In this document: positions 1-64,000 of the stretch, in pieces
How the letters are laid out: each line of letters starts with the position of its first letter
Numbering within the stretch: the first letter of the stretch is position 1
Source: Streptomyces niveus
Lineage (GTDB): Bacteria > Actinomycetota > Actinomycetes > Streptomycetales > Streptomycetaceae
Direction: 5' to 3'
NCBI RefSeq assembly: GCF_001723055.1
Contig: NZ_MDCR01000054.1
Span: 1 to 64,000, forward strand
Length of the DNA stretch: 64,000 bases
Notes under the pieces: model-generated
Database searches by the model: none
What the model saw: the letters and a program-made list of their open reading frames with translations, nothing else
What the model was told of the DNA's origin: nothing
Translations under genes and position numbers: made by a program

Positions 1-2335
1 ACGGGTCGCCGCGCAGCGCGGCGCCTTCGCGGAGGAAGTCGAACCACGCCACACCCGGGAGCATGAGCGTGCGGTACACCGCGTGCTGCGCGATGGGCGC
101 CTCGGCCGGACCGAAGACACGGGAGTACGTGTACCCGGCCGCCCCCTCGTCCGACACCAGCTCCGCGGGTGATCCGGGCTCGGCGGAGCGCAGGGGCTCG
201 GCCAAGTTCAGTGCACGGCCGCGCGGTTGGGCGGACGGCAGCAGGCGTTTGCTCCACTGCACGCCCGTGGATTGCTGGAACGCCGCCCAGTCGATGTCCT
301 GGCCCGCCTGGAAAAGCTCGGCGGCGATCGCGTCGAGCACCACGGTGACCGCCCGCTCGTCGCGGGCTTCTGCGAGGCGTGCGCCGACGTCGTTGCGGTC
401 GCCGGGAGCGGGAGCGTGACCCCGGACGTCGCGCGCGAGTTCGTTGTCGCTCCGCAGGATGTCGGCCAGCGCCTGCTCCAGCGGGACTCGTCCTCGTACG
501 AAGTCCCCGACCGCCTCCCAGCCCGGGGGCAGGTCGACGGCGCCTGCGGGCAGTCCGAGGTCGCGCAGCGCGACGGCGAGGGTGATCCCGGCGGCGATCC
601 GCAGCAACTCACCTCCGAATGAGGCAAGTTGGGTGCCGGTGGCCGCTTCGAACTGGCCGATGACCTCGTGGACGGCCGGTGTGGTGCGGTCAAGGGCGAT
701 CAGCCACGCGGGCGGTGCATCGGCCGCTTCGGGACGTACGTGGACGGTTGTACGGAGTTCCTGGGCACCGGCCCGCAGGAGCCAGGAGCGCAGCGCGGCT
801 GCCAGTTGACGCGCGTCGGCGCCGACGACGGCCAGCCGCTCGGTACGGTGCGGCCGGGCCAGGCGGGCGGTGGCGCACACGTCGCCGAGCTCGCGGGGTC
901 CGTCCGGCAGGGTCGGCAGGAACTCCAGCCATTGGGCGGCCAGTTCGCGCAGCGCGTACGGGCTGTCGGCGGACAGCGGCAGCACGTGGACGACCGGCGC
1001 GGGCTGCCCGGCCGGGGTGCCGGCAGTTCGCGGGGCAGCCTCGGCCACCACATGGGCGTTGGTGCCGCCGAAGCCGAATCCGCTCACCGCTGCCCGGCGC
1101 ACCGGGGCGTCCGGCCAGGGGAGGCATGTCTCCGGCAGATGGAAGGGACTGTCCGCGAGGTTGAGGCGCGGGTTGGGCGAGTCCACCGCCACGGCCGGGA
1201 CGGTACCTTCGCGCATTGCGACGATGATCTTCGCGAGTCCGGCGAGCCCCGACGCCGAGTGCAGATGGCCGATCCGGCGCTTGATCGAACCGAGTGCGAC
1301 GGAGTTCCTCGCCACTCCGTGCCTGGTGAACACCTCGGTGAGCGCCCGCACTTCGATCGGGTCACCGATGGCGGTGCCGGTGCCGTGTGCCTCGACGTAC
1401 TGGACGGTCGCCGGGTCGATGGTCCGGTACGCAGTGCCGAGCAACTCGATCTGGGCTTCCAGGTTCGGTGTGGTGACACCCATGGTGCGGCCGTCGTTGT
1501 TGACCGCGACGCCGCTGATGGCCCCGAGGATCACGTCGCCGTCCGCCAACGCGGCCGGCATCGGCTTCAGCACCAGCGCGGCGGCTCCCTCCCCGGGCAC
1601 ATAGCCGTTGGCCCTGGTGTCGAAGGTGTGGCAGAGCCCGTCCGGGGAGAGCGCCCCGGTGCGGGAGAGGAGTACGAACGTGAGCGGGTCGATCAGCAGG
1701 TCGACCCCGCCCACCAGGGCGAGTTCGGACGTCCCGGCCGCGAGGCTCTGGCAGGCGAGCCAGACCGCCGACAGCGAGGACGAGCAGGCGGTGTCGACCA
1801 CCAGGCTCGGGCCCGCCAGATCGAAGCGGTCCGACAGCCATGCCGCCATGAAGTTCTGCGACCGCCCCCACAGGGCGGCCGGCCCGGGAATCCCGACGGG
1901 ACCGGCCGAACCTGGCGGGCCGGGCGGAATCGTGCCCCGGCCCTGGTCGAAGCCGTACGCGTTCATGCGCGCGGCGATGAACACGCCTGCGTCGAGCCGA
2001 CGTCGGACCCCCCGGTACCCAGAGTCCTCCAGGGCTCGCGCGCCGACCTCCAGCATCACGCGCTGCTGCGGGTCGAGGAGCACGGCGTCCTCGGCGGTCA
2101 TGCCGAACGCCTCGTGGTCGAAGGAGAACGGGTCCACCAGGAAGCCGCCGCGATGGTGCGTTCCCTGGTGGGGCCCCTCGCCCCGGTACAGCTCACGGGC
2201 CCACCGGCTCGGTGGGACCTCGCCGACCTCGACCCCGTCGCGGCCGAGCAGGGCCGTCAGATCGGCGGCGTCCTCCGCGCCCGGGAGCCGTACCGCGAGG
2301 CCGATCACGGCGATGCGGGTGTCGCGCTCGCTCAC
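1..2335 (-). CDS. Type I polyketide synthase (PKS3), KS then start of DH; 3' part off the left edge
   Basis: This is the N-terminal part of a modular PKS, and the reading frame runs open to the window edge. It has a ketosynthase at about residues 5-430 with active-site DTACSSS, VEAHGTGT and a retained catalytic His. The usual KGNIGH stretch is replaced by IKRRIGHLHSASG. A linker follows, and at the edge lies the start of a dehydratase-like fold (QHAVYRTLMLPG), in which the Gly of the HxxxGxxxxP motif appears to be Arg. No AT is seen between the two. The GTG start at 2335 has AAAGGA five bases upstream. An ATG at 2365, overlapping the stop of PKS2 as ATGA, is the alternative in the same frame. 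It would take the chain from the last KR-ACP of PKS2, so translational coupling is likely. Confidence 0.85.
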   Translation of the reverse strand, partial: MSERDTRIAVIGLAVRLPGAEDAADLTALLGRDGVEVGEVPPSRWARELYRGEGPHQGTHHRGGFLVDPFSFDHEAFGMTAEDAVLLDPQQRVMLEVGARALEDSGYRGVRRRLDAGVFIAARMNAYGFDQGRGTIPPGPPGSAGPVGIPGPAALWGRSQNFMAAWLSDRFDLAGPSLVVDTACSSSLSAVWLACQSLAAGTSELALVGGVDLLIDPLTFVLLSRTGALSPDGLCHTFDTRANGYVPGEGAAALVLKPMPAALADGDVILGAISGVAVNNDGRTMGVTTPNLEAQIELLGTAYRTIDPATVQYVEAHGTGTAIGDPIEVRALTEVFTRHGVARNSVALGSIKRRIGHLHSASGLAGLAKIIVAMREGTVPAVAVDSPNPRLNLADSPFHLPETCLPWPDAPVRRAAVSGFGFGGTNAHVVAEAAPRTAGTPAGQPAPVVHVLPLSADSPYALRELAAQWLEFLPTLPDGPRELGDVCATARLARPHRTERLAVVGADARQLAAALRSWLLRAGAQELRTTVHVRPEAADAPPAWLIALDRTTPAVHEVIGQFEAATGTQLASFGGELLRIAAGITLAVALRDLGLPAGAVDLPPGWEAVGDFVRGRVPLEQALADILRSDNELARDVRGHAPAPGDRNDVGARLAEARDERAVTVVLDAIAAELFQAGQDIDWAAFQQSTGVQWSKRLLPSAQPRGRALNLAEPLRSAEPGSPAELVSDEGAAGYTYSRVFGPAEAPIAQHAVYRTLMLPGVAWFDFLREGAALRGDP

Positions 2336-2361
2336 AGCAGTCCTTTCGTTCGGCTCTCCGG

Positions 2362-5300
2362 TCATGCCTGGCCCACTCCCCGCTGTCCGTCGTGCACGAG
2401 CAGCGGACGCAGCAAGGCGCTCAGAGCGGATGTCGTCACGGACTCGGGATCGGGACGGACAGGGTCGGGATCGAGATCGGGGTCGGGGTCGGGGATGGAC
2501 GGACGGGAGGAGGGCGTGGGCTCGTGGGCGGCGAGGTCCCTGGCGATCTCGTCGGCCGTACGCGCCCGCATCAACAGCGAGGGATCGACGGTCAGTTGGC
2601 TGCGCTGCTCAAGGGCCGTGGTCAGTTCGGCGATCACGAGGGAGTCCAGCCCGAGGCTCTGGAGCGGACGGTCTTCCGGGTCCTCTCCGAGCACCTGGAC
2701 GAACGCGTCCCGGACCCGCGCGCGCATCCCCGCGACGTCCTGAACGGTGCGCGCCGCAGGACGTACGGGTGGTTCGACCGGTGCCACCGACGGCGCGGGC
2801 TCGAACGACTCGGCTGCTTTCGGCGGGGTGTCGGGAGCGCTGCCCGGGAAGATCACGGCGCCACCCGACCGCAGGTGGCCGGAGAAGGCGTCCAGTGCGT
2901 GCTCGGCGCTGACCGAGTATGCGGCGGAGAAGGACGCGTCCGCCTTCATGCCGATGCCCGTCCAGTTCGGCCACGCGTGTGCGGTGACCTTGGTGACGGC
3001 GTCGTTCTCCCGCTCGGCGAGGGCCAGTTGGTAGGCGTTGGCGAGGCTGTAGTCGACCAGGCCGCGACCGGCGGACGCCTGTGTGCCGGCGATCGAGGAC
3101 ACCAGGACGGCGAAGTCGGCGCCCTGTTCCTTGGCCAGCCGTACAACGTTGAGCGAGCCGGGGACCTTGGGGGCGAGTACCTTCTCGGCGTCGCTCCAGG
3201 CCCGGCGGTGCATCGCCCCGAACGGGTTGACCCCGCCGGAGGAGTGCACGACGCCGACCAGCCGGCCCCAGCGCCTGCCGAACTGCCCGGCCACGGCTGC
3301 GAGCGCCATCGGGTCGGACACGTCGCAGGCCAGATACTCGACCTCGGCGCGCCGCCTCAACTCCCGCAAGGGGGTGGAGCTTTGGGGATCGACGACCGAC
3401 CGGCCGATGATGCCGACGCGGGCGGCTCCCCGGTCGATCAGCCGCTGGGCCAGACGCAGCCCTACGGCGCCGAGTCCTCCGGTGACCAGGTAGTACCCGG
3501 AGGCCGGCGGGGTGTACGGCGGGCCGGCGGGCGCGGGAACGGGTGCCTGTTCCGGGACGTGTCTGACGCCTCGCCGGTAGGCGACGATCGTCGTGTCCGC
3601 GTCGTCCCCGGCCGTGGGGTCGGTGCTGAGGGCGGCGTACTCGGCCGCCAGGCACAGGGCCCGCGCCTCGGCGGGGTCGGCCGGGTCCAGCTGGACAACG
3701 GCGGTTGGCTTACGGTTCTCGGCCCCGGCCGCCCGTACGGCCATGGCCATGGCGGCTCGTACGGGGGACAGGCCACCGCGCTCGTCGGGGTGCACTGCCA
3801 CGCCGTGGTATCCGGCCCAGAGCAGTTTGCCGTGCGCGGGCAGCGACTTCATCAGTCCCGCCAACTCAACCCAGAACGCACGCAGTTCGCCGTCGTGGTC
3901 CGGTCGGCCGCCGGGGGCGTCGACCACGATGGTCGTGTCCGCCTGTTGACCGGGCTCGACAACGGTGACGCCCCGGTGCCGGAGGACCGTCGTCAGCGCG
4001 CGCCCGATCTCGGGGTCGGCGGCGACCAGCCGTACGGTGGCCGGGCCGGCCGAGCCGGTCGGAAGCGCGGGCGCCAGTTCGCGGGCCCGCCACTCGATAC
4101 GTACCGCCGCGGCGCCGCCCTCGCCGCCCGTCGGCCGTCCGGGGCCCGGCAGGACCACGGGGTCGGTGGTGCGCCAGTAGGACCCACGTGAGAACGGGTA
4201 GGTGGGCAGGTCCGTGATACGTGCGCCAGCGGCGGAGAGCGAGGCCCAGTCGGTGTGCGCGTAGCCCGCTCTGACCAGTTCCACCGTGTCGGCGGGCCGG
4301 GGCGCGGCCGTCGCTTCGGCGGTCAGGTCGATATCGACGCGGGCCACCGGGACGTTCCCGGCGGCGACGGAGCGCAGGGCGGCGGCGAGTTCGACGGCCG
4401 TGGATCCGTGCACCGCCGTCTGGAACTCCATCGGGGAGCGGGCGGTGTTGGCGGTGTGGCAGAGGTCGGCGGTCTCCCAGGCGTCGCGTGCCGTATCGAA
4501 CCGGTCGGCGTAGGCGTCGGCGAGGGTTCGCAGCGCGGTCTCGTCGGCGGCGCTGACCCGTACGACATACGAGTCCTGCGCGGGCGCCTCCCGCCTGGGC
4601 GGCTTCGGAGGCTCTTCCACGATCACATGGGCGTTGACACCGCCCATGCCGAAGGCACTGACCGCGGCCCGCCTGGGTGTTCCGTTCCTCGGCCACTCCA
4701 CCGCGCGATCAGCCAGATAGAACGGCGTCTCCTCAAACCGGATGTGATCGTTGGGCCGCACCACATGCAACGACGGCGGAACCATCTCGTGCTCCATCGC
4801 CAGCAACACCTTCACCAACCCGGCCAACCCGGCCGCCGGCTCCAGATGGCCCACATTCCCCTTCAGCGAACCGATGGCGCAGAACTGGGACTTGTCCGTC
4901 ACTCCACGCCAGGCACGCGTCAGACCCTCGACCTCGATCGGATCGCCCAGGCTCGTGCCTGTCCCATGGGCCTCGACCAGCCCGATCGATTCCGCCGGCA
5001 CCTCCGCGTCCCCCAACGCGGCGCGGATGACGTCCTGTTGGGCCGAGCTGCTCGGGACCGTCAGACCACTCGTACGGCCACCGTGGTTGACCGCGCTTCC
5101 CCTGATCACACCCCGGATCCGGTCACCGTCACGCAATGCGGCACTCAGCGGCTTCACCACCACCGTCACCACACCCTCCCCCGGCACGAACCCGTCCGCA
5201 CCGGAGTCGAACGGCCGGGACGCGCCCGACGGGGAGAGCGCGCGCAGGTTCTTCATCGCGACGTAGTGCAGCGGGGACAGGGCGACCCGGACACCGGCGA

Positions 5301-8300
5301 CGATGGCCTGCTCGCACTCGCCGTCGCGGATACTCCGCACCGCCGTGTGCAGGGCCACCAGCGACGACGAGCACAGCGTGTCGATCGTCATGCTCGGCCC
5401 GTGCAGATCAAGGAAGAAGCTCACGCGGTTGGCGAGGAACGCGTTGTGGTTGCCGAGGCCGCTGGGCGCGTCCAGCTCCGGCGCGATGTTGTAGTCCCGG
5501 TAGTGCTGGTAGCTGGCGCCCACGAACACACCGGTGGACGGGGCCAGTTGGCGCGGCGGGAGGCCGGCCGACTCCAGTGCCTCCCAGGTCGTACGGAGCA
5601 GCCAGCGGGCCTGGGGATCGAGCACCTCCGCCTGCTTGGGGAAGAAGTCAAAGAACCGGGCGTCGAACTCCGCCACGTTGTCGAGGAATCCGCCGACGTC
5701 GGACTCGGACCCGTCGGCGTACCTCCCCCAGCGGTGGTCCGGCGCCGGACGGATCTCCTCGCGGGAGTCGGCAAGCAGCGACCAGAACCCTTCGGGGTCC
5801 GGGGCGCCGGGGAGCGCCAGGGCAAGCCCGATGACGGCGATGTCGTGTTCCCGGCCGTCGGCGGTGCCGGGTGCCGGCTCGCGGACCGCGGCCGTGTCGC
5901 GGACCTGAGCCGCGTCGCGGACCGCGGCTGGGGCGAACACGGCTTCGTCGTCGGCGAGTTCGGCGACATGCGCGGCGAGAGTGCGGCAGTCCGCGGCGTC
6001 CAGGACGTCCGTCGGGCTCAGCTTCACCCCGTACGTCTCCTCGACGTCGGCGGCTATCGCCGTCGCCAGCATGGAGTCGAGCCCCACGGCGGACAGGGAG
6101 GTGGTCGCCGTGACTCCGGGGTCGTGGAGGACGTCGCGTACCAACGCGACGATCGCCGTCTCCGCCACCGCCGCCTGCGGCGTGCGGCGGGTGGGGGCGG
6201 ACGGCGAGCCGGTGGCGGCGGTCACGGTGCGGTACTCGATGGCGTCGAGCCGGACGAGCACCTGGCCGTCGGCGGCGAGCAGGGACGCGTCGCCGCGTCG
6301 CGTGCCGTCGCTGTCGGGTTCGGCACCTTCGAGCAGGACGAACGCCGTCCGCGCCGGCTCCGCCCAGCGCACCACCCGGCCGATGGAGACCGGCAGATGG
6401 GTGGCCGACGGGGCCGCCGGATCCGCAAGCGTGAGTACGGCCATGGTCTGGAGGGCGGCGTCGAGTGCCACCGCCTCGGCCTCCAGCATGTCGCCGGCCG
6501 GGATGTCGATCCGCGCGAGTACCCGGCCTGGCCCGTAGTGGATCTCGGCGACGGACCGCAGCGGTGCGTCGAGTTCCATCCCCTTCGCGGCGAACCAGGC
6601 GTAGAGACCCGCCGGTTCCAGCGTCCGGTCGAGCGCGGCGCGCAAGGCGTCGAGGTGCACCGGAGCGGGGGGCGTGGCCGGGGCTTCGGTGGTGGTGAGC
6701 CGGGCGATCACCCGGTCGGCGTGACGGAAGGTGGCGGGCCCGGTACGGGTGGGGTCGGCCAGGTTGTTCGTGAGGGGATGGTCTCCGGTCCCCCGGCCGG
6801 TGAAGGTGATCTGCCGCAGGGCGCCGCTCGTCCGCAGACCGAGGGCCACCGGCAGCGCTCCGGGGACGGTCTGCTCGCCCAGCACCCGGTGGGCGCGGGA
6901 CAGGCGCCGTACGACGTCGGTCGTGTCCGGTGGGGCGGTGACAGCCGGCTCGGATCGCGCGCCGAACGGGTAGGCGGGGAGGGCGGGGCGGCCGGACTCC
7001 GCGGGTCCCGGATACACCGTGGCCCAGTCGACGGTTCCGCCGGCCGCGTAGCGGAAGGCCGGACCGCTGAGCCCGGTCGACGCGGCGTCGAGGACCGTCG
7101 CGCCGCGTACGACAGTGCCGTGCGCCCGGTCCCCGAGGCGCAGTGCCTCGGTCAGCCCGGCGCGCAGCTCGTCGGCCGTGGCTCCCAGGACCGCGACCCG
7201 GTGTGCCAGGTGGTCGCGTCCGACGGCGCTGGAACGGCACAGGGCGCTCAGGCTCGCCGCGTTGTCCTGCCGCAGCAGTGACCGGACGTCCGCCATGCGC
7301 CGGGCCAGGGTGTCCGGGGTGTGAGCGGACAGGACCAGCAGGTGCTCGTCCGGTACGGCGGGGGTGGTACGGGTCTGGGTACCGTACGTCTCGTGCCGGG
7401 ACCGGGACTTCGCGGCGCGGTCCTCGTACCCCTCGTACCCCTCGTACTCCTCCACCACGATGTGCGCGTTGGTGCCGCCCATCCCGAAGGAGCTGATTCC
7501 CGCGCGGCGCGGCCCGTCGGAGGTCCACGGCCGTGCCTCCACGGGGATCACGAACGGCCCCGCGGACAGATTCAGATGGCTGCTGGGAGTCTCGAAACCG
7601 GCGACGGGCGGGATCTCCCGATGCCGCAGGCACAGCAGAACCTTCAGCAGTCCGGCGAGCCCGGCCGCCGGCTCCAGATGCCCGATGTTGCCCTTCACCG
7701 TCCCGATGTGGCACGGCTCGCCACGGTCCGGGTCGCCGCCGAAGACCTCGGTCAGCGCGGCGATCTCGATCGGGTCGCCGAGCCTGGTCGCCGTGCCGTG
7801 CGTCTCGATGAGGGAGACGTCCGCGGGGGCAAGCCCGGCGTCGTCCAGCGCCGCCCGTACGACGGCGGCCTGGGCCTCGCTGCGGGGCACGGGCATGGCG
7901 CTGCCGCGGCCCCCGTGGTTGACGGCGGTGCCGCGGATGACGCCCCAGATCCGGTCGCCGTCACGTTCGGCGTCCGCGAGCGGTCTCAGCATGAAGGCCA
8001 GCGTGCCTTCGCCGGGGAGGAATCCGTCGGCCCGCTCGTCGAAGGGTCGTGGCCGGGTGTCGGAGAGGGCACCGAGCTGGCTGAGGCTGCGGTAGTACCA
8101 GGGAGTCAGACCGACCTGGCAGGCCGCCACGATCGCGGCGCCGCAGTGTCCGGCGCGCAGTGCGGCGACCGCCTGCTGAATGGCGACGAGGGACGACGAG
8201 CACAGGGTGTCGACGGTCTGCGAGGGACCGGTCAGGTCCAGTGTGTAGGAGATCCGGTTGGCCAGTACCGCGTTCATGGAGCCGAGCGCGGTGTGCGGTC

Positions 8301-11300
8301 CGACGGTCTGAAGTCCCTGGGTGTCGCGGTGATGGGTGTAGGTGGCGCCGACGAAGACGCCGATGTCGCGGCGGCCGGCGAGACCGCTGTCGTCCCGAAC
8401 CGTCCAGGCGTGCTCCAGCAGCAGCTTCTGCTGGACGTCCATCTCCTCGGCCTCGCGTACGGAGATGCCGAAGAAGGCCGGGTCGAAGCGGTCGATGCCG
8501 GTGACGAAGGCACCGGTACGGCAGTAGGTGCCGGTCATTCGGGGGCCGCGCTGCTCGAAGTGGGCGTCGATGTCCCAGCGTTCGGCCGGGATCTCGGTGA
8601 ACGCGTGCCCGCCGGAGCGGAGCAGGGGCCACAGCTCCGTGACCTCGCCGACCGCGCCCGGGAGATCACCGGACACGGCGACGATCGCGACGTCCGTGTC
8701 ACGGGAGGCGGGCGTGTGGCGCTGAGGGCGCGGGTCGGCGGCTGCCTCTGTCGCCTCGCCCGCCTTGACGGTGCCAGACTCGGCGGTCTCCGGCACCTCA
8801 ACAGCGGCTGCCGCGCCGTAACGGCCGGTCAGGGCCTCGACCAGCTCGTCGAACTCGCCGTACTCAAGGAAGAGCGTCGCCGGAAGGTGGACTCCCCATC
8901 TGCTGGACAGTTCCTCCGACAGCTCGACGCTCATGATCGAGCTCATGCCGTAGTCCGAGAGCGGGGTCTCGCGGTCGAAGGACGTGACGCCCAGCCGCTC
9001 CGTCAGGAACTGCTCCAGCGCTTCCCCGACTCGCTCACCGTCCCCCTCCCCGGCCGAGCCGACGTTAACTGACATATCGTCAGGAGTCTTTGTGTGTACG
9101 TCGGAAGGGGCCCCCGGCTCCTCGATCACGTCGCCCGCGTCCGGGTGGGCGACGATCACCTGGCGGAGGTCGTCCGCCGCTCCCAGTACCGCGATCAGGG
9201 CGTCCAGGCCCTCCGTGGTGCCCAGTGGCCGCACTCCGCGTCGCCGTAGCTGCTCCGCGACGGCGGTGCCCATGCCCACCTCGCCCCACAGGCCCCAGTC
9301 GACGCTCAGCCACGGCTCGCCGTGCGCCTGCGCGAAGCCGTCCAGGTAGGCGTTCGCCGCCGCGTACCCGCCCTGGCCGAGGTTGCCGAACGTGCCGGAG
9401 ACCGACGCGAACAGTACGGCGAAGTCCAGGTCCCGCCCCGCGACGGCGGCTGCCAACTCCCGTACGCCGTCCGCCTTCGGCCTCATCACGGCCGCGATGT
9501 CCTCGGCGGTGGCGCTGCGGATCAGCCCGTCCTTGAGCGTGCCGGCCGCGTGGACCACGCCGTGCAACTCGCCGAACTCGGCGCGGAAGCGTTCCACGAC
9601 GGCCGCCAGGGCGCCGGGCGAGGTCACGTCCGCGCCGTACGACACCACTTCGCACCCTCGCGCGCTGATCGCGCCCGTCCGGTCGTCGTCGGCAGGGGCC
9701 GCTCCGGAACGGCTGACCAGCGCGACGACACCGGCACCCTCCCGTGCGAACCGGTCGGCGACCTCAAGGCCCAGCCCGCCGTGCCCGCCGAGGACGAGGT
9801 AGCGGCCACCCTGTCTGATCGGCCCCTCCGCGCCGGAGGGCGCGGTGTACGCAGACCGGTCGCGCACCCGGACGGGTACGTGGCGAACGCCCCGCCGGTA
9901 GCCGACCTCGGTGGGGCCGTCGGCCGCGCCGGCCTCCCTCAGGACGGCGCGGAGCGTGTCGTCGGAGGGCTGGTCGATGTCGATGAGGCGGGGGCGGAGG
10001 CCCGGGTACTCGATGGCGGCGGTGCGGAGGAAGCCCCACAGGGCGGCGCGCGCGGGTACCGGCCGGTCGCCGGTCCCGACCGGCTGACCGTCCCTGGTCA
10101 CGGCGTGGAAACGGGACTTGCGCTGCCGCTCGCCGAGGGTCCGCAGGGCGGCGAGGCAGCCGTACAGTCCGAGGCGCAGCTCCGTCTCCTCCCCGGAAGC
10201 TTGCGCGTCGTCGGGCGCGGCATCGGCGTTCCACAGGTGCAGCACACCCGCGACCGGATCTCCGATCTCCTCCCAGAGCCGCCGGAACGCCTCCTCGTCC
10301 GGCCCCGTGAGCGTCCGGTGATCGGGGTCGTGCGCCGGTGGCCCGGCGGGTCCGACGCCGACCTCCACCACGCGGGCGCCGTCGGCCCGCAGTTGGCGGG
10401 CGGCGCGCTCACCGAGACCGCCCGTGCCGCCGTTGTGCAGGACGACCCACGTCCCGGTCGCCGGGTCGGTCCGTTCGTCGCCCGCCGGTGCGGGGCGCCA
10501 GTCGATCCGGGTGATCGGCAGCGTGTCCGCGCGCGGCCGGGGCCGGGTGGCCGCAGGTGGCGACACGGCGGCCGTACGGCGCATCCGCAGTCCCTCGAAC
10601 TCAGCGACGACGTCGTTCGAGGGGCCGAGGAGCTGGGCGTCCGCGGTCGCGTACGCGCCGTCGACGCCGGTACGGCGCACCACGACGGTCACACCGGCCG
10701 ACAGAAGCGAGAGGTCGGCGAAGACGGTGAGCCTCGCGACGCCGATGGGCAGCATGGGATACGGGCCGGCCTCACCCGTGAGGTCCTGGAGCGCGCAGCT
10801 GACGACCTGGAACACGCCGTCCACCAGAAGCGGATGGGCGTACCAGGGCACCGGCTCGCTGTCGGACCGCAGCGTGGCGCGGGCCACGCCGCTCTCGCCG
10901 AGGGCGAGTTCGCGGACGGTACGGAAGTCGGGACCGTACAGCAGCCCTTCCCGCGCCCAGCTCTCGTACAGCCGCTCCGGGGGCACCGTCCGCGTGGCCG
11001 CAGGCTGCCGGCCGGTCTCGGCGGGCGGGGGCGGGACGGCGTCCGGGAGCAGCCGGCCGGTTCCGGTGGACAGCGGCTTGCGGTCGCCGGCCACCACGGT
11101 GCTCAACTCGAAGCTGGTCTGCGGGCCGAAGGACACGTCGAGGCGGACAGGGGCCGCCGCGTCGTCGGCGATGGTGAGGGGGCGCAGGAAGGTCACACCG
11201 TTGAGTTCCAGCGGGATGAACGGCCGCCGCCGGGCGACCCCCACCATCGCCATCTCCAACTGCACCGCCGCAGGCAGCAGCCCGATACCCGCTGAGCGAT

Positions 11301-11364
11301 GCTGGGCGATGAAGGGCTCCTGGCCCGTGAACGTCTTCTCGTAGGTCTCGCCCTGATTCGTCAC
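2362..11364 (-). CDS. Type I polyketide synthase (PKS2): DH-KR-ACP-KS-DH-ACP-KS-KR-ACP
   Basis: This PKS of 3000 residues is built of AT-less modules. Domains in order: DH (about 1-290, intact HRSAGIGLLP and DGVFQ); KR (515-740, GGLGLE, VVHAAG, GGYAAANAY, an LKD motif pointing to B-type stereochemistry); ACP (Ser about 810, GMSS); KS (885-1310, DTLCSSS, with HGTAT instead of HGTGT); a second DH (1490-1715, HRVLGEQTVP); ACP (Ser about 1764); KS (1835-2255, DTLCSSS); KR (about 2410-2850, DYSLANAY, no LDD motif); ACP (about 2906) and an Asp-Pro-rich tail. The GTG start overlaps the PKS1 stop (GTGA). The N-terminal DH-KR-ACP completes the module whose KS-AT ends PKS1, so that module is split across two proteins. 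The trans-AT-like KS motifs and missing ATs mean malonyl units must come from elsewhere. Confidence 0.93.
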   Translation of the reverse strand: MTNQGETYEKTFTGQEPFIAQHRSAGIGLLPAAVQLEMAMVGVARRRPFIPLELNGVTFLRPLTIADDAAAPVRLDVSFGPQTSFELSTVVAGDRKPLSTGTGRLLPDAVPPPPAETGRQPAATRTVPPERLYESWAREGLLYGPDFRTVRELALGESGVARATLRSDSEPVPWYAHPLLVDGVFQVVSCALQDLTGEAGPYPMLPIGVARLTVFADLSLLSAGVTVVVRRTGVDGAYATADAQLLGPSNDVVAEFEGLRMRRTAAVSPPAATRPRPRADTLPITRIDWRPAPAGDERTDPATGTWVVLHNGGTGGLGERAARQLRADGARVVEVGVGPAGPPAHDPDHRTLTGPDEEAFRRLWEEIGDPVAGVLHLWNADAAPDDAQASGEETELRLGLYGCLAALRTLGERQRKSRFHAVTRDGQPVGTGDRPVPARAALWGFLRTAAIEYPGLRPRLIDIDQPSDDTLRAVLREAGAADGPTEVGYRRGVRHVPVRVRDRSAYTAPSGAEGPIRQGGRYLVLGGHGGLGLEVADRFAREGAGVVALVSRSGAAPADDDRTGAISARGCEVVSYGADVTSPGALAAVVERFRAEFGELHGVVHAAGTLKDGLIRSATAEDIAAVMRPKADGVRELAAAVAGRDLDFAVLFASVSGTFGNLGQGGYAAANAYLDGFAQAHGEPWLSVDWGLWGEVGMGTAVAEQLRRRGVRPLGTTEGLDALIAVLGAADDLRQVIVAHPDAGDVIEEPGAPSDVHTKTPDDMSVNVGSAGEGDGERVGEALEQFLTERLGVTSFDRETPLSDYGMSSIMSVELSEELSSRWGVHLPATLFLEYGEFDELVEALTGRYGAAAAVEVPETAESGTVKAGEATEAAADPRPQRHTPASRDTDVAIVAVSGDLPGAVGEVTELWPLLRSGGHAFTEIPAERWDIDAHFEQRGPRMTGTYCRTGAFVTGIDRFDPAFFGISVREAEEMDVQQKLLLEHAWTVRDDSGLAGRRDIGVFVGATYTHHRDTQGLQTVGPHTALGSMNAVLANRISYTLDLTGPSQTVDTLCSSSLVAIQQAVAALRAGHCGAAIVAACQVGLTPWYYRSLSQLGALSDTRPRPFDERADGFLPGEGTLAFMLRPLADAERDGDRIWGVIRGTAVNHGGRGSAMPVPRSEAQAAVVRAALDDAGLAPADVSLIETHGTATRLGDPIEIAALTEVFGGDPDRGEPCHIGTVKGNIGHLEPAAGLAGLLKVLLCLRHREIPPVAGFETPSSHLNLSAGPFVIPVEARPWTSDGPRRAGISSFGMGGTNAHIVVEEYEGYEGYEDRAAKSRSRHETYGTQTRTTPAVPDEHLLVLSAHTPDTLARRMADVRSLLRQDNAASLSALCRSSAVGRDHLAHRVAVLGATADELRAGLTEALRLGDRAHGTVVRGATVLDAASTGLSGPAFRYAAGGTVDWATVYPGPAESGRPALPAYPFGARSEPAVTAPPDTTDVVRRLSRAHRVLGEQTVPGALPVALGLRTSGALRQITFTGRGTGDHPLTNNLADPTRTGPATFRHADRVIARLTTTEAPATPPAPVHLDALRAALDRTLEPAGLYAWFAAKGMELDAPLRSVAEIHYGPGRVLARIDIPAGDMLEAEAVALDAALQTMAVLTLADPAAPSATHLPVSIGRVVRWAEPARTAFVLLEGAEPDSDGTRRGDASLLAADGQVLVRLDAIEYRTVTAATGSPSAPTRRTPQAAVAETAIVALVRDVLHDPGVTATTSLSAVGLDSMLATAIAADVEETYGVKLSPTDVLDAADCRTLAAHVAELADDEAVFAPAAVRDAAQVRDTAAVREPAPGTADGREHDIAVIGLALALPGAPDPEGFWSLLADSREEIRPAPDHRWGRYADGSESDVGGFLDNVAEFDARFFDFFPKQAEVLDPQARWLLRTTWEALESAGLPPRQLAPSTGVFVGASYQHYRDYNIAPELDAPSGLGNHNAFLANRVSFFLDLHGPSMTIDTLCSSSLVALHTAVRSIRDGECEQAIVAGVRVALSPLHYVAMKNLRALSPSGASRPFDSGADGFVPGEGVVTVVVKPLSAALRDGDRIRGVIRGSAVNHGGRTSGLTVPSSSAQQDVIRAALGDAEVPAESIGLVEAHGTGTSLGDPIEVEGLTRAWRGVTDKSQFCAIGSLKGNVGHLEPAAGLAGLVKVLLAMEHEMVPPSLHVVRPNDHIRFEETPFYLADRAVEWPRNGTPRRAAVSAFGMGGVNAHVIVEEPPKPPRREAPAQDSYVVRVSAADETALRTLADAYADRFDTARDAWETADLCHTANTARSPMEFQTAVHGSTAVELAAALRSVAAGNVPVARVDIDLTAEATAAPRPADTVELVRAGYAHTDWASLSAAGARITDLPTYPFSRGSYWRTTDPVVLPGPGRPTGGEGGAAAVRIEWRARELAPALPTGSAGPATVRLVAADPEIGRALTTVLRHRGVTVVEPGQQADTTIVVDAPGGRPDHDGELRAFWVELAGLMKSLPAHGKLLWAGYHGVAVHPDERGGLSPVRAAMAMAVRAAGAENRKPTAVVQLDPADPAEARALCLAAEYAALSTDPTAGDDADTTIVAYRRGVRHVPEQAPVPAPAGPPYTPPASGYYLVTGGLGAVGLRLAQRLIDRGAARVGIIGRSVVDPQSSTPLRELRRRAEVEYLACDVSDPMALAAVAGQFGRRWGRLVGVVHSSGGVNPFGAMHRRAWSDAEKVLAPKVPGSLNVVRLAKEQGADFAVLVSSIAGTQASAGRGLVDYSLANAYQLALAERENDAVTKVTAHAWPNWTGIGMKADASFSAAYSVSAEHALDAFSGHLRSGGAVIFPGSAPDTPPKAAESFEPAPSVAPVEPPVRPAARTVQDVAGMRARVRDAFVQVLGEDPEDRPLQSLGLDSLVIAELTTALEQRSQLTVDPSLLMRARTADEIARDLAAHEPTPSSRPSIPDPDPDLDPDPVRPDPESVTTSALSALLRPLLVHDGQRGVGQA
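4511..5455. repeat. Direct repeat copy A inside the last KS of PKS2
   Basis: About 945 bp, nearly identical and without gaps to 12679-13623 at a constant offset of 8168. It covers the second half of the KS from before the active-site cysteine to the post-KS linker. Within the repeat, a short stretch around 5220-5290 diverges. The identity at synonymous sites points to recent duplication or gene conversion. Confidence 0.9.
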
Positions 11365-14300
11365 TGTCCCTCGCTCCGGTGCTCGTAGTGACGGTCGAAC
11401 AGCGGGTGGCTGAGGGTGCTCGTACCGGTGCCACCACGGCGTACGGGTGGCGCGGTCAGCTCCTGTCGGTTGAAGGGGTAGGTGGGGATGGTGGTGGTGC
11501 GGCGGCCCTTGTCCTGGTGCAGCCCGGTCCAGTCGAGGTCGGTGCGGGTGTGGTTGTAGTAGTTCGCCACGGCGCTGTGGAGCTGCACCTGATCGGTGCG
11601 GTCCCGGCGCAAGGTGCTGAGCCACATCGGCTGCGTTCCGCTCCACGACGCGCGGGCGAGGGAGGTGAGTTGGGGGTGGGAGCCGATCTCCCAGGCCACC
11701 GCCGGGCCGGCCTCGGCCAGCGTCGTCAGCGCCTGCGAGAAGTGCACCGGCTCGCGGATGGCGCGGCCCCAGTAGTCGGGGTCGGTGGCCGTCTCGGCCG
11801 AATGCCAGCCGCCCGTCACCGTCGACGCGAACCCGATCACCGGAGCGGAGAGGGACCTGCCCGCCACAGCTTCGACGAAGGGGGCGACGGCTCCCTCCAT
11901 CGCCGCCGAGTGGAACGCGTGACTGACCGTCAACTGCTGCGTGCGCAGGCCCGACTCCTGACAGAAACCCTGCACCGCCTCCGCCGGACCCGTGACCGTC
12001 ACCGATCGACGCGCGTTGAACGCCGCGATCTCCACCCCAGGATGAGCCGATATCGCAGCCACGACAGCCTCGGCATCCGCATGCACCACCGCCATCGCAC
12101 CCGCACCCGGCTGCGACTCCATCAACCGCCCACGCACCGCCGTCAACTCCAGCAGATCACCCAGATCCAGCACACCCGCAACCCACGCAGCCGTCAACTC
12201 ACCCAGACTGTGACCCACCACCACATCCGGCCGCACCCCCACCGACTCCAACCAACGCACCAACCCCACCTGCACACTCACAATCGCCGGCTGCGCATAC
12301 CCCGTACGATCCAACCGACCACCACCACCCACCTCACCGAACAACAACTCCCCCAACGGCACATCCACATGCCCCGCCAACACATCCGCACACTCGTCCA
12401 ACGCCGCCCGGAACACCGGCTCCACCCCGTACAACCCACGCCCCATACCCACATACTGCGAACCCTGCCCCGTGAACATGAAGGCCGAAGGCTGTGCCTT
12501 GCCGCCCTTACGGGACAGTGCGCCGCGACCCGTCACCACTTCCTTGAGTCCGGCGGCGAGTTCGCGAGTGTCGGCACCTTGCACGGCCACGCCGTAACGG
12601 TGGGCGGCACGGGCGGTGTTGGCGGTGAACGCGAAGTCCCCGAGGTCGTCCTCCGACGTGTCGATCAGAGTCTCGGCATAGGCGTCGGCGAGGGTTCGCA
12701 GCGCGGTCCCGTCCGCCGCACTGACACGCACCACATACGAGTCCTGCGCGGGCGCCTCGCGCCTGGGCGGCTTCGGAGGCTCTTCCACGATCACATGGGC
12801 GTTGACACCGCCCATGCCGAAGGCACTGACCGCGGCCCGCCTGGGTGTTCCGTTCCTCGGCCACTCCACCGCGCGATCAGCCAGATAGAACGGCGTCTCC
12901 TCAAACCGGATGTGATCGTTGGGCCGCACCACATGCAACGACGGCGGAACCATCTCGTGCTCCATCGCCAGCAACACCTTCACCAACCCGGCCAACCCGG
13001 CCGCCGGCTCCAGATGGCCCACATTCCCCTTCAGCGAACCGATCGCGCAGAACTGGGACCTGTCCGTCACCCCACGCCAGGCACGCGTCAGACCCTCCAC
13101 CTCGATCGGATCACCCAGACTCGTACCCGTCCCATGAGCCTCCACCAGCCCGATCGACTCCACCGACACCCCCGCATCCCCCAACGCGGCGGAGATAACC
13201 TCCTGTTGGGCCGAGCTGCTCGGGACCGTCAGACCACTCGTACGGCCACCGTGGTTGACCGCGCTTCCCCTGATCACACCCCGGATCCGGTCACCGTCAC
13301 GCAATGCGGCACTCAGCGGCTTCACCACCACCGTCACCACACCCTCCCCCGGCACGAACCCATCAGCACCGGCGTCGAACGGCCGCAGGGCGTTGGAGGG
13401 AGAGAACGACCGCAGTCGTGCGCCCAGTTGGAAGTACTGCGGTGACATCGCCAGGTGCACACCGGCGACGATGGCCTGTTCGCACTCGCCGTCGCGGATG
13501 CTGCGCACCGCCGTGTGCAGGGCCACCAGCGACGACGAGCACAGCGTGTCGATCGTCATGCTCGGCCCGTGCAGATCAAGGAAGAAGCTCACGCGGTTGG
13601 CCAGGATCGCGTTGTGGTTGCCCAGTCCCGCCGCGGTCTGTACGACGTCCCCGACGACCATGTCGCGGTAGTGCTGGTAGCTGGCGCCGACGAACACACC
13701 GGTGGACCGTTGGGTGTCTCCCGCCAGACCGGCGTCCTCCATGGCGCGCCAGGCGGACTGGACGAGATGGCGCTGCTGGGGGTCGATCCACTCCGCCTCT
13801 GCGGGCGACAGCCGGAAGAACCCGGCGTCGAAGTCGGTCAGCCCTTCGACGAAGCCGGCCCGCCTGAGGTAGACGGTGCCGGGCTTGCCCTCGGTGCCGT
13901 AGTACGAGTCGATGTCCCAGCGGGACGCGGGCACCTCGCTCAGGCAGTCCACGCCTTCCAGGAGTACCCGCCACAGCTCGTCGGTGTTGGCGGCGTTCGG
14001 GAACACGCCGTCGAAGCCGATGATGGCGATGTCATGCAGGTCGGCGTCACCGGGCACCGGGGGGTCGGACGGCTCTGCCGTCCGTATTTGGGCCGGGGCC
14101 GGGGCCGGGGTTCGGACCGGGGCCGGCTCGGGCTGCTCATCGGGCACGGCGTCCGGCCGGGCAACGCCCGCGTCGACGGGCTCCGAGGCGACGGACGGCG
14201 CGGTGGCCCCGTACTCGTCCCTCAGCTCGGCGGCCAGGCGATCGACCGTGCCGACCTCCAGGACCAGCGTCACCGGTATGTCCACGTCCAGCTTGGCCCG

Positions 14301-17300
14301 GATGTCCTGGGCCAGCGAGACGGCGAGCATCGAATCGAGCCCCTGCTCCTGGAGCGGCCGGTCCGTCTCCAGCTCGTCGACGTCCAACTCCAGTGCGCCT
14401 GCCACCCATTGGGCGACGGCCGCGTCCAGATCCCCGGCCGCCGACCGGCTGGGGGCCGGCCCGGGACGGGCGCCGTTGGAGACATGCGCCGGGGTCGGGA
14501 TCCGGGTGGGTGCCGGGGTGCGCGACGAAGGCGGCGCGGCACGGTGCCCCTTGCCGGTGTCGCCTCCCGTGGCGTCCGGCGACGGCGCCTGGGAGAGCCG
14601 CTTCCAGGTGATCCCACGGGCTTCCAGTACGGGTTCGTCACCGTCCAGGATCACCAGACTCGCCGTCAGCAGACCGGAATCCGGGGCGGTGTCCCGGTCC
14701 CGCCTGGCGTACACCCGGACGGTGTCGGGTAGCCGGCCGAGGACGGTGAGCCGTGCCACGGTGAAGGGCACGTACAGTCCCTGCGCCCCGCACGCGGCGA
14801 GCGCGATCTGGAAGGCGCCGTCGAGGAGCCTGGCGTCCACCGCGCCCGTGCTCGGCGCCTCGCCGCGCAGCTCACCCGTCGCCTCGCCGGGTGCCACGGA
14901 CAGCGTGGACACGGTACGGAAGCCGGGGCCGTAGCTCAGTCCGGCGCGTTCGAACGCGGCGTACATCGCGTCGACCGCGACGGGGGTGAAGCCGTCGGTC
15001 GTCGGCGCGGGGGTGAGTGTCGTCTGCTCGGGATCGGTCAACTCGACAGTGCAGACGACGGCGCCGGCGCCGCCGCCGGCGCGGAAGGCGACGGTGGTGT
15101 TGTCGCGTTCGGCCTTGAGGGTCGTGGGCGCCTCGACGGCCGCCCGGAAGGTGAGGTCACGCAGACCGAACCGCTCCCGGCCGAGCAGCTCGGCCACCTT
15201 TCCCGGATATCCGGCGCCGGGCAGTGTCGGCCTGCCGAGCACCAGGTGTTCGGCGGCCTCCGGGTGCTCCGTCCAGGTGTTCTTCGTGCTCGGAGCAGCA
15301 GCCGGCGTGTTCGGCGGCTCCGCCGGTTCCAGCCAGAGGTACTTCTCCGCGTGCGGCGCGGTCGGGAACCGTACGCCCGCTCGCTCCCGCCGCCCGGCGG
15401 GCAGGGTCGCGCCGGCGGCGAACGCGCGGGCGGCCCCGGCCAGGGCCTCCCGGCCCGCTCCGGCGCCGATCGGCCGCGTGGCAGCGGTCTCGGCCGTCGC
15501 CACCCCCACGTGGAGGGAGCGGATGTCGGCGACCCCGGCCAGGAACAGCCGCAGCTTGTCCTCCAACTGCTCGACGCTGTCCGCCACGCAGGCCAGCCGG
15601 TGTGTGGCGGCGGGCCGCCGCCGGCTGGCCTCGCTCAGGTCGTCCAGGGACGGGCAGTACGCGGAGCGCAGCATCAGCACGAGCCGGTGGGCCAGGGTAC
15701 GCAGCGCGTCGTCCGATCCGGCGGAGAGGACCAGCAGCCGCGGACCGGACTCCGTACCGTCCGATACGCCGACGGGTCCCGCCTCGACCACCGCATGGGC
15801 GTTCGCGCCACCGAAGCCGAAGCTGCTGATCCCCGCGACGCGCGGGCCGCTGCCCCACGGTTGGGGCCGGTCGGCCACGAACAGGGGCGAACCGTCGAAG
15901 TCGAAGGAGGAGTTCGGGGTGGTGAAGTTCAACGACGGCGGGATGTGGCCTGCTTGGAGCGTCAGGATCGTCTTGATCAGTCCGGCGATGCCGGCGGCGG
16001 GCTCCAGATGACCGATGTTGGTCTTCACCGAGCCCACCGCGACCGGTCGTCGGCCGGCCGGTTCGCCCAGGACCGCGTGGAGGGCTTCGAGTTCGACGAG
16101 GTCGCCCAGTTGCGTGCCGGTGCCGTGAGCCTCGACGTAGCCGATGTCGGCCGACGTACGCCCGGAAGCGGCCAGCGCCTTGCGCAGCACCGCCTCCTGG
16201 GCCGGCCTGCTGGGTGCGGTGAGGAAACCGGCGCTGCCCCCGGTGTGGTTGACGGCGGTGCCTCGGATCACGGCGAGCACGGGGTCACCGTCGCGTTCGG
16301 CGTCGGCGAGCCGTTTGAGGATGACGGCGCCGGTGCCCTCGCCCCGTACGTAACCGTCGGCGTCGTCGTCGAAGGTGCGGCACATGCCCTGCGGGGACAG
16401 CATCCCGTTGCGGGCGAAGGAACGGGACTTGGTCGGGGTGAGGACGAGGTTCGCGGCCCCGACCACTGCGGCGTCCACGTCGCCCGCCCGCAGATGCATG
16501 GCGGCCTCGTGCAGGGCGACGAGGGAGGACGAGCAGGCCGTGTCGACGGTGAAGCTCGGGCCCGACCAGTCGAAGACGTGCGAGAGCCGGTTGGCGATCA
16601 TGGAGGCGGCCGTGCCGGTCGCCACGTGCGGGTCGTGGTAGCCGACGCTTCCCGCCACGATCTCCGGGAAGTCGCTCGCGATCACGCCGACGAAGACGCC
16701 GGTGGCGGCGCCGAGGGACGTGTGGTCGTGGCCGCAGCTCTCCAGGGCCTCGGCCGTGACGCTGAGCAGGGTCCGCTGGAGGGGGTCCATGCGGCGGGCC
16801 TCGCGGTCGGTCAGGCCGAAGCGGGCGGCGTCGAAGTACTCGGCACCGTCCACCCAGGCCATGGGCACCTCGTCGGCGTCGGACCACAGGTGCGACCAGC
16901 CGCGCTTGCCCTCCGGGGCGGGTCCGACGCTGGACACGCCGCCGACGAGGTTCTGCCAGAACTCGTCGGGTGTGGTGGCGCCGGGGAACCTGCATGCCAT
17001 GCCGATGACGGCGAGGGCGCCCTCGTCGGCGGGTCGTGCGGGCTCTGCGGAGGCGGGTGCCGCCACGGGAACGGCGGGCGCCACGGGCTCGGGCTCCGCC
17101 AACTCCTCTACGATGACTGCCTGTTCGGCCCCCGGTTCGAGCAGTCGTACGACGCCTTCCGCACCCAGCAGCCGGGCCAGCTTCATCGGCGTACCGGTGG
17201 CGAAGATCGACGGGGCGGTGACGGTCGCGCCCAGCTCACGCCCGAGTTGTACGGCCGCGAACGTGACGTTGGCCGATTCGCCGCCCAGGTCGAAGAAGTT

Positions 17301-20300
17301 GGCGTGGACGTCGAAGGCGGGGTGGTCCAGCGTGGCCGCGAACACCCCGGCGATCGACTCCGCCAGTGCCTCCACCGTCACGCTCACCGCCGACACGGAC
17401 GTCGGCACGGACGCCGACACCGATGCCTGCTCCGACAGCGCCCCGGACCGCTCCGGTGTCGCGGCGGGCGCGGCGGGCGCGGCGGGCGCGGCGGGCGCGG
17501 CGGCCGAGCGGATGACGTTGTCCCTCGTCGGCAGCGGCAGCCGGGCACGCGCGACCTTGCCGTTGTCGGTCAACGGCAGCGCGTCGAGGGTGACATAGGC
17601 GTCGGGCACCATGTAGCGGGGCAGGACGTCGCCGACGAACGCGTCCAGTCGGGACTTGGCCGGCGTACCGTCGCCCACCAGATAGGCGGTGAGCCTCGGT
17701 TCGCCGCGTCCCTCGAACTGCGCCGCGACGACCACGGCGGCGGTGACGCCGTCGAATCGCTCCAGCACGCGTTCGATCTCCGCGGGTTCGATGCGATTGC
17801 CGCGCACCTTGACCTGGGCGTCGCCGCGCCCGAGCCACTCGATCGAGCCGTCCGCGTGCAGTCGTACCTCGTCACCGGTCCGGTACAGACGTACGCCGGT
17901 CTCGGGGTGGACGACGAAGACGTCGTCCGTCAGATCCGGCCGCCCTGCGTAGCCGCGCGCGAGTCCGGTGCCGGAGAGGTACAGCGCGCCGGTGGTTCCG
18001 GCCGCACTCGGCGCCAACTCCGCGTCCAGCACGTGGAGTTCCATGTTCGGCAGTGGTTCGCCGAGCGGCAGGAAGGAGCCGATCGCGGTGACCTCGTGGC
18101 ACGAGGCCCAGATGGTCGCCTCGGTCGGGCCGTACAGATTCCAGAGGGCACGGGCGGGTCCGTGCAGACGTTCGGCGGTGGCGGGCGGCAGGGCCTCGCC
18201 GCCGGAGAGCACGGTCAACTCCGGATGCGGAGTCCAGCCCGTGCCCAGCAGCAGGCGCCACAGACTCGGGGTCGCCTGAGCCACCGTCACATCGGTGGTG
18301 AGTTCGGCCAGTCGGGACGGATCGCCCGCGGTCTCGCGGGACGCCAGGACGACCGTGGCGCCGACCGTGAGCCCGAGGAACAGCTCCAGCAGGGAGATGT
18401 CGAAGGCCACGGTGGTGTGCGCCAGCAGGGTGTCGTCGGGCGAGACTCCGAGGCGGTCACCGATCCCGGTGAGGAAGTTGGCCAGCGCGCCGTGCTCGAC
18501 CTCCACGCCCTTCGGGTCACCGGTCGATCCGCTGGTGAAGAGGAGATAGGCCAGGCCGGAGGGGGTGACCTGGGGCGGCACCGCCTGCGCCGAGCCGTTG
18601 GACCCGGGCACGCTACGCGCGTCACCGAGCGACGTGCCGAGGTCGTGCGTACGAGTGTCGGTGAGGATCAGATCGCAGCGCGAGACGTCCACGTACCGCC
18701 GCAGCCGCTCCACGGGATATCCGGGATCCAGCGGCAGGAAGGCCGCTCCGGACCGCAGGATTCCGAGCATGGCCGGGAGCAACGGGAGGTCCCGCTCCAT
18801 CAGTACGCCGACCACCGAACCGGACTCGATGCCCTGGTCGTGCAGGTCGGCGGCGATGGCGTCGGCCCAGGCGTCCAGGCCGGCGTAGTCCAGCGTGCGG
18901 GTGCCGCTGCGGACGGCGACGGCCTTCGGGCGGTCGGCCACCGTGGCCTCGAACAGGTCCAGTACGGTCCCGGCGGTCGACGGCTCCGCGACCGGCTCCG
19001 GGGACCGCGCCTCGACGAGCGGCTCGGCGGCCGATCCGGGGGCCGACTCAACGGCCGGCTCGGCGAGCGCCTCCGCGAGCGGCTCGGATACGGGCTCCGA
19101 GACGGACTCGCCGTGGAGCAGAGCCGTGAGGACCAGGTCCTCGACTCGCTCGGTGAACTCCAGCGCCTCGTCCTCCCCCATCGCCGTCTCGCGTACGAAG
19201 ACGGTGGGCGGGCCGTCCTCCAGGCACAGCAGCGCGATCTCGGTGTGCGGTTCGGCGGACGCCTCCTCCCCCGCGACCCGGTCCAGCACCATGACGCGGG
19301 TGAAGCTCGGCTCGTCGGAGCCGAGCGGCCGGCCGGCCAGGCCGAGCCGGACTTCGAGGTCGCCCGCGTAGCCCTCGCGGGCGGTCGCCTCCGCGAGTTT
19401 GTCCCGCAGGGACCGGGAGGAGTCGCCGTCGAACCGTACGGGGAATCGCGCGGCGGCGATGCCATGGGTCCGCTCCGCGAGGACCCGCGCGGCGGCCGGT
19501 GACCAGGCGAAGTCGAAGGTCCGCTCGCCGGTGCGTTCGGCCACGACGGTGAGGAAGGCGCGGGCGACCGCGACGGCCTCGTCCCGCGACCGGGGGATGA
19601 AGGCCAGTTCGTAGCGGCCGTAGTGGGCCCCGGCGGCGGAGAAGTCGGCGACGGTCAGCGGCGCGGGGCGCAGCGACTCCAGCCGTGCGCGCCACCACGG
19701 TTCGTGTGCCCGCAGCGGCTTCTGGGCGGCGGCGATGTCCGCCAGCCGCCGCTCGGAGGCGGCGGGCAGCGGCGAGCCGGGCGCGATGCCGAGCCGCTGC
19801 GCGGCGGCCTGGCCGCTCAGCGCGCTTCCGTCGACCGCGACGCAGTCGCTCAGTACGAGGTCGGCGTCCGGGGCGGACAGCGTGATGGCCGACGTGGTGA
19901 CCGAGAGCACGGTGGTCTCGGTACGGGGGTCCTCGCGCGGGATAAGTCGGACCTGGCGGGTGAAGACCGCGCCCTGTTCGGTGACGAGGGTCGGTACGCC
20001 GAGCGGGTTCGGGAAGGAGCCGTAGTCCAGCGCCTTGGAGATGCGTACGGCCTCGCCGGCGGAGGTGCCGGCGTGGATGACACCGCCGGATGCCATGCGG
20101 GCGGAGCGTCGGTAGAACCGTCTTTCGCGGTCGCTCGTGTCGACCGGTTCGGGCAGGGTGCGTGCCACCACGTGCGGTACGAGGCCGGCGAAGAGGTCGA
20201 TGCCCACCTCGGCCGTCTCGTACGTCAGTGACAGGGCGGTGGAGTGGTCGCGGATCGGGAACCAGCGTTCCAGCAGCACGCCGCCCGCGTCGACGGCCTC

Positions 20301-20675
20301 CGTCATCCGGTGCCAGGTCGCCGCGTGCCGGGACGCGCCTTCGTACAGTGCCCAGGCGGGCACGTGGCTGCCGGAGTAGCGGGGCAGCGGCCCGTCGTGG
20401 AAGTTGACGGCGGCCGTGGTCGGCAGGTCGAGGATCGCGGCGGGCAGGATCCGGAAGTTGACCATGCTGAACAGGTAGTCGAAGGGCTGGGCCGAGAGCG
20501 TCGCCGACAGATCGCCGTGCGGGTCGAGAACGGGGATCGCGTGCGTGTCCGCCCAGGCGGCCACGGCCGGGTCGTCGCTGAAGACGCCCTCGATCCGTAC
20601 GCCCGCGTCGAGGAGTTGTGCGGCGCACTGGGTGAGGACCCGGGTGCCGCCGATGATGAAGCAGTTCGTCGGCAT
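11361..20675 (-). CDS. Hybrid NRPS-PKS loading protein (PKS1): formyltransferase-A(Gly)-PCP-KS-DH-ACP-KS-AT
   Basis: This protein of 3104 residues starts the assembly line. It has a methionyl-tRNA-formyltransferase-like domain (1-300, HDGPLPRYSG), a condensation-like remnant (about 320-530) and an adenylation domain (about 565-1050, LLFTSGSTGDPKG). The substrate-pocket residues read D-I-L-Q-L-G-L-I-W-K, the classic glycine code. Then come PCP (GGESAN, Ser about 1133), KS1 (1220-1630, DTACSSS), a DH-like domain (about 1800-2030, HLVLGRPTLP), ACP (GLDSML, about 2115), KS2 (2214-2628, DTLCSSS) and one AT (about 2728-3032, GHSLGE and HAFHS, malonyl type). The expected starter is N-formylglycine. 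The ATG at 20675 has GGAG five bases upstream, and a GTG two codons earlier overlaps the Rieske gene stop. The AT segment uses G-ending codons unlike the rest. Confidence 0.93.
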   Translation of the reverse strand: MPTNCFIIGGTRVLTQCAAQLLDAGVRIEGVFSDDPAVAAWADTHAIPVLDPHGDLSATLSAQPFDYLFSMVNFRILPAAILDLPTTAAVNFHDGPLPRYSGSHVPAWALYEGASRHAATWHRMTEAVDAGGVLLERWFPIRDHSTALSLTYETAEVGIDLFAGLVPHVVARTLPEPVDTSDRERRFYRRSARMASGGVIHAGTSAGEAVRISKALDYGSFPNPLGVPTLVTEQGAVFTRQVRLIPREDPRTETTVLSVTTSAITLSAPDADLVLSDCVAVDGSALSGQAAAQRLGIAPGSPLPAASERRLADIAAAQKPLRAHEPWWRARLESLRPAPLTVADFSAAGAHYGRYELAFIPRSRDEAVAVARAFLTVVAERTGERTFDFAWSPAAARVLAERTHGIAAARFPVRFDGDSSRSLRDKLAEATAREGYAGDLEVRLGLAGRPLGSDEPSFTRVMVLDRVAGEEASAEPHTEIALLCLEDGPPTVFVRETAMGEDEALEFTERVEDLVLTALLHGESVSEPVSEPLAEALAEPAVESAPGSAAEPLVEARSPEPVAEPSTAGTVLDLFEATVADRPKAVAVRSGTRTLDYAGLDAWADAIAADLHDQGIESGSVVGVLMERDLPLLPAMLGILRSGAAFLPLDPGYPVERLRRYVDVSRCDLILTDTRTHDLGTSLGDARSVPGSNGSAQAVPPQVTPSGLAYLLFTSGSTGDPKGVEVEHGALANFLTGIGDRLGVSPDDTLLAHTTVAFDISLLELFLGLTVGATVVLASRETAGDPSRLAELTTDVTVAQATPSLWRLLLGTGWTPHPELTVLSGGEALPPATAERLHGPARALWNLYGPTEATIWASCHEVTAIGSFLPLGEPLPNMELHVLDAELAPSAAGTTGALYLSGTGLARGYAGRPDLTDDVFVVHPETGVRLYRTGDEVRLHADGSIEWLGRGDAQVKVRGNRIEPAEIERVLERFDGVTAAVVVAAQFEGRGEPRLTAYLVGDGTPAKSRLDAFVGDVLPRYMVPDAYVTLDALPLTDNGKVARARLPLPTRDNVIRSAAAPAAPAAPAAPAATPERSGALSEQASVSASVPTSVSAVSVTVEALAESIAGVFAATLDHPAFDVHANFFDLGGESANVTFAAVQLGRELGATVTAPSIFATGTPMKLARLLGAEGVVRLLEPGAEQAVIVEELAEPEPVAPAVPVAAPASAEPARPADEGALAVIGMACRFPGATTPDEFWQNLVGGVSSVGPAPEGKRGWSHLWSDADEVPMAWVDGAEYFDAARFGLTDREARRMDPLQRTLLSVTAEALESCGHDHTSLGAATGVFVGVIASDFPEIVAGSVGYHDPHVATGTAASMIANRLSHVFDWSGPSFTVDTACSSSLVALHEAAMHLRAGDVDAAVVGAANLVLTPTKSRSFARNGMLSPQGMCRTFDDDADGYVRGEGTGAVILKRLADAERDGDPVLAVIRGTAVNHTGGSAGFLTAPSRPAQEAVLRKALAASGRTSADIGYVEAHGTGTQLGDLVELEALHAVLGEPAGRRPVAVGSVKTNIGHLEPAAGIAGLIKTILTLQAGHIPPSLNFTTPNSSFDFDGSPLFVADRPQPWGSGPRVAGISSFGFGGANAHAVVEAGPVGVSDGTESGPRLLVLSAGSDDALRTLAHRLVLMLRSAYCPSLDDLSEASRRRPAATHRLACVADSVEQLEDKLRLFLAGVADIRSLHVGVATAETAATRPIGAGAGREALAGAARAFAAGATLPAGRRERAGVRFPTAPHAEKYLWLEPAEPPNTPAAAPSTKNTWTEHPEAAEHLVLGRPTLPGAGYPGKVAELLGRERFGLRDLTFRAAVEAPTTLKAERDNTTVAFRAGGGAGAVVCTVELTDPEQTTLTPAPTTDGFTPVAVDAMYAAFERAGLSYGPGFRTVSTLSVAPGEATGELRGEAPSTGAVDARLLDGAFQIALAACGAQGLYVPFTVARLTVLGRLPDTVRVYARRDRDTAPDSGLLTASLVILDGDEPVLEARGITWKRLSQAPSPDATGGDTGKGHRAAPPSSRTPAPTRIPTPAHVSNGARPGPAPSRSAAGDLDAAVAQWVAGALELDVDELETDRPLQEQGLDSMLAVSLAQDIRAKLDVDIPVTLVLEVGTVDRLAAELRDEYGATAPSVASEPVDAGVARPDAVPDEQPEPAPVRTPAPAPAQIRTAEPSDPPVPGDADLHDIAIIGFDGVFPNAANTDELWRVLLEGVDCLSEVPASRWDIDSYYGTEGKPGTVYLRRAGFVEGLTDFDAGFFRLSPAEAEWIDPQQRHLVQSAWRAMEDAGLAGDTQRSTGVFVGASYQHYRDMVVGDVVQTAAGLGNHNAILANRVSFFLDLHGPSMTIDTLCSSSLVALHTAVRSIRDGECEQAIVAGVHLAMSPQYFQLGARLRSFSPSNALRPFDAGADGFVPGEGVVTVVVKPLSAALRDGDRIRGVIRGSAVNHGGRTSGLTVPSSSAQQEVISAALGDAGVSVESIGLVEAHGTGTSLGDPIEVEGLTRAWRGVTDRSQFCAIGSLKGNVGHLEPAAGLAGLVKVLLAMEHEMVPPSLHVVRPNDHIRFEETPFYLADRAVEWPRNGTPRRAAVSAFGMGGVNAHVIVEEPPKPPRREAPAQDSYVVRVSAADGTALRTLADAYAETLIDTSEDDLGDFAFTANTARAAHRYGVAVQGADTRELAAGLKEVVTGRGALSRKGGKAQPSAFMFTGQGSQYVGMGRGLYGVEPVFRAALDECADVLAGHVDVPLGELLFGEVGGGGRLDRTGYAQPAIVSVQVGLVRWLESVGVRPDVVVGHSLGELTAAWVAGVLDLGDLLELTAVRGRLMESQPGAGAMAVVHADAEAVVAAISAHPGVEIAAFNARRSVTVTGPAEAVQGFCQESGLRTQQLTVSHAFHSAAMEGAVAPFVEAVAGRSLSAPVIGFASTVTGGWHSAETATDPDYWGRAIREPVHFSQALTTLAEAGPAVAWEIGSHPQLTSLARASWSGTQPMWLSTLRRDRTDQVQLHSAVANYYNHTRTDLDWTGLHQDKGRRTTTIPTYPFNRQELTAPPVRRGGTGTSTLSHPLFDRHYEHRSEGQ
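12679..13623. repeat. Direct repeat copy B inside KS2 of PKS1
   Basis: Partner of the repeat at 4511-5455, in the same orientation and at the same offset throughout. It directly adjoins the single AT domain. Several differences in copy B replace the PKS2 codons with G-ending synonyms, which suggests the two copies have begun to diverge or have been partly converted from another source. Confidence 0.9.
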
Positions 20676-20677
20676 GC

Positions 20678-21907
20678 TCACTCCGCGGCCTTCCCGGTCT
20701 CGGAGGTGCCCGCGCCGTTCGCGCCGTTCTTGACGGGTCCGGCCTCGGCGGTGTCCGGGTCCTCCGCGTCCGCCGTCTCGGCGACGACCCAGGAGTCGAT
20801 CTGCGAGACGACCTCTTCGTCGAGCGAGAGCTGGCCGGGCGTCCAGAGCGGGTTCGACAGGCCGCGGTGCGTCCGCTCGCACATCTCCCAGTCCTCGTAG
20901 TTCGCCTTGTCCCACAGCGCGAACACGGCTTCGTGGGAGAAGTCGCTCTTGGCGGTCTCGGAGGGGTGGAAGAGCCAGAAGTGCCGGACAAAACACGTGC
21001 CGGGGCTCTCCGGCCAGACCCACTGCATCATCACGTAGTCGGCCGTGAACCCGAACAGCAGATTGGGCAGGATGGTGATCCAGTTGATCTTCTGCCGGTC
21101 CGCCTCGGGGACCAGTTCCATCGGTGTCCGGCCGCTGCGTCCCGTCATGGAGACGGAGTTGTAGGCGTTCCGGATCCCCTGCCACGCGCCGACGATGTCG
21201 CCCTTGAGGTCGTACGTACCCGCGTCGTCGAAGTCGGTGATGCGGTGCAGGTCCTTGTGGGCCGTGGGGAAGTGCAGGCTCTCGTTGACGTTGTGCGCGA
21301 CGAGCTTCCAGTTCGAGGCGACCGGGTAGTCCTTGGCCTCGGCGCACTCCAGGTCGGCCAGCTCGTAGACGCGCGCGAACTCGCCGAACTCGCCCAGTGA
21401 GGCGTCGAGATCGGGGGCGTCGTCGGAGAGGGCGATGAACACGACGCCGAACCGGATCTCGGTCCGTACCGGCAGCAGACCGTTCTTCTCCTTCTCGAAG
21501 AAGTGGTCGAAGTAGGTGCCGTTGAGGCTCTTGAGCTTGCCGTTCCGGTCGTACACCCAGCAGTGGTAGAGGCAGACCAGGCTCTGCCGCTTGCCGGTCG
21601 CCTCCTCCACGAGCTTGTAGCCGCGGTGCCGGCAGTAGTTGTGATACGCCTGGATCCCGTCGTCCCCGTGGATGATCAGGACGGATCCGGTGCCGATGTT
21701 CAGGGTGGTGTAGGCACCCTTGTCCTTCAGCCGGGAGACGTGGTCCACCGGGAGCCAGCGTCGGCCGTAGATGCGGGACATCTCCCGGCGGTACTGCTCC
21801 TCGCCGGTGTAGAAGCCGTGCGACCTGCCGATGCCGCCCGTCTCGAAGTACGGCCTTTCCTCGCCCTGGTCACTGATGAGATCGAACATGCTGGACGCGC
21901 GCGTCAT
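20678..21907 (-). CDS. Rieske [2Fe-2S] non-heme iron oxygenase
   Basis: A 409-residue aromatic-ring-hydroxylating-type oxygenase subunit. The Rieske cluster ligands are visible as CRHRG (CxH) and CLYHCW (CxxH). The mononuclear iron site is seen as NESLHFPTAHKDLH, with a later acidic residue probably in the EDWEMCERTHRGL stretch. The Ala/Glu-rich C-terminus looks disordered. No reductase or ferredoxin partner gene is in the window, so electrons probably come from a general redox system. The ATG at 21907 has GAGGGAG upstream. The stop overlaps the beginning of PKS1, so it is very likely co-transcribed and oxidises the PKS product or an intermediate. The substrate cannot be read from the sequence. 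Confidence 0.93.
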   Translation of the reverse strand: MTRASSMFDLISDQGEERPYFETGGIGRSHGFYTGEEQYRREMSRIYGRRWLPVDHVSRLKDKGAYTTLNIGTGSVLIIHGDDGIQAYHNYCRHRGYKLVEEATGKRQSLVCLYHCWVYDRNGKLKSLNGTYFDHFFEKEKNGLLPVRTEIRFGVVFIALSDDAPDLDASLGEFGEFARVYELADLECAEAKDYPVASNWKLVAHNVNESLHFPTAHKDLHRITDFDDAGTYDLKGDIVGAWQGIRNAYNSVSMTGRSGRTPMELVPEADRQKINWITILPNLLFGFTADYVMMQWVWPESPGTCFVRHFWLFHPSETAKSDFSHEAVFALWDKANYEDWEMCERTHRGLSNPLWTPGQLSLDEEVVSQIDSWVVAETADAEDPDTAEAGPVKNGANGAGTSETGKAAE

Positions 21908-22065
21908 CTGCTGGTCTCCCTCAGGGGGTCAAGCGCATGGGATGCGGTGCGGGAACACCGAGGGGGGTCGGGACGCGAGAAGGCCGCGCCGAACCCCGGC
22001 GATGGTGGGGCTGCGTGACGAGTGACTACTGGGAACCGCCGCCGAACACGGGCCGGACCGACCAG

Positions 22066-22084
22066 TTCTGACGATGCGTCAGAA
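22066..22084. promoter_or_regulatory. Perfect inverted repeat, possible operator
   Basis: TTCTGACG and CGTCAGAA flank a 3-base centre in the gap between the FAD oxidoreductase and the Rieske gene. Its length and symmetry suit a dimeric repressor site controlling the Rieske-PKS transcript. It could also be a second hairpin next to the terminator-like one. Confidence 0.4.
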
Positions 22085-22095
22085 AGATCGACCGC

Positions 22096-22130
22096 CGCAC
22101 GCACACCTCTCGGTGAGAGGTGTGCGTGCG
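22096..22130 (-). terminator. Strong stem-loop, probable terminator after the FAD oxidoreductase
   Basis: A perfect 16-bp stem with a 3-base loop, 135 bases downstream of the FAD gene stop. On the minus strand it is followed by a short stretch that includes three T residues but no long T tract. The whole 357-base gap 21908-22264 holds this hairpin, the neighbouring inverted repeat and the Rieske ribosome binding site, and no gene. Confidence 0.55.
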
Positions 22131-22264
22131 AACCGGTGACGACACGCGCTCTCGACTCACGGCACCCGGCTCGATGCGCCCGGGGTTCGGGGTTCGGTGA
22201 GTGCGGCGGACGACGGGCGGTCCCGGTGGGCCGTGGGCGGACGGGTGCGAAGAACCGGGGACCG

Positions 22265-23509
22265 TCAGCCGGCCGCCGGGTCGTAGATCCGCTTCTCCTC
22301 GGGGACACCGGCGGCGTCGTAGAGACGCTCCAGGGCGTCCGGCGCGTAGACCTCGTAGTCCGGTACGACTCCGCCGATCAGGCCGAGCATCTTGTTGGTC
22401 CACTCCTGGGTCGCGCTCATCGCGGACATCGTCGCCTCGAAGAACGGCGGCAGTTCGGTGAGTTCGCCGAGGGTCGTCGTGAAGTCGTAGACGCCCGCGC
22501 TCTCCTCGTCGCGCACCTTGTTGTACTCGGCCAGCGCCTCTTCCATCGGCCGCTCGCCGGCCAGACCCTGGTGGATGCGCTCGGCGAGGAGTTCACCGTG
22601 CGTGAAGGCGTCGGTGATGCCCCACCCGGTGTACGGGTCCTTGTGATACCCGGCGTCGCCGACCAGCGCCCAGCCGGGGCCGTGGGCGCGGCGATAGTAG
22701 TTGTCCGGGTAGCGCATGGGCTTGAAGGGCTCTTCGCGCCTGCCCTGCTCGCGCAGCTGGACGCCCATCTCCGGGGCGACGTCGTCGAACACGGCCTGGA
22801 AGCCGGTCTCGACGTCCTGGCGGAACTCCTTGAGGTGGCGCTTGGTGCAGATGACGGCGAGCATGCTCACGTCGTCGTTCGTCGGCCAGGTGCCGAACCA
22901 CTTCTCGTTGAAGCCGGTCTTGTGGTGCAGGCCCCAGTCGAGACCGCTGTAGTACGAGTAGTAGATGAAGCCCGCCGCGGGGCGCACGTTGTACAGCTCC
23001 GCGCCGACCTTCTTGGCGACCGTGGAGTGGAAGCCGTCGGCGCCGATGACGACGGTGGCCCGGAACTCCCGCTCCGGCCCGTCCCCTTCTCGTCCCCGGA
23101 TGCCCGTCACTCGGCCGTCGGTGAAGACGACGTCGGAGACGGTGAACCCTTCGATGACCTCGGCGCCGGCGCGGCGGGAGGCGTTGACGAGGATCTCGTC
23201 CAGCACGGTGCGGCGCGGGCAGTAGACGGCGTCGACGCCGTCCACCGGGTCGGCGAACCCGTTGAGTTCTATGCCTCGGTAGGAGTAGTTCATGTGACGG
23301 AGCGCCGGGGTCTTGGCCCCGATGATCTCGTCCAGCAGACCCCACTCCTGGAGCCGCAGCAGTCCCGCCTGGTGGATGTAGTGGGTGGACACCGCGTCGC
23401 TGGGGAACGAGGCCCGGTCCACGACGAGGACCCGGTGCCCCTCCTTCGCCAGCAACATCGCAACCGGCGACCCGGCGCAGCGTCCACCCACAACGATGAC
23501 GTCGTACAT
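22265..23509 (-). CDS. FAD-dependent oxidoreductase (geranylgeranyl-reductase/monooxygenase-like family)
   Basis: A 414-residue flavoprotein of the PHBH/halogenase/GGR superfamily. An N-terminal dinucleotide-binding motif (VIVVGGRCAGS) is followed by ERxR-region equivalents, a DG motif (GADGFHSTVAKK) and the FAD ribityl-binding GD motif (WALVGDAGYHKDPYTGWG). There is no WxWxIP signature, so a flavin halogenase is unlikely. The start chosen is the ATG at 23509, with GGGGGA just upstream. ATG codons 12 and 15 bases earlier are possible. It heads the minus-strand run leading into the Rieske oxygenase and the PKS genes, although a hairpin separates it from them. A tailoring oxidation of the polyketide is an inference from position. 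Confidence 0.88.
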   Translation of the reverse strand: MYDVIVVGGRCAGSPVAMLLAKEGHRVLVVDRASFPSDAVSTHYIHQAGLLRLQEWGLLDEIIGAKTPALRHMNYSYRGIELNGFADPVDGVDAVYCPRRTVLDEILVNASRRAGAEVIEGFTVSDVVFTDGRVTGIRGREGDGPEREFRATVVIGADGFHSTVAKKVGAELYNVRPAAGFIYYSYYSGLDWGLHHKTGFNEKWFGTWPTNDDVSMLAVICTKRHLKEFRQDVETGFQAVFDDVAPEMGVQLREQGRREEPFKPMRYPDNYYRRAHGPGWALVGDAGYHKDPYTGWGITDAFTHGELLAERIHQGLAGERPMEEALAEYNKVRDEESAGVYDFTTTLGELTELPPFFEATMSAMSATQEWTNKMLGLIGGVVPDYEVYAPDALERLYDAAGVPEEKRIYDPAAG

Positions 23510-23577
23510 ACGATCCCCCATCAAATTTGGTTTGAAGGAACTGACGCACCGCTGTAAGCGGCAGGAGCACGAACCGG

Positions 23578-23607
23578 AGGCTATGAAAATCGACAGATGA
23601 AGGTCAA
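23578..23607 (-). promoter_or_regulatory. Candidate sigma-70-type promoter for the FAD oxidoreductase
   Basis: Read on the minus strand, TTGACC and TAGCCT are 18 bases apart, placing the start of transcription about 60 bases before the ATG at 23509. A TCAAA-N5-TTTGA dyad at 23521-23535 lies in the leader and may be a regulator site. Confidence 0.45.
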
Positions 23608-24155
23608 GTAGGGGTAATAGCGAGGCAATGGAAGGGCGTCGAAATCTCGCCAGTTGAATGATCCATTCCGCCCAAACTCCGCCCGTTATGCACTAGTTGG
23701 TATGCTTATAAGCAGTCAAGAATGTGGCGTGCATCACAATAAAATAGGGACCCAGATCCGGCCAGCCAGGGCGAGAAATTCAGCCCTTCTAGCAAAGCGA
23801 AGTTTTTTCGTTCTGAACTAAATAACGAGGCGGCGAGGGAACGTCTTGGTTAATTCACCAAGCCATACGTTTGATGACGCCCAGCCACATGAACGCCGAG
23901 GCCACAGCCACCTTCCGGCCCGTCACCCCGCACCGTCGGACAGGTTCTGCCACCACTCGGCGGGGACGACCCCGGCCTCCTCGATGCCTACTGTCCGGAA
24001 TCAAGCGATCACGATCGCAAAGTGGGAGCTTTCCGGGCCCACTTACCCACGGTCCGGCACCAGCTCGCGCGGCTGGAAAACGAACTCACCGTCGGAGGGC
24101 GGTAGTTGGCAGGCGGCGGAGGCGGGAGCGCCCACGCTGTGGCAAAGTCCTCCAG
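23608..24155. other. Intergenic region between the PKS locus and the kinase gene
   Basis: About 550 bases, clearly more AT-rich between 23600 and 23850 than the rest of the window. No convincing gene is seen. It probably carries the promoters of the divergent FAD oxidoreductase and kinase genes. It marks the right boundary of the PKS locus. Confidence 0.5.
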
Positions 24156-25889
24156 GTGGATGAGCTGCGACCCCAGGACCCCGCGCGCATAGGCGTGTGG
24201 CAGATACTCGCCCGGCTCGGCGCGGGCGGCATGGGACAGGTGTACCTCGGCCGGTCGCCCGGTGGCCGGCTGGTGGCGGTGAAGGTGATCCGGGACGAGA
24301 TCACCGACCATCCGGAGTCGCTGGGGCGGTTCCGGCGAGAAGCCGCGGCCATGGAGGCCGTACGCAGCCCGTACACCGCCCAGTTGATCGAGGCGTCACT
24401 CGACGCGTCCCCTTACTGGCTGGCCACCGAGTACGTACCGGGACCCACCCTGCGCGAAGCCGTACGCGCGAGCGGGCCGTTCCCGGCCGAGAGCGCGCTG
24501 CGGCTGTTCGCCGCGCTCGCCGAGGGGCTGGCCACGGTCCACCGGCACGGGGTCACACACCGGGATCTGAAGCCGCAGAACGTGATCCTCGCGCCGCAGG
24601 GACCGCAGCTGATCGACTTCGGCATCGCCCGGGGGCTGGACTGGACGGCCCTCACCCAGACCGGAATGGCGCCTGGTACACCCGGCTACGCGGCCCCGGA
24701 GGTGCTCCTCCGTAATGAGGTCACCCCGGCGGCGGACATCTTCGCGCTGGGAGCGACGATCGCCTCCACCGCGACGGGCCGGCCCCCGTACGGAGACGGG
24801 GACGCCTCGGCGGTGAGTTTCCGGACCGTGCACGGGGACATCGACCTCGCGGGCGTACGGGACGGTCTGGCCGCGCTGATCCGGCGGTGTGTCGCCAAGG
24901 ACCCGGCGGATCGGCCCGAGTTGGCCGAGGTGATCGCCGGATGCGCGGTGGACTCGGCGCTGGCCTCGGACGCGCACTACCGGTCGGTGGCCCGCGACAC
25001 CGACGCCGTCCCCGGATTCGTGAAGGACGCTCCGGCGCCCTCCGGGGCCACCGGTGACGAGCCGGGCGCCGTGACCGCCCCCTGGCGCTGGGGAGACCCC
25101 GAGACCACCCCGCACGCCGTGCCGCGGCCGACGCCGGGGCCGGACCGTCAGATTCGGCCCGCCGCCCGGTCGCGACGGCACAAGGGTCTGCTCGTGGTGT
25201 GCGCGACGGCGGTCGTCGTATCACTGGCGCTCTGGCTGCTCCCCGGACTCGGCGACGACGACCAGGGCACCGAAGCGGCGCCCAGCACCGAGACCTCCAC
25301 GGGGACCGGTACGGGAACCGCCACGAACCGGCCGGCCGCCAAGGACGACGAGCCGGAGGGCCCACCGAGCCACATCCTCAACGACCGTGAGTCGAAAGAC
25401 CGTTGGGCCCTGTCGGAGGACCCGGAGGAGGCCGGCCAGGGCATCGGCCGCTGCGACCTGGCCAGTCTCACCGATTCCTTGCCGCCGTCTGGACTCCAGT
25501 CCTCCGTCTCGCACACCACGGGCTCGGGCAGCGCGTCGGTGGAGATCCGCCCCAAGAACGCCGGCAAGGGGAAGCGTCCCGCGCCGTACTACGTCTCCGT
25601 CGGAGTACGCCCTCCGCACGAGACCGACCGCACCACCGGGCGCCCCCTCGCATCGGAGGGCAAGGGCATCGGCTTCACCAGCAAGCCCGTCGACCTCTAC
25701 TCCCAGTGGTCCTCGGGAGGATCCGTCAAGCTCCAGTACCCGGACGACTTCCGGGCCCACTTCGACAAGAAGACCGTCGACGCGATTCCGGTGAGCGAGG
25801 ATCGGGGCGACTGGACCGTGGTGATCTACCACGTCGAGGGCGGACCCACGAAGTTCAGCACGATCAGCTGCAACGGCTTCCACGCCTGA
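24156..25889 (+). CDS. Membrane-anchored eukaryotic-type Ser/Thr protein kinase
   Basis: A 577-residue Hanks-type kinase. The catalytic domain occupies about 10-265: glycine loop LGAGGMGQVYLG, catalytic Lys in VAVKVI, HRDLKPQN, IDFG (in place of DFG) and the APEVL motif. A Pro-rich juxtamembrane stretch, one transmembrane helix (about 345-365) and an extracytoplasmic Thr/Gly-rich linker plus a unique C-terminal domain follow. No PASTA repeats are seen. The GTG at 24156 begins where homology begins. The open frame extends further upstream, but that part is Arg-rich and unlike any kinase N-terminus. It is convergent with the DUF4287 gene. The signal it senses is unknown. Confidence 0.9.
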   Translation: MDELRPQDPARIGVWQILARLGAGGMGQVYLGRSPGGRLVAVKVIRDEITDHPESLGRFRREAAAMEAVRSPYTAQLIEASLDASPYWLATEYVPGPTLREAVRASGPFPAESALRLFAALAEGLATVHRHGVTHRDLKPQNVILAPQGPQLIDFGIARGLDWTALTQTGMAPGTPGYAAPEVLLRNEVTPAADIFALGATIASTATGRPPYGDGDASAVSFRTVHGDIDLAGVRDGLAALIRRCVAKDPADRPELAEVIAGCAVDSALASDAHYRSVARDTDAVPGFVKDAPAPSGATGDEPGAVTAPWRWGDPETTPHAVPRPTPGPDRQIRPAARSRRHKGLLVVCATAVVVSLALWLLPGLGDDDQGTEAAPSTETSTGTGTGTATNRPAAKDDEPEGPPSHILNDRESKDRWALSEDPEEAGQGIGRCDLASLTDSLPPSGLQSSVSHTTGSGSASVEIRPKNAGKGKRPAPYYVSVGVRPPHETDRTTGRPLASEGKGIGFTSKPVDLYSQWSSGGSVKLQYPDDFRAHFDKKTVDAIPVSEDRGDWTVVIYHVEGGPTKFSTISCNGFHA

Positions 25890-25920
25890 ACCCGCGCCCG
25901 TCCCGGCTCCCGGCCTCGGG

Positions 25921-26133
25921 TCAGTCGCTGCCGCCTTCGGCGCGGGTGTGTACGACAAGGGCGTTGGCGTGCCCGTGGCCGAGCCCGTGCTCGGACTTGA
26001 GCCAGTTGACGAGTTCGGTGTGTTTGGTCAGGGGCGAGGCGCGGATCAGTTCCTTCCACTCCTCGATGGGGCGGCCGTACTTCTTCTCGATCGACGGGAA
26101 GTAGCTGGCAGGGCCTTTTACGGGTGCGGTCAT
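25921..26133 (-). CDS. Small DUF4287-type protein
   Basis: A 70-residue protein (starting MTAPVKGPASYF) with the SIEKKYGRPIEEW and LVNWLKSEHGLGHGHANALVVH pattern known from the DUF4287 family of small actinobacterial proteins, which have no assigned biochemical role. It is divergent from the TetR gene, and two operator-like dyads lie between them, so it is the best candidate target of that regulator. Confidence 0.8.
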   Translation of the reverse strand: MTAPVKGPASYFPSIEKKYGRPIEEWKELIRASPLTKHTELVNWLKSEHGLGHGHANALVVHTRAEGGSD

Positions 26134-26208
26134 GACGCGCCGTCCTGTTCTGTCCGAATCGCCTGAGTCATGCGGGACCCCTCGTGCGGAAGCACCGCCA
26201 CTCCGAGA

Positions 26209-26252
26209 ACTGGACGGTACAGTACCCACCAGGAAACTGGACTGTCCAGTAC
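26209..26252. promoter_or_regulatory. Two tandem TetR-type operator-like dyads
   Basis: Site 1 (26209-26225) and site 2 (26236-26252) share ACTGGAC-N3-(C/A)CAGTAC and are 27 bases apart. Site 2 contains a perfect ACTGGAC-T-GTCCAGT palindrome. Both lie in the 141-base gap between the divergent DUF4287 and tetR genes, so autorepression and control of DUF4287 are likely. Confidence 0.65.
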
Positions 26253-26274
26253 TCGAAGTTCGAAGGGGGAGGGC

Positions 26275-26904
26275 ATGGCAGCGATCGAACCCGGTGGCCG
26301 TTCGGCCCGTAAGCACCAGGCGATCATGGAGGCCGCGACAGCGGCGTTCATGGCGAAGGGCTACGCCGGTACGAGCATGGACGACATCGCCAAGCTGGCC
26401 GCCGTCTCCAAGCAGACGGTGTACAAGCACTTCGCGGACAAGGAGAAGCTGTTCGCCGAGATCGTCCTCGCCACCACCGACCGGGTCGATGCCATGATCG
26501 ACCTGGTGGCGGGCATCCCCACCGACGCGGACGCGGACGCACTGGAGGAGCACCTGCTCCGGCTGTCCCGCCAGTTCCTGACGGCCCTGACCCAGCCCCA
26601 GGTGCTCCAGCTGCGCCGCCTCATCATCGCCAACGCCGACACTTTCCCCGACCTGGGCGCCGCCTGGTACGAGCAGGGCTTCGAGCGGGTACTGGCCACG
26701 CTGGCCGCGACCTTCCAACGCCTGGCCGACCAGGGCCTGTTGCGCATCGACGATCCCCTGCTGGCGGCGAACCACTTCTCCGGCATGCTGCTGTGGATCC
26801 CGGTGAACAGGGCCATGTTCCACGGCGGCCCGCAGCACACCCAGGCCGAACTCGACCACTACGCCGACGAGGGGGTACGGGTCTTCCTCGCGGCGTACCG
26901 GTGA
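26275..26904 (+). CDS. TetR/AcrR family transcriptional regulator
   Basis: A 209-residue regulator. The N-terminal helix-turn-helix (about 14-60) contains SMDDIAKLAAVSKQTVYKHFADKEKLF, with VSKQTVYKHF as the recognition helix. The C-terminal half is an all-helical ligand and dimerisation domain with a TetR_C-like sequence (FPDLGAAWYEQGFERV). The ATG at 26275 follows GAAGGGGGAGG. Two dyads immediately upstream are likely its own operators. The ligand is not predictable. Confidence 0.92.
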   Translation: MAAIEPGGRSARKHQAIMEAATAAFMAKGYAGTSMDDIAKLAAVSKQTVYKHFADKEKLFAEIVLATTDRVDAMIDLVAGIPTDADADALEEHLLRLSRQFLTALTQPQVLQLRRLIIANADTFPDLGAAWYEQGFERVLATLAATFQRLADQGLLRIDDPLLAANHFSGMLLWIPVNRAMFHGGPQHTQAELDHYADEGVRVFLAAYR

Positions 26905-26977
26905 CCGCGAACCGCGAACCGCGACATGGCGGGATCACGCTCGCCGCGCGCCGTTCACGACCGCGATTGGAAGTCGA

Positions 26978-27652
26978 ATGACCGACCTTGAAGCCCTCGT
27001 CCGGCTGTGTCCTCCCCCGAACCCGCCGATGCACATCAACTGGGACGGGATCGATGCCAGGCTCGGGATGCCCGTGCCGGAGGACTACAAGGCTCTCGCG
27101 GACCGGTACGGGCCCGGAGGTTTCTGCGACTACCTCACCCTCTACCACCCCCATGGGCCCACGGAGTACGTCAACCTCACCGGCCCCATGCCGGCGCGGA
27201 TCCGGTCCTACCTGCGCACGGACTACGACCGCGGCACGTACCCGGTTCCCTACGACCCCGACCACCTCTTCACCTGCGGTGTGACCGGCAACGGCGAGTG
27301 CATCTTCTGGATCACCGACCCCGCCACCGATAGCAGCCGCTGGCGGATCGCGGTCAACGAGGCCCGGGGTCCGGTCTGGTTCACCTACGACGGAACTGTG
27401 ACCAGCTTCCTGATATCGGTCCTCACCGGCGAGACGCGCGTACCCCAGTTCCCGGCCGGCCTGCTCGACGAACCTCCCACGTTCTCGCCCTCACATCCCG
27501 TTCTCGTCAAACCCCAGCCCTACGTTGCCCCCGTCGCCCACGACACAGGGGCTCTCCGCGCATGGGCTCGCGAGAACGGCTACGACGTGCCCGCCCGGGG
27601 GCGCGTTCCCGCCGGCGTCCGCCAAGCGTGGGAGGACGCCCACAACCACTGA
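26978..27652 (+). CDS. SUKH (SMI1/KNR4) domain protein with C-terminal Lsr2-type DNA-binding domain
   Basis: A 224-residue protein in two parts. Residues 1-165 look like a SUKH/SMI1-KNR4 domain (RLGMPVPEDYKALADRYGPG and following). SUKH proteins are best known as immunity proteins against toxins. The last 35 residues match the Lsr2 C-terminal domain (LRAWARENGYDV, then ARGRVPAGVRQAW), in which RGR inserts into the minor groove of AT-rich DNA. The N-terminal Lsr2 oligomerisation domain is absent. It converges on the Mrr-like endonuclease gene with 15 bases between the stops. A DNA-targeted immunity or sensor role is inference. Confidence 0.75.
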   Translation: MTDLEALVRLCPPPNPPMHINWDGIDARLGMPVPEDYKALADRYGPGGFCDYLTLYHPHGPTEYVNLTGPMPARIRSYLRTDYDRGTYPVPYDPDHLFTCGVTGNGECIFWITDPATDSSRWRIAVNEARGPVWFTYDGTVTSFLISVLTGETRVPQFPAGLLDEPPTFSPSHPVLVKPQPYVAPVAHDTGALRAWARENGYDVPARGRVPAGVRQAWEDAHNH

Positions 27653-27667
27653 TTCCCCCGTGCACCC

Positions 27668-28378
27668 TCAGGAGAGGGCAGTTGGCCTGCGAGGTGGTGG
27701 GACGGCTCGTAGCAGTTCCCACAAGGGGCGTGAGCCGGACGCCCACGCCGCGAGGGTGTGGCGGTCGACGACGTGGAGCCGTTGTTGTTCGGCGAAGGCC
27801 ACGGCCGGGGCGGTGACCCGGCCGTTCGTCACGATCACCGCGACGTCGGCGCCGTGGATCTGGCGGGCGGTTCCGTTGAGGACCTGGAGGTCCGGCGTGC
27901 CCACGGCGGAGCCGGAGAGGCCGGCGCGCCGGTGTTTGCACTGAATCACCCAGCGCCGGCCGTAGGGGTCGGTGGCCTTCACATCGGCGCCCAGGTCTCC
28001 CCCGCCCCCGACGCGAACCGCGTTCGGGCAGCCGTCACGGCGCATCAGTTCCCGCACAGCGTCCTCGAACTGGCTGTGGTGCAGGGCGTCCAGCTGGTCC
28101 AGCCCGTAGCGCAGGCCCCGCACCCGAACGGCCTCCCACCGCGCGGCCTGCCGCCTCTGGTGGAACCAGCCACCGCCGGCCAGTACCGCCAACGCGCCTA
28201 TGACCACCAAGATCCACCAGTGGGCCAACAGCCAGTTGACGACGGCGACCAACAGCGCGACGGCCAGGGCGGCGGCCACCAGGAGGACGATCAGCCGGTC
28301 GTTCGCGCGCCGACGCCGCCGCAGCGCCGCCGCGCGCCTGGCTCTGCCGGTCCGGCCCTTGCGCGCACGGGGGCTCAT
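27668..28378 (-). CDS. Membrane-anchored Mrr-like restriction endonuclease
   Basis: A 236-residue protein. A very Arg-rich N-terminus (1-25) precedes two adjacent transmembrane helices (about 28-70), then an Mrr_cat-type PD-(D/E)xK nuclease domain: FEDAVRELMRRDG, GGGGDLGADVKA, WVIQCKH, with D and Q-x-K as catalytic residues. Proteins with this layout are annotated as type IV restriction endonucleases in actinomycetes, but the membrane anchor argues for a special role. The ATG at 28378 begins MSPRARKGR. Longer frames upstream lack support. Confidence 0.85.
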   Translation of the reverse strand: MSPRARKGRTGRARRAAALRRRRRANDRLIVLLVAAALAVALLVAVVNWLLAHWWILVVIGALAVLAGGGWFHQRRQAARWEAVRVRGLRYGLDQLDALHHSQFEDAVRELMRRDGCPNAVRVGGGGDLGADVKATDPYGRRWVIQCKHRRAGLSGSAVGTPDLQVLNGTARQIHGADVAVIVTNGRVTAPAVAFAEQQRLHVVDRHTLAAWASGSRPLWELLRAVPPPRRPTALS

Positions 28379-28612
28379 TCGCCGGCCCGCGTGATGCCGC
28401 TCGCGAGTTCTCGCAGACCGTTCAGGATTCCCTCGCCTACATCGTGGACGCCTCAGCCCTCTGTGTATCCCGAACCCGCCCTCCACGCCCGCGAGTTACG
28501 AATGGTTGACGCAAAGTGATCCACTGGCCGGATCAACTCCGCCTACCACTCACCGTCCGCATGCACCAAGATACGGAACGTATTTTCCGGCGCTGGAGGT
28601 GGGAGGTTCGTG

Positions 28613-29962
28613 GTGGCAGATGACGCAGCGGGTCACGCGGTGGTGGTGGGCGCCGGGCTGGCCGGGCTGCTGGCCGCTCATGTGCTGGCGGAGCGTTTCG
28701 AGCGGGTCACGGTGGTCGAGCGGGACGCGCTCGCCGACGGGGCCCCGGTGTTCCGGCCCGGCGTACCGCAGTCCAGGCATGTGCACATCCTCTGGTCACG
28801 GGGCGTCGCGGCACTGGAAGAACTGGTGCCGGGCGTCATCACCGGGCTCGAAGCGGCCGGTGGCACGGTCGTCGGCGCTCCCGAGCAGATGCGGTGGCTC
28901 TCTCCCGCGCGGTGGTTCACCGGCGTACGCGGAACGCCCTACCTGTCCGTCTCACGCGAACTCCTGGACACCACCCTGCGCCGCCGGATCGCCGACCGGT
29001 CCGCCGTCACCGTGCTGCCCCGCCACGAGGTGACCGGACTCGTGGCGGCGTCGGCCGGGCGAGGGGTGGAGGGCGTGAGGCTGCGTGAACGGGGCGCGGA
29101 CGGAGGGGAGTTCACCATCGACGCGGGCCTGGTGGTCGTGGCCGGCGGACGCAGTTCCCGTACCGCGGACTGGCTGGACGAACTCGGCTGTCCCGCCCCC
29201 GTGACCGAGCGGATCGACGCGCGTCTCGGCTCTTCCTCCCGCTACTACCGGCGCCCGGCCGACCGGGCCGCCCCCTGGAAAGCCATGTACGTGCAGGGCA
29301 ACCCGGACGTACCGCGCGGCGGCGTGATCGTTCCGGTCGAGGGTGACCGATGGCTGGTCACCCTCATCGGACAGGGTGAACACCAGCCACCCACCGGGGA
29401 ACAGGAGTGGCTCGCCTTCGCCGCGTCGCTGCGTTCCGGTGAACTGTCCGACGCGCTGAAGGAAGCCGAGCCGCTGTCGGACGCGGTCGCGTTCCGCGCG
29501 ACGGCCAACGAGTGGACGCACTTCGAGCGCGTACGGCCGTGGCCGCGCGGGCTGCTGGTGGTGGGGGACGCGCTGTGCCGGTTCAACCCCGTGTACGGCC
29601 ACGGAATGACGATCGCGGCTCTACAGGCCCAGGCGATCGCCGGCCGGCTCACCGGCCGTGAACCCGCGGACATCACCGCCCGGACACCGGGAATCCAGCA
29701 GGCGGTGGCGAAGTGCCTGAAGCCGGCCTGGCTGATCGCCACCGGTGAGGACAGCCGCTATCCGGACACGGACGGACCGAGGCCGGGCCGGCTCGGCAGA
29801 ATGCAACAGGACTACCTGGCAAGGGTGTTGGCCGCCGCCAACACCGACCCGGTGGTCGCCGGGGCGTTCTTCGCGGTCCTGTCGCTGAACCGCCCGCCCC
29901 AGACACTGCTGACGCCCCGGATCGCCACCCGCGCCCTCCGCACCCCGTCACCTCGCGGATGA
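28613..29962 (+). CDS. FAD-dependent monooxygenase (squalene-epoxidase/PHBH-like)
   Basis: A protein of about 449 residues. An N-terminal Rossmann motif (VVVGAGLAGLLAAHVLAERF) is followed by HVHILWSRG near residue 65 and a GD-type FAD contact (LLVVGDALCRFNPVYGHGMTIA). This pattern is typical of single-component flavin monooxygenases annotated as 2-polyprenyl-6-methoxyphenol hydroxylase-like. GTG codons at 28610 and 28613 both follow GGGAGG. It stands alone between an endonuclease gene and a convergent MBL-fold gene, so there is no context for a substrate. Confidence 0.85.
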   Translation: MADDAAGHAVVVGAGLAGLLAAHVLAERFERVTVVERDALADGAPVFRPGVPQSRHVHILWSRGVAALEELVPGVITGLEAAGGTVVGAPEQMRWLSPARWFTGVRGTPYLSVSRELLDTTLRRRIADRSAVTVLPRHEVTGLVAASAGRGVEGVRLRERGADGGEFTIDAGLVVVAGGRSSRTADWLDELGCPAPVTERIDARLGSSSRYYRRPADRAAPWKAMYVQGNPDVPRGGVIVPVEGDRWLVTLIGQGEHQPPTGEQEWLAFAASLRSGELSDALKEAEPLSDAVAFRATANEWTHFERVRPWPRGLLVVGDALCRFNPVYGHGMTIAALQAQAIAGRLTGREPADITARTPGIQQAVAKCLKPAWLIATGEDSRYPDTDGPRPGRLGRMQQDYLARVLAAANTDPVVAGAFFAVLSLNRPPQTLLTPRIATRALRTPSPRG

Positions 29963-29995
29963 ACCTCCTCGGCCCGGCGCGTTCCGCGCGTACGG

Positions 29996-31009
29996 TCACA
30001 GGCTCAGCGTCTCCAGGTGGTCCAGCTTCACGAAGCGGCTCCCCGGGCTCGCCTCTCGTACCGCCGTACGGAGCGCGTCGAGCCCGCCCCAGTCCACCGC
30101 GGGCTTGTCCAGCGGCTCGTCGAAGTCGTCCCAGTGGGTGGGCACCACATAGGCGGGGTGGCCCAGCAGATCGAGCAGCCGTGCCACGTAGTCGGGCACG
30201 TTGGCCCCGCCCGGCTGGATCATGAGGAGGTCGGCGCGTACCCCTTCGAAGTCGTGCTCGCTGAAGTTGGACGAGCCGAGATTGACGATGTCGAAGCCGC
30301 CGACGCTGATCCGGTACGAAAGGCTGCCGCCCTCGACCAGGTCCGCGATCGTCGTGGGGGCCTCGGGGATCCGCTGCCCCGGCCGGGTGCCGGCGAAGGC
30401 GACGCGCGGGTGGTCGCCGCCCATGGAGTGCAGCGACCGCAGCACCTGGACCGAGTAGCCCTCGTACTGGAGCCGCTCCCCTCCGGAGACCACCGACAGC
30501 TGTTCCTCGGGGGCACCCATGGCCCGCATGAGGTTCGCGTGGGTCTCGGTGCCGAAGACGGTGGCGCCGGTGGTCTTCGCGAGGTGCGGGACGTCGGTCA
30601 TGTGGTCGTAGTGGCCGTGTGTGACCAGGATCTGGTCGGCGCGCAGTCGGTAGCCGTCGATCACGCCGGTGTCGACCTTGATCGGGGTGTCCGGGGCCGC
30701 CCCCGCCTCGGAGTAGGTGCCGGTCCGGAAACGGGTCAGCCAGGGGTCGATCAGTACGGTGGGGGCCGAGGCGCCGGTGCCGACGCGGATCTCCCAGCTG
30801 TTGTTGCCGAACCAGCGCAGGCGCAGCCCGCCGGGCGGCACGGGGCGGGGGGCACGGTCGGCGGCCGGGCCCGCGGACGCGGTGGTGCCCTTGCTCATGG
30901 CGGTGGCGGCCGTGCCGGCCCCCACCGCCGCCGTGGCACCGAGGAGTCCCCTCCGCGTCAGGAATCCCCGTCGCCGGCCGGTGCCGTTCAAGTCTTCGGT
31001 CTTGGTCAT
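29996..31009 (-). CDS. Tat-exported metallo-beta-lactamase-fold hydrolase
   Basis: A 337-residue protein with a twin-arginine signal (RRRGFLTRRGLLGATAAVG), so it is exported folded. The mature part has the MBL metal site HGHYDH (about 130-136), further His in SLHSMGGDH and a late THWDDF. It resembles UlaG-like or lactonase-type MBL hydrolases more than true beta-lactamases. It is divergent from the LysR gene across a 148-base gap with a perfect dyad, so that regulator probably controls it. Confidence 0.87.
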   Translation of the reverse strand: MTKTEDLNGTGRRRGFLTRRGLLGATAAVGAGTAATAMSKGTTASAGPAADRAPRPVPPGGLRLRWFGNNSWEIRVGTGASAPTVLIDPWLTRFRTGTYSEAGAAPDTPIKVDTGVIDGYRLRADQILVTHGHYDHMTDVPHLAKTTGATVFGTETHANLMRAMGAPEEQLSVVSGGERLQYEGYSVQVLRSLHSMGGDHPRVAFAGTRPGQRIPEAPTTIADLVEGGSLSYRISVGGFDIVNLGSSNFSEHDFEGVRADLLMIQPGGANVPDYVARLLDLLGHPAYVVPTHWDDFDEPLDKPAVDWGGLDALRTAVREASPGSRFVKLDHLETLSL

Positions 31010-31132
31010 GGCGCGTCAGTGCCTTCCGTCGTCCGGCCGGCTCCTTCGAGGGGAGCGGCCGGTGTGGCGAACAGGACGGGATCACAGCACGCGTGTGTCG
31101 CCGGGGTCCAAGACCCTGACCGGCGGCGACTC

Positions 31133-31148
31133 ATATCGAGGCCGATAT
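31133..31148. promoter_or_regulatory. Dyad, likely LysR binding site
   Basis: A perfect ATATCG-N4-CGATAT inverted repeat fits the T-N11-A pattern of LysR-type operators. It lies 10 bases before the LysR start, in the gap shared with the divergent MBL-fold gene. Confidence 0.55.
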
Positions 31149-31157
31149 CGTCGCAGC

Positions 31158-32162
31158 GTGGACCTGTTGCGACAGCTGCGTCACTTCACGGTGGTCGGCG
31201 AAGAACTGCACTTCGGCCGGGCCGCCGAACGTCTCGGTATGGCCCAGCCGCCGTTGAGCCAGCGCATCCGTGAACTGGAGCGGGAGCTGGGCGTGGAGCT
31301 CTTCGACCGCTCCCGCCGACAGGTGCGGCTCACACCGGCCGGTGACGTCCTGCTCGGCGAGGCCCGTGAACTGCTCGCCGGGGTCGGGCGGATGCGGGAG
31401 CTGGTGGCCAGGGCGGCGCGCGGCGAGTACGGCACGCTGCGCGTGGGGGTGCCGCCCGAGCTGCCGGGCAGCGTACTCGGAGCCGTACTCACCGAGTTCG
31501 CGGCCAGGACGCCCGAAGTCCGCCTGGAACTCCGGGAGTTCACTTCGGCCGAACAGCTGGAACTGCTGGCCGGGCACGGCCTCGACGCCGGTCTGGTCCA
31601 TCACCCGCTCGACCCCGCGGCAGGGCTCCACAGCGGCCCGGTGATCGAACCCCCGTGGGGAGTGGTGCTGCCGCGCGTCTCCGCGCTCGCGGGCGCCGGC
31701 TGGGGCGGTGAGATCGCGCTCGCCGAACTGGCGGGGCAGGCGCTCGTCACACACCCGCGCGAGGCCGCGCCCGCGCTCTACGACGCGACGCTCGCGGCCT
31801 GCCGCGAGGAGGGCTTCCACCCGGTCCGGGTGTCGACGGCGCGCAGCCCCGAGGTGATGCTCGGCCTGGTCATCGCGGGGCACGGTGTCGCGTTCAGCCA
31901 CCCCGCCATCGCGCGCAAGGAACCACGCGTGGTGTGGCGCCCGTTGCGGCCCCGCGCACCGCTGTGGCGCCTGGTCTTCGCCTGGCCGGCCCGCGCGCCG
32001 CACCCGGCTGTGGCGCCGCTGGTGGAGGCGGCGACCGGCGTTCTGCGCGGCCACGGGGCCGGCGCCCTGTCGGCCGCCGGTCCCGGAGACGACAGCGCCG
32101 GCCACGCACCGGGCGGCCCGCCCGTCCCCCGGCCCTGGAACGCGGTGTACGACAGATCATGA
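31158..32162 (+). CDS. LysR family transcriptional regulator
   Basis: A 334-residue LTTR. The winged HTH is at 1-60 (LHFGRAAERLGMAQPPLSQRIRELE). The effector domain is a periplasmic-binding-protein fold at about 90-295 (LRVGVPPELPG). The C-terminal 40 residues are Gly/Pro-rich and unusual. The GTG start at 31158 begins directly at the family N-terminus. The stop overlaps the start of the beta-lactamase-like gene as ATGA. That LysR plus serine beta-lactamase arrangement recalls AmpR-AmpC, though there the genes are divergent. Confidence 0.9.
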   Translation: MDLLRQLRHFTVVGEELHFGRAAERLGMAQPPLSQRIRELERELGVELFDRSRRQVRLTPAGDVLLGEARELLAGVGRMRELVARAARGEYGTLRVGVPPELPGSVLGAVLTEFAARTPEVRLELREFTSAEQLELLAGHGLDAGLVHHPLDPAAGLHSGPVIEPPWGVVLPRVSALAGAGWGGEIALAELAGQALVTHPREAAPALYDATLAACREEGFHPVRVSTARSPEVMLGLVIAGHGVAFSHPAIARKEPRVVWRPLRPRAPLWRLVFAWPARAPHPAVAPLVEAATGVLRGHGAGALSAAGPGDDSAGHAPGGPPVPRPWNAVYDRS

Positions 32163-33064
32163 CGATGACGGACCTCAACCGCCCCGCAGGCCTCCCTCGC
32201 CGCTTCGAACTCCTCGACGCCCGCGTCTGGTTGCACGCCCGCTGCGTCGACTGCGGACGCGGCACCGGCCACGGCCAGGACGAGCCCGTGGTGCTGGCCT
32301 CGGTGGTCAAGGTGCTGCTGGCGCTGGAGTTCTGGCGGCAGGCCGCCGCCGGGCAGCTCGATCCGGCCGAGGTGGTCGTCGTACGCGCGGCCGACCGTCT
32401 CGGCGGCACGGGGACGGCCGGCTTCCACGACGACGCGCGACTGAGCCTGCGCGACCTGGCCCTGCTGATGATGTCGGTGAGCGACAACACCGCGGCCGAC
32501 ATCCTCTTCCGGCGTGTGGGCCTGGACACGGTGCAGGCCCTGGCGCGTCAACTGGGCCTGGACCGGGCCCAGGTGACGGGCGCGCCGCGTGAGGTGCTGG
32601 AGACCATGCTGGAGGACCTGGGAGCGGCCGACGCGGGCGCGTTCGCGTCGGCGTTCGCCGCTCTGCCCGCCGAGGACGTCCACCGGCTGCGCGCCCTGGA
32701 CCCGGCGCGCACGACGAGTGCGACACCGCGCGAGATGACCCGGCTGCTGAGCCTGGTGTGGAACGACCGCGCGGGGCCGGCCGTCGCCTGCGCGGGCGTT
32801 CGCGACCTCATGGCGCAGCAGGTGAACGGAGCCCGGCTGGGCGCCGCGTTCGACCGCTTCACCACGGTGGTGGCGAAGAGCGGCACACTGCCCGGCGTAC
32901 GCAACGAGATCGGCGTCGTCACCTGCCCGGACGGCGCGCGCTACGCGGTCGCCGTCTTCACCCGCGCCACCTCCCTCTCCACCCGGCGGCCCGACCTGGA
33001 CGCGGCGATCGGTGAGGCGGGACGGGGCGCGGTGGAGGCGCTGCGGGGCTGCTGCGGGCGGTAG
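32159..33064 (+). CDS. Class A beta-lactamase-like serine hydrolase
   Basis: A 301-residue protein of the serine beta-lactamase/D-Ala-D-Ala carboxypeptidase fold. The three family signatures are SxxK (SVVK in VLASVVKVLLALEF), SDN (MSVSDNTAA) and KSG (VAKSGTLPG) in place of KTG. There is no evident signal peptide, which is odd for a beta-lactamase and suggests a cytoplasmic esterase or an exported protein with an unrecognised signal. Its ATG overlaps the LysR stop, so it is translationally coupled to that regulator. Confidence 0.87.
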   Translation: MTMTDLNRPAGLPRRFELLDARVWLHARCVDCGRGTGHGQDEPVVLASVVKVLLALEFWRQAAAGQLDPAEVVVVRAADRLGGTGTAGFHDDARLSLRDLALLMMSVSDNTAADILFRRVGLDTVQALARQLGLDRAQVTGAPREVLETMLEDLGAADAGAFASAFAALPAEDVHRLRALDPARTTSATPREMTRLLSLVWNDRAGPAVACAGVRDLMAQQVNGARLGAAFDRFTTVVAKSGTLPGVRNEIGVVTCPDGARYAVAVFTRATSLSTRRPDLDAAIGEAGRGAVEALRGCCGR

Positions 33065-33076
33065 GGGACGGCGCTG

Positions 33077-33655
33077 TCAGCCGTGCACGGTGGGCCGGTA
33101 GACCAGCTCCTGGGTGTGGTTGTCGAGTGTCCGGTGCGCGATCAGTTCAAGGTCGAAGTCGGCCGCTCCCGCGAAGATCGGGGACCGCCCGGTCTGCCCG
33201 GTGATCACCGGGAAGATGGTCACCTGGACGCGGTCGACCAGACCGGCGGCCATCAGCGCGCGGTTCATCGCGAGGCTGCCGTGCGAGCGCAGCGGTACGT
33301 GAGACGCCTCCTTGAGTCTCGCGACGGCGTCGACGGCGTCGCCGCGTACGAGGTCCGCGTGCGGCCAGTCGAGGGGGCCCTCCAGGGTGTTCGACACGAC
33401 CGTCGCCGGGAGGTTCACCATGCGGGTGACCCATGGGTCACGTACCTCGGACTGCTCGGTGCTCGCGGCCAGCATCTCCGCGAACGCCCGGTAGGTGTTG
33501 GCCCCGAGGACCATCCGCTGCTCCCCGGCGTAGAGGCCGAGGCGGTGGTCGAGCAGTTCGGGGCCCTGCTTGCCCCAGTAGCCGCCCCAGTCGCCGACGG
33601 CGGCACCGAAGCCGTCGAGGCTGGAGAAGACGTCGAACGTGTAGGTGGCGGTCAT
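33077..33655 (-). CDS. Dihydrofolate-reductase-family (RibD C-terminal-like) protein
   Basis: A 192-residue protein with the DHFR/RibD_C fold pattern: an N-terminal strand TFDVFSSLDGF, GANTYRAF, a central LVRGDAVDAVARLKE and LRSHGSLAMNRALMAAGLVDRVQVTIFPVITG. Such small proteins are widespread in actinomycetes and are annotated only as dihydrofolate reductase family. The true substrate is unknown. The start has AAGGAG upstream. It converges on the beta-lactamase-like gene. Confidence 0.85.
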   Translation of the reverse strand: MTATYTFDVFSSLDGFGAAVGDWGGYWGKQGPELLDHRLGLYAGEQRMVLGANTYRAFAEMLAASTEQSEVRDPWVTRMVNLPATVVSNTLEGPLDWPHADLVRGDAVDAVARLKEASHVPLRSHGSLAMNRALMAAGLVDRVQVTIFPVITGQTGRSPIFAGAADFDLELIAHRTLDNHTQELVYRPTVHG

Positions 33656-33719
33656 GGTGATCTCCTTGGGTGCGGATCGGCAATGTGTCTGGGATAAAGA
33701 CCGGCGGCCACGGCAGGAC

Positions 33720-34853
33720 TCATCGCCCCCGGCCGCCCGTCATACGGAGCATGGTCAGGCCGCCGGTCCGCACGAAGCGGAGCAGGAGCACGGCCGCGAA
33801 AGCGAGGAAGACGATGTTGAGCCAGGTGGTGTAGTTCCAGGTGACGCCTTCGGTGGGAAGCTTCGCGTCGGCCTGGTCGGGGATCAGGCCGAGGCCGCCG
33901 AAGACGAACTCCACGGCGTATCCGGCGACGACCGCCGCGAGGTAGAACGTGCCGAGGAGGAAGGCCGCCGTCCGCGCGCCGTAGTACTTCCGGTAGATGT
34001 TGAGGATCGGCAGGATCAGCAGGTCGGCGAAGATGAACGCCACGACCCCGCCGAAGCTGATGCCGCCCTTCCACAGCACCACCGCGAGCGGGACGTTGCC
34101 GATGGAGCAGACGAACGAGACGATCGCCACCAGCGGGCCGACGACCGGCCCCCACAGCTTGGACGCGAGCGGGTGGCCGTCGAAGAAGAAGGCGCGCCAG
34201 AACGAGTCGGGTACCCAGGCGGCGATGGCGCCCGCGATGAGCAGACCGGCGACCAGGTCGCGCAGGATCGCCGCCCATTCCATGACGAAGACGTGTGCCG
34301 TGGCGGTGAAGCCCTCCCGGGAGAACAGCCGCCGGGTGAAGGAGCCTTCGCGCTTGATGGACATGTCCATCGCGGCGTGGCCCTCCATCGACCCGGCCAG
34401 TCCCTTGCGGGCCTGCTCGGCGGCCTGGCGCAGCAGCTTGTCGCGCAGGAGAAGGCGGAACAGGACAGCCAGCACGATGATCATGATCGGGCCGCCGACG
34501 AATTCGGCGGCGGTGAACTGCCAGCCCATCAGCAGCGCCAGGATCACGCCGAGTTCCACGACGAGGTTGGTCGAGGCGATCTCGAAGGCCATCGCGGCGG
34601 TGAAGTTCGCGCCCTTGAGGAACAGGGAGCGTGCCAGCGCCACCGCGGCGTAGGAGCAGGACGAGGACGCCGCGCCCAGTCCCGCGGCGACGGCGAGGGT
34701 TTTCGGCCGGTCGTCACCGAGCAGCGCGACGACGGTCGACTTGCGGACCACGGCCTGGACGACGGCGGACAGGGCGAAGCCCAGGATCAGGGCCCAGGTG
34801 ATCTCCCAGGCCATGGACCCGGTGATCGACAGGGCATGCAGTACGGCGTGCAT
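33720..34853 (-). CDS. Permease of the ArsP_1/DUF318 family
   Basis: A 377-residue integral membrane protein with about eight to ten hydrophobic segments. A two-fold pseudo-repeat is visible: GLGAASSSCSYAAVALARSL in the first half and CSIGNVPLAVVLWKGGISFGG in the second. These are typical of ArsP_1 (DUF318) permeases, some of which export organoarsenicals. The SSSCSY cysteine lies in the position of the family's CSC motif. The ribosome binding site is weak. No ArsR regulator or arsenic gene is adjacent, so the cargo is unknown. Confidence 0.83.
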   Translation of the reverse strand: MHAVLHALSITGSMAWEITWALILGFALSAVVQAVVRKSTVVALLGDDRPKTLAVAAGLGAASSSCSYAAVALARSLFLKGANFTAAMAFEIASTNLVVELGVILALLMGWQFTAAEFVGGPIMIIVLAVLFRLLLRDKLLRQAAEQARKGLAGSMEGHAAMDMSIKREGSFTRRLFSREGFTATAHVFVMEWAAILRDLVAGLLIAGAIAAWVPDSFWRAFFFDGHPLASKLWGPVVGPLVAIVSFVCSIGNVPLAVVLWKGGISFGGVVAFIFADLLILPILNIYRKYYGARTAAFLLGTFYLAAVVAGYAVEFVFGGLGLIPDQADAKLPTEGVTWNYTTWLNIVFLAFAAVLLLRFVRTGGLTMLRMTGGRGR

Positions 34854-34933
34854 CCGTGCAGCCTGCCCTGCCGCCCGGCGTACGGCCGGGAGACCCGACC
34901 GGGGACGCCGCCGGATACGGCGTGGTCACCCGG

Positions 34934-37900
34934 TCAGGCGGTCATCAGGCGCCGCAGGTCCGTCACGTACTTGCGGATGAGGGCCGGGGACAGGCGCGGC
35001 ACATCCCGGTCCGGGCCGAGGCCGGCCTCCTGGACGGCCTCGCGGAAGCGGACCGAAGGGACGTCCGAACCTGGTACGACCTCCCCCGGTTCCTGGAAGC
35101 CTCGCAGCAGCGGGAGAACGGTGTACTGGCGCTGTGCCTCGGGCAGATTGCGCAGGGCGGCCTCGATACGGACGAGCCAGTCCCCGTGGTCCGCGATCCG
35201 CTCGATACCGTGGCCGTCCTCGATGAGCCAGTCCACGAACGTGTCGAGTGAGATGCCGTCGTCGTGCGGGTTCACCAGGCTGAAGGTGCGGTATCCGGAG
35301 GTGCTCCGTCCCAGCGTGACGACGGACGCCGAGGTGAAGTCGACGGGCAGCCCGTCGTAGTGGGCCCGCGCCGCCTCGCCGCCGCCGGTCCGGTAGAAGG
35401 AGTTCGGGGCCACGCCCGTCGCGAGGACGCTGAAGAGCAGCCGGCTGAACATGTCGTGCGCGTTCAGCTGCCCGGCGTACCGGCTGTGCGCCAGGATCAT
35501 GTTGGAGCGGAACACCGTCACCGGCAGGTCGCACAGGTCGTGTGCCTCGCGCAGCAGCACCTCCCCCGCCCACTTGCTCGTCGTGTAGCCGCCGGCGTAC
35601 GCGTCGTCGACGGGCTGTACCGGCAGCGCGGCGCGCACGTCGGTGTCCTCGTCGAGAGGCTGTCCCTTCCGCGAGGCGGACACGGCCACGCTGGATATGT
35701 ACGTGAACGGCTTGAGCCGCTTGGTCAGGGACAGCCGGATGAGCTCCGCGGTCCCGAGGACGTTGGCGTCGAACAGGTGGCGGTAGGGCAGCATGTGGTT
35801 GACGAGGGCGCCCGCGTGGACGATCAGGTCGACCTCACCGGTCAGCCGTTCCCACGTCACCTCGTCCAGGCCCAGTCGTGGCTCGGCGATGTCACCGGCC
35901 AGCACTTCCAGGTGGTCGGCGGCCAACTCCTCGTAAGTGCAGGTCAGTTCGGGGTCGGCGCTGCCGAAGGCGTCGGCCAGTCGCTGTGCGGCGGCGTCCG
36001 GGTCCTTGCCGCGGACCACGACCGTCAGCCTGCCGCCGGCCGGGGCAAGCCGCTGGAGCCACTCAAGGGTGAGGAAGCGTCCCAGGTAGCCGCTCGCGCC
36101 GGTCAGCAGGACGCGGCGTGGCTCCCCGGCGGGGCACGGGAGCCGGCGGGCGCCGTCGAGAGTCGCCGCGTCGATGAACCGGCCGAGGACGAGGTCCTTG
36201 GCGTGCGTCTCGGTGGCGTCCTCGCCGTGCACCGACGCGAAGGTGGGCCGGGTCGCGGTGGCCGTGCGCTTGGCCTCGATATAGGCGGCCAGCTGCCGCA
36301 GGTCGTGCGCGGGGCTGATGATGACGTCGACCGGTACGGGGACACCGAAGGTGTCGTGCAGCAGGTTCGACAGTGACACCGCGGACAGCGAGTCGCCGCC
36401 GAGGTCCCGGAAGTGCGCGGAGGGGCTCACCTCCGTCGTCGAGCCCACCAGCAGCGCCCGCGCGGCCCGCTGGACCGTTTCCAGCACCGGCCGGTCGCCG
36501 CCGGTGCGGCGCAGGTCGACCAACTCCCGGGTCTCGTGGGCCGAGATCTCGGCGTACAGCTGCTCCAGGCGCTCGCCGTACCGCTCCACGAGCTGGGGCC
36601 ACAGCAGCTTTCGCTGGTCCGAGAGCAGACCGTTGGCCTGGCTGAACGGCTCGGTCTCGAGCAGCAGAGCCCTGGGGATCTCGTACGAGTGCAGGCCGGC
36701 GTCCTTCGCGATCCGCCGGAGCGATTCGCTCAGCAGTTGTTCGAGACGTTCCCGGTCGTCCCCGTACCGCTGAAGGGCGTCCGGCGTGGGTACGACGACG
36801 GCGAGCAGGTAGGAGCGCTCGCTGTTGCCGTAGAGGAAGATCTGCCGCACCAACGGGCTTGCGGCGAACGTCGATTCCAGTCTGGCGACCGCCACGAACT
36901 CGCCCTGGGACAGCTTCAGGACGCTCTTGCGGCGGTCCACGACGGCGATACGGCGTGGGCCCAGCTCCGCGACGATGTCGCCGGTCCGGTAGTAACCGTC
37001 CTCGTCGAAGAGTTCCGCCGTCAGCTCGGGCTGCTTGTAGTAGCCGGCGACGCCGTCGGCCTTCACCAGGAGCTCGCCGCGCGGGTGCGGGGTGTCGGTG
37101 CGGAAGTACCCCAGCTCGGGCACGTCGGCCAGCTTGTAGTCGATCACCGGCGGGGACAGCACGTGGCCGTCGGCGGCGATGCCCACGACCTCCGTGGAGC
37201 CGTACACGTTGTGCAGGGGAACGCCGAGCAGGTTCTCGGTGAACTCGGTCAGCGCGGCGGACAGCGGCGCGGAGCCGCAGCTGGCCCAGCCGACGCGCCC
37301 TCCGAGGACGTCGTCGCGGAGCTGCCCGCGCACCTCGGTGGCGGCCCGCTCCGGGTCGGTGCCGGCGGAGATCCGCAGGTCCAGCTCGCTGCGGTGGAGC
37401 TGGTGGAGCATCTCGCACACGCGCGGCACGAGGGAGAGCTCGGTGGGCCGTACGAGCGCGATGTCCTCGAAGAACGTCGACAGGTCGCTGCTGGCGGTGA
37501 AGCAGTTGGTGCCGCCGCGCGCCAGTGTGTTCGTCAGCGAGAAGTGGCCCGCGACATGGCTCATCGGTGTGTAGTTGAGGGTGACGGTGTCCGTGCCCGT
37601 CCGCTTCGCCAGGTACTCCCACATCACCCTGGCCAGCCGCTCGGTGTACATCGCGCCCTTGGGCGTTCCCGTGCTCCCCGAGGTGTAGATGAGTATCGAG
37701 AGGGGGTCCTCGTCGTCGCCGGGTATGTACGGCGGTGCGTCGGGCAGGGCCGCGCCGCGGCCGAGGACCTCCGACAGGGCGACGACCTCCACGTCCCGTC
37801 CGGCCCGGGTCAGAGTGTCGCGGGCGGCGGCGAATCGCTCCGCCTGGTCCTCGACGAGCGGGTGGTGGTCGAACACGACCAGCCGCCGGACCGACGGTGT

Positions 37901-38323
37901 GCGCAGGGACAGCTCGGTCGCCGTGCCCAGTCGTTCGGCGCTCGCCGCGACGAGGGACGGCTCGGCCTCCGCCATGATGGAGATCAGCTGCCCGGTCGCC
38001 GCACTGCTCTGCAACGGGGCCATCACGGCGCCGAGATGGGCGCACGCCAGGTTCAGCGTCGCGTAGTCCCGGCTGCTGAAGCCGAGGAGGGCCACCCGGT
38101 CGCCCGCGACGAGAGGGGACCGCGGGTGGTGGTGCCACTCGCTCGCCACCGCCTGGACGCGGCTCCACAACTGCCGGTAGGTGGTCGTCTCGTAGCGCGG
38201 CAGCAGCCGGACCGAGACGCGCCCGGTCCGGTCGTCCCGTACGAACTCCCTCGCACGCTCACCGACGGCGGGCCGGTCCGGATGGCGCTCGAAGGCCTGT
38301 GCCATTACTTGCGCGAGTCGCAC
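34934..38323 (-). CDS. Carboxylic acid reductase (A-PCP-thioester reductase)
   Basis: A 1129-residue CAR. An adenylation domain (about 1-600, IYTSGSTGTPKGAMYTERL, NVYGSTEVVGIA, GYYRTGD) activates a carboxylate. A carrier domain (GGDSLSAVSLS, Ser about 646) holds it as a thioester. An SDR-type reductase domain (from about 735, VLLTGASGYLG; YxxxK in GGYTTSKWAGE, about 916) releases an aldehyde with NADPH. The size and order match CARs, which favour aromatic acids. The GTG start has GGAG six bases upstream. It lies 129 bases after the carbamoyltransferase in the same direction, at the end of the aminobenzoate operon. It may reduce the aminobenzoate carboxyl group. Confidence 0.92.
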   Translation of the reverse strand: MRLAQVMAQAFERHPDRPAVGERAREFVRDDRTGRVSVRLLPRYETTTYRQLWSRVQAVASEWHHHPRSPLVAGDRVALLGFSSRDYATLNLACAHLGAVMAPLQSSAATGQLISIMAEAEPSLVAASAERLGTATELSLRTPSVRRLVVFDHHPLVEDQAERFAAARDTLTRAGRDVEVVALSEVLGRGAALPDAPPYIPGDDEDPLSILIYTSGSTGTPKGAMYTERLARVMWEYLAKRTGTDTVTLNYTPMSHVAGHFSLTNTLARGGTNCFTASSDLSTFFEDIALVRPTELSLVPRVCEMLHQLHRSELDLRISAGTDPERAATEVRGQLRDDVLGGRVGWASCGSAPLSAALTEFTENLLGVPLHNVYGSTEVVGIAADGHVLSPPVIDYKLADVPELGYFRTDTPHPRGELLVKADGVAGYYKQPELTAELFDEDGYYRTGDIVAELGPRRIAVVDRRKSVLKLSQGEFVAVARLESTFAASPLVRQIFLYGNSERSYLLAVVVPTPDALQRYGDDRERLEQLLSESLRRIAKDAGLHSYEIPRALLLETEPFSQANGLLSDQRKLLWPQLVERYGERLEQLYAEISAHETRELVDLRRTGGDRPVLETVQRAARALLVGSTTEVSPSAHFRDLGGDSLSAVSLSNLLHDTFGVPVPVDVIISPAHDLRQLAAYIEAKRTATATRPTFASVHGEDATETHAKDLVLGRFIDAATLDGARRLPCPAGEPRRVLLTGASGYLGRFLTLEWLQRLAPAGGRLTVVVRGKDPDAAAQRLADAFGSADPELTCTYEELAADHLEVLAGDIAEPRLGLDEVTWERLTGEVDLIVHAGALVNHMLPYRHLFDANVLGTAELIRLSLTKRLKPFTYISSVAVSASRKGQPLDEDTDVRAALPVQPVDDAYAGGYTTSKWAGEVLLREAHDLCDLPVTVFRSNMILAHSRYAGQLNAHDMFSRLLFSVLATGVAPNSFYRTGGGEAARAHYDGLPVDFTSASVVTLGRSTSGYRTFSLVNPHDDGISLDTFVDWLIEDGHGIERIADHGDWLVRIEAALRNLPEAQRQYTVLPLLRGFQEPGEVVPGSDVPSVRFREAVQEAGLGPDRDVPRLSPALIRKYVTDLRRLMTA

Positions 38324-38451
38324 GGTGATCTCCGCGTCGCATAGGTGGCGTACGTGTCTGGAGACAGCCGGCCCCTCGGCCCGCCACTTCTCCGCGCCGG
38401 GCGTCGGCGGGCCGTTTCTCCAGGGCGCGACATGCTACATGTGCCTTGCAA

Positions 38452-40119
38452 TCAGGGGGAGTTGGTGTAGAGCGTCCCCTCGGACCAGATGTAACGAGTC
38501 CCGCCCCACCGGGCCGCCGACTCGACGTCGGGAAAGAAGCCACGGCCCTCGAGGTTCGCGCTCGTGTTGCAGAGCACAGGTACGCCGCTGATCTCCGCGT
38601 AGGCGACGAGGATACGAGCGGTGTCGGTGTCCTGGGTCGACGCGATGGTCTGGAGCCGGGCGGTGCCGTCCAGATGCACGACCGCCGGGACGCGCTCGGC
38701 CCAGCCGGGCCGCATACGGTGCTCGAAGATCATGTAGGGGTCGGGCGTGCCCGGGGCGAAGACCTCCGGCGCGCGGTCCTCCAGGCAGATGGGCGCGACG
38801 GGCCGGTACGAGGCCCGGTTCTTGATGTCGTTGAGCCGGTCCTTCATCCGGGTGTCGGTCGCGGGCGCCAGGATGCTCCGGTTGCCCAGAGCGCGCGGGC
38901 CCAGCTCGGCCCGGCCGGACAGGACGACCACCGGTTCGCCCTCGGTGTGCAGGAGGGCGGCCAACTGCCGTTCGTCGCAAGGCTCCGCACGCCACCCGTC
39001 GGGAAGGGTGCCCGTGGTGATCCGCGGTCCGCTGTAGACGTCCCACTCCAGCGCCGTCCGGCCGCTCCGGAACATCTCGCAGGCCGCCGTTCCGATGGCC
39101 GCCCCCGCGTCGTTGGGGAAGGGCGGGACGAAGACCTCGTCGAAGACCCCGCTGGCCCGGATCGCGCTGTTCCACTTGATGTTGAGCGCGCAGCCGCCGC
39201 CGAGCACCAGGTTGTGGCCGCCGTCGGGGAAGCGGCCGCGCACCGCCGAGGTGAGCCGCTGGAGCAGGTTGTGGCCGACGTAGGCCTGGTACGTGGCGAT
39301 GAGGTCCGCGTTGGACAGGCCCGGCATCAGCTCGTCCCTGTTCGCCGCGACCTTGTCGCCCAGCACGCCCACCTTGTCGACGGGTAGGTCCCGGAACTCG
39401 GCCATGAGGGCGTCGAAGACGGCGAAGGCACCGGTCTCGACCCGGCCTTGGGCCGCGTACGCCATGGCCTTCCCCGCGACGGAGAGGTGCTGGCGGATGT
39501 ACGCGTCGGACGTCACGTCGTCGGTGTTGAGCAGGTACGGCTCGAACCGCGAGCAGAAGGCCGCGAAGCTGCCTCCGAAGACGGGCATCAGGGCCTCGAC
39601 GAAGGTCACCTCCCTTGTGGCGGCCCGCACTTGGTAGAGGCGCGGCGTGATGAGGCCGTCCCAGACCAGGACGAACGCGTCTTCGCCCCGGGCGGCGAAC
39701 GGGCTTGAGCAGTACGTGCCGATGAGATGGTTGGCGACGTGGGTGTAGCTGGCGTAGTTGTCGAGACCGTGGCCGCTGAAGGTGTGGCGTTGCAGCGGCC
39801 CGTCGTCGCCGGGGCTCTCCAGGTACGGTGCGACCCGGAGCTGGACCGGCAGGCCGGCGGCGTTCACCGTGACGGCGGTCCGGCCCGCGGCGTCCTTCGT
39901 GTACCAGCCGTCGACCACGAACTGGTCGATGTCGGCGGGTGCCAGACCCTCCGCGGCGAGGATCCCGGCGACGCGTTCCAGGTCGCCGAGGGGGCTGTAG
40001 CGTTCGCCGTTGTTCAGCTTCTCGATCTCGTAGCTGAAGAGAAGACGGCCGTCTTCGATGACGGCGATCCCGCCGTCGTGCGATGCCTTGATCCCGCATA
40101 TGAGCATGTGGTCAGCCAC
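38452..40119 (-). CDS. NodU/TobZ-type O-carbamoyltransferase
   Basis: A 555-residue carbamoyltransferase. The N-terminal ASKHA-like domain shows CGIKASHDGGIAVIEDG and THVANHLIGTYCSSPFA. The C-terminal part shows LGPRALGNRSIL, YRPVAPICLEDRAPEVF and VPVLCNTSANLEGRGF, hallmarks of antibiotic carbamoyltransferases that pass the carbamoyl of carbamoyl phosphate to a hydroxyl via carbamoyl-adenylate. GTG at 40119 and ATG at 40107 are both possible starts. It lies in line with the aminobenzoate genes and next to the carboxylic acid reductase. A benzylic alcohol made after reduction would be a logical acceptor, but this is inferred. Confidence 0.88.
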   Translation of the reverse strand: MADHMLICGIKASHDGGIAVIEDGRLLFSYEIEKLNNGERYSPLGDLERVAGILAAEGLAPADIDQFVVDGWYTKDAAGRTAVTVNAAGLPVQLRVAPYLESPGDDGPLQRHTFSGHGLDNYASYTHVANHLIGTYCSSPFAARGEDAFVLVWDGLITPRLYQVRAATREVTFVEALMPVFGGSFAAFCSRFEPYLLNTDDVTSDAYIRQHLSVAGKAMAYAAQGRVETGAFAVFDALMAEFRDLPVDKVGVLGDKVAANRDELMPGLSNADLIATYQAYVGHNLLQRLTSAVRGRFPDGGHNLVLGGGCALNIKWNSAIRASGVFDEVFVPPFPNDAGAAIGTAACEMFRSGRTALEWDVYSGPRITTGTLPDGWRAEPCDERQLAALLHTEGEPVVVLSGRAELGPRALGNRSILAPATDTRMKDRLNDIKNRASYRPVAPICLEDRAPEVFAPGTPDPYMIFEHRMRPGWAERVPAVVHLDGTARLQTIASTQDTDTARILVAYAEISGVPVLCNTSANLEGRGFFPDVESAARWGGTRYIWSEGTLYTNSP

Positions 40120-40209
40120 ACCTTTCTGGCCGCACGGCGGCCCGGAGTTCGGCGGTCAGATCGGAGGAACCGGTCACGCGAGTCACGCGGTATTCCGTGG
40201 GCGCTTGCA

Positions 40210-41448
40210 TCAGCGGCGGTTCAGCCGCACGGGCAGTGAGTGGAGCCCGCGAATGATCGTGCTGGTGCGCCACCGCAGTTCCTCGGGGTCGGCCGCCAGC
40301 CTCATGGCGGGGAACGCGTCGAGCAGCGCGCCGAACGCCACCCGGACCTCCACCCTGGCCAGCGGCGCCCCGAGGCAGTGGTGGATGCCGTGCCCGAAGG
40401 CCAGATGGCCGCCGTCGGTGGGCCTGCGGACGTCCAGCGCGTGCGGGTCGTCGAAGCGCTGTGGATCACGGTTGGCGGAGGCGATCGCCAGCAGTACGAA
40501 GTCGCCGGCCGGGATCTCGACGTCGCCGATGGTCAGGGACTCCGTCGCACACCGGAAGGAGGCGTGCTTCAACGGGCTCTCCAGCCTGAGGAATTCCTCG
40601 ACCGCGCCGGGCAGGAGGGAGCGGTCCTCGCGCAGCGCCTCCCACTGGTCCAGGTTCCGCATCAGGTGGAGCGTGCCGTTGCCCAGGGCGTTGAGGGTGG
40701 TCTCGAAACCGGCGACGAACAGCAGGTACGCCGTCGAGACGAGTTCGGTCTCGGTCAGCTGGTGGTCGTCGTCGTGTGCCGCGACCAGGGCGGTGAGTAT
40801 GTCGTCGGTGGGCTCGCGGCGTTTGCGTTCGATGAGTTGGCCGAGGTAGGCGACCACCTCGGTCGTGGCGGCGGCGGCCGCTTCAGGAGAGTCGCCCGAG
40901 ACGAGCGCCTTGGACCAGGACTTGAAGTTCTCCTGCTCCTCGACCGGCACACCCAGCAGCAGACAGATCACCCGGATCGGCAGCGGGAACGCGAAGTCGT
41001 CCAGCAGGTCCACCGTGCCGTCGTCCGTCAGGGTGTCGATCAGCTCGCCGGTGATCCGCTCGATCTCGGGGCGGAGTGCTTCAACTGCGCGACTGGTGAA
41101 GGCCTTGCTCACGAGCTTGCGCATCCGGGTGTGGTCCGGCGGGTCGGAGTTCAGCATGTGGCTGGCGATGGCCGGTGAGAAGCCGGCGCGTCGGTTGTTG
41201 TCCGGCTCGTTCTGCGCGAACAGGCCGTCCATCCTGTTCAGGTCGGTGCTCAACCGGGGATCCGCCAGCGCGGAGCGCACCGCCTCGTACCCGATGATGA
41301 GCCAGACCGGCAGTCCGCCGCACACGGGGACTCCCGGGGGCATCCGCACCCGGTGCACCGAGCCTTCGGGGGCGAGCTTCGCGTACACCGCGTAGGGGTC
41401 CTGCACGAACGCGTCGTCGAGTTCCAGAGGGCTTGAGTCCTGATCCAT
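40210..41448 (-). CDS. Cytochrome P450 portion, possibly translated from an internal start
   Basis: A 412-residue CYP105/107-like P450. It has an I-helix FVAGFETTLNALG (acid-alcohol pair E-T present), an ExxR motif in EEFLRLESPL and a heme loop FGHGIHHCLGAPLAR with the Cys near residue 356. All parts needed for normal oxygen activation are present, so it is a candidate for hydroxylating the terpenoid tail, for example the methyl later O-methylated. It is listed separately because GAGGA plus ATG at 41448 would allow independent translation, although no stop divides it from the DAHP synthase. Confidence 0.6.
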   Translation of the reverse strand: MDQDSSPLELDDAFVQDPYAVYAKLAPEGSVHRVRMPPGVPVCGGLPVWLIIGYEAVRSALADPRLSTDLNRMDGLFAQNEPDNNRRAGFSPAIASHMLNSDPPDHTRMRKLVSKAFTSRAVEALRPEIERITGELIDTLTDDGTVDLLDDFAFPLPIRVICLLLGVPVEEQENFKSWSKALVSGDSPEAAAAATTEVVAYLGQLIERKRREPTDDILTALVAAHDDDHQLTETELVSTAYLLFVAGFETTLNALGNGTLHLMRNLDQWEALREDRSLLPGAVEEFLRLESPLKHASFRCATESLTIGDVEIPAGDFVLLAIASANRDPQRFDDPHALDVRRPTDGGHLAFGHGIHHCLGAPLARVEVRVAFGALLDAFPAMRLAADPEELRWRTSTIIRGLHSLPVRLNRR

Positions 41449-42921
41449 GGGCGCTTCCTCGAAGATGTTGTTGGGTTCACGCGCCGAACGGGGCGGGAGT
41501 ACTGCTGTGCCGTGCGCCCCAGGCCGTTCGGCGTTCACCGCCGCGTCCGGCGCCGCGACGCCGGCTGCTCCTGGGTCGAACATCTCGGCGACCAGGACGG
41601 CGAGTTCGAGCGCCTGGTCTCCGTTGAGGCGCGGGTCGCACGCCGACTCGTATCTGCGGTGCAGGTCGTCGAGTCCCAGCTGAGCGCCGCCGCCGACGCA
41701 CTCGGTCACGTCCTCGCCGGTCAGCTCCACATGCAGTCCGCCGACGTGGGTGCCGAGCGCCTGGTGCACCTCGAAGAAGCCGGCGACCTCGGCGAGGATG
41801 TCCTCGAACCGCCTGGTCTTGTGCCCGCTGGGCGCCTCGAAGGTGTTGCCGTGCATCGGGTCGCACACCCACACCACCGGCGCGCCGGACGCCGTGACCT
41901 TCTCCACGAGCTGCGGCAGCAGGTACCGCACGCGGTGCGCGCCCATGCGGACGATGAACGTCAGCCGGCCCGGCCGCCGGTCGGGGTCGAGCCGGTCGAT
42001 CAGGGCCAGCGCCTGCTCGGGTGTGGCGGTGGGGCCCAGCTTCACGGCGATCGGGTTGTCGATGGTCGCGAAGTAGGCGACATGGGCGCCGTCGAGCTGT
42101 CGGGTGCGGTCGCCGATCCACAGGAGGTGGCCGCTGCCCGCGTGCCGTCGGCCGGTACGCGGGTGGTGGCGGGTCAGCGCGGCCTCGTAGTCGAGCAGCA
42201 GTCCCTCGTGGCTGGCGAAGAACTCCGGCGTACGCGACGGGTCTTCGCCGCGCGCGTCCTCGCGGGACAGCGCCTGGCCGATTCGGCCGGCGAGTTCGCC
42301 GTGGCGTTCACCGGCGGGTGAGCGGGAGACGAAGTCCTGGTTCTCCTTGTGCAGTTGGCGCGGGTCGGTGCCGGCGCGGGCGCGCATGACGTCCAGGGTG
42401 TGGCGCGAAGCGTCGTACATCCGAAGCAGCCGGGCCGGGTCCGGCCGTCGTTCGGCCTCGCTGAAGCCGATGCCGTTCACCGCGTCGCCCCGGTAGACGG
42501 GGAGCGTGTGCCCGTCGACGGTCTCGGTCGGCCGGGACCGGGGCTTCGCGTACTGCCCGGCGATGCGGCCCACCGTGACCACCGGCACGGCCGACGCGTG
42601 GCTGAGGACCACGGCCATCCGCTCCAGGAGACGCAGTTTGCCGTGGATCGCCGGTGCCGAGAGGTCGTCGAACCGTTCGGCGCAGTCGCCACCCTGGAGC
42701 AGGAACGCCTTGCCCTCGGCCGCCCTGGCGAGTCGTGCGGTGAGGGTGTCGCACTCCTGCGGCGTGACCAACGGGGGCGAGGCCGCCAGGTGTTCGGTCA
42801 CATCGCCGAGCTCGGCCGGGCCGGGCCACTCCGGCCGCTGGTGGGCGACGAGTGTCCGCCAGTGCGCGGCGGCTTCGCCGGTGCGGGTCAACGTGTTCTC
42901 CGTCCGCTTCTCATGGCTCAA
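40210..42921 (-). CDS. Class II DAHP synthase in one reading frame with a cytochrome P450
   Basis: This 903-codon frame has no stop between two whole enzymes. Residues about 12-455 are a plant-type (AroAII) DAHP synthase, the first shikimate-pathway step: QRPEWPG, FLLQGGDCAERF, KPRSRPTE, DPMHGNTFEAPSGHKTRRF, CVGGGAQL. After an Ala/Pro linker of about 35 residues comes a complete P450 from Met492. A GAGGA seven bases before that internal ATG could start the P450 separately. TTG at 42921 or TTG at 42891 (GGAG six bases upstream) could be the start. A duplicated DAHP synthase supplies chorismate for p-aminobenzoate. The stop of the N-oxygenase gene is 13 bases upstream. Confidence 0.85.
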   Translation of the reverse strand: MSHEKRTENTLTRTGEAAAHWRTLVAHQRPEWPGPAELGDVTEHLAASPPLVTPQECDTLTARLARAAEGKAFLLQGGDCAERFDDLSAPAIHGKLRLLERMAVVLSHASAVPVVTVGRIAGQYAKPRSRPTETVDGHTLPVYRGDAVNGIGFSEAERRPDPARLLRMYDASRHTLDVMRARAGTDPRQLHKENQDFVSRSPAGERHGELAGRIGQALSREDARGEDPSRTPEFFASHEGLLLDYEAALTRHHPRTGRRHAGSGHLLWIGDRTRQLDGAHVAYFATIDNPIAVKLGPTATPEQALALIDRLDPDRRPGRLTFIVRMGAHRVRYLLPQLVEKVTASGAPVVWVCDPMHGNTFEAPSGHKTRRFEDILAEVAGFFEVHQALGTHVGGLHVELTGEDVTECVGGGAQLGLDDLHRRYESACDPRLNGDQALELAVLVAEMFDPGAAGVAAPDAAVNAERPGAHGTAVLPPRSAREPNNIFEEAPMDQDSSPLELDDAFVQDPYAVYAKLAPEGSVHRVRMPPGVPVCGGLPVWLIIGYEAVRSALADPRLSTDLNRMDGLFAQNEPDNNRRAGFSPAIASHMLNSDPPDHTRMRKLVSKAFTSRAVEALRPEIERITGELIDTLTDDGTVDLLDDFAFPLPIRVICLLLGVPVEEQENFKSWSKALVSGDSPEAAAAATTEVVAYLGQLIERKRREPTDDILTALVAAHDDDHQLTETELVSTAYLLFVAGFETTLNALGNGTLHLMRNLDQWEALREDRSLLPGAVEEFLRLESPLKHASFRCATESLTIGDVEIPAGDFVLLAIASANRDPQRFDDPHALDVRRPTDGGHLAFGHGIHHCLGAPLARVEVRVAFGALLDAFPAMRLAADPEELRWRTSTIIRGLHSLPVRLNRR

Positions 42922-42934
42922 CGGCGCGGGGCCG

Positions 42935-43864
42935 TCATCGCCGGACCATCTCGACCAGGTCGTGGCTGATGCCCAGGTCGTCGAGAAGCAGCTGCAACGG
43001 TCCGGTGTCGCGCGCGGGTACGGGACGGGACGCGGCCCACTCCCTCAGCTGACCGGTGTCGATCTCGAAGCCGCCCTGGGCCGCCACGGCCACCCAGGGG
43101 TCCAGGTCCGCGGAGCGGAACGCGGTCAGCCCGGTGACGAGTGCCTCGCGGAACATCCCCTGCTGTACGCCGTCCAGGTTCCGGTAGAGCGAGCCGCACA
43201 ACTCCCTGAACACCACGGCGTGTCCGCTCTCGTCCCGCCGGTGAAGATCGGTGGTGATCCGGTTCATCGGCTGGATCTCCTGGGCGGTGGCCAGCGTGGA
43301 GAGGAACCCGCTGATGGTCGTCTCGGCGGCCAGGGAGAACGCGATGTCGACGATGTCGCGGTCGAAGCCGGACAGCCCGGCGCGGACCGCGTCCCGTCCC
43401 CGGACGACCGACCAGACGCCCGGCGCGAACCGTACGTCCGCCAGGTCGCGCCGTCTGCGGGTGACGCCGACGGCGTTGTGGCACATCAGGATGTGGTAGT
43501 GCTCGTCGATGATCGTCTGGTGCAGCGCGTCGACGGCGACGTCGTCGCGGCGTACGGGGATCCGATCCTGGAGCATCAACCGGCAGGCCGGCAGGATGAT
43601 CTCGTCCTCGATGGCCGCGGTCTTCGCGTTGTACGCGATCCACGACGCGGACAGGATGCGCTCACGGGCGTCCCGGTCGAGCCGGTCCGCGCCCGGCAGG
43701 GCGAGGACCGGGACGAGGTGTTCGGGGAAGTCCGGCAGCGCCGCGTCGAAGTGACCGTCGAGGTCGAGCTCGTCCTTCTTGACGGCCACCCGCTTCCCCC
43801 AGCGGAGCGTCAACTGCACCAGCAAGTCACGCTCGTACTCGGGTACTTCACGTGCCGCCGTCAT
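42935..43864 (-). CDS. bezJ: AurF-type di-iron arylamine N-oxygenase
   Basis: A 309-residue member of the p-aminobenzoate N-oxygenase (AurF/CmlI) family. All seven metal ligands known for AurF can be placed with one constant shift of 15: E86, E121, H124, E181, H208, E212, H215 (seen in AIEDEII, IDEHYH, AAETT and LHRRDESGH). It is therefore expected to be active and to oxidise an arylamine, here p-aminobenzoate or its prenylated form, to the hydroxylamine. The ATG at 43864 follows AAGGAGG and overlaps the ADC lyase stop. In the benzastatin pathway, as I recall it, BezJ does this N-hydroxylation. The gene symbol rests on that resemblance. Confidence 0.87.
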   Translation of the reverse strand: MTAAREVPEYERDLLVQLTLRWGKRVAVKKDELDLDGHFDAALPDFPEHLVPVLALPGADRLDRDARERILSASWIAYNAKTAAIEDEIILPACRLMLQDRIPVRRDDVAVDALHQTIIDEHYHILMCHNAVGVTRRRRDLADVRFAPGVWSVVRGRDAVRAGLSGFDRDIVDIAFSLAAETTISGFLSTLATAQEIQPMNRITTDLHRRDESGHAVVFRELCGSLYRNLDGVQQGMFREALVTGLTAFRSADLDPWVAVAAQGGFEIDTGQLREWAASRPVPARDTGPLQLLLDDLGISHDLVEMVRR

Positions 43865-44718
43865 GGGGAAACCTCCTTCATGGGTTCACCGCGGGAATCG
43901 GGCAGTTCACCGGTCGGTACGGCGAGCGCGGCCAGGCGCGACTGCCAGCGCGCGGCCTCCTCGGCGTCCGTGTCCCGGAACCGGCCCAGGCCCTCGGTGA
44001 CCGGCCGGATGCCGTGCAGGGCGTTCAGCGTCCAGACCGGCAGGCCGGCGAGATCCGGCGCGGCGGCCCGCTCGGTGACGGCCCGGAGTCCTGCCGTACG
44101 GGCCAGCTCGCCGAGCAGGGAGCGGGTGATCCCGGGGAGCAGACCGGGGCCGGGGGGTGGCCCGCACAGCGTGTCGCCCCGCCACCAGACGATGCTCGTG
44201 GACGCCCCTTCGACCACGTGTCCTTCCGCCGAGACCAGCAGGGCCTCGTCGGCTCCCGCCGTGGTCGCGTCGGCGCGCAGGGCGGCCAGGTGGTCCAGGT
44301 CGGCGCCCTTGACTGCGGGCAGCCGACGGCGGTCGGGGCCTGTCGGCGTCCACAGCCGGACGGTCGCGGTGCGCGGTGGCGCGGGGCGCAGCCACATCCG
44401 CAGCCGCGTTCCCGACCCGGTGTCCACGAGTTCGACGCGGGGGAACCATCGGCCCCGGGCGGGCAACGACTCGGCGACGGCCCGCATGAACCGGTCCGTC
44501 CGGTCCGGCCCCGGTTCGGGGAAGCGGTCGCAGGACGAACGGAAGCGCTCCGCGTGCCGGTCGAGTCCCCGTACGCGCCCCTCGTCCACGAGCCAGGAGT
44601 CGATGACGAGCACCGTCCCGGTGGCGTCGGCCGTCGACCATCCGCCGTCGGCGTCCCACCACCGGCGGGCGTCCCGGGTGGCCGCTGTGCCCGCCGCCGC
44701 GTTCGTCTCCGTGTTCAT
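43861..44718 (-). CDS. pabC: Aminodeoxychorismate lyase (PabC-like, PLP fold type IV)
   Basis: A 285-residue class IV aminotransferase-fold enzyme that would split 4-amino-4-deoxychorismate into p-aminobenzoate and pyruvate. The PLP-binding Lys is most likely in LPAVKGADLDHLAALR, and the cofactor-phosphate region is EGASTSIVWWRGD, then PGITRSLLGELA. Start and stop both overlap neighbours as ATGA (with the ADC synthase and the N-oxygenase), so the three are translationally coupled. It is probably a pathway-dedicated copy rather than the folate-pathway gene. Confidence 0.9.
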   Translation of the reverse strand: MNTETNAAAGTAATRDARRWWDADGGWSTADATGTVLVIDSWLVDEGRVRGLDRHAERFRSSCDRFPEPGPDRTDRFMRAVAESLPARGRWFPRVELVDTGSGTRLRMWLRPAPPRTATVRLWTPTGPDRRRLPAVKGADLDHLAALRADATTAGADEALLVSAEGHVVEGASTSIVWWRGDTLCGPPPGPGLLPGITRSLLGELARTAGLRAVTERAAAPDLAGLPVWTLNALHGIRPVTEGLGRFRDTDAEEAARWQSRLAALAVPTGELPDSRGEPMKEVSP

Positions 44719-46838
44719 CGTGGGGTGCCGCCCACGTCCGACACCGCCGGCGCACGCCAGGCTCGCAGTGACGCCGCCGCCTTGAGCAGCATCTCCTCGT
44801 ACTCCTCGTCCGGGTCGGAGTCGAGCACGATCGCCCCGCCGGCTCCGATGGTCAGCCGGTCCCCGACGCGGACCGCGGTACGGATCACGATGTTCAGGTC
44901 CGTGCCGCCGGAGAGGCCGAAGTAGCCGAGGGTGCCGGAGTAGACGCCCCGGGCCTCTGTCTCCAGGCGGTCGATGATCTCCATGGTGCGCAGCTTCGGC
45001 GCCCCGGTCATCGACCCGCCGGGGAAGCACTGCCGGGCGCAGTCCAGCGCGCTGACCCCGTCGCCCAGCCGTCCGTGAACGGTGGAGACCAGTTGGTGCA
45101 CGGTCTCGTAGCTCTCGACGGCCAGGTACGGGTCGACCTCGATGCTGCCGACGTCGCACACCCGGCCCAGGTCGTTGCGGAGCAGGTCGACGATCATCAG
45201 GTTCTCGGCCTGCGTCTTGGCGCTGGACGCGAGGGTGGCGGCCAGTTCGGCGTCGCGTACCGGGTCGGCGTCGCGCGGGGCCGTGCCCTTGATCGGCTTG
45301 CTGGTGACGGTGCGGTCCCTCTCGATGCGCAGGAACCGCTCCGGCGACGAGCTGAAGACCGAGACGTCGCCGAGGCGCAGGAGCGCGGCGTACGGTGCCG
45401 GGTTGGCCCGGCGCAGCCTCAGGTAGAAGGCCGTGTCGTCGTCGTGGAACGGCAGGTGCAGGTTGTTGGTCAGACAGATCTCGTAGCTCTCGCCCCGGTT
45501 GAGCTCCTGTCGGCACTCCGTGATGTCCGCGAGGTACTGGCTCCGGCCGCGGCCGAGGAACTCCTCGGCGTTCGGGGGCGGGCCGGCGGCGGGTTCGGGC
45601 GGCGGCTCGGCGGCGGCCGGGTGCAGGCCCCTCAGGAGTGCGGAGGTCCGTTCCACCCACTCCTGCGCGTCGCGCCGGGTGCTCTCGTCGTGGACGGCCA
45701 CCAGGTACGTCAGTCCCTCCTGGTGGTCGATCGCGATGACGCGATCGGCGAACATCCAGGCGGCGTCCGGTGTTTCGGCGGTGTGGCGGGCCGTGGCCCC
45801 GCATTCGGCCTTGAGTTCGTAGCCGAAGTAGCCGACGTAGCCGCCGGTCAGGTCGAAGGGCAGGTCCGACTCGGGGATGCGCCGCTCGCGCAGCCGCCGG
45901 TCGAGGACGTCGAACACGCTGCCGGCGAGGAGGTGGACGCCGTTCGCGTCGCGCGCTTCCACGGCCCCGCTGCCGGTGCGGTAGGTCAGGACCTCGCTGA
46001 GCGGACCCGATGTGTCGCCGAGGAACGAGAACCGGGACAGTCCTTCCTCCACCCGGCTGCTGTCCAGCCAGAAGCAGTACGGGACGTTGTCGAAGAGCTC
46101 GCGGAAGATGGTCTCGGAATCGGCGGCGGTCGACACGACCGTGCTGATGATGTCCAGTCCCCCGACCGCGCCGGGCGTGCCGCCGGACAGCGCGGAGACG
46201 TTGACCATGTCGGTTCCGGCGCCGCCTCCGGTGACGGACGGCCGTTGTACGGGCCGCGCCCGGCGGGTCAGGTCGGCGAAGTTCCGCAGGATCTCACGCC
46301 CGTACTGGGAAGCGACCGACTCGGGGTGGAACTGCACGCCCCACTGCGGCAGTTCACGGTGCCGCAGCGCCATGAGCACACCGTCGTCCGCCCAGGCGGT
46401 GGCGACGAGTTCCTCGGGCAGGGGCTCCCGTACGCACAGCGAGTGGTAGCGCACGGCGACGAACTCACGCGGGACTCCGGCGAACAGCGGGTCTCCCTCG
46501 TGGGAGACCTTGGCGAGGTGCCCGTGCCGCGGTTCGGGCGCGGCGCCCACCGACGCTCCGGCCAGGTGCGCGATCATCTGATGCCCGAAGCAGACACCCA
46601 GCACGGGCAGCGTGCCGCGGCGCAGCAGGTCGCCGAGGAGTCCGACGTCGCGGGGGTTCTGCGGCCGGCCGGGGCCGGGCGAGACCACGATGTTGTCGAA
46701 GTCCTCCAGCCGCAGACCGGCCAGCGTCGGATCGTCGTTGACCATGACGACGGGCTTGTGGCCGTTGATGTCGGCGATCAACTGGTACAGGTTGAAGGTG
46801 TACGAGTCGTAGTTGTCCAGCAGCAACGTACGCATCAC
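44715..46838 (-). CDS. pabAB: Aminodeoxychorismate synthase, fused PabA-PabB
   Basis: A 707-residue fusion. Residues 1-195 are a class I glutamine amidotransferase (DNYDSYTFN, SPGPGRPQ, nucleophile Cys83 in GVCFGHQ, and His/Glu in FHPESVAS). Residues about 230-700 are the chorismate-binding synthase (GGYVGYFGYELK, LNRGESYEICLTN, CFPGGSMTGAPK, YSGTLGYFGLSG). The active-site PIKGT with Lys, rather than PIAGT, marks an ADC synthase and not an anthranilate synthase. GTG at 46838 or ATG at 46835 overlaps the N-acetyltransferase stop. It feeds ADC lyase to give p-aminobenzoate. Confidence 0.94.
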   Translation of the reverse strand: MMRTLLLDNYDSYTFNLYQLIADINGHKPVVMVNDDPTLAGLRLEDFDNIVVSPGPGRPQNPRDVGLLGDLLRRGTLPVLGVCFGHQMIAHLAGASVGAAPEPRHGHLAKVSHEGDPLFAGVPREFVAVRYHSLCVREPLPEELVATAWADDGVLMALRHRELPQWGVQFHPESVASQYGREILRNFADLTRRARPVQRPSVTGGGAGTDMVNVSALSGGTPGAVGGLDIISTVVSTAADSETIFRELFDNVPYCFWLDSSRVEEGLSRFSFLGDTSGPLSEVLTYRTGSGAVEARDANGVHLLAGSVFDVLDRRLRERRIPESDLPFDLTGGYVGYFGYELKAECGATARHTAETPDAAWMFADRVIAIDHQEGLTYLVAVHDESTRRDAQEWVERTSALLRGLHPAAAEPPPEPAAGPPPNAEEFLGRGRSQYLADITECRQELNRGESYEICLTNNLHLPFHDDDTAFYLRLRRANPAPYAALLRLGDVSVFSSSPERFLRIERDRTVTSKPIKGTAPRDADPVRDAELAATLASSAKTQAENLMIVDLLRNDLGRVCDVGSIEVDPYLAVESYETVHQLVSTVHGRLGDGVSALDCARQCFPGGSMTGAPKLRTMEIIDRLETEARGVYSGTLGYFGLSGGTDLNIVIRTAVRVGDRLTIGAGGAIVLDSDPDEEYEEMLLKAAASLRAWRAPAVSDVGGTPR

Positions 46839-47683
46839 GGACCGTCCAAGATTTTCCCGAGCGCCTGGACGTCGCCCGGATCCAGGGTGATCCCGAAGAT
46901 CTCCCGGGGAGCGGAAAGCAGCTCGTCCACGCCGAGTTCCCGTACGGTCGGCGGCCCTTCGGGACGTATCTCCGTGAGCGTGCTGCCGGCGAGGAGGTGC
47001 CTCACTTCGGGCTGGGTGCGCTGGAGGACCATCCGGTGGTTGAACGGCGAGCGCGGATGTGTGAGGCAGAAGTGGTTGAGGAGCTCGAAGTCCGAGGGGT
47101 AGCGCGCGTCGGTGGTGAAGCCGTAGAGCTCCACCGGTCCCTCCGGTCGCAGGAACCGCAGTACGTGTTCACCGGTCGGCTCCCGCAGCAGATCGAACGA
47201 CCAGTCGCCTTCGAGCCGCGCGTTCTCGGCGAGCCGGATCGGTTCGTGCGGCCCGAGGGCACCGAAACTCACGTCGTGGATCCAGCGTTCGCCGTCCGCC
47301 TCCACGCACAGGGCGACGTGCAGGGCCGGCCCGAACTTGCTCCCGGTACGGACGCGCGTCCGGCCGGCGAACGCCGTGAAGGTGAAGCCGACGCGGTCCA
47401 GGACGGCCGCCATCAGTACGACCTGTTCCAGGCACCAGCCGCCGCGGCCCTGCCGCACGATCTTCTCCTGGACGCTGTCCAGGTCGATCGGCACCACCGT
47501 GCGCCCGAGCAGCGCGTCGAGGTTGTCGAAGGCGATCGCGTCGACGTGGGCGGTGTGCAGGCCGCGCAGTGTGGCGAGGTCCGGAGCCACGTCGCCCTGG
47601 TAGCCCACACGGGCCAGGTAGGCGTCCAGGTCGACGCCGCTCCCCTGCCACATCGAGTCTGTCGCACGCAGCTCATCGGTCAT
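46835..47683 (-). CDS. bezG: Arylamine N-acetyltransferase
   Basis: A 282-residue NAT with the full Cys-His-Asp triad: C84 in RGGWCLEQ, H122 in ALHVAL and D137 in IHDVSFG. The family transfers acetyl from CoA to arylamines or to aryl-hydroxylamine oxygens. Next to an AurF-type oxygenase, the likely job is O-acetylation of the N-hydroxy aminobenzoate, making the leaving group for P450 nitrene-type cyclisation, as recalled for BezG in benzastatin. An amide-forming role as in ansamycins is less likely here, since the neighbouring genes are not ansamycin-type. Start and stop overlap UbiA and PabAB. Confidence 0.88.
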   Translation of the reverse strand: MTDELRATDSMWQGSGVDLDAYLARVGYQGDVAPDLATLRGLHTAHVDAIAFDNLDALLGRTVVPIDLDSVQEKIVRQGRGGWCLEQVVLMAAVLDRVGFTFTAFAGRTRVRTGSKFGPALHVALCVEADGERWIHDVSFGALGPHEPIRLAENARLEGDWSFDLLREPTGEHVLRFLRPEGPVELYGFTTDARYPSDFELLNHFCLTHPRSPFNHRMVLQRTQPEVRHLLAGSTLTEIRPEGPPTVRELGVDELLSAPREIFGITLDPGDVQALGKILDGP

Positions 47684-48576
47684 GTGAACTTCCCGGCGAC
47701 CACGGCCGCGAGGATGATCCAGCCGAAGTACGTGTTGGCGACGAAGGTGTCCCAGCACGATTTCGGATCGTCCAGATCGACCCGTACGACCAGACAGGAC
47801 AGATAGATTCCGGCGAGCACGACGATCAGGTAGAACGCCCAGCCGATCGACGTCTGGGAGCCGGCCCACAGCACGCCGCCGACGCTGAGCACGATGAAGA
47901 CCGCCAGCCACGCCTTGGTGGCCTTGCCGAAGAGCAGGGCGGAGGACTTGACGCCGATGTTCCGGTCGTACTCCTTGTCCTGATGGGAGTAGATCCCGTC
48001 GTGAATCAGGGTCCAGAAGGCGCCGCCGGCGTACAGGCCGTACACCGCGAGCGGGTAGTCGGCGCTCTCGGACACCGCCGTCCAGCCGATCAGCACATAG
48101 ACGCTCATGACCAACGCCAGGAACGCCGAAGGCCAGAAGAAGACGCGCTTCATGTAGGGGTAGGCGACGATCAGCGGGTACGAGGCCCCGACGACCAGGG
48201 CCGTCTCCACGTTCGCCACCGCCAGGACCAGCAGGGCGACCACGGCTTGTGCGGCGGCGAACAGAAGAGCGTTCCTGACGCTGACCGTTCCCGCCGCGAC
48301 CGGACGCGACACGGTGCGGGCGACCCGGACGTCGACGTCCTTGTCGACCACATCGTTGACCGCGCAGGCCGCGCCGCGCACCAGCACGGCGGCGACAGCG
48401 ACCACCACCACCGTGAGCGGGTCCGGTCGCCGGCCGGAGGCGAGGGCGACGGCCCACAGCCCCGGAAGCAGATAGAGGACGTACCCCGTGGGCCTGTCGA
48501 GTCGCATCAACAGGAGATACGCGCGGACCGGGTCCGGGCTCTTCGTGACTACGTCTGTCGATATCTTGTGCAGCAT
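47680..48576 (-). CDS. UbiA-type aromatic prenyltransferase
   Basis: A 298-residue integral membrane enzyme with about eight or nine helices. Both prenyl-diphosphate/Mg sites are intact: NDVVDKDVD (74-82) and YSHQDKEYD (196-204), followed by IGVKSSALLFG. The second motif resembles 4-hydroxybenzoate polyprenyltransferases (UbiA/COQ2 group). In this cluster the acceptor should be p-aminobenzoate, prenylated ortho to the amine with a C10 or methylated C10 donor from the neighbouring synthase. It is positioned 10 bases after the P450 gene and overlaps the NAT gene as ATGA. Confidence 0.92.
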   Translation of the reverse strand: MLHKISTDVVTKSPDPVRAYLLLMRLDRPTGYVLYLLPGLWAVALASGRRPDPLTVVVVAVAAVLVRGAACAVNDVVDKDVDVRVARTVSRPVAAGTVSVRNALLFAAAQAVVALLVLAVANVETALVVGASYPLIVAYPYMKRVFFWPSAFLALVMSVYVLIGWTAVSESADYPLAVYGLYAGGAFWTLIHDGIYSHQDKEYDRNIGVKSSALLFGKATKAWLAVFIVLSVGGVLWAGSQTSIGWAFYLIVVLAGIYLSCLVVRVDLDDPKSCWDTFVANTYFGWIILAAVVAGKFT

Positions 48577-48586
48577 CAGGATCCAA

Positions 48587-49759
48587 TCACCATGTCACCG
48601 GAAGTTGGATCAACCCGCCGATCAGCGTGTTGTGGCGCAGCTTCAGCTCCTCGACACCGACAGCCGGAGCCAGGGTCGGGAATCGTGCGACGAGCTGGGT
48701 GAGGACCACCTGGAGCTGCATCCGGGCCAGCGTCGCGCCGACGCAGTAGTGCGCACCGTGCCCGAACATGAGGCTGCCGGTGGTGTCGCGGGTGACATCG
48801 ACCCGGCCGGCGTCGGCGAAGGCCGTCTCGTCGTGGTTGGCCGCGATGATGTTCAGCATCACGAAGTCGCCGGTACGGATGGTGACTCCGTCGATCTCGA
48901 AGTCCGTGAGCGCATAGCGGGGCATGCCGCCGTTGTGCGGGTTCGGCATCGACACCCGCAGGGTTTCCTCGACGGCGCCGGGGATGAGACCCGGGTCCAG
49001 GAGCAACGCCTGCCACTGCTCGGGGTTGGCCAGCAACAGCAGCACACAGGTGCCGATCCGGGCCACCGTGGTCTCGTAACCGCCGAACAGCAACAGCGCG
49101 GTCAGTCCGAGGACTTCGTTGTCGCTGATCCCCTCGGTCGCGCAGATCCTGGAGATCACGTCGTCGCCCGGATGTCGCCGCTTCTCGGCGACGAGTTGCC
49201 TGCAGTAGCCGAACAGCTCGCCCAGCCCCTGCTTGGACCTGACCGGGTCCCCGACGTTGGCGGCGTCCTGGGTCCAGCCGCCGAACCGGTCCTTGTCCTC
49301 CTGGGGCACGCCCAGCCACTCGCAGATCACCTGAATCGGCAGCGACAGCGCCAACGCCTCGCGCAGGTCCACCGGTGGCTTCCGCCCGGCCATCGCATCC
49401 AGGAGCTGTCCGGTCTGTTTCTCGACGTAGGGCCGCAGCGCCAGCATCCGCTCGGGTGAGAAGTGCGGCTCCAGCAGCGCGCGCAACCGGGCGTGGTCGG
49501 TGGCGAAGTCGCCCAGCAGGTTGGCGAGAAGGGCCGATCCGCTGTCCTTCGCCGCGGCCTCGGGATCGGGATGGGAGCGGCCGAGCCGGTCGTCGTCGAG
49601 CAACTGCCTCACCCAGGCGTGACCGGTGACCAGCCACGCCTCGTCGCCCTCGGCGGTACGCACCCGGTGGACCGCGCCCTGGGACTGGAGCGTGCGCAGC
49701 CCTGGCGCGAGTCGCAGCACATTCGTCTGCTCGAAAGGCAATTGAGCTGGGGAACTCAC
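48587..49759 (-). CDS. Cytochrome P450
   Basis: A 390-residue bacterial P450. The I-helix reads LLLFGGYETTVARIG, with Gly in place of the usual Ala before GYETT but the acid-alcohol pair kept. ExxR is in VEETLRVSMP. The heme loop is FGHGAHYCVGATLAR, with the Cys near residue 339. It lies between the prenyl diphosphate synthase and UbiA genes in the main operon. It could act on the prenyl chain or in ring closure. Of the three P450s in the locus it cannot be excluded as the BezE equivalent. Confidence 0.9.
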   Translation of the reverse strand: MSSPAQLPFEQTNVLRLAPGLRTLQSQGAVHRVRTAEGDEAWLVTGHAWVRQLLDDDRLGRSHPDPEAAAKDSGSALLANLLGDFATDHARLRALLEPHFSPERMLALRPYVEKQTGQLLDAMAGRKPPVDLREALALSLPIQVICEWLGVPQEDKDRFGGWTQDAANVGDPVRSKQGLGELFGYCRQLVAEKRRHPGDDVISRICATEGISDNEVLGLTALLLFGGYETTVARIGTCVLLLLANPEQWQALLLDPGLIPGAVEETLRVSMPNPHNGGMPRYALTDFEIDGVTIRTGDFVMLNIIAANHDETAFADAGRVDVTRDTTGSLMFGHGAHYCVGATLARMQLQVVLTQLVARFPTLAPAVGVEELKLRHNTLIGGLIQLPVTW

Positions 49760-49807
49760 TGACGGCCTCCGCCGGAATCGAGGTTCAGATCACCTTGTCG
49801 AAGACGG

Positions 49808-50875
49808 TCACGACGTACGGGAGCTCGTCGCCCCGGTGTCCGCCGTGCGATTGACGATGCGGTCGAACAACACGGTCAGTTCGGTGGCCGCGGCCGGGGA
49901 CAGCTCGGCTTGTCCGAGGTACTCCAGGGCCGAGTCCAAGTGGCCGCGGGACAGTTGCTCGGCCGCGTGCCGGCCGCCGGATTCCTCGACGAGGTCGGCC
50001 ATGTCCCGCAAGTGCGCCTCCGTGGTGCCGTCGGCGTGCCACAGGCGGCGCAGTCGTTCGCCGGCCGGGCTGTCGGCGGACAGGGCCACCAGCACCGGAC
50101 AGCTCGGGTTGCGCCGCAGGATGTCGCTCCGGACGGGCTTGCCGGTCACCGCGGGGTCGCCCCAGATGTCCTCGACGTCGTTGAAGATCTGGAAAGCGAG
50201 GCCCAGATGCCTGCCGGCGCCGCGCAGTGCGGTCAGGACGTGCTCCGGTCTGCCCGCCCGGAGTGCGGGCGTCACCAGTGCGCACTCCAGCAGCGCGGAC
50301 GTCTTCTCCTCCACGATGCGTTCGTACTCCGCGATGCCGGTGTCCGGACCGAGCCGTACGGTGAACTCGCGAGCCTGGCCCGCGAGAACCAGACCGATGG
50401 CTTCGGCGAACACGCTGGAGATCTCCGCACGGCCGGGGCCGGGGTCGTCGACGACCATCTGGAGCCCGAGCGCCTGCAACGCGTCCCCGGCCAGGATGGC
50501 CAGACTGGCGCCGAACACCTTCCAGGCGGCCGGCCGGCCGCGACGCAGCTCGTCCGCGTCGATGATGTCGTCGTGAATGAGGGTGGAGTTGTGCAGCAAC
50601 TCCAGTGCCGCCGCGTGGCAGCGCACGTCCTCCGGCCGCAGGCCGACGCCGTCGGCCGCCAGCGTCATGAGGGTGGCGCGGGTCAGTTTGCCGCCCTCCG
50701 CACCGCTGGGCTCGCCGTGTTCGTCGACGAAGCCGAGGTGGTAGGAGCAGATCCGGGCCAGGGTCGGCTCCAGTGCGGAGGTCTGCTGCCGCATGACGGG
50801 CAGCAGCGTGGACTGCACCGTCCTCGGCGACGGGAAGGCCTGGAGCCCGGTCGACGAGGTGTCGAGTGCGCTCAT
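49808..50875 (-). CDS. Short-chain polyprenyl diphosphate synthase
   Basis: A 355-residue trans-isoprenyl diphosphate synthase. The first Asp-rich motif is HDDIID (101-106). The second is degenerate, NDVEDIWGD, a form common in actinobacterial synthases. It condenses IPP with DMAPP or longer allylic donors. Geranyl diphosphate is the expected product because a GPP-type methyltransferase and an aminobenzoate prenyltransferase share the cluster. The ATG at 50875 follows GGAGGAG. It is the first gene of the minus-strand operon that runs to the carboxylic acid reductase and is divergent from the P450 at 51.2 kb. Confidence 0.92.
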   Translation of the reverse strand: MSALDTSSTGLQAFPSPRTVQSTLLPVMRQQTSALEPTLARICSYHLGFVDEHGEPSGAEGGKLTRATLMTLAADGVGLRPEDVRCHAAALELLHNSTLIHDDIIDADELRRGRPAAWKVFGASLAILAGDALQALGLQMVVDDPGPGRAEISSVFAEAIGLVLAGQAREFTVRLGPDTGIAEYERIVEEKTSALLECALVTPALRAGRPEHVLTALRGAGRHLGLAFQIFNDVEDIWGDPAVTGKPVRSDILRRNPSCPVLVALSADSPAGERLRRLWHADGTTEAHLRDMADLVEESGGRHAAEQLSRGHLDSALEYLGQAELSPAAATELTVLFDRIVNRTADTGATSSRTS

Positions 50876-51043
50876 CGAGATTCTCCTCCGGTCGTACGCC
50901 TTCCCAATTCCTGGTCAGAACCTACGCGCTTGGGGTTCGCGAATTGCACCACCGAAAATCACCGTGCTGAATATGTGCCGCGCTGCTGAGCCGGAATTCG
51001 TGTGACCGTTCCGACCGCCATCCTGAACGACCCCATCGTGTCA

Positions 51044-51136
51044 TGTCAACGACGTGCGGTGAGCGGCTTCGACTTTAGGAAAAACCCCAAAGAAGACGGT
51101 GCGGGACCCGGATTGGACTACCCTGCGGAATAATAG
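51044..51136 (+). promoter_or_regulatory. Repeated promoter element with dyad, copy 1
   Basis: This is 93 bp, matching 54662-54754 at all but 12 positions, same orientation, no gaps. It contains a dyad CTTTAGG-N6-CCCAAAG (51073-51092) and ends in a TAATAG that could be a -10 box, 70 bases before the P450 start. The dyad centre would lie near -60, an activator position. The 330-base gap 50876-51205 holds this plus the synthase leader. Confidence 0.65.
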
Positions 51137-51205
51137 GTGCTCCCGGCATCACACAACGTCACTGATAATTACCGGGAATGGTTCGATGAAAGCTTGAGAG
51201 GCGGA

Positions 51206-52459
51206 ATGGCTATGTCAGTTGATTCCGGGCAACTGCATGAGGACAGGTCGTTCGACCCGTACGGCGCACATCGCGACGACCCGTATTCATTTCTGGGCGA
51301 CATCGGAGAGATGGAGTCGGTCTTCTACGCCCCTTTGCTCGACGCGTGGTGCGTCACCCGGCGCGAGGACATGGTCGCCGTGCTGCGGGACGACCAGAGC
51401 TTCTCGGCGCGCGATCACAACCCTCGTCCCGCGGTGGCGTTGCCCGAGGACGTGAGCCGGATGTTCCGCACCTGGCGGGGCGCCGACACCCTGGGGGTCG
51501 GCTCACTCGACCCTCCCGAGCACTCCCGGGTCAGGGAAGTGCTCAACATCGGGTTCACGCCGGCCAGGGTCCGGGCGTTCGAACCCACGATGCGTACGAT
51601 CGCCACCGACCTCGTCGAACGGGCCGCGGTCGCGGAGGAGTTCGACTTCATCTCGGACTTCGCCGTTCCCTACGCCCTTGAGGTGATCTGCCGGCGCCTC
51701 GGGGTCCCGGACGAGTACCTCGACCGCTGCCGTACGTGGTCCGAGCAGCGCATCGAACTCATGATGCTGCAGCGCGACGCCGATCCCGACCGGCTGCGTG
51801 AATGCGCCCGCGGGCTGATGGACTTCGGAGCGTTCGCCCGTTCACTCGTGCAGGAGCGGCTCGCCTCGCCGCGGGACGACCTGATCAGTGAGCTGCTCCA
51901 CGACGGCAAGGCGGGCCAGACGCTCACCGCCGACGATGTCTCCGGCCAGGTCCCCACACTGATCTTCGCGGGGCACATGACCTGCGCCGAGGCGCTTGGC
52001 ACTCTTGTCTTCCAGCAGCTTCGGTCACCCGGCGGCTGGGCCGAGGTCGTCGACGGGAAGATCGCCGCGCGGGACCTTGTCGAGGAGGGATTGCGGTTCG
52101 ACAGTCCGCTGGCGGGCATGTACCGGACCGCCGTCCGTGACGTCGTGGTCGGCGATGTCCCCCTGGCCGCCGGGAGCCGGCTGCTTCTGCTGTACGGGGC
52201 GGCCGGCCGGGACAGCCGCGCCCACGCGTGTCCGGCCGCGTTCAGTCCGGGCGGTCGGTCCGCCTCGCATCTGGCGTTCGGGCACGGCATCCACTTCTGC
52301 CTCGGAGCCGGATTCGCCCGCGCGGAACTGGAGATCGCGGTACAGGCCATCGCCGCCAGGATGCCCGATCTGACTCTGGCGCCCGGGCCGCCGCCACGGC
52401 ACCGGCCGGTGTTCCCGCTTCGGGCCTTGACCGAGTTGCGGGTACGGCAGGGGGGCTAG
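51206..52459 (+). CDS. Cytochrome P450 with atypical I-helix
   Basis: A 417-residue P450 with a normal ExxR (EEGLRFDSPL) and heme loop (FGHGIHFCLGAGFAR, Cys365), but the oxygen-activation motif reads AGHMTC (255-260). The acidic residue before the conserved Thr is Met. P450s that do not need normal O-O bond scission often lose this acid. In benzastatin biosynthesis the P450 BezE cyclises an N-acetoxy arylamine by a nitrene-type path, so this gene is a good candidate for that step. The ATG at 51206 follows GAGAGG. An upstream in-frame start at 51137 has no such site. It is the only plus-strand biosynthetic gene here. Confidence 0.9.
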   Translation: MAMSVDSGQLHEDRSFDPYGAHRDDPYSFLGDIGEMESVFYAPLLDAWCVTRREDMVAVLRDDQSFSARDHNPRPAVALPEDVSRMFRTWRGADTLGVGSLDPPEHSRVREVLNIGFTPARVRAFEPTMRTIATDLVERAAVAEEFDFISDFAVPYALEVICRRLGVPDEYLDRCRTWSEQRIELMMLQRDADPDRLRECARGLMDFGAFARSLVQERLASPRDDLISELLHDGKAGQTLTADDVSGQVPTLIFAGHMTCAEALGTLVFQQLRSPGGWAEVVDGKIAARDLVEEGLRFDSPLAGMYRTAVRDVVVGDVPLAAGSRLLLLYGAAGRDSRAHACPAAFSPGGRSASHLAFGHGIHFCLGAGFARAELEIAVQAIAARMPDLTLAPGPPPRHRPVFPLRALTELRVRQGG

Positions 52460-52493
52460 GGCCTGTCGTTTGGATCTTGCCCCGTAACTCGTG

Positions 52494-52522
52494 ACGGCCC
52501 GCCAGTTCAACTGGCGGGCCGT
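52494..52522. terminator. Intrinsic terminator, probably bidirectional
   Basis: A 12-bp perfect GC-rich stem (ACGGCCCGCCAG with its complement) around a 5-base loop, followed by GTTTC. It lies 35 bases after the P450 stop and 84 bases from the convergent methyltransferase stop. Confidence 0.8.
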
Positions 52523-52605
52523 TTCGGCTTGTCGGACGTGTCACACCGGCCGGCTCGGCCTGCGCCGGGGTGCGGCGCAGGCCAAGGCGGGTGCGGGCGA
52601 GCCGG

Positions 52606-53436
52606 TCAGGCGCGGACCGCGGTCAGGAAGACGTAACCGCTCTCCGGGGTGACGGCGGACAGACGCATGAAGTCGATGAGCGAGGTGGCCTGTTCGTCGC
52701 CGACGAGCGCGGTCAGCTTGTCGCGGACGGTCTCCACGGCGTCGGCCATGACCGCGAGGGTACGGGAGACGTTGTCGCTGATGTCACGGATCTCCGCGTC
52801 GACGAAACCGTTGGCGGCCAAGGCCGTCCGGTATTCGTCAATCGTGCCCAGGGAGCGCACCGCGTAGTTCTCGCAGATGTGGTCCAGGACCACGCGTCCC
52901 TCGGGGCTGACCGGGCCGCGCTCGATGACGTCGGCGATGGCGAGACGGCCGCCGGGGCGCAGCACGCGGGCGGTCTCGGCGAGCACCTGGCCGCGGTCGG
53001 GCATGTGCCACATCGACTCGAAAGCCCAGGCCGCGTCGAACGAGGCGTCGGGGAAGGGCATGTTCATCGCGTCCGTGAACTGGAACGTGGCGCGGTCGCC
53101 GAGCCCTGCCTCGGCCGCGAGTTCGTTGGCCCGCGCCACCTGGACGTGGCTGACGGAGATGCCCAGCACGTCCACGTCGCAGGCGCGGACGAGCCGCTGC
53201 GCGGGATGGCCGATGCCGCAGCCGATGTCCAGGACCCGCTGGCCGGCCTGCGCGGCGATACCGGCGATCATCATGTCGGTCAGGCGGTCGGTGGCAGCCT
53301 CGATGGAGCTGTCGTCGGCGTCGTCGTCCCAGTACCCGTAGTGCTTGTTGGGGCCCCACGCGGAGCCGTAGATCTGACCGATCCCGTCGTACATGCCGGC
53401 GACGTCACTGGGAGCGGGAAACTGCTGGAGCGTCAT
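52606..53436 (-). CDS. SAM-dependent methyltransferase, probable O-methyltransferase
   Basis: A 276-residue class I methyltransferase. SAM motif I is VLDIGCGIGHPAQRL (68-82). The acidic loop and post-I region includes VDVLGISVSHVQ, motif II is FDAAWAFESMWHMPD and motif III is LRPGGRLAIADV. The N-terminal YGSAWGPNKHYGYW stretch matches small-molecule methyltransferases of the tocopherol/rifamycin O-methyltransferase type. It may methylate the hydroxymethyl made on the prenyl tail, since virantmycin and several benzastatins carry a methoxymethyl group. The ATG at 53436 has ACGGAG six bases before it. A longer frame upstream is not supported. Confidence 0.87.
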   Translation of the reverse strand: MTLQQFPAPSDVAGMYDGIGQIYGSAWGPNKHYGYWDDDADDSSIEAATDRLTDMMIAGIAAQAGQRVLDIGCGIGHPAQRLVRACDVDVLGISVSHVQVARANELAAEAGLGDRATFQFTDAMNMPFPDASFDAAWAFESMWHMPDRGQVLAETARVLRPGGRLAIADVIERGPVSPEGRVVLDHICENYAVRSLGTIDEYRTALAANGFVDAEIRDISDNVSRTLAVMADAVETVRDKLTALVGDEQATSLIDFMRLSAVTPESGYVFLTAVRA

Positions 53437-53610
53437 CAGGTACTCCGTATCGTTGTGAAGAAGGTGGCGGGAATTCGGCGACGGAAACCCGCTGTGCTCG
53501 GCTGGGCACACCCCAGCCGAGCGCCTGCGTGATCTACTGGCAACCGCTGACGACCCGGCAGGCCGTCAGGTGCCGTGGGGATTACGGGAATTCGCCGGCG
53601 CGTTCCGCGC

Positions 53611-54522
53611 TCACCTCAGCTCGAAGCGCAGGAAGCCAAGCCGCAATCCGCCCGCCTGCCATTCGGTGCCGAGCGCCTGGTTCGCGAGCAGGGATATCCT
53701 CAGCTGCCTGCGGGCAACGGCCGAAAGAGTGTCGTCACTGTCCAGTACCGCCTTCGTCCAGGCGGCACTCTCCTCCCAGAACGGCTGGGTCTCCGACGTG
53801 GCGTCGACGTCGTCGACCAACTCGAAACCCGCGGCCTTCGCGGCTTCCGCGTAGTCGAGCACCGAGGCCGGCTTCGTGTAGAAGTATTCGGCCCACACAT
53901 CGGCCCCGTGCGGGCGCGTGGTGAACACCTCCTCGATGCACACGCTCCCGCCCGGACGAAGCACGCGCGACAGCCGCTCGAACCACCGCGGGCGGTCGAA
54001 GTAGCCGCTGCTCTCGATGGCCACCGCCGCGTCGTAGGGGCCGTCGTCCAGGGGGAGATGCATCGCATCGCAGACCAGTGCCCGGACCTGCCCGCCCACA
54101 CCGCACTCGCGCGCGAACCCCTCGACTATGGGCGCGTGTTCCGGCGCGTTGGTGACCGCCGTGACGTCGGCGCCGTACTCCTGCGCCCAGAAGAGCGAGC
54201 CACCGCCAAGACCGCAGCCGACGTCCAGGATCCTGCCCGACAGCCGGTGTTCGGCGCCCCAGATCTTCGCCGCGTACCGCAGCAGTCCCTCTTGATGAAT
54301 CCGTATGCTGCCGCGAATGGCGTCGGCAGTCGCCTCCTGGACATTCAGCGGCGTTTGCGAGGAGGGGTAGTGACCCACGTGATAGTGAATCCTGGGTCCG
54401 GGCCCGTATTTGCGAACAAGCCTGGCCGTTTTGTCGTCGTAGTACTGGCCAACTATTCCTACCTCATCCTGAGACTCCAGCGCTGTTTGAGGTGGACTGG
54501 AAAGCTCATCCAGATTTGACAT
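53611..54522 (-). CDS. bezA: Geranyl diphosphate C-methyltransferase-like enzyme
   Basis: A 303-residue methyltransferase. The N-terminus has YYDDKTARLVRKYGPGPRIH and YHVGHY, typical of prenyl-diphosphate C-methyltransferases. SAM motif I is ILDVGCGLGGGSLFW (98-112). Later motifs are AVAIESSGYFDRP and LRPGGSVCIEEVF. In the benzastatin pathway BezA methylates C6 of geranyl diphosphate. A prenyl synthase, UbiA and aminobenzoate genes in the same locus fit that role well, and the symbol is given on this basis. The ATG at 54522 follows GGAGGAG. It is the last minus-strand gene before the regulator-associated repeat. Confidence 0.85.
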   Translation of the reverse strand: MSNLDELSSPPQTALESQDEVGIVGQYYDDKTARLVRKYGPGPRIHYHVGHYPSSQTPLNVQEATADAIRGSIRIHQEGLLRYAAKIWGAEHRLSGRILDVGCGLGGGSLFWAQEYGADVTAVTNAPEHAPIVEGFARECGVGGQVRALVCDAMHLPLDDGPYDAAVAIESSGYFDRPRWFERLSRVLRPGGSVCIEEVFTTRPHGADVWAEYFYTKPASVLDYAEAAKAAGFELVDDVDATSETQPFWEESAAWTKAVLDSDDTLSAVARRQLRISLLANQALGTEWQAGGLRLGFLRFELR

Positions 54523-54661
54523 GGTCACTCCTCCAGAGCTCGGATGCTGACGACGTCGGCGAATGGCCTGCTTTGGTCGTTGAGCTGCGCGCTCGCCATG
54601 TTTCAGCGAGGGCAATTGAATGGCAGCCGTTTGATTCCATGCTGGAGGACGGCCCAGGTCG

Positions 54662-54754
54662 TGTCAACGACGCAGCGTGAGCGTCTTCGACTTTAGGAGA
54701 AACCCCAAAGAAGACGGTTTAAGGCCCGGATTGGACTACCCTGCGGAATGATAG
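54662..54754. promoter_or_regulatory. Repeated promoter element with dyad, copy 2
   Basis: Copy of 51044-51136, about 87 percent identical. The dyad (54691-54710) and the downstream CCCGGATTGGACTACCCTGC block are fully kept. No plus-strand gene follows directly, so the symmetric dyad may serve the methyltransferase on the minus strand. The 374-base gap 54523-54896 contains nothing else recognisable. Confidence 0.6.
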
Positions 54755-54896
54755 CTGCCGGGCGGCACCAATGCCGTATTCGAGCCAAGCCATTAAGCCG
54801 GCGGACGCGCGCGGGCGACCGAGGACATCGTGTTCTCTCCGCCCACACGGCTGACCGGAGTGGAGGACGCGCCGTGATGGACGACACACCATGCGG

Positions 54897-55190
54897 TTAA
54901 TCCGCGGTTTCACGCGCGATGCGCGGGGGCCACGAATCCGTTCGCAGAACCTGGAGGACGAAAGCCCTCGAAACCAACGAGACACGATTCGGCGCCTGAA
55001 GTTTGTCGGACATGACACGGACGTGATAGTCGATGGTCTTCGAGCTGAGATGCAACTCTCTCGAAAGCCGCCCGCTCGAGAAGCCGGCCGCAACCCCTTC
55101 CAGGATTCTGACCTGGACCGAGCTGAGACCCCAGCCACCGACCGACGTGGATACTTCGCGGCCGTTCTGATCATTGTCCATGGCACCCAT
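54897..55190 (-). CDS. Small LuxR-type (GerE-like) transcriptional regulator
   Basis: A protein of about 97 residues, essentially only a LuxR HTH: LSSVQVRILEGVAAGFSSGRLSRELHLSSKTIDYHVRVMSDKL, with the recognition helix in LSSKTIDYHV. No sensor domain is present, unlike PAS-LuxR or LAL regulators. Start codons at 55190 and 55181 are both possible. It lies 142 bases from the second copy of a 93-bp element whose dyad resembles LuxR-type operators, so it is the likely pathway activator. The pocket-less form may act as an orphan DNA-binding subunit like GerE. Confidence 0.8.
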   Translation of the reverse strand: MGAMDNDQNGREVSTSVGGWGLSSVQVRILEGVAAGFSSGRLSRELHLSSKTIDYHVRVMSDKLQAPNRVSLVSRAFVLQVLRTDSWPPRIARETAD

Positions 55191-55460
55191 CCATTCCGTA
55201 CAGCCGGTTAGGCCAGGACCGTAAACGGAGAAATGCAGAGCGAGAAGCACTAGAATAAGATCCTAGGTGGAATCACTCACTCCTGTCACTGGAACGCCGT
55301 GGCAACCCGCCGGTTTCCGCCCGCCTCGGAACCCCCTCCGAATTTTTCGGAGTTCCTGCGTTGTTTGCATTGACGTGTGCCGGGGAATGGCGTCGGCCGA
55401 CGAGCTACGGGGAGGAGACTCAGCCTTGTGTGCACGGTGGAGCAGCTTCGAGGAACGGCC

Positions 55461-55757
55461 GTGACAAAAGTCGCGCGCGATACCGGGACTTCGGCGCCGG
55501 CAGAGCCGGACGCCCTGATTCAGACGCTGTACGAGGACTTGAGCCAGCTGCCGGCCAGCGCACAGCTGGACGCGACGCTGTGTCTGCTGGAGGCGGCCAG
55601 GCTGATGCTGCCCACGCTCACCCCGTCGCGTGGCGAGCTCGCCGGTGACGACCTCGACGACATCCGCGCGGCCATGCGCGCCGCGTCGCTCTCGATGCGC
55701 AGCTACCTGTGGCGGACCGGTGACAGCCTTGCGGCGAACCGGAAGAGAGACGCTTGA
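55461..55757 (+). CDS. Hypothetical 98-residue helical protein
   Basis: Not recognised. It is Ala/Leu-rich and probably all-helical (PDALIQTLYEDLSQL, LDATLCLLEAARLML, LDDIRAAMRAASLSMR). No signal peptide, membrane segment or metal motif is seen. The GTG at 55461 has GAGGAA five bases upstream, and codon bias fits coding. It is divergent from the small LuxR gene and converges on the transporter gene with 20 bases between stops. It could be a small partner or regulator of the cluster. Confidence 0.6.
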   Translation: MTKVARDTGTSAPAEPDALIQTLYEDLSQLPASAQLDATLCLLEAARLMLPTLTPSRGELAGDDLDDIRAAMRAASLSMRSYLWRTGDSLAANRKRDA

Positions 55758-55777
55758 GGCGCCGGCGCCGGTCTCTG

Positions 55778-56968
55778 TCAGCCGCGCGCCGCCGAGGCTT
55801 CCCGCAACTGGGTCGCGCCGTGCTGGTCGGGCAGGAAGGTCATCGCGATCGCCGAGCAGGCCATGAAGCCGGCGCACACCAACAGCCCCGCGCCGAAGCC
55901 CGCGTTGACAGCCAGCACACCCAGCGTGAGCGGCGCGAACGCGGACACGCCACGTCCGATGTTGTAGCAGAATCCGGCACCGGTCGTGCGCACCCTGGTC
56001 GGGAACAACTCCCCCATGTACACACCGAAGATGCCCGCGTAGGCGGCGAAGAAGGCGAACATCGGGCCCAGCCAGAACAACGTCATGCGGTCGGCGGCGA
56101 CCACGTACAGCGGCAAGGTCAGCGCGACACCGGCCAGTGACAGCACCAGGGCGGCCTTGCGGCCGATCCGGTCGGCGATCAGCCCGAAGACGTTGTAGCC
56201 GACGAACATCCCGAGATTGAGCACCGTCATGAACATCGCGACCGTCGCGGCCGGTATGTCCTTGTCGGTCTGGAGGTAGGTCGGCAGCCACGTGGACGCG
56301 CCCCACGCCCCGAACATGGCGAGCGCCGCCACGGTCGCGGCGAGCACGGTGTTCCTGCGCAGTTCCGGAGCGAAGATCTCGGTCACCTTCACCGGCGTGG
56401 TCTTCTGCTGAACCCACTCGTCCGACTCGCGGAAGAACAGTCCGACGACGACCAGCGGGATCACCACGCCCACGCCGCCGATGAAGAACAGCAGGCGCCA
56501 GTTCGGCAGCAACGCGCCCGACAGGGTCGCGGCGACCATCCCGCCGATCGGGAAGGAACTGAGCACGAACGCGACGGCACGGCCCCGCTTCGCGGCCGGC
56601 CAGGTCTCGACCACGTAGGTCGACACCACTCCCCAGACCCCTCCGAGTCCCAGACCCGCCACGAAACGCAGAAGCAGGAATACCGTGAAACTGTGGACCA
56701 CCAAGATCGCCGCGGTGAACACGCCGAACACCGCGAGCGAAACCATCAGCGCCCGTTTGCGGCCGTAGTTGTCGGCGAGCCAGCCGACCGTCACGCTGCT
56801 CACCCCGATCCCGAGCAACGTCGCCGTGGCAAGCAGGCCGCCCTGTGTCGTCGTGAGTCCCAGATCGTCACGGATCACAGGCAACGTGTACGACAGCAGC
56901 AGGATTTCCAGCGCGTCGAACATGTAGGCCAGGAACGAGCCAATGAGCACAACCCATCTGTTACTCAA
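55778..56968 (-). CDS. MFS transporter (sugar/aromatic acid type)
   Basis: A 396-residue, 12-helix major facilitator protein. The motif A loop is seen as GWLADNYGRKRALM after helix 2 and again as GLIADRIGRKAALV in the second half, with PESD-like RESDEWVQQK in the central loop. These are typical of the metabolite:proton symporter/aromatic acid (AAHS-like) group. The start appears to be TTG at 56968. It may export the prenylated aminobenzoate or take up an aromatic acid. Position beside the cluster favours export. It shares direction with the PucR-type regulator 180 bases upstream. Confidence 0.9.
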   Translation of the reverse strand: MSNRWVVLIGSFLAYMFDALEILLLSYTLPVIRDDLGLTTTQGGLLATATLLGIGVSSVTVGWLADNYGRKRALMVSLAVFGVFTAAILVVHSFTVFLLLRFVAGLGLGGVWGVVSTYVVETWPAAKRGRAVAFVLSSFPIGGMVAATLSGALLPNWRLLFFIGGVGVVIPLVVVGLFFRESDEWVQQKTTPVKVTEIFAPELRRNTVLAATVAALAMFGAWGASTWLPTYLQTDKDIPAATVAMFMTVLNLGMFVGYNVFGLIADRIGRKAALVLSLAGVALTLPLYVVAADRMTLFWLGPMFAFFAAYAGIFGVYMGELFPTRVRTTGAGFCYNIGRGVSAFAPLTLGVLAVNAGFGAGLLVCAGFMACSAIAMTFLPDQHGATQLREASAARG

Positions 56969-57148
56969 TCGAACCAGTCCATTCAGCGCTCAAGTTTCTC
57001 CGCTCGGGAGAACGAACACTAGGTGCCCGCGCAGGGTTCATCATGACCCGGTTCCGATTTTCCGCAATTCGCGGAGAACCACCCGAGAATTGATTGAATT
57101 CGGCCACCGGTCGAACCGCGGTCGCGGCTCACGCGTGAGATCGTCGGC

Positions 57149-58072
57149 TCATCGGACTTGCAGGGTCTCGGCGATCATCGCCGCCGTCAGCATCTGCGCG
57201 CCCCTGCCACTGGTCGGGTCACAGCCGGTGACGTCTCCGATCCGCCTCAGGCGGTAGTCCAGTGTGCTGCGGTGGATGAACAGACTGCGGGCCGCCTTGT
57301 TCCTGCTGTAGTCGGAGTCGACGAAGGCGGTCAGCGTCTCCCACAGGGCCTTGTGCGCCCGGAGCGGCCTGATCATCGCGGCCAGGTCGGCCCGCACCTG
57401 CTCGTGGAGAGTGACCGCGTACTCGACCAGCACGTCCGAGATCGTGTAGGCACCGCTCGGCCGCAGGCCCGCCACCACCAGCCTCAGCACGTAGGACGCC
57501 TCGTTGAACCCGTCGACGAGGCCGGCTCTGTCCCGTTCCGCGGTCGCGAGCCAACCGCTGCCGCCAAGACACTGGGTCAGCCGTGTCACCGAGCGTTCGC
57601 CGCTGCCGGGACCGGCGGCCGGGATGAAGAGAACGACGTTGCCGTCCCGGTGCGTCAGCAGCGGGTCCTCTCCCGCAACCGCGCGCAGCGCGTCCACCGC
57701 GCGGCCGGGCTCCGCCGGCCTCACGACGGCGATCAGGTAGCGAGGAGTGAGCCCTTCGAGCACGTCCGCGGGCACCGGATGACCGTCGGCGAGGTCGCCT
57801 GCCAGATCACGCGACACATCCGCGGTGGTTTTCTGCTGGTATCCGTCGAGGAAGTCCTGCAGCAGACTCCCCCCGGCGTCCACGATGGCCGCCAGCCTCG
57901 GATCACCCGCCGCCGCCTTGGTCAGCAGCTCAACCAGTTCGTCCGGCTCGCTGCCGGTCCACTCCTGCCCCGCGGCCCGCACCTTCGCCCTGAAGTCGGC
58001 GACCCTGTCCCCCTTCGGTGCCGGGCGGGGCGCCTCGACCGGAGATAACGACCTGCCTGTCATTTCCGTCAT
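57149..58072 (-). CDS. PucR/CdaR-type transcriptional regulator
   Basis: A 307-residue protein. The C-terminal 70 residues are a PucR-type HTH_30: LWETLTAFVDSDYSRNKAARSLFIHRSTLDYRLRRI. The middle contains a degenerate GGDEF-like domain. The N-terminal 110 residues are a helical sensing region (LVELLTKAAAGDPRLAAIV). Such proteins respond to metabolites and usually control nearby catabolic or biosynthetic genes. The downstream MFS gene is the natural target. It sits between that gene and an intergenic region of nearly 1 kb. Confidence 0.86.
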   Translation of the reverse strand: MTEMTGRSLSPVEAPRPAPKGDRVADFRAKVRAAGQEWTGSEPDELVELLTKAAAGDPRLAAIVDAGGSLLQDFLDGYQQKTTADVSRDLAGDLADGHPVPADVLEGLTPRYLIAVVRPAEPGRAVDALRAVAGEDPLLTHRDGNVVLFIPAAGPGSGERSVTRLTQCLGGSGWLATAERDRAGLVDGFNEASYVLRLVVAGLRPSGAYTISDVLVEYAVTLHEQVRADLAAMIRPLRAHKALWETLTAFVDSDYSRNKAARSLFIHRSTLDYRLRRIGDVTGCDPTSGRGAQMLTAAMIAETLQVR

Positions 58073-59028
58073 TTCTCACCTCATATTCCCGAATGGCACG
58101 GTTTCCCCATAAGCGCATATGGAGGGCCCGGTTCGCGGGTCACCAAGCCGAAGGCGAGCGACGCCGTCATCGGCTTTTCCCGGTGCGCCGGGCCGGTGAC
58201 GATCACGGGGGCGGGACAATTGCCCCCATGTGCCGTGCACAGCGACATCTCGCTTCGGGACACAAAGCCGGAGGCTCCGTTTTCCAGGGCCTACCAAAGG
58301 CGATTGACAACAACGCGGGAGGAAATTCTCCCGCCGGAGCAGTGTGGGTTCTCGGCACGGCACTCTCCGTCCATGTCGACGAGGGCACATCGGAGCTGGA
58401 GCGGGTCGCCCCGACCCGGCAGACCATAACACGGTAACTTGAACGCCATAAGGCATTGCCCGCCGGCCGCGTTCCTTTATGTCTCGTATCCACTTCTTTC
58501 CCTTGAAACTTCCACAGGCAAAGAATCCGCGACGTCAACAGGAATCGATCCTGAACGCGGAGCCAATGGCTGCACACCCTTCTGTCATATGACAGGGACG
58601 GTCAACAATCGGGCAGGATAATTGGGATTTCGGTCATTCCAGCCGCCCGACATTCTCACTGTACCGGCCTGAGAAATGGCGAATATTCATGACGATGCGC
58701 AACCCCTGGCATAAAACCGGACGATTACGTACCGCCCAGAACTCGTGGGACACGCCGCCCTCCGTGGTGAAACGGGCCTCGATCCTCTCGAAGCGGCTCC
58801 CCTGAGGCCCGGTCACCTCCTCCTTCGCCAGAACGGTCCCGTCACCACGACCACTCCCGCGCCCTTCCCAAGAACGCGCCCCCACACACCACTTCGCCGC
58901 GCCACCCTCGTACGCCCATCGCTAAACGCTGTGTGGAGACATGGAGTTCCGGACCGGCCGGCACCGTCAAACGCGTGGCCCTTTCGGCATAGTCCGGCGC
59001 TTCTTCCCGCTAAAGGTCGGAGCATTGA
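58073..59028. other. Long AT-richer intergenic region
   Basis: About 950 bases with lower GC than the flanks and no gene I can support. A minus-strand frame at 58634-58885 (83 codons) has a plausible stretch (RFERIEARFTTEGGVSHEF) but no ribosome binding site at a sensible distance and no family. It may be a remnant. The region separates the aminobenzoate cluster from the genes to the right. Confidence 0.4.
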
Positions 59029-59940
59029 TTACGTGAGGCGTTCGTGGTCGGCGAGTACCTCGTTGATCACATGGAGGTGGATGGCGACGAGTTCGTCTTC
59101 GGGGTCGGGGCAGTTGGCCACCGTAAGAGCGGATTTCCACAATGCCCAGCCCCTGGCTCTGGCCCAAGTACCGTCGTCCTGCCGGACTGTTCGGCGGAAC
59201 TCCTCACGGCTCTCCGCACGGAACAGGGTCCACGCAATGGTGAGGTCACAGGCCGGATCTCCGACCCCTGAGGTGCCGAAGTCGATGACGGCCGACAGTT
59301 CTCCGCCGTCGACGAGCAGGTTGTTGCCACTGAGGTCGCCGTGGAACCACACCGGTTCCCCTCGGTATTCGCAGGCGAGTGCCGCCCGCCAGACCTCGGT
59401 GGCCCGCTCGCTGTCGATCCGGCCGCCCAGGGCCTCGATGCACCGATGTGTCTCGTCGTCGTAGTGGGCGGGCGACGCGCCGCGATAGGCACTCTGCATC
59501 CCCGCGGCGGGCCCGCCGGTGGCGTCGCAGCGCTGGAGGGCGAGCATGAACCCGGCCACGTCGGCAGCGAACCGCCGCATGTCGTCGATGCCTTCGGGGG
59601 AAGCCGTCTCACCGGGCAGCCAGTCGCGTACCGACCAGGAGTAGGGATACCCCTCCCCCGGAGCGCCTTTGGCCAGGACGGTGGGCACAGCCTTCGGCAG
59701 CCGCGGGGCCAGACGCGGCAGCCAGTCGCACTCCTTGTCGACGGCGGGGGCATAGCCGGCGGCGGTGGGCAGACGGACGGTCTTGTCCTCCCCGAGGCGG
59801 TAGGTGCGGTTGTCCCAGCCGTCCACCGCGACCGGGACGACCGGCAGACACGCCCACCGCGGAAACTGCGCGGCGATCAGCCGCTTCACCAGCGCCACGT
59901 CGATTCCCGCGCGCCCGTCGGGACCACCGGTCGAGATCAT
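59029..59940 (-). CDS. Aminoglycoside phosphotransferase (APH) family protein
   Basis: A 303-residue kinase-fold protein. The catalytic Brenner loop is HGDLSGNNLLVDGG (about 197-210) and the metal-binding motif is VIDFGTSGVGDPACDL. The N-lobe has DNRTYRLGEDKTVRLPT, and the adenine region is SVRDWLPGETA. The family phosphorylates aminoglycosides, homoserine-like small molecules or macrolides. Streptomyces genomes contain many copies with no proven role. No aminoglycoside genes are nearby, so resistance is unproven. Confidence 0.9.
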   Translation of the reverse strand: MISTGGPDGRAGIDVALVKRLIAAQFPRWACLPVVPVAVDGWDNRTYRLGEDKTVRLPTAAGYAPAVDKECDWLPRLAPRLPKAVPTVLAKGAPGEGYPYSWSVRDWLPGETASPEGIDDMRRFAADVAGFMLALQRCDATGGPAAGMQSAYRGASPAHYDDETHRCIEALGGRIDSERATEVWRAALACEYRGEPVWFHGDLSGNNLLVDGGELSAVIDFGTSGVGDPACDLTIAWTLFRAESREEFRRTVRQDDGTWARARGWALWKSALTVANCPDPEDELVAIHLHVINEVLADHERLT

Positions 59941-60142
59941 CCGCCGATCATCACAGGCGCTGCCGCCTGAGACAACGAAAGGGCGTTCGCAGCACGCCGG
60001 GCACCTTCACACCCCAGTCCCGCACCCTCATCCGGCGTTCACGATGCGCAGTGCCATGTCGCCGTACTGGTAGGCGAGTTGGTCTGGTACCCGACTGACG
60101 TGCGATCCCCCTGCGACGACACGGACCGCGCCGGGGCAGCCG

Positions 60143-61081
60143 TCACCCGAAGGTGGCGACCAACCGTCCGATGACCTCGCCGCGCTCCAGCTGGTCGATC
60201 CCGTCGGCGATGTCGTCGAATCCGATCTCGGTGATGCGTGAGGACAGCTTGCCTTCGGCGACGAGATCCAGCACCGCCGCGCAGTCCTCCTTCGACCCGG
60301 CCTGGGAACCGACGAGTTCGACCTCGTTGAGCGTGAGTGCCTGGAGGTCGATCTCGCCGCGTGCGCGGCCGAGACCGACCTGGACGATCCGTCCGCCACG
60401 CCGTACGGCATGGATCGCGCCGTCGGTGGTCGTCCCGAACCCGGCGAAGTCGATGACCACGTCGAGGCCCTCGCCCGCGAAGTCGGTGATGTCGCCCGCG
60501 ACCCTCTCGGCGCCGAGCGAGCGCGCGAAGTCGTGCACGCGCTCGTTCTTCTCGGCCACGAACAGCTTCGCGCCGAGCGCGAGCGCGGTCTGCGCGCCGA
60601 GCGAGCCCAGCCCGCCGAGTCCGATGATCCCGACCCGGGAGCCGGCGGAGACCTTCCCCTGCGCCGAGACCGCGTGGTACGAGGTGAGACCGGCGTCGGT
60701 GGCGGCTGCCGCCTGGTCGAACGGCACCCCGTCGGGCAGCGCAACGACGAGTCGCTCAAGCACGACGACCTCGTCCGCGAACCCGCCGTTCTTCGATGTT
60801 CCCGGTCCTTCGATGGCCGCGGGAACGACGACCTTCTGGCCCACGGTGAACCGGGTGACCCCGGATCCCACGGCGGAGACGGTGCCCGCGATCTCGTGAC
60901 CGAGCGTGATCGGCCGGAACGGGAGCAGCGGCGTCAGCGTGCCGTCGAGAAACCCGACGTCGCTGTGGCAGAGCCCGGCGGCACGGACGTGCACGACGAG
61001 TTCGTCCGCGGCGGGTACGGGTGTCGGCACCTCGCTCAGGGTGAGGGGTTTGCCGACTTCGGTGAACTGCCATGCGCGCAT
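60143..61081 (-). CDS. Zinc-binding alcohol dehydrogenase family protein
   Basis: A 312-residue medium-chain dehydrogenase/reductase. Catalytic zinc ligands are in GLCHSDVGF and GHEIAG, and the NAD(P) Rossmann motif is GIIGLGGLGSLG. The four-cysteine structural-zinc loop of classical ADHs is replaced by the cysteine-free stretch AAIEGPGTSKNGG, so it is a one-zinc enzyme, shorter than usual. The ATG at 61081 fits the family start (MRAWQFTEVG). It is divergent from a TetR gene, with a dyad between them, and probably repressed by it. The substrate is unknown. Confidence 0.9.
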   Translation of the reverse strand: MRAWQFTEVGKPLTLSEVPTPVPAADELVVHVRAAGLCHSDVGFLDGTLTPLLPFRPITLGHEIAGTVSAVGSGVTRFTVGQKVVVPAAIEGPGTSKNGGFADEVVVLERLVVALPDGVPFDQAAAATDAGLTSYHAVSAQGKVSAGSRVGIIGLGGLGSLGAQTALALGAKLFVAEKNERVHDFARSLGAERVAGDITDFAGEGLDVVIDFAGFGTTTDGAIHAVRRGGRIVQVGLGRARGEIDLQALTLNEVELVGSQAGSKEDCAAVLDLVAEGKLSSRITEIGFDDIADGIDQLERGEVIGRLVATFG

Positions 61082-61158
61082 CGTCTGCTCCTTGAACGCT
61101 TGTGTCCCGGCGAGTGGCCGGCGTGGTGGCCTCGTGGTGCGAGGGCCACCCGGAACCA

Positions 61159-61179
61159 TTTTGGCACCTCGTCCCAAAA
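61159..61179. promoter_or_regulatory. Dyad between dehydrogenase and tetR genes
   Basis: TTTTGG-N9-CCAAAA in the 133-base divergent gap, 36 bases before the tetR start and 78 bases before the dehydrogenase start. It is a likely TetR operator. Confidence 0.55.
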
Positions 61180-61214
61180 ATACTTCACCGCGCTCCTTTC
61201 ACTACGCTCGGACG

Positions 61215-61832
61215 ATGACCACCTCCCGTACCCGCCCGCGCGGACGACCGCCGGCCTCGACCCGCGAAGCCCTTGAGGAGATCGCCTTCGAGCTGCTGCT
61301 CCGCGACGGCTACGAGGCGACGACACTCCAGGCCATCACGGCCGCCGGAGGCGTCGGGCGCTCGACGCTGTTCCGCTACTTCGGCTCGAAGGCGGGGATC
61401 GTGTGGGGCGAGTTCGACCGCGCCGTCGAGCGGCTGCACTCGGCCCTCCACGACGCCGATGACGCGCCCGTCATGAAGGCCGTACGAACGGCGGTCGTCC
61501 GCTCGACACACCTGTCCCAGGCCGCGGCGCCGGACACGTGGCTCGACCGTTTCCGGGTGCTCGACCGGGACACCGCCCTCGTCGCGGAGACCGCCGCCCA
61601 CTGGCGCGTATGGGCGGAGACGGTGAGCCGGTACGCGGCGCAGCGCACCGGCCTCGCCGCGACCGCCCCTCTCCCGTCCGCGATCGGCGGCGCCGTACAG
61701 GCGGCGTACGTCGCGGTGCTCAGGCGCTGGGCCGACGCGGACGAGGTGGTCGACATCGACGAACTGGACGACGAACTGCGCCCGGTCACCGACGCGTTCC
61801 AGGCGGTGCTCGATGGCGTGACGCGGGGCTGA
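61215..61832 (+). CDS. TetR family transcriptional regulator
   Basis: A 205-residue regulator. After a basic, disordered N-terminus (RTRPRGRPPAS), the HTH is LEEIAFELLLRDGYEATTLQAITAAGGVGRSTLFRYFGSK (about 18-58). The C-terminal domain contains LSQAAAPDTWLDRFRVLDRD and is of the acyl-CoA-dehydrogenase-regulator-like group. It is divergent from the alcohol dehydrogenase gene and likely controls it and itself through the dyad between them. Confidence 0.9.
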   Translation: MTTSRTRPRGRPPASTREALEEIAFELLLRDGYEATTLQAITAAGGVGRSTLFRYFGSKAGIVWGEFDRAVERLHSALHDADDAPVMKAVRTAVVRSTHLSQAAAPDTWLDRFRVLDRDTALVAETAAHWRVWAETVSRYAAQRTGLAATAPLPSAIGGAVQAAYVAVLRRWADADEVVDIDELDDELRPVTDAFQAVLDGVTRG

Positions 61833-61920
61833 CCGGGCGGGATGGCCAACCACGAGGCCGAGTTCATCACCGGAGCCCGCCACGCCGGCTCCCTACCGGA
61901 GCCGGACCCTCGTCACGCCG

Positions 61921-63387
61921 TCAGCGCTGCTGTGTCAGCAGACCCGGACGGTAGGGCAGGAGGCCGTAGTCGCCACCGGAGTTGGGGCTGCGCCCCTGGT
62001 AGAGCAGCTGCAGGTTGCAGGGATCCACGGTCATGGTCTGATCAGCGCTGCTGCGGATCAGTTCGCCATGGCTGATGTCGTTGGTCCAGCCGGCGCCGCT
62101 GTTGGCCTTGCCGGCGAAGGGGTTGCTCTCGGTCGCGGCCTGGGGTGTCCATGAACCGTTCAGGCTGGTGGCCGTGAACGAGCGGAAGTAGCGGCCCTGC
62201 GAACCGATCGCCTCGACGATCATGAGGTAGCGGTTCTGGCCCTGCAGCTTGTAAACCTGTGGGGCCTCGAACAGGTTGTTCGTCGTATCGCTCATGATCA
62301 CTGTCGAGTTCGTGCCGAAGCTGCCCGGGAAGTTCCCGATCGGCATACTGGCCCGGTAGATCTTGCCGTTGTCACCGGCGAAGAACAGGTACATGTTCGT
62401 CCCGTCACCGATGAGGGTCTGGTCGATGGGCCCTGTTCCGGAGCCGGAGATGGTTCCGGAGAAGAGCACCTGCTGAGATGACCAGCCGTTCGGGTTGGTG
62501 GGGTCGCTCGACGTCCGGTAGGAGAAGGCTGTTCCGCCCCACTGGTAGGCGAGCACCCAGATGTTCTTCGGTGCGAAGTAGAAGAGCGTGGGCGCCACGG
62601 TGGAAGCCGACATCGCGTTCTGGCCGGCCGAGCCCATCTCCGACCAGTTGGTGAACAGGCCGAAGTTCATCGAACCCCAACTCGTCCCCGTGTCGTGCGT
62701 CGTCGCGTAGACGAGTTGCCTGCCGTTGTAGGGGACGACGGTGAAGTCCTTGAGCGAGACCCATCCCGGCCTGGGCTGCGCCAGCGCGCCCGTTGATGTC
62801 CAGCGGTACGCCGACGGAAGATCGCACGGGCCGGGGTTGTCGCCGCCGACCTTGACGAGCTGCCACTGCTGGTTGGTGCCACCCCAGTCGTCGTACTGGA
62901 CGATGTTCGCGTTGTCGGCGGTAGACGCGCCTTGCGCTTCGAGGGCCTTGTCGCTGTGGCGCGAGATCAACCTCACGTGGCCGTCCGAGCTGTCGGCCAG
63001 CCGCCACTGCTGGTTGGTGGCGTTCAGGTCGGTCCACTGGACGATCGGGGCGCCGTTCGCGGTGGACCAGTTGTGGACGTCCAGCACCTTGCCCGAGTGG
63101 CGGGACTTGATGCGGTAGTAGCCGTCACCGGAATCGACGAACTGCCACTGCTGCTGGTACTGATCGTTCCTGGTCCACTGGGTGACGCGGGCGCCGTCGT
63201 CGGTCGCCATGTTGTAGACGTCCAAGGCCTTGCCACTGTTGCGGTTGACCAGCACATACGAGGCGTTGGGGTCTACCGTCGCCGCCTCGGCGGGCTGGGC
63301 GCCGAGGAAGGCGGCCACAAGGAGCAAGGGCGCGAGGGCGGCTAGGAAGCGTCTTGGACGGACCGGGGACGAGTGGCGAAACCACAT
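61921..63387 (-). CDS. Secreted GH62 alpha-L-arabinofuranosidase with N-terminal ricin-type lectin domain
   Basis: A 488-residue secreted enzyme. A Sec signal peptide (about 1-35, [18 protein letters not shown], ending QPAEA) precedes a ricin-B/CBM13 beta-trefoil (about 38-165; three subdomains ending in QQW motifs). The GH62 catalytic domain fills the rest. Conserved acidic residues are in [19 protein letters not shown] and [10 protein letters not shown], matching the base, pKa modulator and acid of the family. It removes arabinofuranosyl side chains from arabinoxylan or arabinan. The ATG at 63387 follows AGGAG. An operator-like repeat upstream suggests pentose-polysaccharide control. Confidence 0.92.
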
Positions 63388-63468
63388 CAGAGGGGCTCCT
63401 TCGGGGGCGGGGGCGAGGCAACCGCGATGAACCACGGAGCGGCCGCGCCGGGGTCCCGGAATCTGTTT

Positions 63469-63479
63469 CGAAAGTTTCG
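63469..63479. promoter_or_regulatory. CGAAAGTTTCG operator-like palindrome before the arabinofuranosidase gene
   Basis: An 11-bp perfect palindrome followed by a further GGAAAC half site, about 80 bases before the start codon. Elements of GAAA-N-TTTC form are known upstream of Streptomyces xylanase and related genes and are thought to bind a LacI-type repressor. Confidence 0.6.
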
Positions 63480-63507
63480 GAAACATTCCCGGATTCTCTG
63501 ACGCCAC

Positions 63508-64000
63508 AAGCTAGGAATAGGGACCACTCCGGTCAAGGGCCGTCGCCGCTCTGTCTATAAACAGCGCTTCCTCTCTGGCCTTGAGAAGCGTCGAGCCGAC
63601 CCGGAGCACCCCACACTCCGGCCCTGAACCTGACCCCGGAGCATCCGCAGACGCGGCATCGGGGGCTCGCCGGCCGGCCCGCCGGGACTCAGAAATTTTC
63701 GGGTGTGAAACCGAAACTTTCTTTACGAGGTGTATTGACGACTCCTCGTCAAAGCCTCAATCATCTCTAGCTGTGAGACAGGGGTCACAGTTCGTAATTT
63801 CGAACCCCGTTGGTCCTGGGCAAGTGCCGCACAGCAGATCCGCCCACAGCCGCGCGAAAGATCCGCGTACCCGAGCGCCCGCGCCACCCCGTTCCGGTCC
63901 CCCCGGCCGAGCCGCGAAGGAGTACCCCGTGCCTGTGTCGGTCTGTCCAGTGGGTGCGGACGACCCGTTCCCCTGCGCTTCACCACTTCCGTGATTCCTA
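63508..64000. other. Right-edge intergenic region with a second GAAACTTTC element
   Basis: Apart from a second element of the same type (CGAAACTTTC at 63712-63721), I see no supported gene. The element probably belongs to the arabinofuranosidase promoter or to a plus-strand gene beyond the window. A GAAGGAG with GTG at 63929 gives only 21 codons before a stop. Confidence 0.4.

Follow-up and report, generated by a model that had tools for sequence, protein, structure and literature searches.

A TamI-like cytochrome P450, a carbamoyltransferase and a carboxylic acid reductase as a putative tailoring cassette of a bez-type aminobenzoate cluster in Streptomyces niveus

Results

Gene content of the locus

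The window, i.e., the whole stretch of 64,000 nucleotides analysed here, comprises positions 1–64,000 (forward strand) of contig NZ_MDCR01000054.1 of Streptomyces niveus (GCF_001723055.1). It contains the following genes.

34934..38323, minus strand: carboxylic acid reductase (CAR), A-PCP-R, 1129 aa, gate residue 941 = Asn (profile and alignment)
38452..40119, minus strand: NodU-type O-carbamoyltransferase (CT), 555 aa (Pfam domains)
about 40210..41448, minus strand: TamI-like cytochrome P450 (P450A), third member of the putative cassette (identity and tree)
41482..42921, minus strand: class II DAHP synthase, N-terminal part of a 903-aa open reading frame, inner end approximate
42935..43864, minus strand: AurF-type aminobenzoate N-oxygenase, core
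43861..44718, minus strand: PabC-like class IV aminotransferase/aminodeoxychorismate lyase, core, start chosen by us
44715..46838, minus strand: PabAB aminodeoxychorismate synthase fusion, core
46835..47683, minus strand: arylamine N-acetyltransferase (NAT), putative BezG-like role, start chosen by us
47680..48576, minus strand: UbiA-type prenyltransferase, core
48587..49759, minus strand: cytochrome P450 (P450B), core, present with and without the cassette
49808..50875, minus strand: polyprenyl diphosphate synthase, core
51137..52459, plus strand: cytochrome P450 (P450C), core
52606..53511, minus strand: methyltransferase, candidate BezA-type prenyl diphosphate methyltransferase
53611..54615, minus strand: second methyltransferase, conserved across related clusters

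The CAR and CT genes are intact open frames, and upstream of them on the same strand lie, in order, the genes for polyprenyl synthase, P450, UbiA prenyltransferase, NAT, PabAB, PabC, AurF-type N-oxygenase and class II DAHP synthase. The preliminary description of this DNA, which had placed the two genes in the same direction after the core genes, was thus correct. P450A and the DAHP synthase are in frame and share the single 903-aa open reading frame.

The bez-type gene set (AurF-type N-oxygenase, NAT, UbiA prenyltransferase, P450s, PabAB and methyltransferase) is complete in the window. By enzyme kind, the cluster resembles the benzastatin/virantmycin bez cluster of Streptomyces sp. RI18 (BGC0001529) in its AurF-type N-oxygenase, NAT, UbiA prenyltransferase, P450s and candidate 6-methyl-GPP methyltransferase, a likeness drawn from published gene roles rather than from sequence, and differs in adding P450A, CT and CAR. 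Roles such as those of the N-oxygenase and the prenyltransferase are the ones generally assigned in the bez pathway. To our knowledge, the reference bez cluster is without the P450A–CT–CAR trio. The roles of BezG, BezA and BezE follow the literature on that pathway.

Two genes downstream of CAR were considered and set aside, an ArsP-type permease (33720–34853) as a transporter and an RibD_C protein (33077–33655) as the missing aldehyde reductase; for neither was a homologue found beyond CAR in G344 (4.6 kb) or G044 (L139). A zinc alcohol dehydrogenase is encoded at 60143–61177, about 22 kb from CAR.

Enzymes of the putative cassette

The CAR matched the carboxylic acid reductase family NF041592 (NCBIfam) with 1647.9 bits against a cut-off of 1300 and holds AMP-binding adenylation, phosphopantetheine carrier and NAD_binding_4 reductase domains in one protein. 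Its nearest solved sequence was 5msc_A (1383.7 bits), and alignment with 5msc and 5msp located the carrier serine motif LGGDSLSAVSL and the reductase YxxxK motif in the form YTTSK. In domain order, in both motifs and in scoring above the NF041592 cut-off, it is like the bacterial type I CARs of Nocardia iowensis, Segniliparus rugosus and Mycobacterium, whereas it differs from them in sitting inside a natural-product operon and, together with the other cassette CARs, in having Asn, Thr or Ser for Asp998 of SrCAR.

The CT exceeded the Pfam cut-offs for Carbam_trans_N and Carbam_trans_C, domains that it shares with the O-carbamoyltransferases NodU, TobZ, GdmN and NovN. Its residues 270–526 align with TobZ, but with just 117 bits, and its score against the NodU equivalog NF041651 (606.9 bits) lies under the cut-off of 1000, so that it does not qualify as a NodU nodulation protein. 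Ten Streptomyces homologues (L124–L133; 51–69% identity) have varied neighbourhoods, and these, judged by eye from open reading frame starts, indicated nothing firm about a common substrate type.

P450A is 80.4% identical to TamI, the P450 of tirandamycin biosynthesis. The P450As of the cassettes form a clade (support 100) that is sister to the TamI clade (93), with a support of 97 for the joint clade. However, P450A sits in an aminobenzoate–terpene cluster, and its substrate must thus differ from that of TamI. It is a TamI-type P450 reused in another kind of pathway. TamI is described as hydroxylating and epoxidising its substrate by turns with a flavin oxidase (PMC11375781).

Distribution, gene order and loss

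Of 27 AurF-type loci, ten (L050, L052–L060) were not counted among the 20 related clusters, most other core genes being missing. All three genes occur in 10 of the 20 clusters; of the others, one is decayed, four hold relics of cassette genes and five show nothing. The preliminary description had suggested looking for CAR and CT in bez clusters, and these counts answer that suggestion for the relatives, the reference bez cluster being outside the set; the recurrence of the trio also bears out the assignment of the pair to a bez-type aminobenzoate pathway. The complete trio is found in three gene orders, one in Streptomyces, one in Lentzea/Umezawaea and one in Salinispora. In each of the 10 cassettes, P450A immediately precedes CT in the same orientation; six of them have a divergent CAR. 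No cluster among the 20 has two intact members without the third; the decayed one is that of Nocardia seriolae, in which CT is full-length, P450A is truncated and such a CAR is missing.

In the core tree, from which N. seriolae and S. samsunensis were excluded for having too few genes, cassette-free clusters nest among cassette-bearing ones, and hand parsimony over a tree with some weak nodes gave four losses. This nesting indicates that absence of the cassette is likely due to loss. Among three Streptomyces clusters, dN/dS was 0.24–0.48 for CAR, 0.16–0.24 for CT, 0.18–0.32 for P450A and 0.15–0.38 for three core genes, so that, by this measure, the cassette genes are under purifying selection. 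The same core genes were detected with and without the cassette, and NAT is kept in all 10 cassette clusters at an identity of at least 70%.

In tblastn searches, a GMC oxidoreductase was found beside CAR in 7 of the 10 cassettes. Five of the hits, in all five Lentzea/Umezawaea clusters, are close homologues directly downstream of CAR, and two, in G044 and Salinispora, are distant. The searches found none in the 11 loci from clusters that are decayed or have no cassette and none within the 64 kb of the S. niveus window.

Gate residue and neighbourhoods of CAR

The gate aspartate (D998 in SrCAR, D984 in NiCAR) is replaced by Asn941 in the window CAR and is absent from all 10 cassette CARs, as well as from all nine sister CARs outside cassettes. 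Its loss was rejected as a signature specific to the cassette: a first control of non-cassette CARs had Asp in 33 of 34, but in the genus-wide control Asp was kept in 43 of 61, and the other 18 had Asn (16), Gly (1) or Ser (1). The CAR tree omits CAR matches without a returned locus, as well as those that are short, repeated or second in a tandem (L139, L171, L172 and the second copies in L149 and L153).

The D998G variant from the 2017 work of Gahloth reportedly over-reduces, and we know of no described effect of Asn, Thr or Ser at this position. In the alignment, 5mso, which we take to be the Mycobacterium marinum CAR, carries Asp at the gate. Asp984 of NiCAR has been postulated as an on/off residue, the position being Gly in fungal CARs (PMC5826065), and both the fungal NcCAR, which converts aldehydes to alcohols, and the M. 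marinum CAR are described as over-reducing (PMC10168641). If 5mso is indeed the latter enzyme, the gate aspartate is thus no strict bar to over-reduction. The lost aspartate in the cassette CARs hints at a tendency to carry reduction on to the alcohol.

A class IV aminotransferase lies within about 8 kb of the nine sister CARs at six loci and a chorismate-binding/amidotransferase fusion at two, and the presence of either gene at eight of the nine supports an aminobenzoate-type substrate for CAR. An SDR gene abuts two Asn-bearing sister CARs (L203 and L205) and is nearby in a third (L202), and in G344 a 39% SDR homologue follows immediately past the cassette CAR. These SDR genes count against over-reduction by the CARs themselves, as if a separate reductase made the alcohol; no alcohol-forming reductase common to the cassette clusters was found.

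Discussion

The identities of the three genes, their co-occurrence, their shared inheritance and loss, and purifying selection on them are established at the level of sequence. Considering that the trio co-occurs in related clusters and that the cassette has likely been lost, CAR probably reduces the carboxylate of the scaffold, and the trio as a whole probably gives the product an alcohol or aldehyde in place of the acid end, plus a carbamate. The earlier interpretation of CAR and CT as an end-group branch thus remains the one that best fits the genes and the way they are inherited together; however, it is incomplete, having missed P450A, which is co-inherited and adjoins CT in every cassette.

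We propose the following scenario, whose probability we put a little under even. P450A, CT and CAR would form one tailoring cassette of the bez-type pathway, and the benzylic alcohol derived from CAR would be carbamoylated by CT. The core genes would supply a prenylated, N-oxidised p-aminobenzoate, which a core P450 may close to the kind of indoline or tetrahydroquinoline found in benzastatins. CAR would take the para-carboxylate as a carrier-bound thioester to the aldehyde and, being without the gate aspartate, may carry it on to the benzylic alcohol, and CT would convert this primary alcohol to Ar-CH2-O-CO-NH2. P450A may oxygenate the terpene part, as TamI does its own substrate, and in GMC-bearing lineages a P450A-made alcohol may be further oxidised. 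Clusters without the cassette would give the acid- and amide-ended benzastatins.

The placement of the carbamate on the CAR-derived carbon is what we infer, and P450A could supply the hydroxyl instead; we slightly prefer the benzylic CH2OH. It is well conceivable, if still somewhat doubtful, that P450A hydroxylates an allylic or methyl position of the terpene part for CT, while CAR separately gives an uncapped aldehyde or alcohol. The constant adjacency of P450A and CT, together with the divergent CAR in six cassettes, fits CT acting on the P450A product, as does the relationship of P450A to TamI, an enzyme described as a hydroxylase and epoxidase working with a flavin oxidase (PMC11375781). 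The GMC flavoprotein beside CAR strengthens this alternative, since it would keep the end group as aldehyde or oxidise the P450A-made alcohol, and it counts against an alcohol from CAR, because such enzymes would oxidise alcohols. In addition, a p-aminobenzyl carbamate whose nitrogen keeps its lone pair free is expected to be unstable, and FR900482 carries its carbamate at a carbon other than that of its aryl aldehyde, a layout resembling that expected from a P450A-made hydroxyl. However, no healthy cluster among the 20 was seen to have lost CAR alone, the one case of CT without CAR (N. seriolae) being visibly decayed; the missing gate aspartate hints that the output is the alcohol, not the aldehyde; and the S. 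niveus window has no GMC homologue.

Other roles for the genes appear less probable. CAR might act at an early stage, with p-aminobenzoate, prenylated or not, as its substrate, its aldehyde feeding a later step such as an imine or other bond, with CT acting elsewhere; this is distinctly unlikely, as no aldehyde-using gene common to the cassette clusters was noticed, the GMC flavoprotein excepted, and the detected core genes do not change with the cassette. According to the BezG and BezE literature, an O-acetyl group on nitrogen serves as the leaving group in the core pathway, so CT might carbamoylate the AurF-made N-hydroxyl to give a leaving group replacing the acetate of NAT. The retention of NAT in all cassette clusters, however, means that no such replacement is needed, and we consider this very improbable. 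That the trio is a chance neighbour outside the pathway would agree with the 10 of 20 related clusters without the complete set but is hardly credible, given that it recurs in different genera and in three gene orders and has left relics in four cassette-free clusters.

If, as we tentatively propose, CT caps the CAR-derived alcohol, the product would differ from known benzastatins, which are acids or amides; the benzastatin compound family has antiviral and antioxidant activity. The module predicts new alcohol-, aldehyde- or carbamate-ended members of this family. FR900482 and mitomycin likewise have a reduced aryl carbon derived from an aminobenzoate and a carbamate that leaves during bioactivation, but are built from 3-amino-5-hydroxybenzoate and an aminosugar-derived unit, compared with p-aminobenzoate and a terpene here. 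Benzastatin C is described as an amide derivative of virantmycin. A bolder and rather unlikely version is that a tetrahydroquinoline or indoline of the benzastatin type is furnished with a natural p-aminobenzyl carbamate: the gate-less CAR alone would perform the four-electron reduction of the carboxylate and CT would cap it, giving a latent aza-quinone-methide electrophile; the acid and amide benzastatins would then come from lineages that lost this warhead. Such a compound would be a natural equivalent of the self-immolative linkers, likewise p-aminobenzyl carbamates, that are used in antibody–drug conjugates, and a benzylic carbamate would make the compound class a new natural alkylator design.

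In the openly licensed literature, we found no paper on benzastatin together with a carbamoyltransferase, which is weak evidence of novelty, and none on a CAR with a carbamoyltransferase in a Streptomyces biosynthetic gene cluster; by title, none of the best 12 of 19 openly licensed matches concerned a carbamate, hydroxymethyl or aminobenzyl alcohol product of the benzastatin/virantmycin/JBIR-67 type. Judged from that literature, the predicted compound type would be new. The odd gene pair becomes a defined three-gene module with a natural contrast of 10 clusters with and 10 without the complete set and deletion scars between them, and, for studies of acid-to-alcohol conversion, the cassettes provide natural CARs in which Asn, Thr or Ser occupies the proposed over-reduction gate. 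By hand arithmetic, the benzylic carbamate would differ from the acid by +29.03 Da and the alcohol from the acid by −13.98 Da, and a P450A hydroxyl would add 15.99 Da; the shift of +43 given for carbamoylation in the preliminary description accordingly applies relative to the alcohol, not to the acid.

Organization of the cassette and the core genes in the window

The preliminary description had placed a carboxylic acid reductase (CAR) gene and an O-carbamoyltransferase gene after the core genes; both are real, the CAR being intact, with 1647.9 bits for the NCBIfam CAR model (cut-off 1300), and the carbamoyltransferase (CT) being NodU-type. The unit has an extra gene unmentioned there, P450A, encoding a TamI-like P450, and P450A, CT and CAR are here called the cassette. 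On the minus strand, the polyprenyl synthase gene is followed by genes for a P450, a UbiA prenyltransferase, an arylamine N-acetyltransferase, PabAB, PabC, an AurF-type N-oxygenase and a class II DAHP synthase, and then by P450A, CT and CAR in that order. One further P450 gene (plus strand) and two methyltransferase genes lie on the far side of the core run.

49808-50875, minus strand: polyprenyl synthase, first of the core gene run
38452-40119, minus strand: CT, both carbamoyltransferase domains present
34934-38323, minus strand: CAR, complete

The DAHP synthase and P450A form a single continuous reading frame of 903 aa (40210-42921), likewise unbroken in genome G344 and S. adelaidensis and with a stop between them in genome G044, which may represent a fusion protein or translational coupling. 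The core and the benzastatin pathway are alike in enzyme kinds, a match of kinds and not a sequence test. In that pathway, BezA is described as 6-methylating geranyl diphosphate (PMC10881772), BezG as O-acetylating p-hydroxyaminobenzoate (PMC11213898), and the P450 BezE as catalysing nitrenoid cyclisation to indoline or tetrahydroquinoline (PMC11843346). Elsewhere in the window, three open frames of 787, 3094 and 3328 aa, all very large, lie in 2-21347; their base composition is of coding type and they are possibly PKS or NRPS genes. In addition, 27668-28486 encodes a protein with an Mrr-type restriction endonuclease domain.

Distribution and history of the cassette

An AurF-type query gave 27 loci, 17 of which, with the window and two more Streptomyces genomes found via CT, make up 20 related clusters. 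P450A, CT and CAR are all present in 10 of the 20: the window, G344, G044, S. adelaidensis (CT divided between two contig ends, CAR on the second), four Lentzea, Umezawaea endophytica and Salinispora pacifica CNR114. The CAR and CT pairing that the preliminary description had marked for comparison with bez clusters is thus found in half of the relatives, together with P450A, and the other half are without the complete trio. None of the 20 has two intact members without the third, and this near all-or-none presence suggests that the three steps are mutually dependent. The Nocardia seriolae cluster, which has a full-length CT and only the 3' part of P450A, appears decayed because the end of AurF continues into P450A, and because PabAB is split over two frames; DAHP synthase and CAR were not found on its contig, and the sole CAR genome-wide (56%) lies on a different contig. 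In genome-wide searches of 17 genomes, no other CAR outside the cassettes exceeded 61% and no other CT exceeded 66%, the latter value being the Kitasatospora fragment listed below. A CT of at least 92% identity occurs in 3 of 392 sampled Streptomyces genomes, including the window's own (next, 69%).

Three gene orders were observed. In Streptomyces the cassette follows the DAHP synthase colinearly; in Lentzea and Umezawaea it lies next to the DAHP synthase, with P450A-CT divergent from CAR; and in Salinispora it occupies a third position, next to the prenyltransferase. P450A and CT adjoin on one strand in 10/10 and CAR is divergent in 6/10. In the core tree (five proteins, 18 clusters), cassette-free clusters are nested among cassette-bearing ones, with several inner supports of only 50-76, and four losses (hand count) are enough to explain it. 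Four cassette-free clusters hold relics. In S. ipomoeae, the first codons of P450A are fused to a C-terminal piece of CAR; in Kitasatospora sp. MAA19, 88 CT residues (67%) are joined to the P450A tail upstream of a methyltransferase; and the same two pieces are matched over short lengths at the same place in S. antioxidans and Streptomyces sp. 150FB (P450A, 20 residues at 65-70%; CT, 22-31 residues at 48-55%).

L107 9197-9529: CT and P450A-tail relic, Kitasatospora sp. MAA19
L036 235-370: same relic, S. antioxidans
L040 63-195: same relic, Streptomyces sp. 150FB

The P450A tail was absent at this place from eleven other stretches tested, the window's included, two of which gave CT matches of 26-28%, taken as chance. 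Among three Streptomyces clusters, dN/dS was 0.24-0.48 for CAR, 0.16-0.24 for CT and 0.18-0.32 for P450A, and 0.15-0.38 for three core genes. Gene orders, tree nesting, relics and dN/dS together indicate that the cassette is probably an ancient component of this kind of pathway, kept under selection and lost several times; repeated gain is a less likely account, conceivable for clusters in which no relic is seen.

Proposed CAR reductase gate, sister CARs and redox partners

Residue 998 of chain 5msp_A, which we take to be the Segniliparus CAR, is the Asp of FRSDM by our own count on the alignment, and the window CAR has Asn there (residue 941). This gate Asp is missing in 10/10 cassette CARs (five Thr, three Ser, two Asn). 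The corresponding Asp984 of NiCAR is described as conserved and key: the way it is oriented is postulated to switch the reductase on or off, and fungal CARs have Gly at this position (PMC5826065). The fungal NcCAR converts aldehydes to primary alcohols, and the Mycobacterium marinum CAR also over-reduces aldehydes in the assay of the same study (PMC10168641); since, moreover, all three full CARs of the PDB alignment have the Asp, it is no strict bar to alcohol formation. Gate loss as a near-exclusive cassette trait was rejected: a first control had Asp in 33 of 34 other loci, and a wider control of 61 non-cassette CARs in only 43 (16 Asn, one Gly, one Ser). The clade of ten cassette CARs and nine sister CARs (L200-L208; support 100 as printed, midpoint rooting) has the Asp in 0/19. 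Asp loss is thus a trait of a larger CAR clade and some others, and alcohol output by a gate-less CAR is plausible.

The sister CARs, all from Streptomyces, are 64-79% identical to the cassette CAR and have Asn at the gate. No homologues of bez-type AurF, NAT, UbiA or CT were found in the stretches around them. Six of the nine have a class IV aminotransferase nearby and two others a chorismate-binding/amidotransferase fusion (one with an isochorismatase), which makes 8/9; AfsA-type, SDR and MFS genes also occur beside them. As these neighbours are of the kinds found in aminobenzoate pathways, the sister-plus-cassette branch plausibly handles aminobenzoates, and L200-L208 are possible unexplored aminobenzoate-reducing pathways.

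A GMC-family FAD oxidoreductase gene lies beside CAR in 7/10 cassettes. In each of the five from Lentzea and Umezawaea it comes directly after CAR, and the L. jiangxiensis protein, used as query, is 83-89% identical to its four counterparts. Distant homologues lie just beyond CAR on the opposite strand in G044 (46%) and approximately 1.6 kb beyond CAR in Salinispora (41%).

L109 9801-11219; L110 10052-11470; L111 8563-9981; L112 8777-10186; L113 9460-10866: GMC oxidoreductase, Lentzea/Umezawaea
L139 1628-3130: distant GMC homologue, G044
L106 10564-11976: distant GMC homologue, Salinispora

None was found in the window (64 kb), in the G344 or S. adelaidensis stretches, or in any of 11 loci from clusters that are decayed or lack the cassette. 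An SDR adjoins two sister CARs (L203, L205) and lies near a third (L202), and in G344 (L103 3326-4051) a convergent SDR homologue, 39% identical to one abutting a sister CAR, lies just beyond the cassette CAR. Judging from gene neighbourhoods, a putative alcohol-oxidising flavoprotein is a frequent companion of the cassette, and the patchy occurrence of GMC and SDR indicates that redox partners vary by lineage.

P450A and the proposed pathway

Among solved structures, P450A is closest to TamI from the tirandamycin pathway (746 bits versus 370 for the next; 80.4% identity). The cassette P450As group in a single clade (support 100), whose sister comprises TamI and near-identical homologues in genomes G316 and G283 (clade 93; joint clade 97), and a P450A-like P450 at E <= 1e-130 occurs in only 6 of 392 Streptomyces genomes. 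TamI is described as performing hydroxylation, then epoxidation and then hydroxylation, alternating with the flavin oxidase TamL (PMC11375781). By analogy, it is a fair inference, and no more, that P450A is a hydroxylase or epoxidase acting on the terpene part. Genome G137 (L136, L137) carries two TamI-like P450s, 66% and 57% identical to P450A, approximately 16 kb apart in a stretch with, by eye, PKS and NRPS genes.

We propose the following scenario for the cassette. CAR likely acts on the para-carboxylate of the scaffold, which would be activated and then reduced to an alcohol or aldehyde; we lean towards the alcohol in the window's lineage, where no GMC gene was found within the 64 kb. CT, judging from its family, likely carbamoylates a hydroxyl. 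The benzylic hydroxyl is tentatively placed slightly ahead as its site, although a simple acid-to-alcohol-to-carbamate scheme is weakened by the GMC gene so often beside the cassette CAR, and a hydroxyl made by P450A, for which the constant P450A-CT adjacency is the strongest argument, is a credible contender. Searches of open-licence literature found no combination of benzastatin with carbamoyltransferase, nor of CAR, carbamoyltransferase, biosynthetic gene cluster and Streptomyces, and, by title and counts, no such product among the benzastatin-related matches listed. A bolder and rather unlikely reading is that the cassette product would be a natural p-aminobenzyl carbamate.
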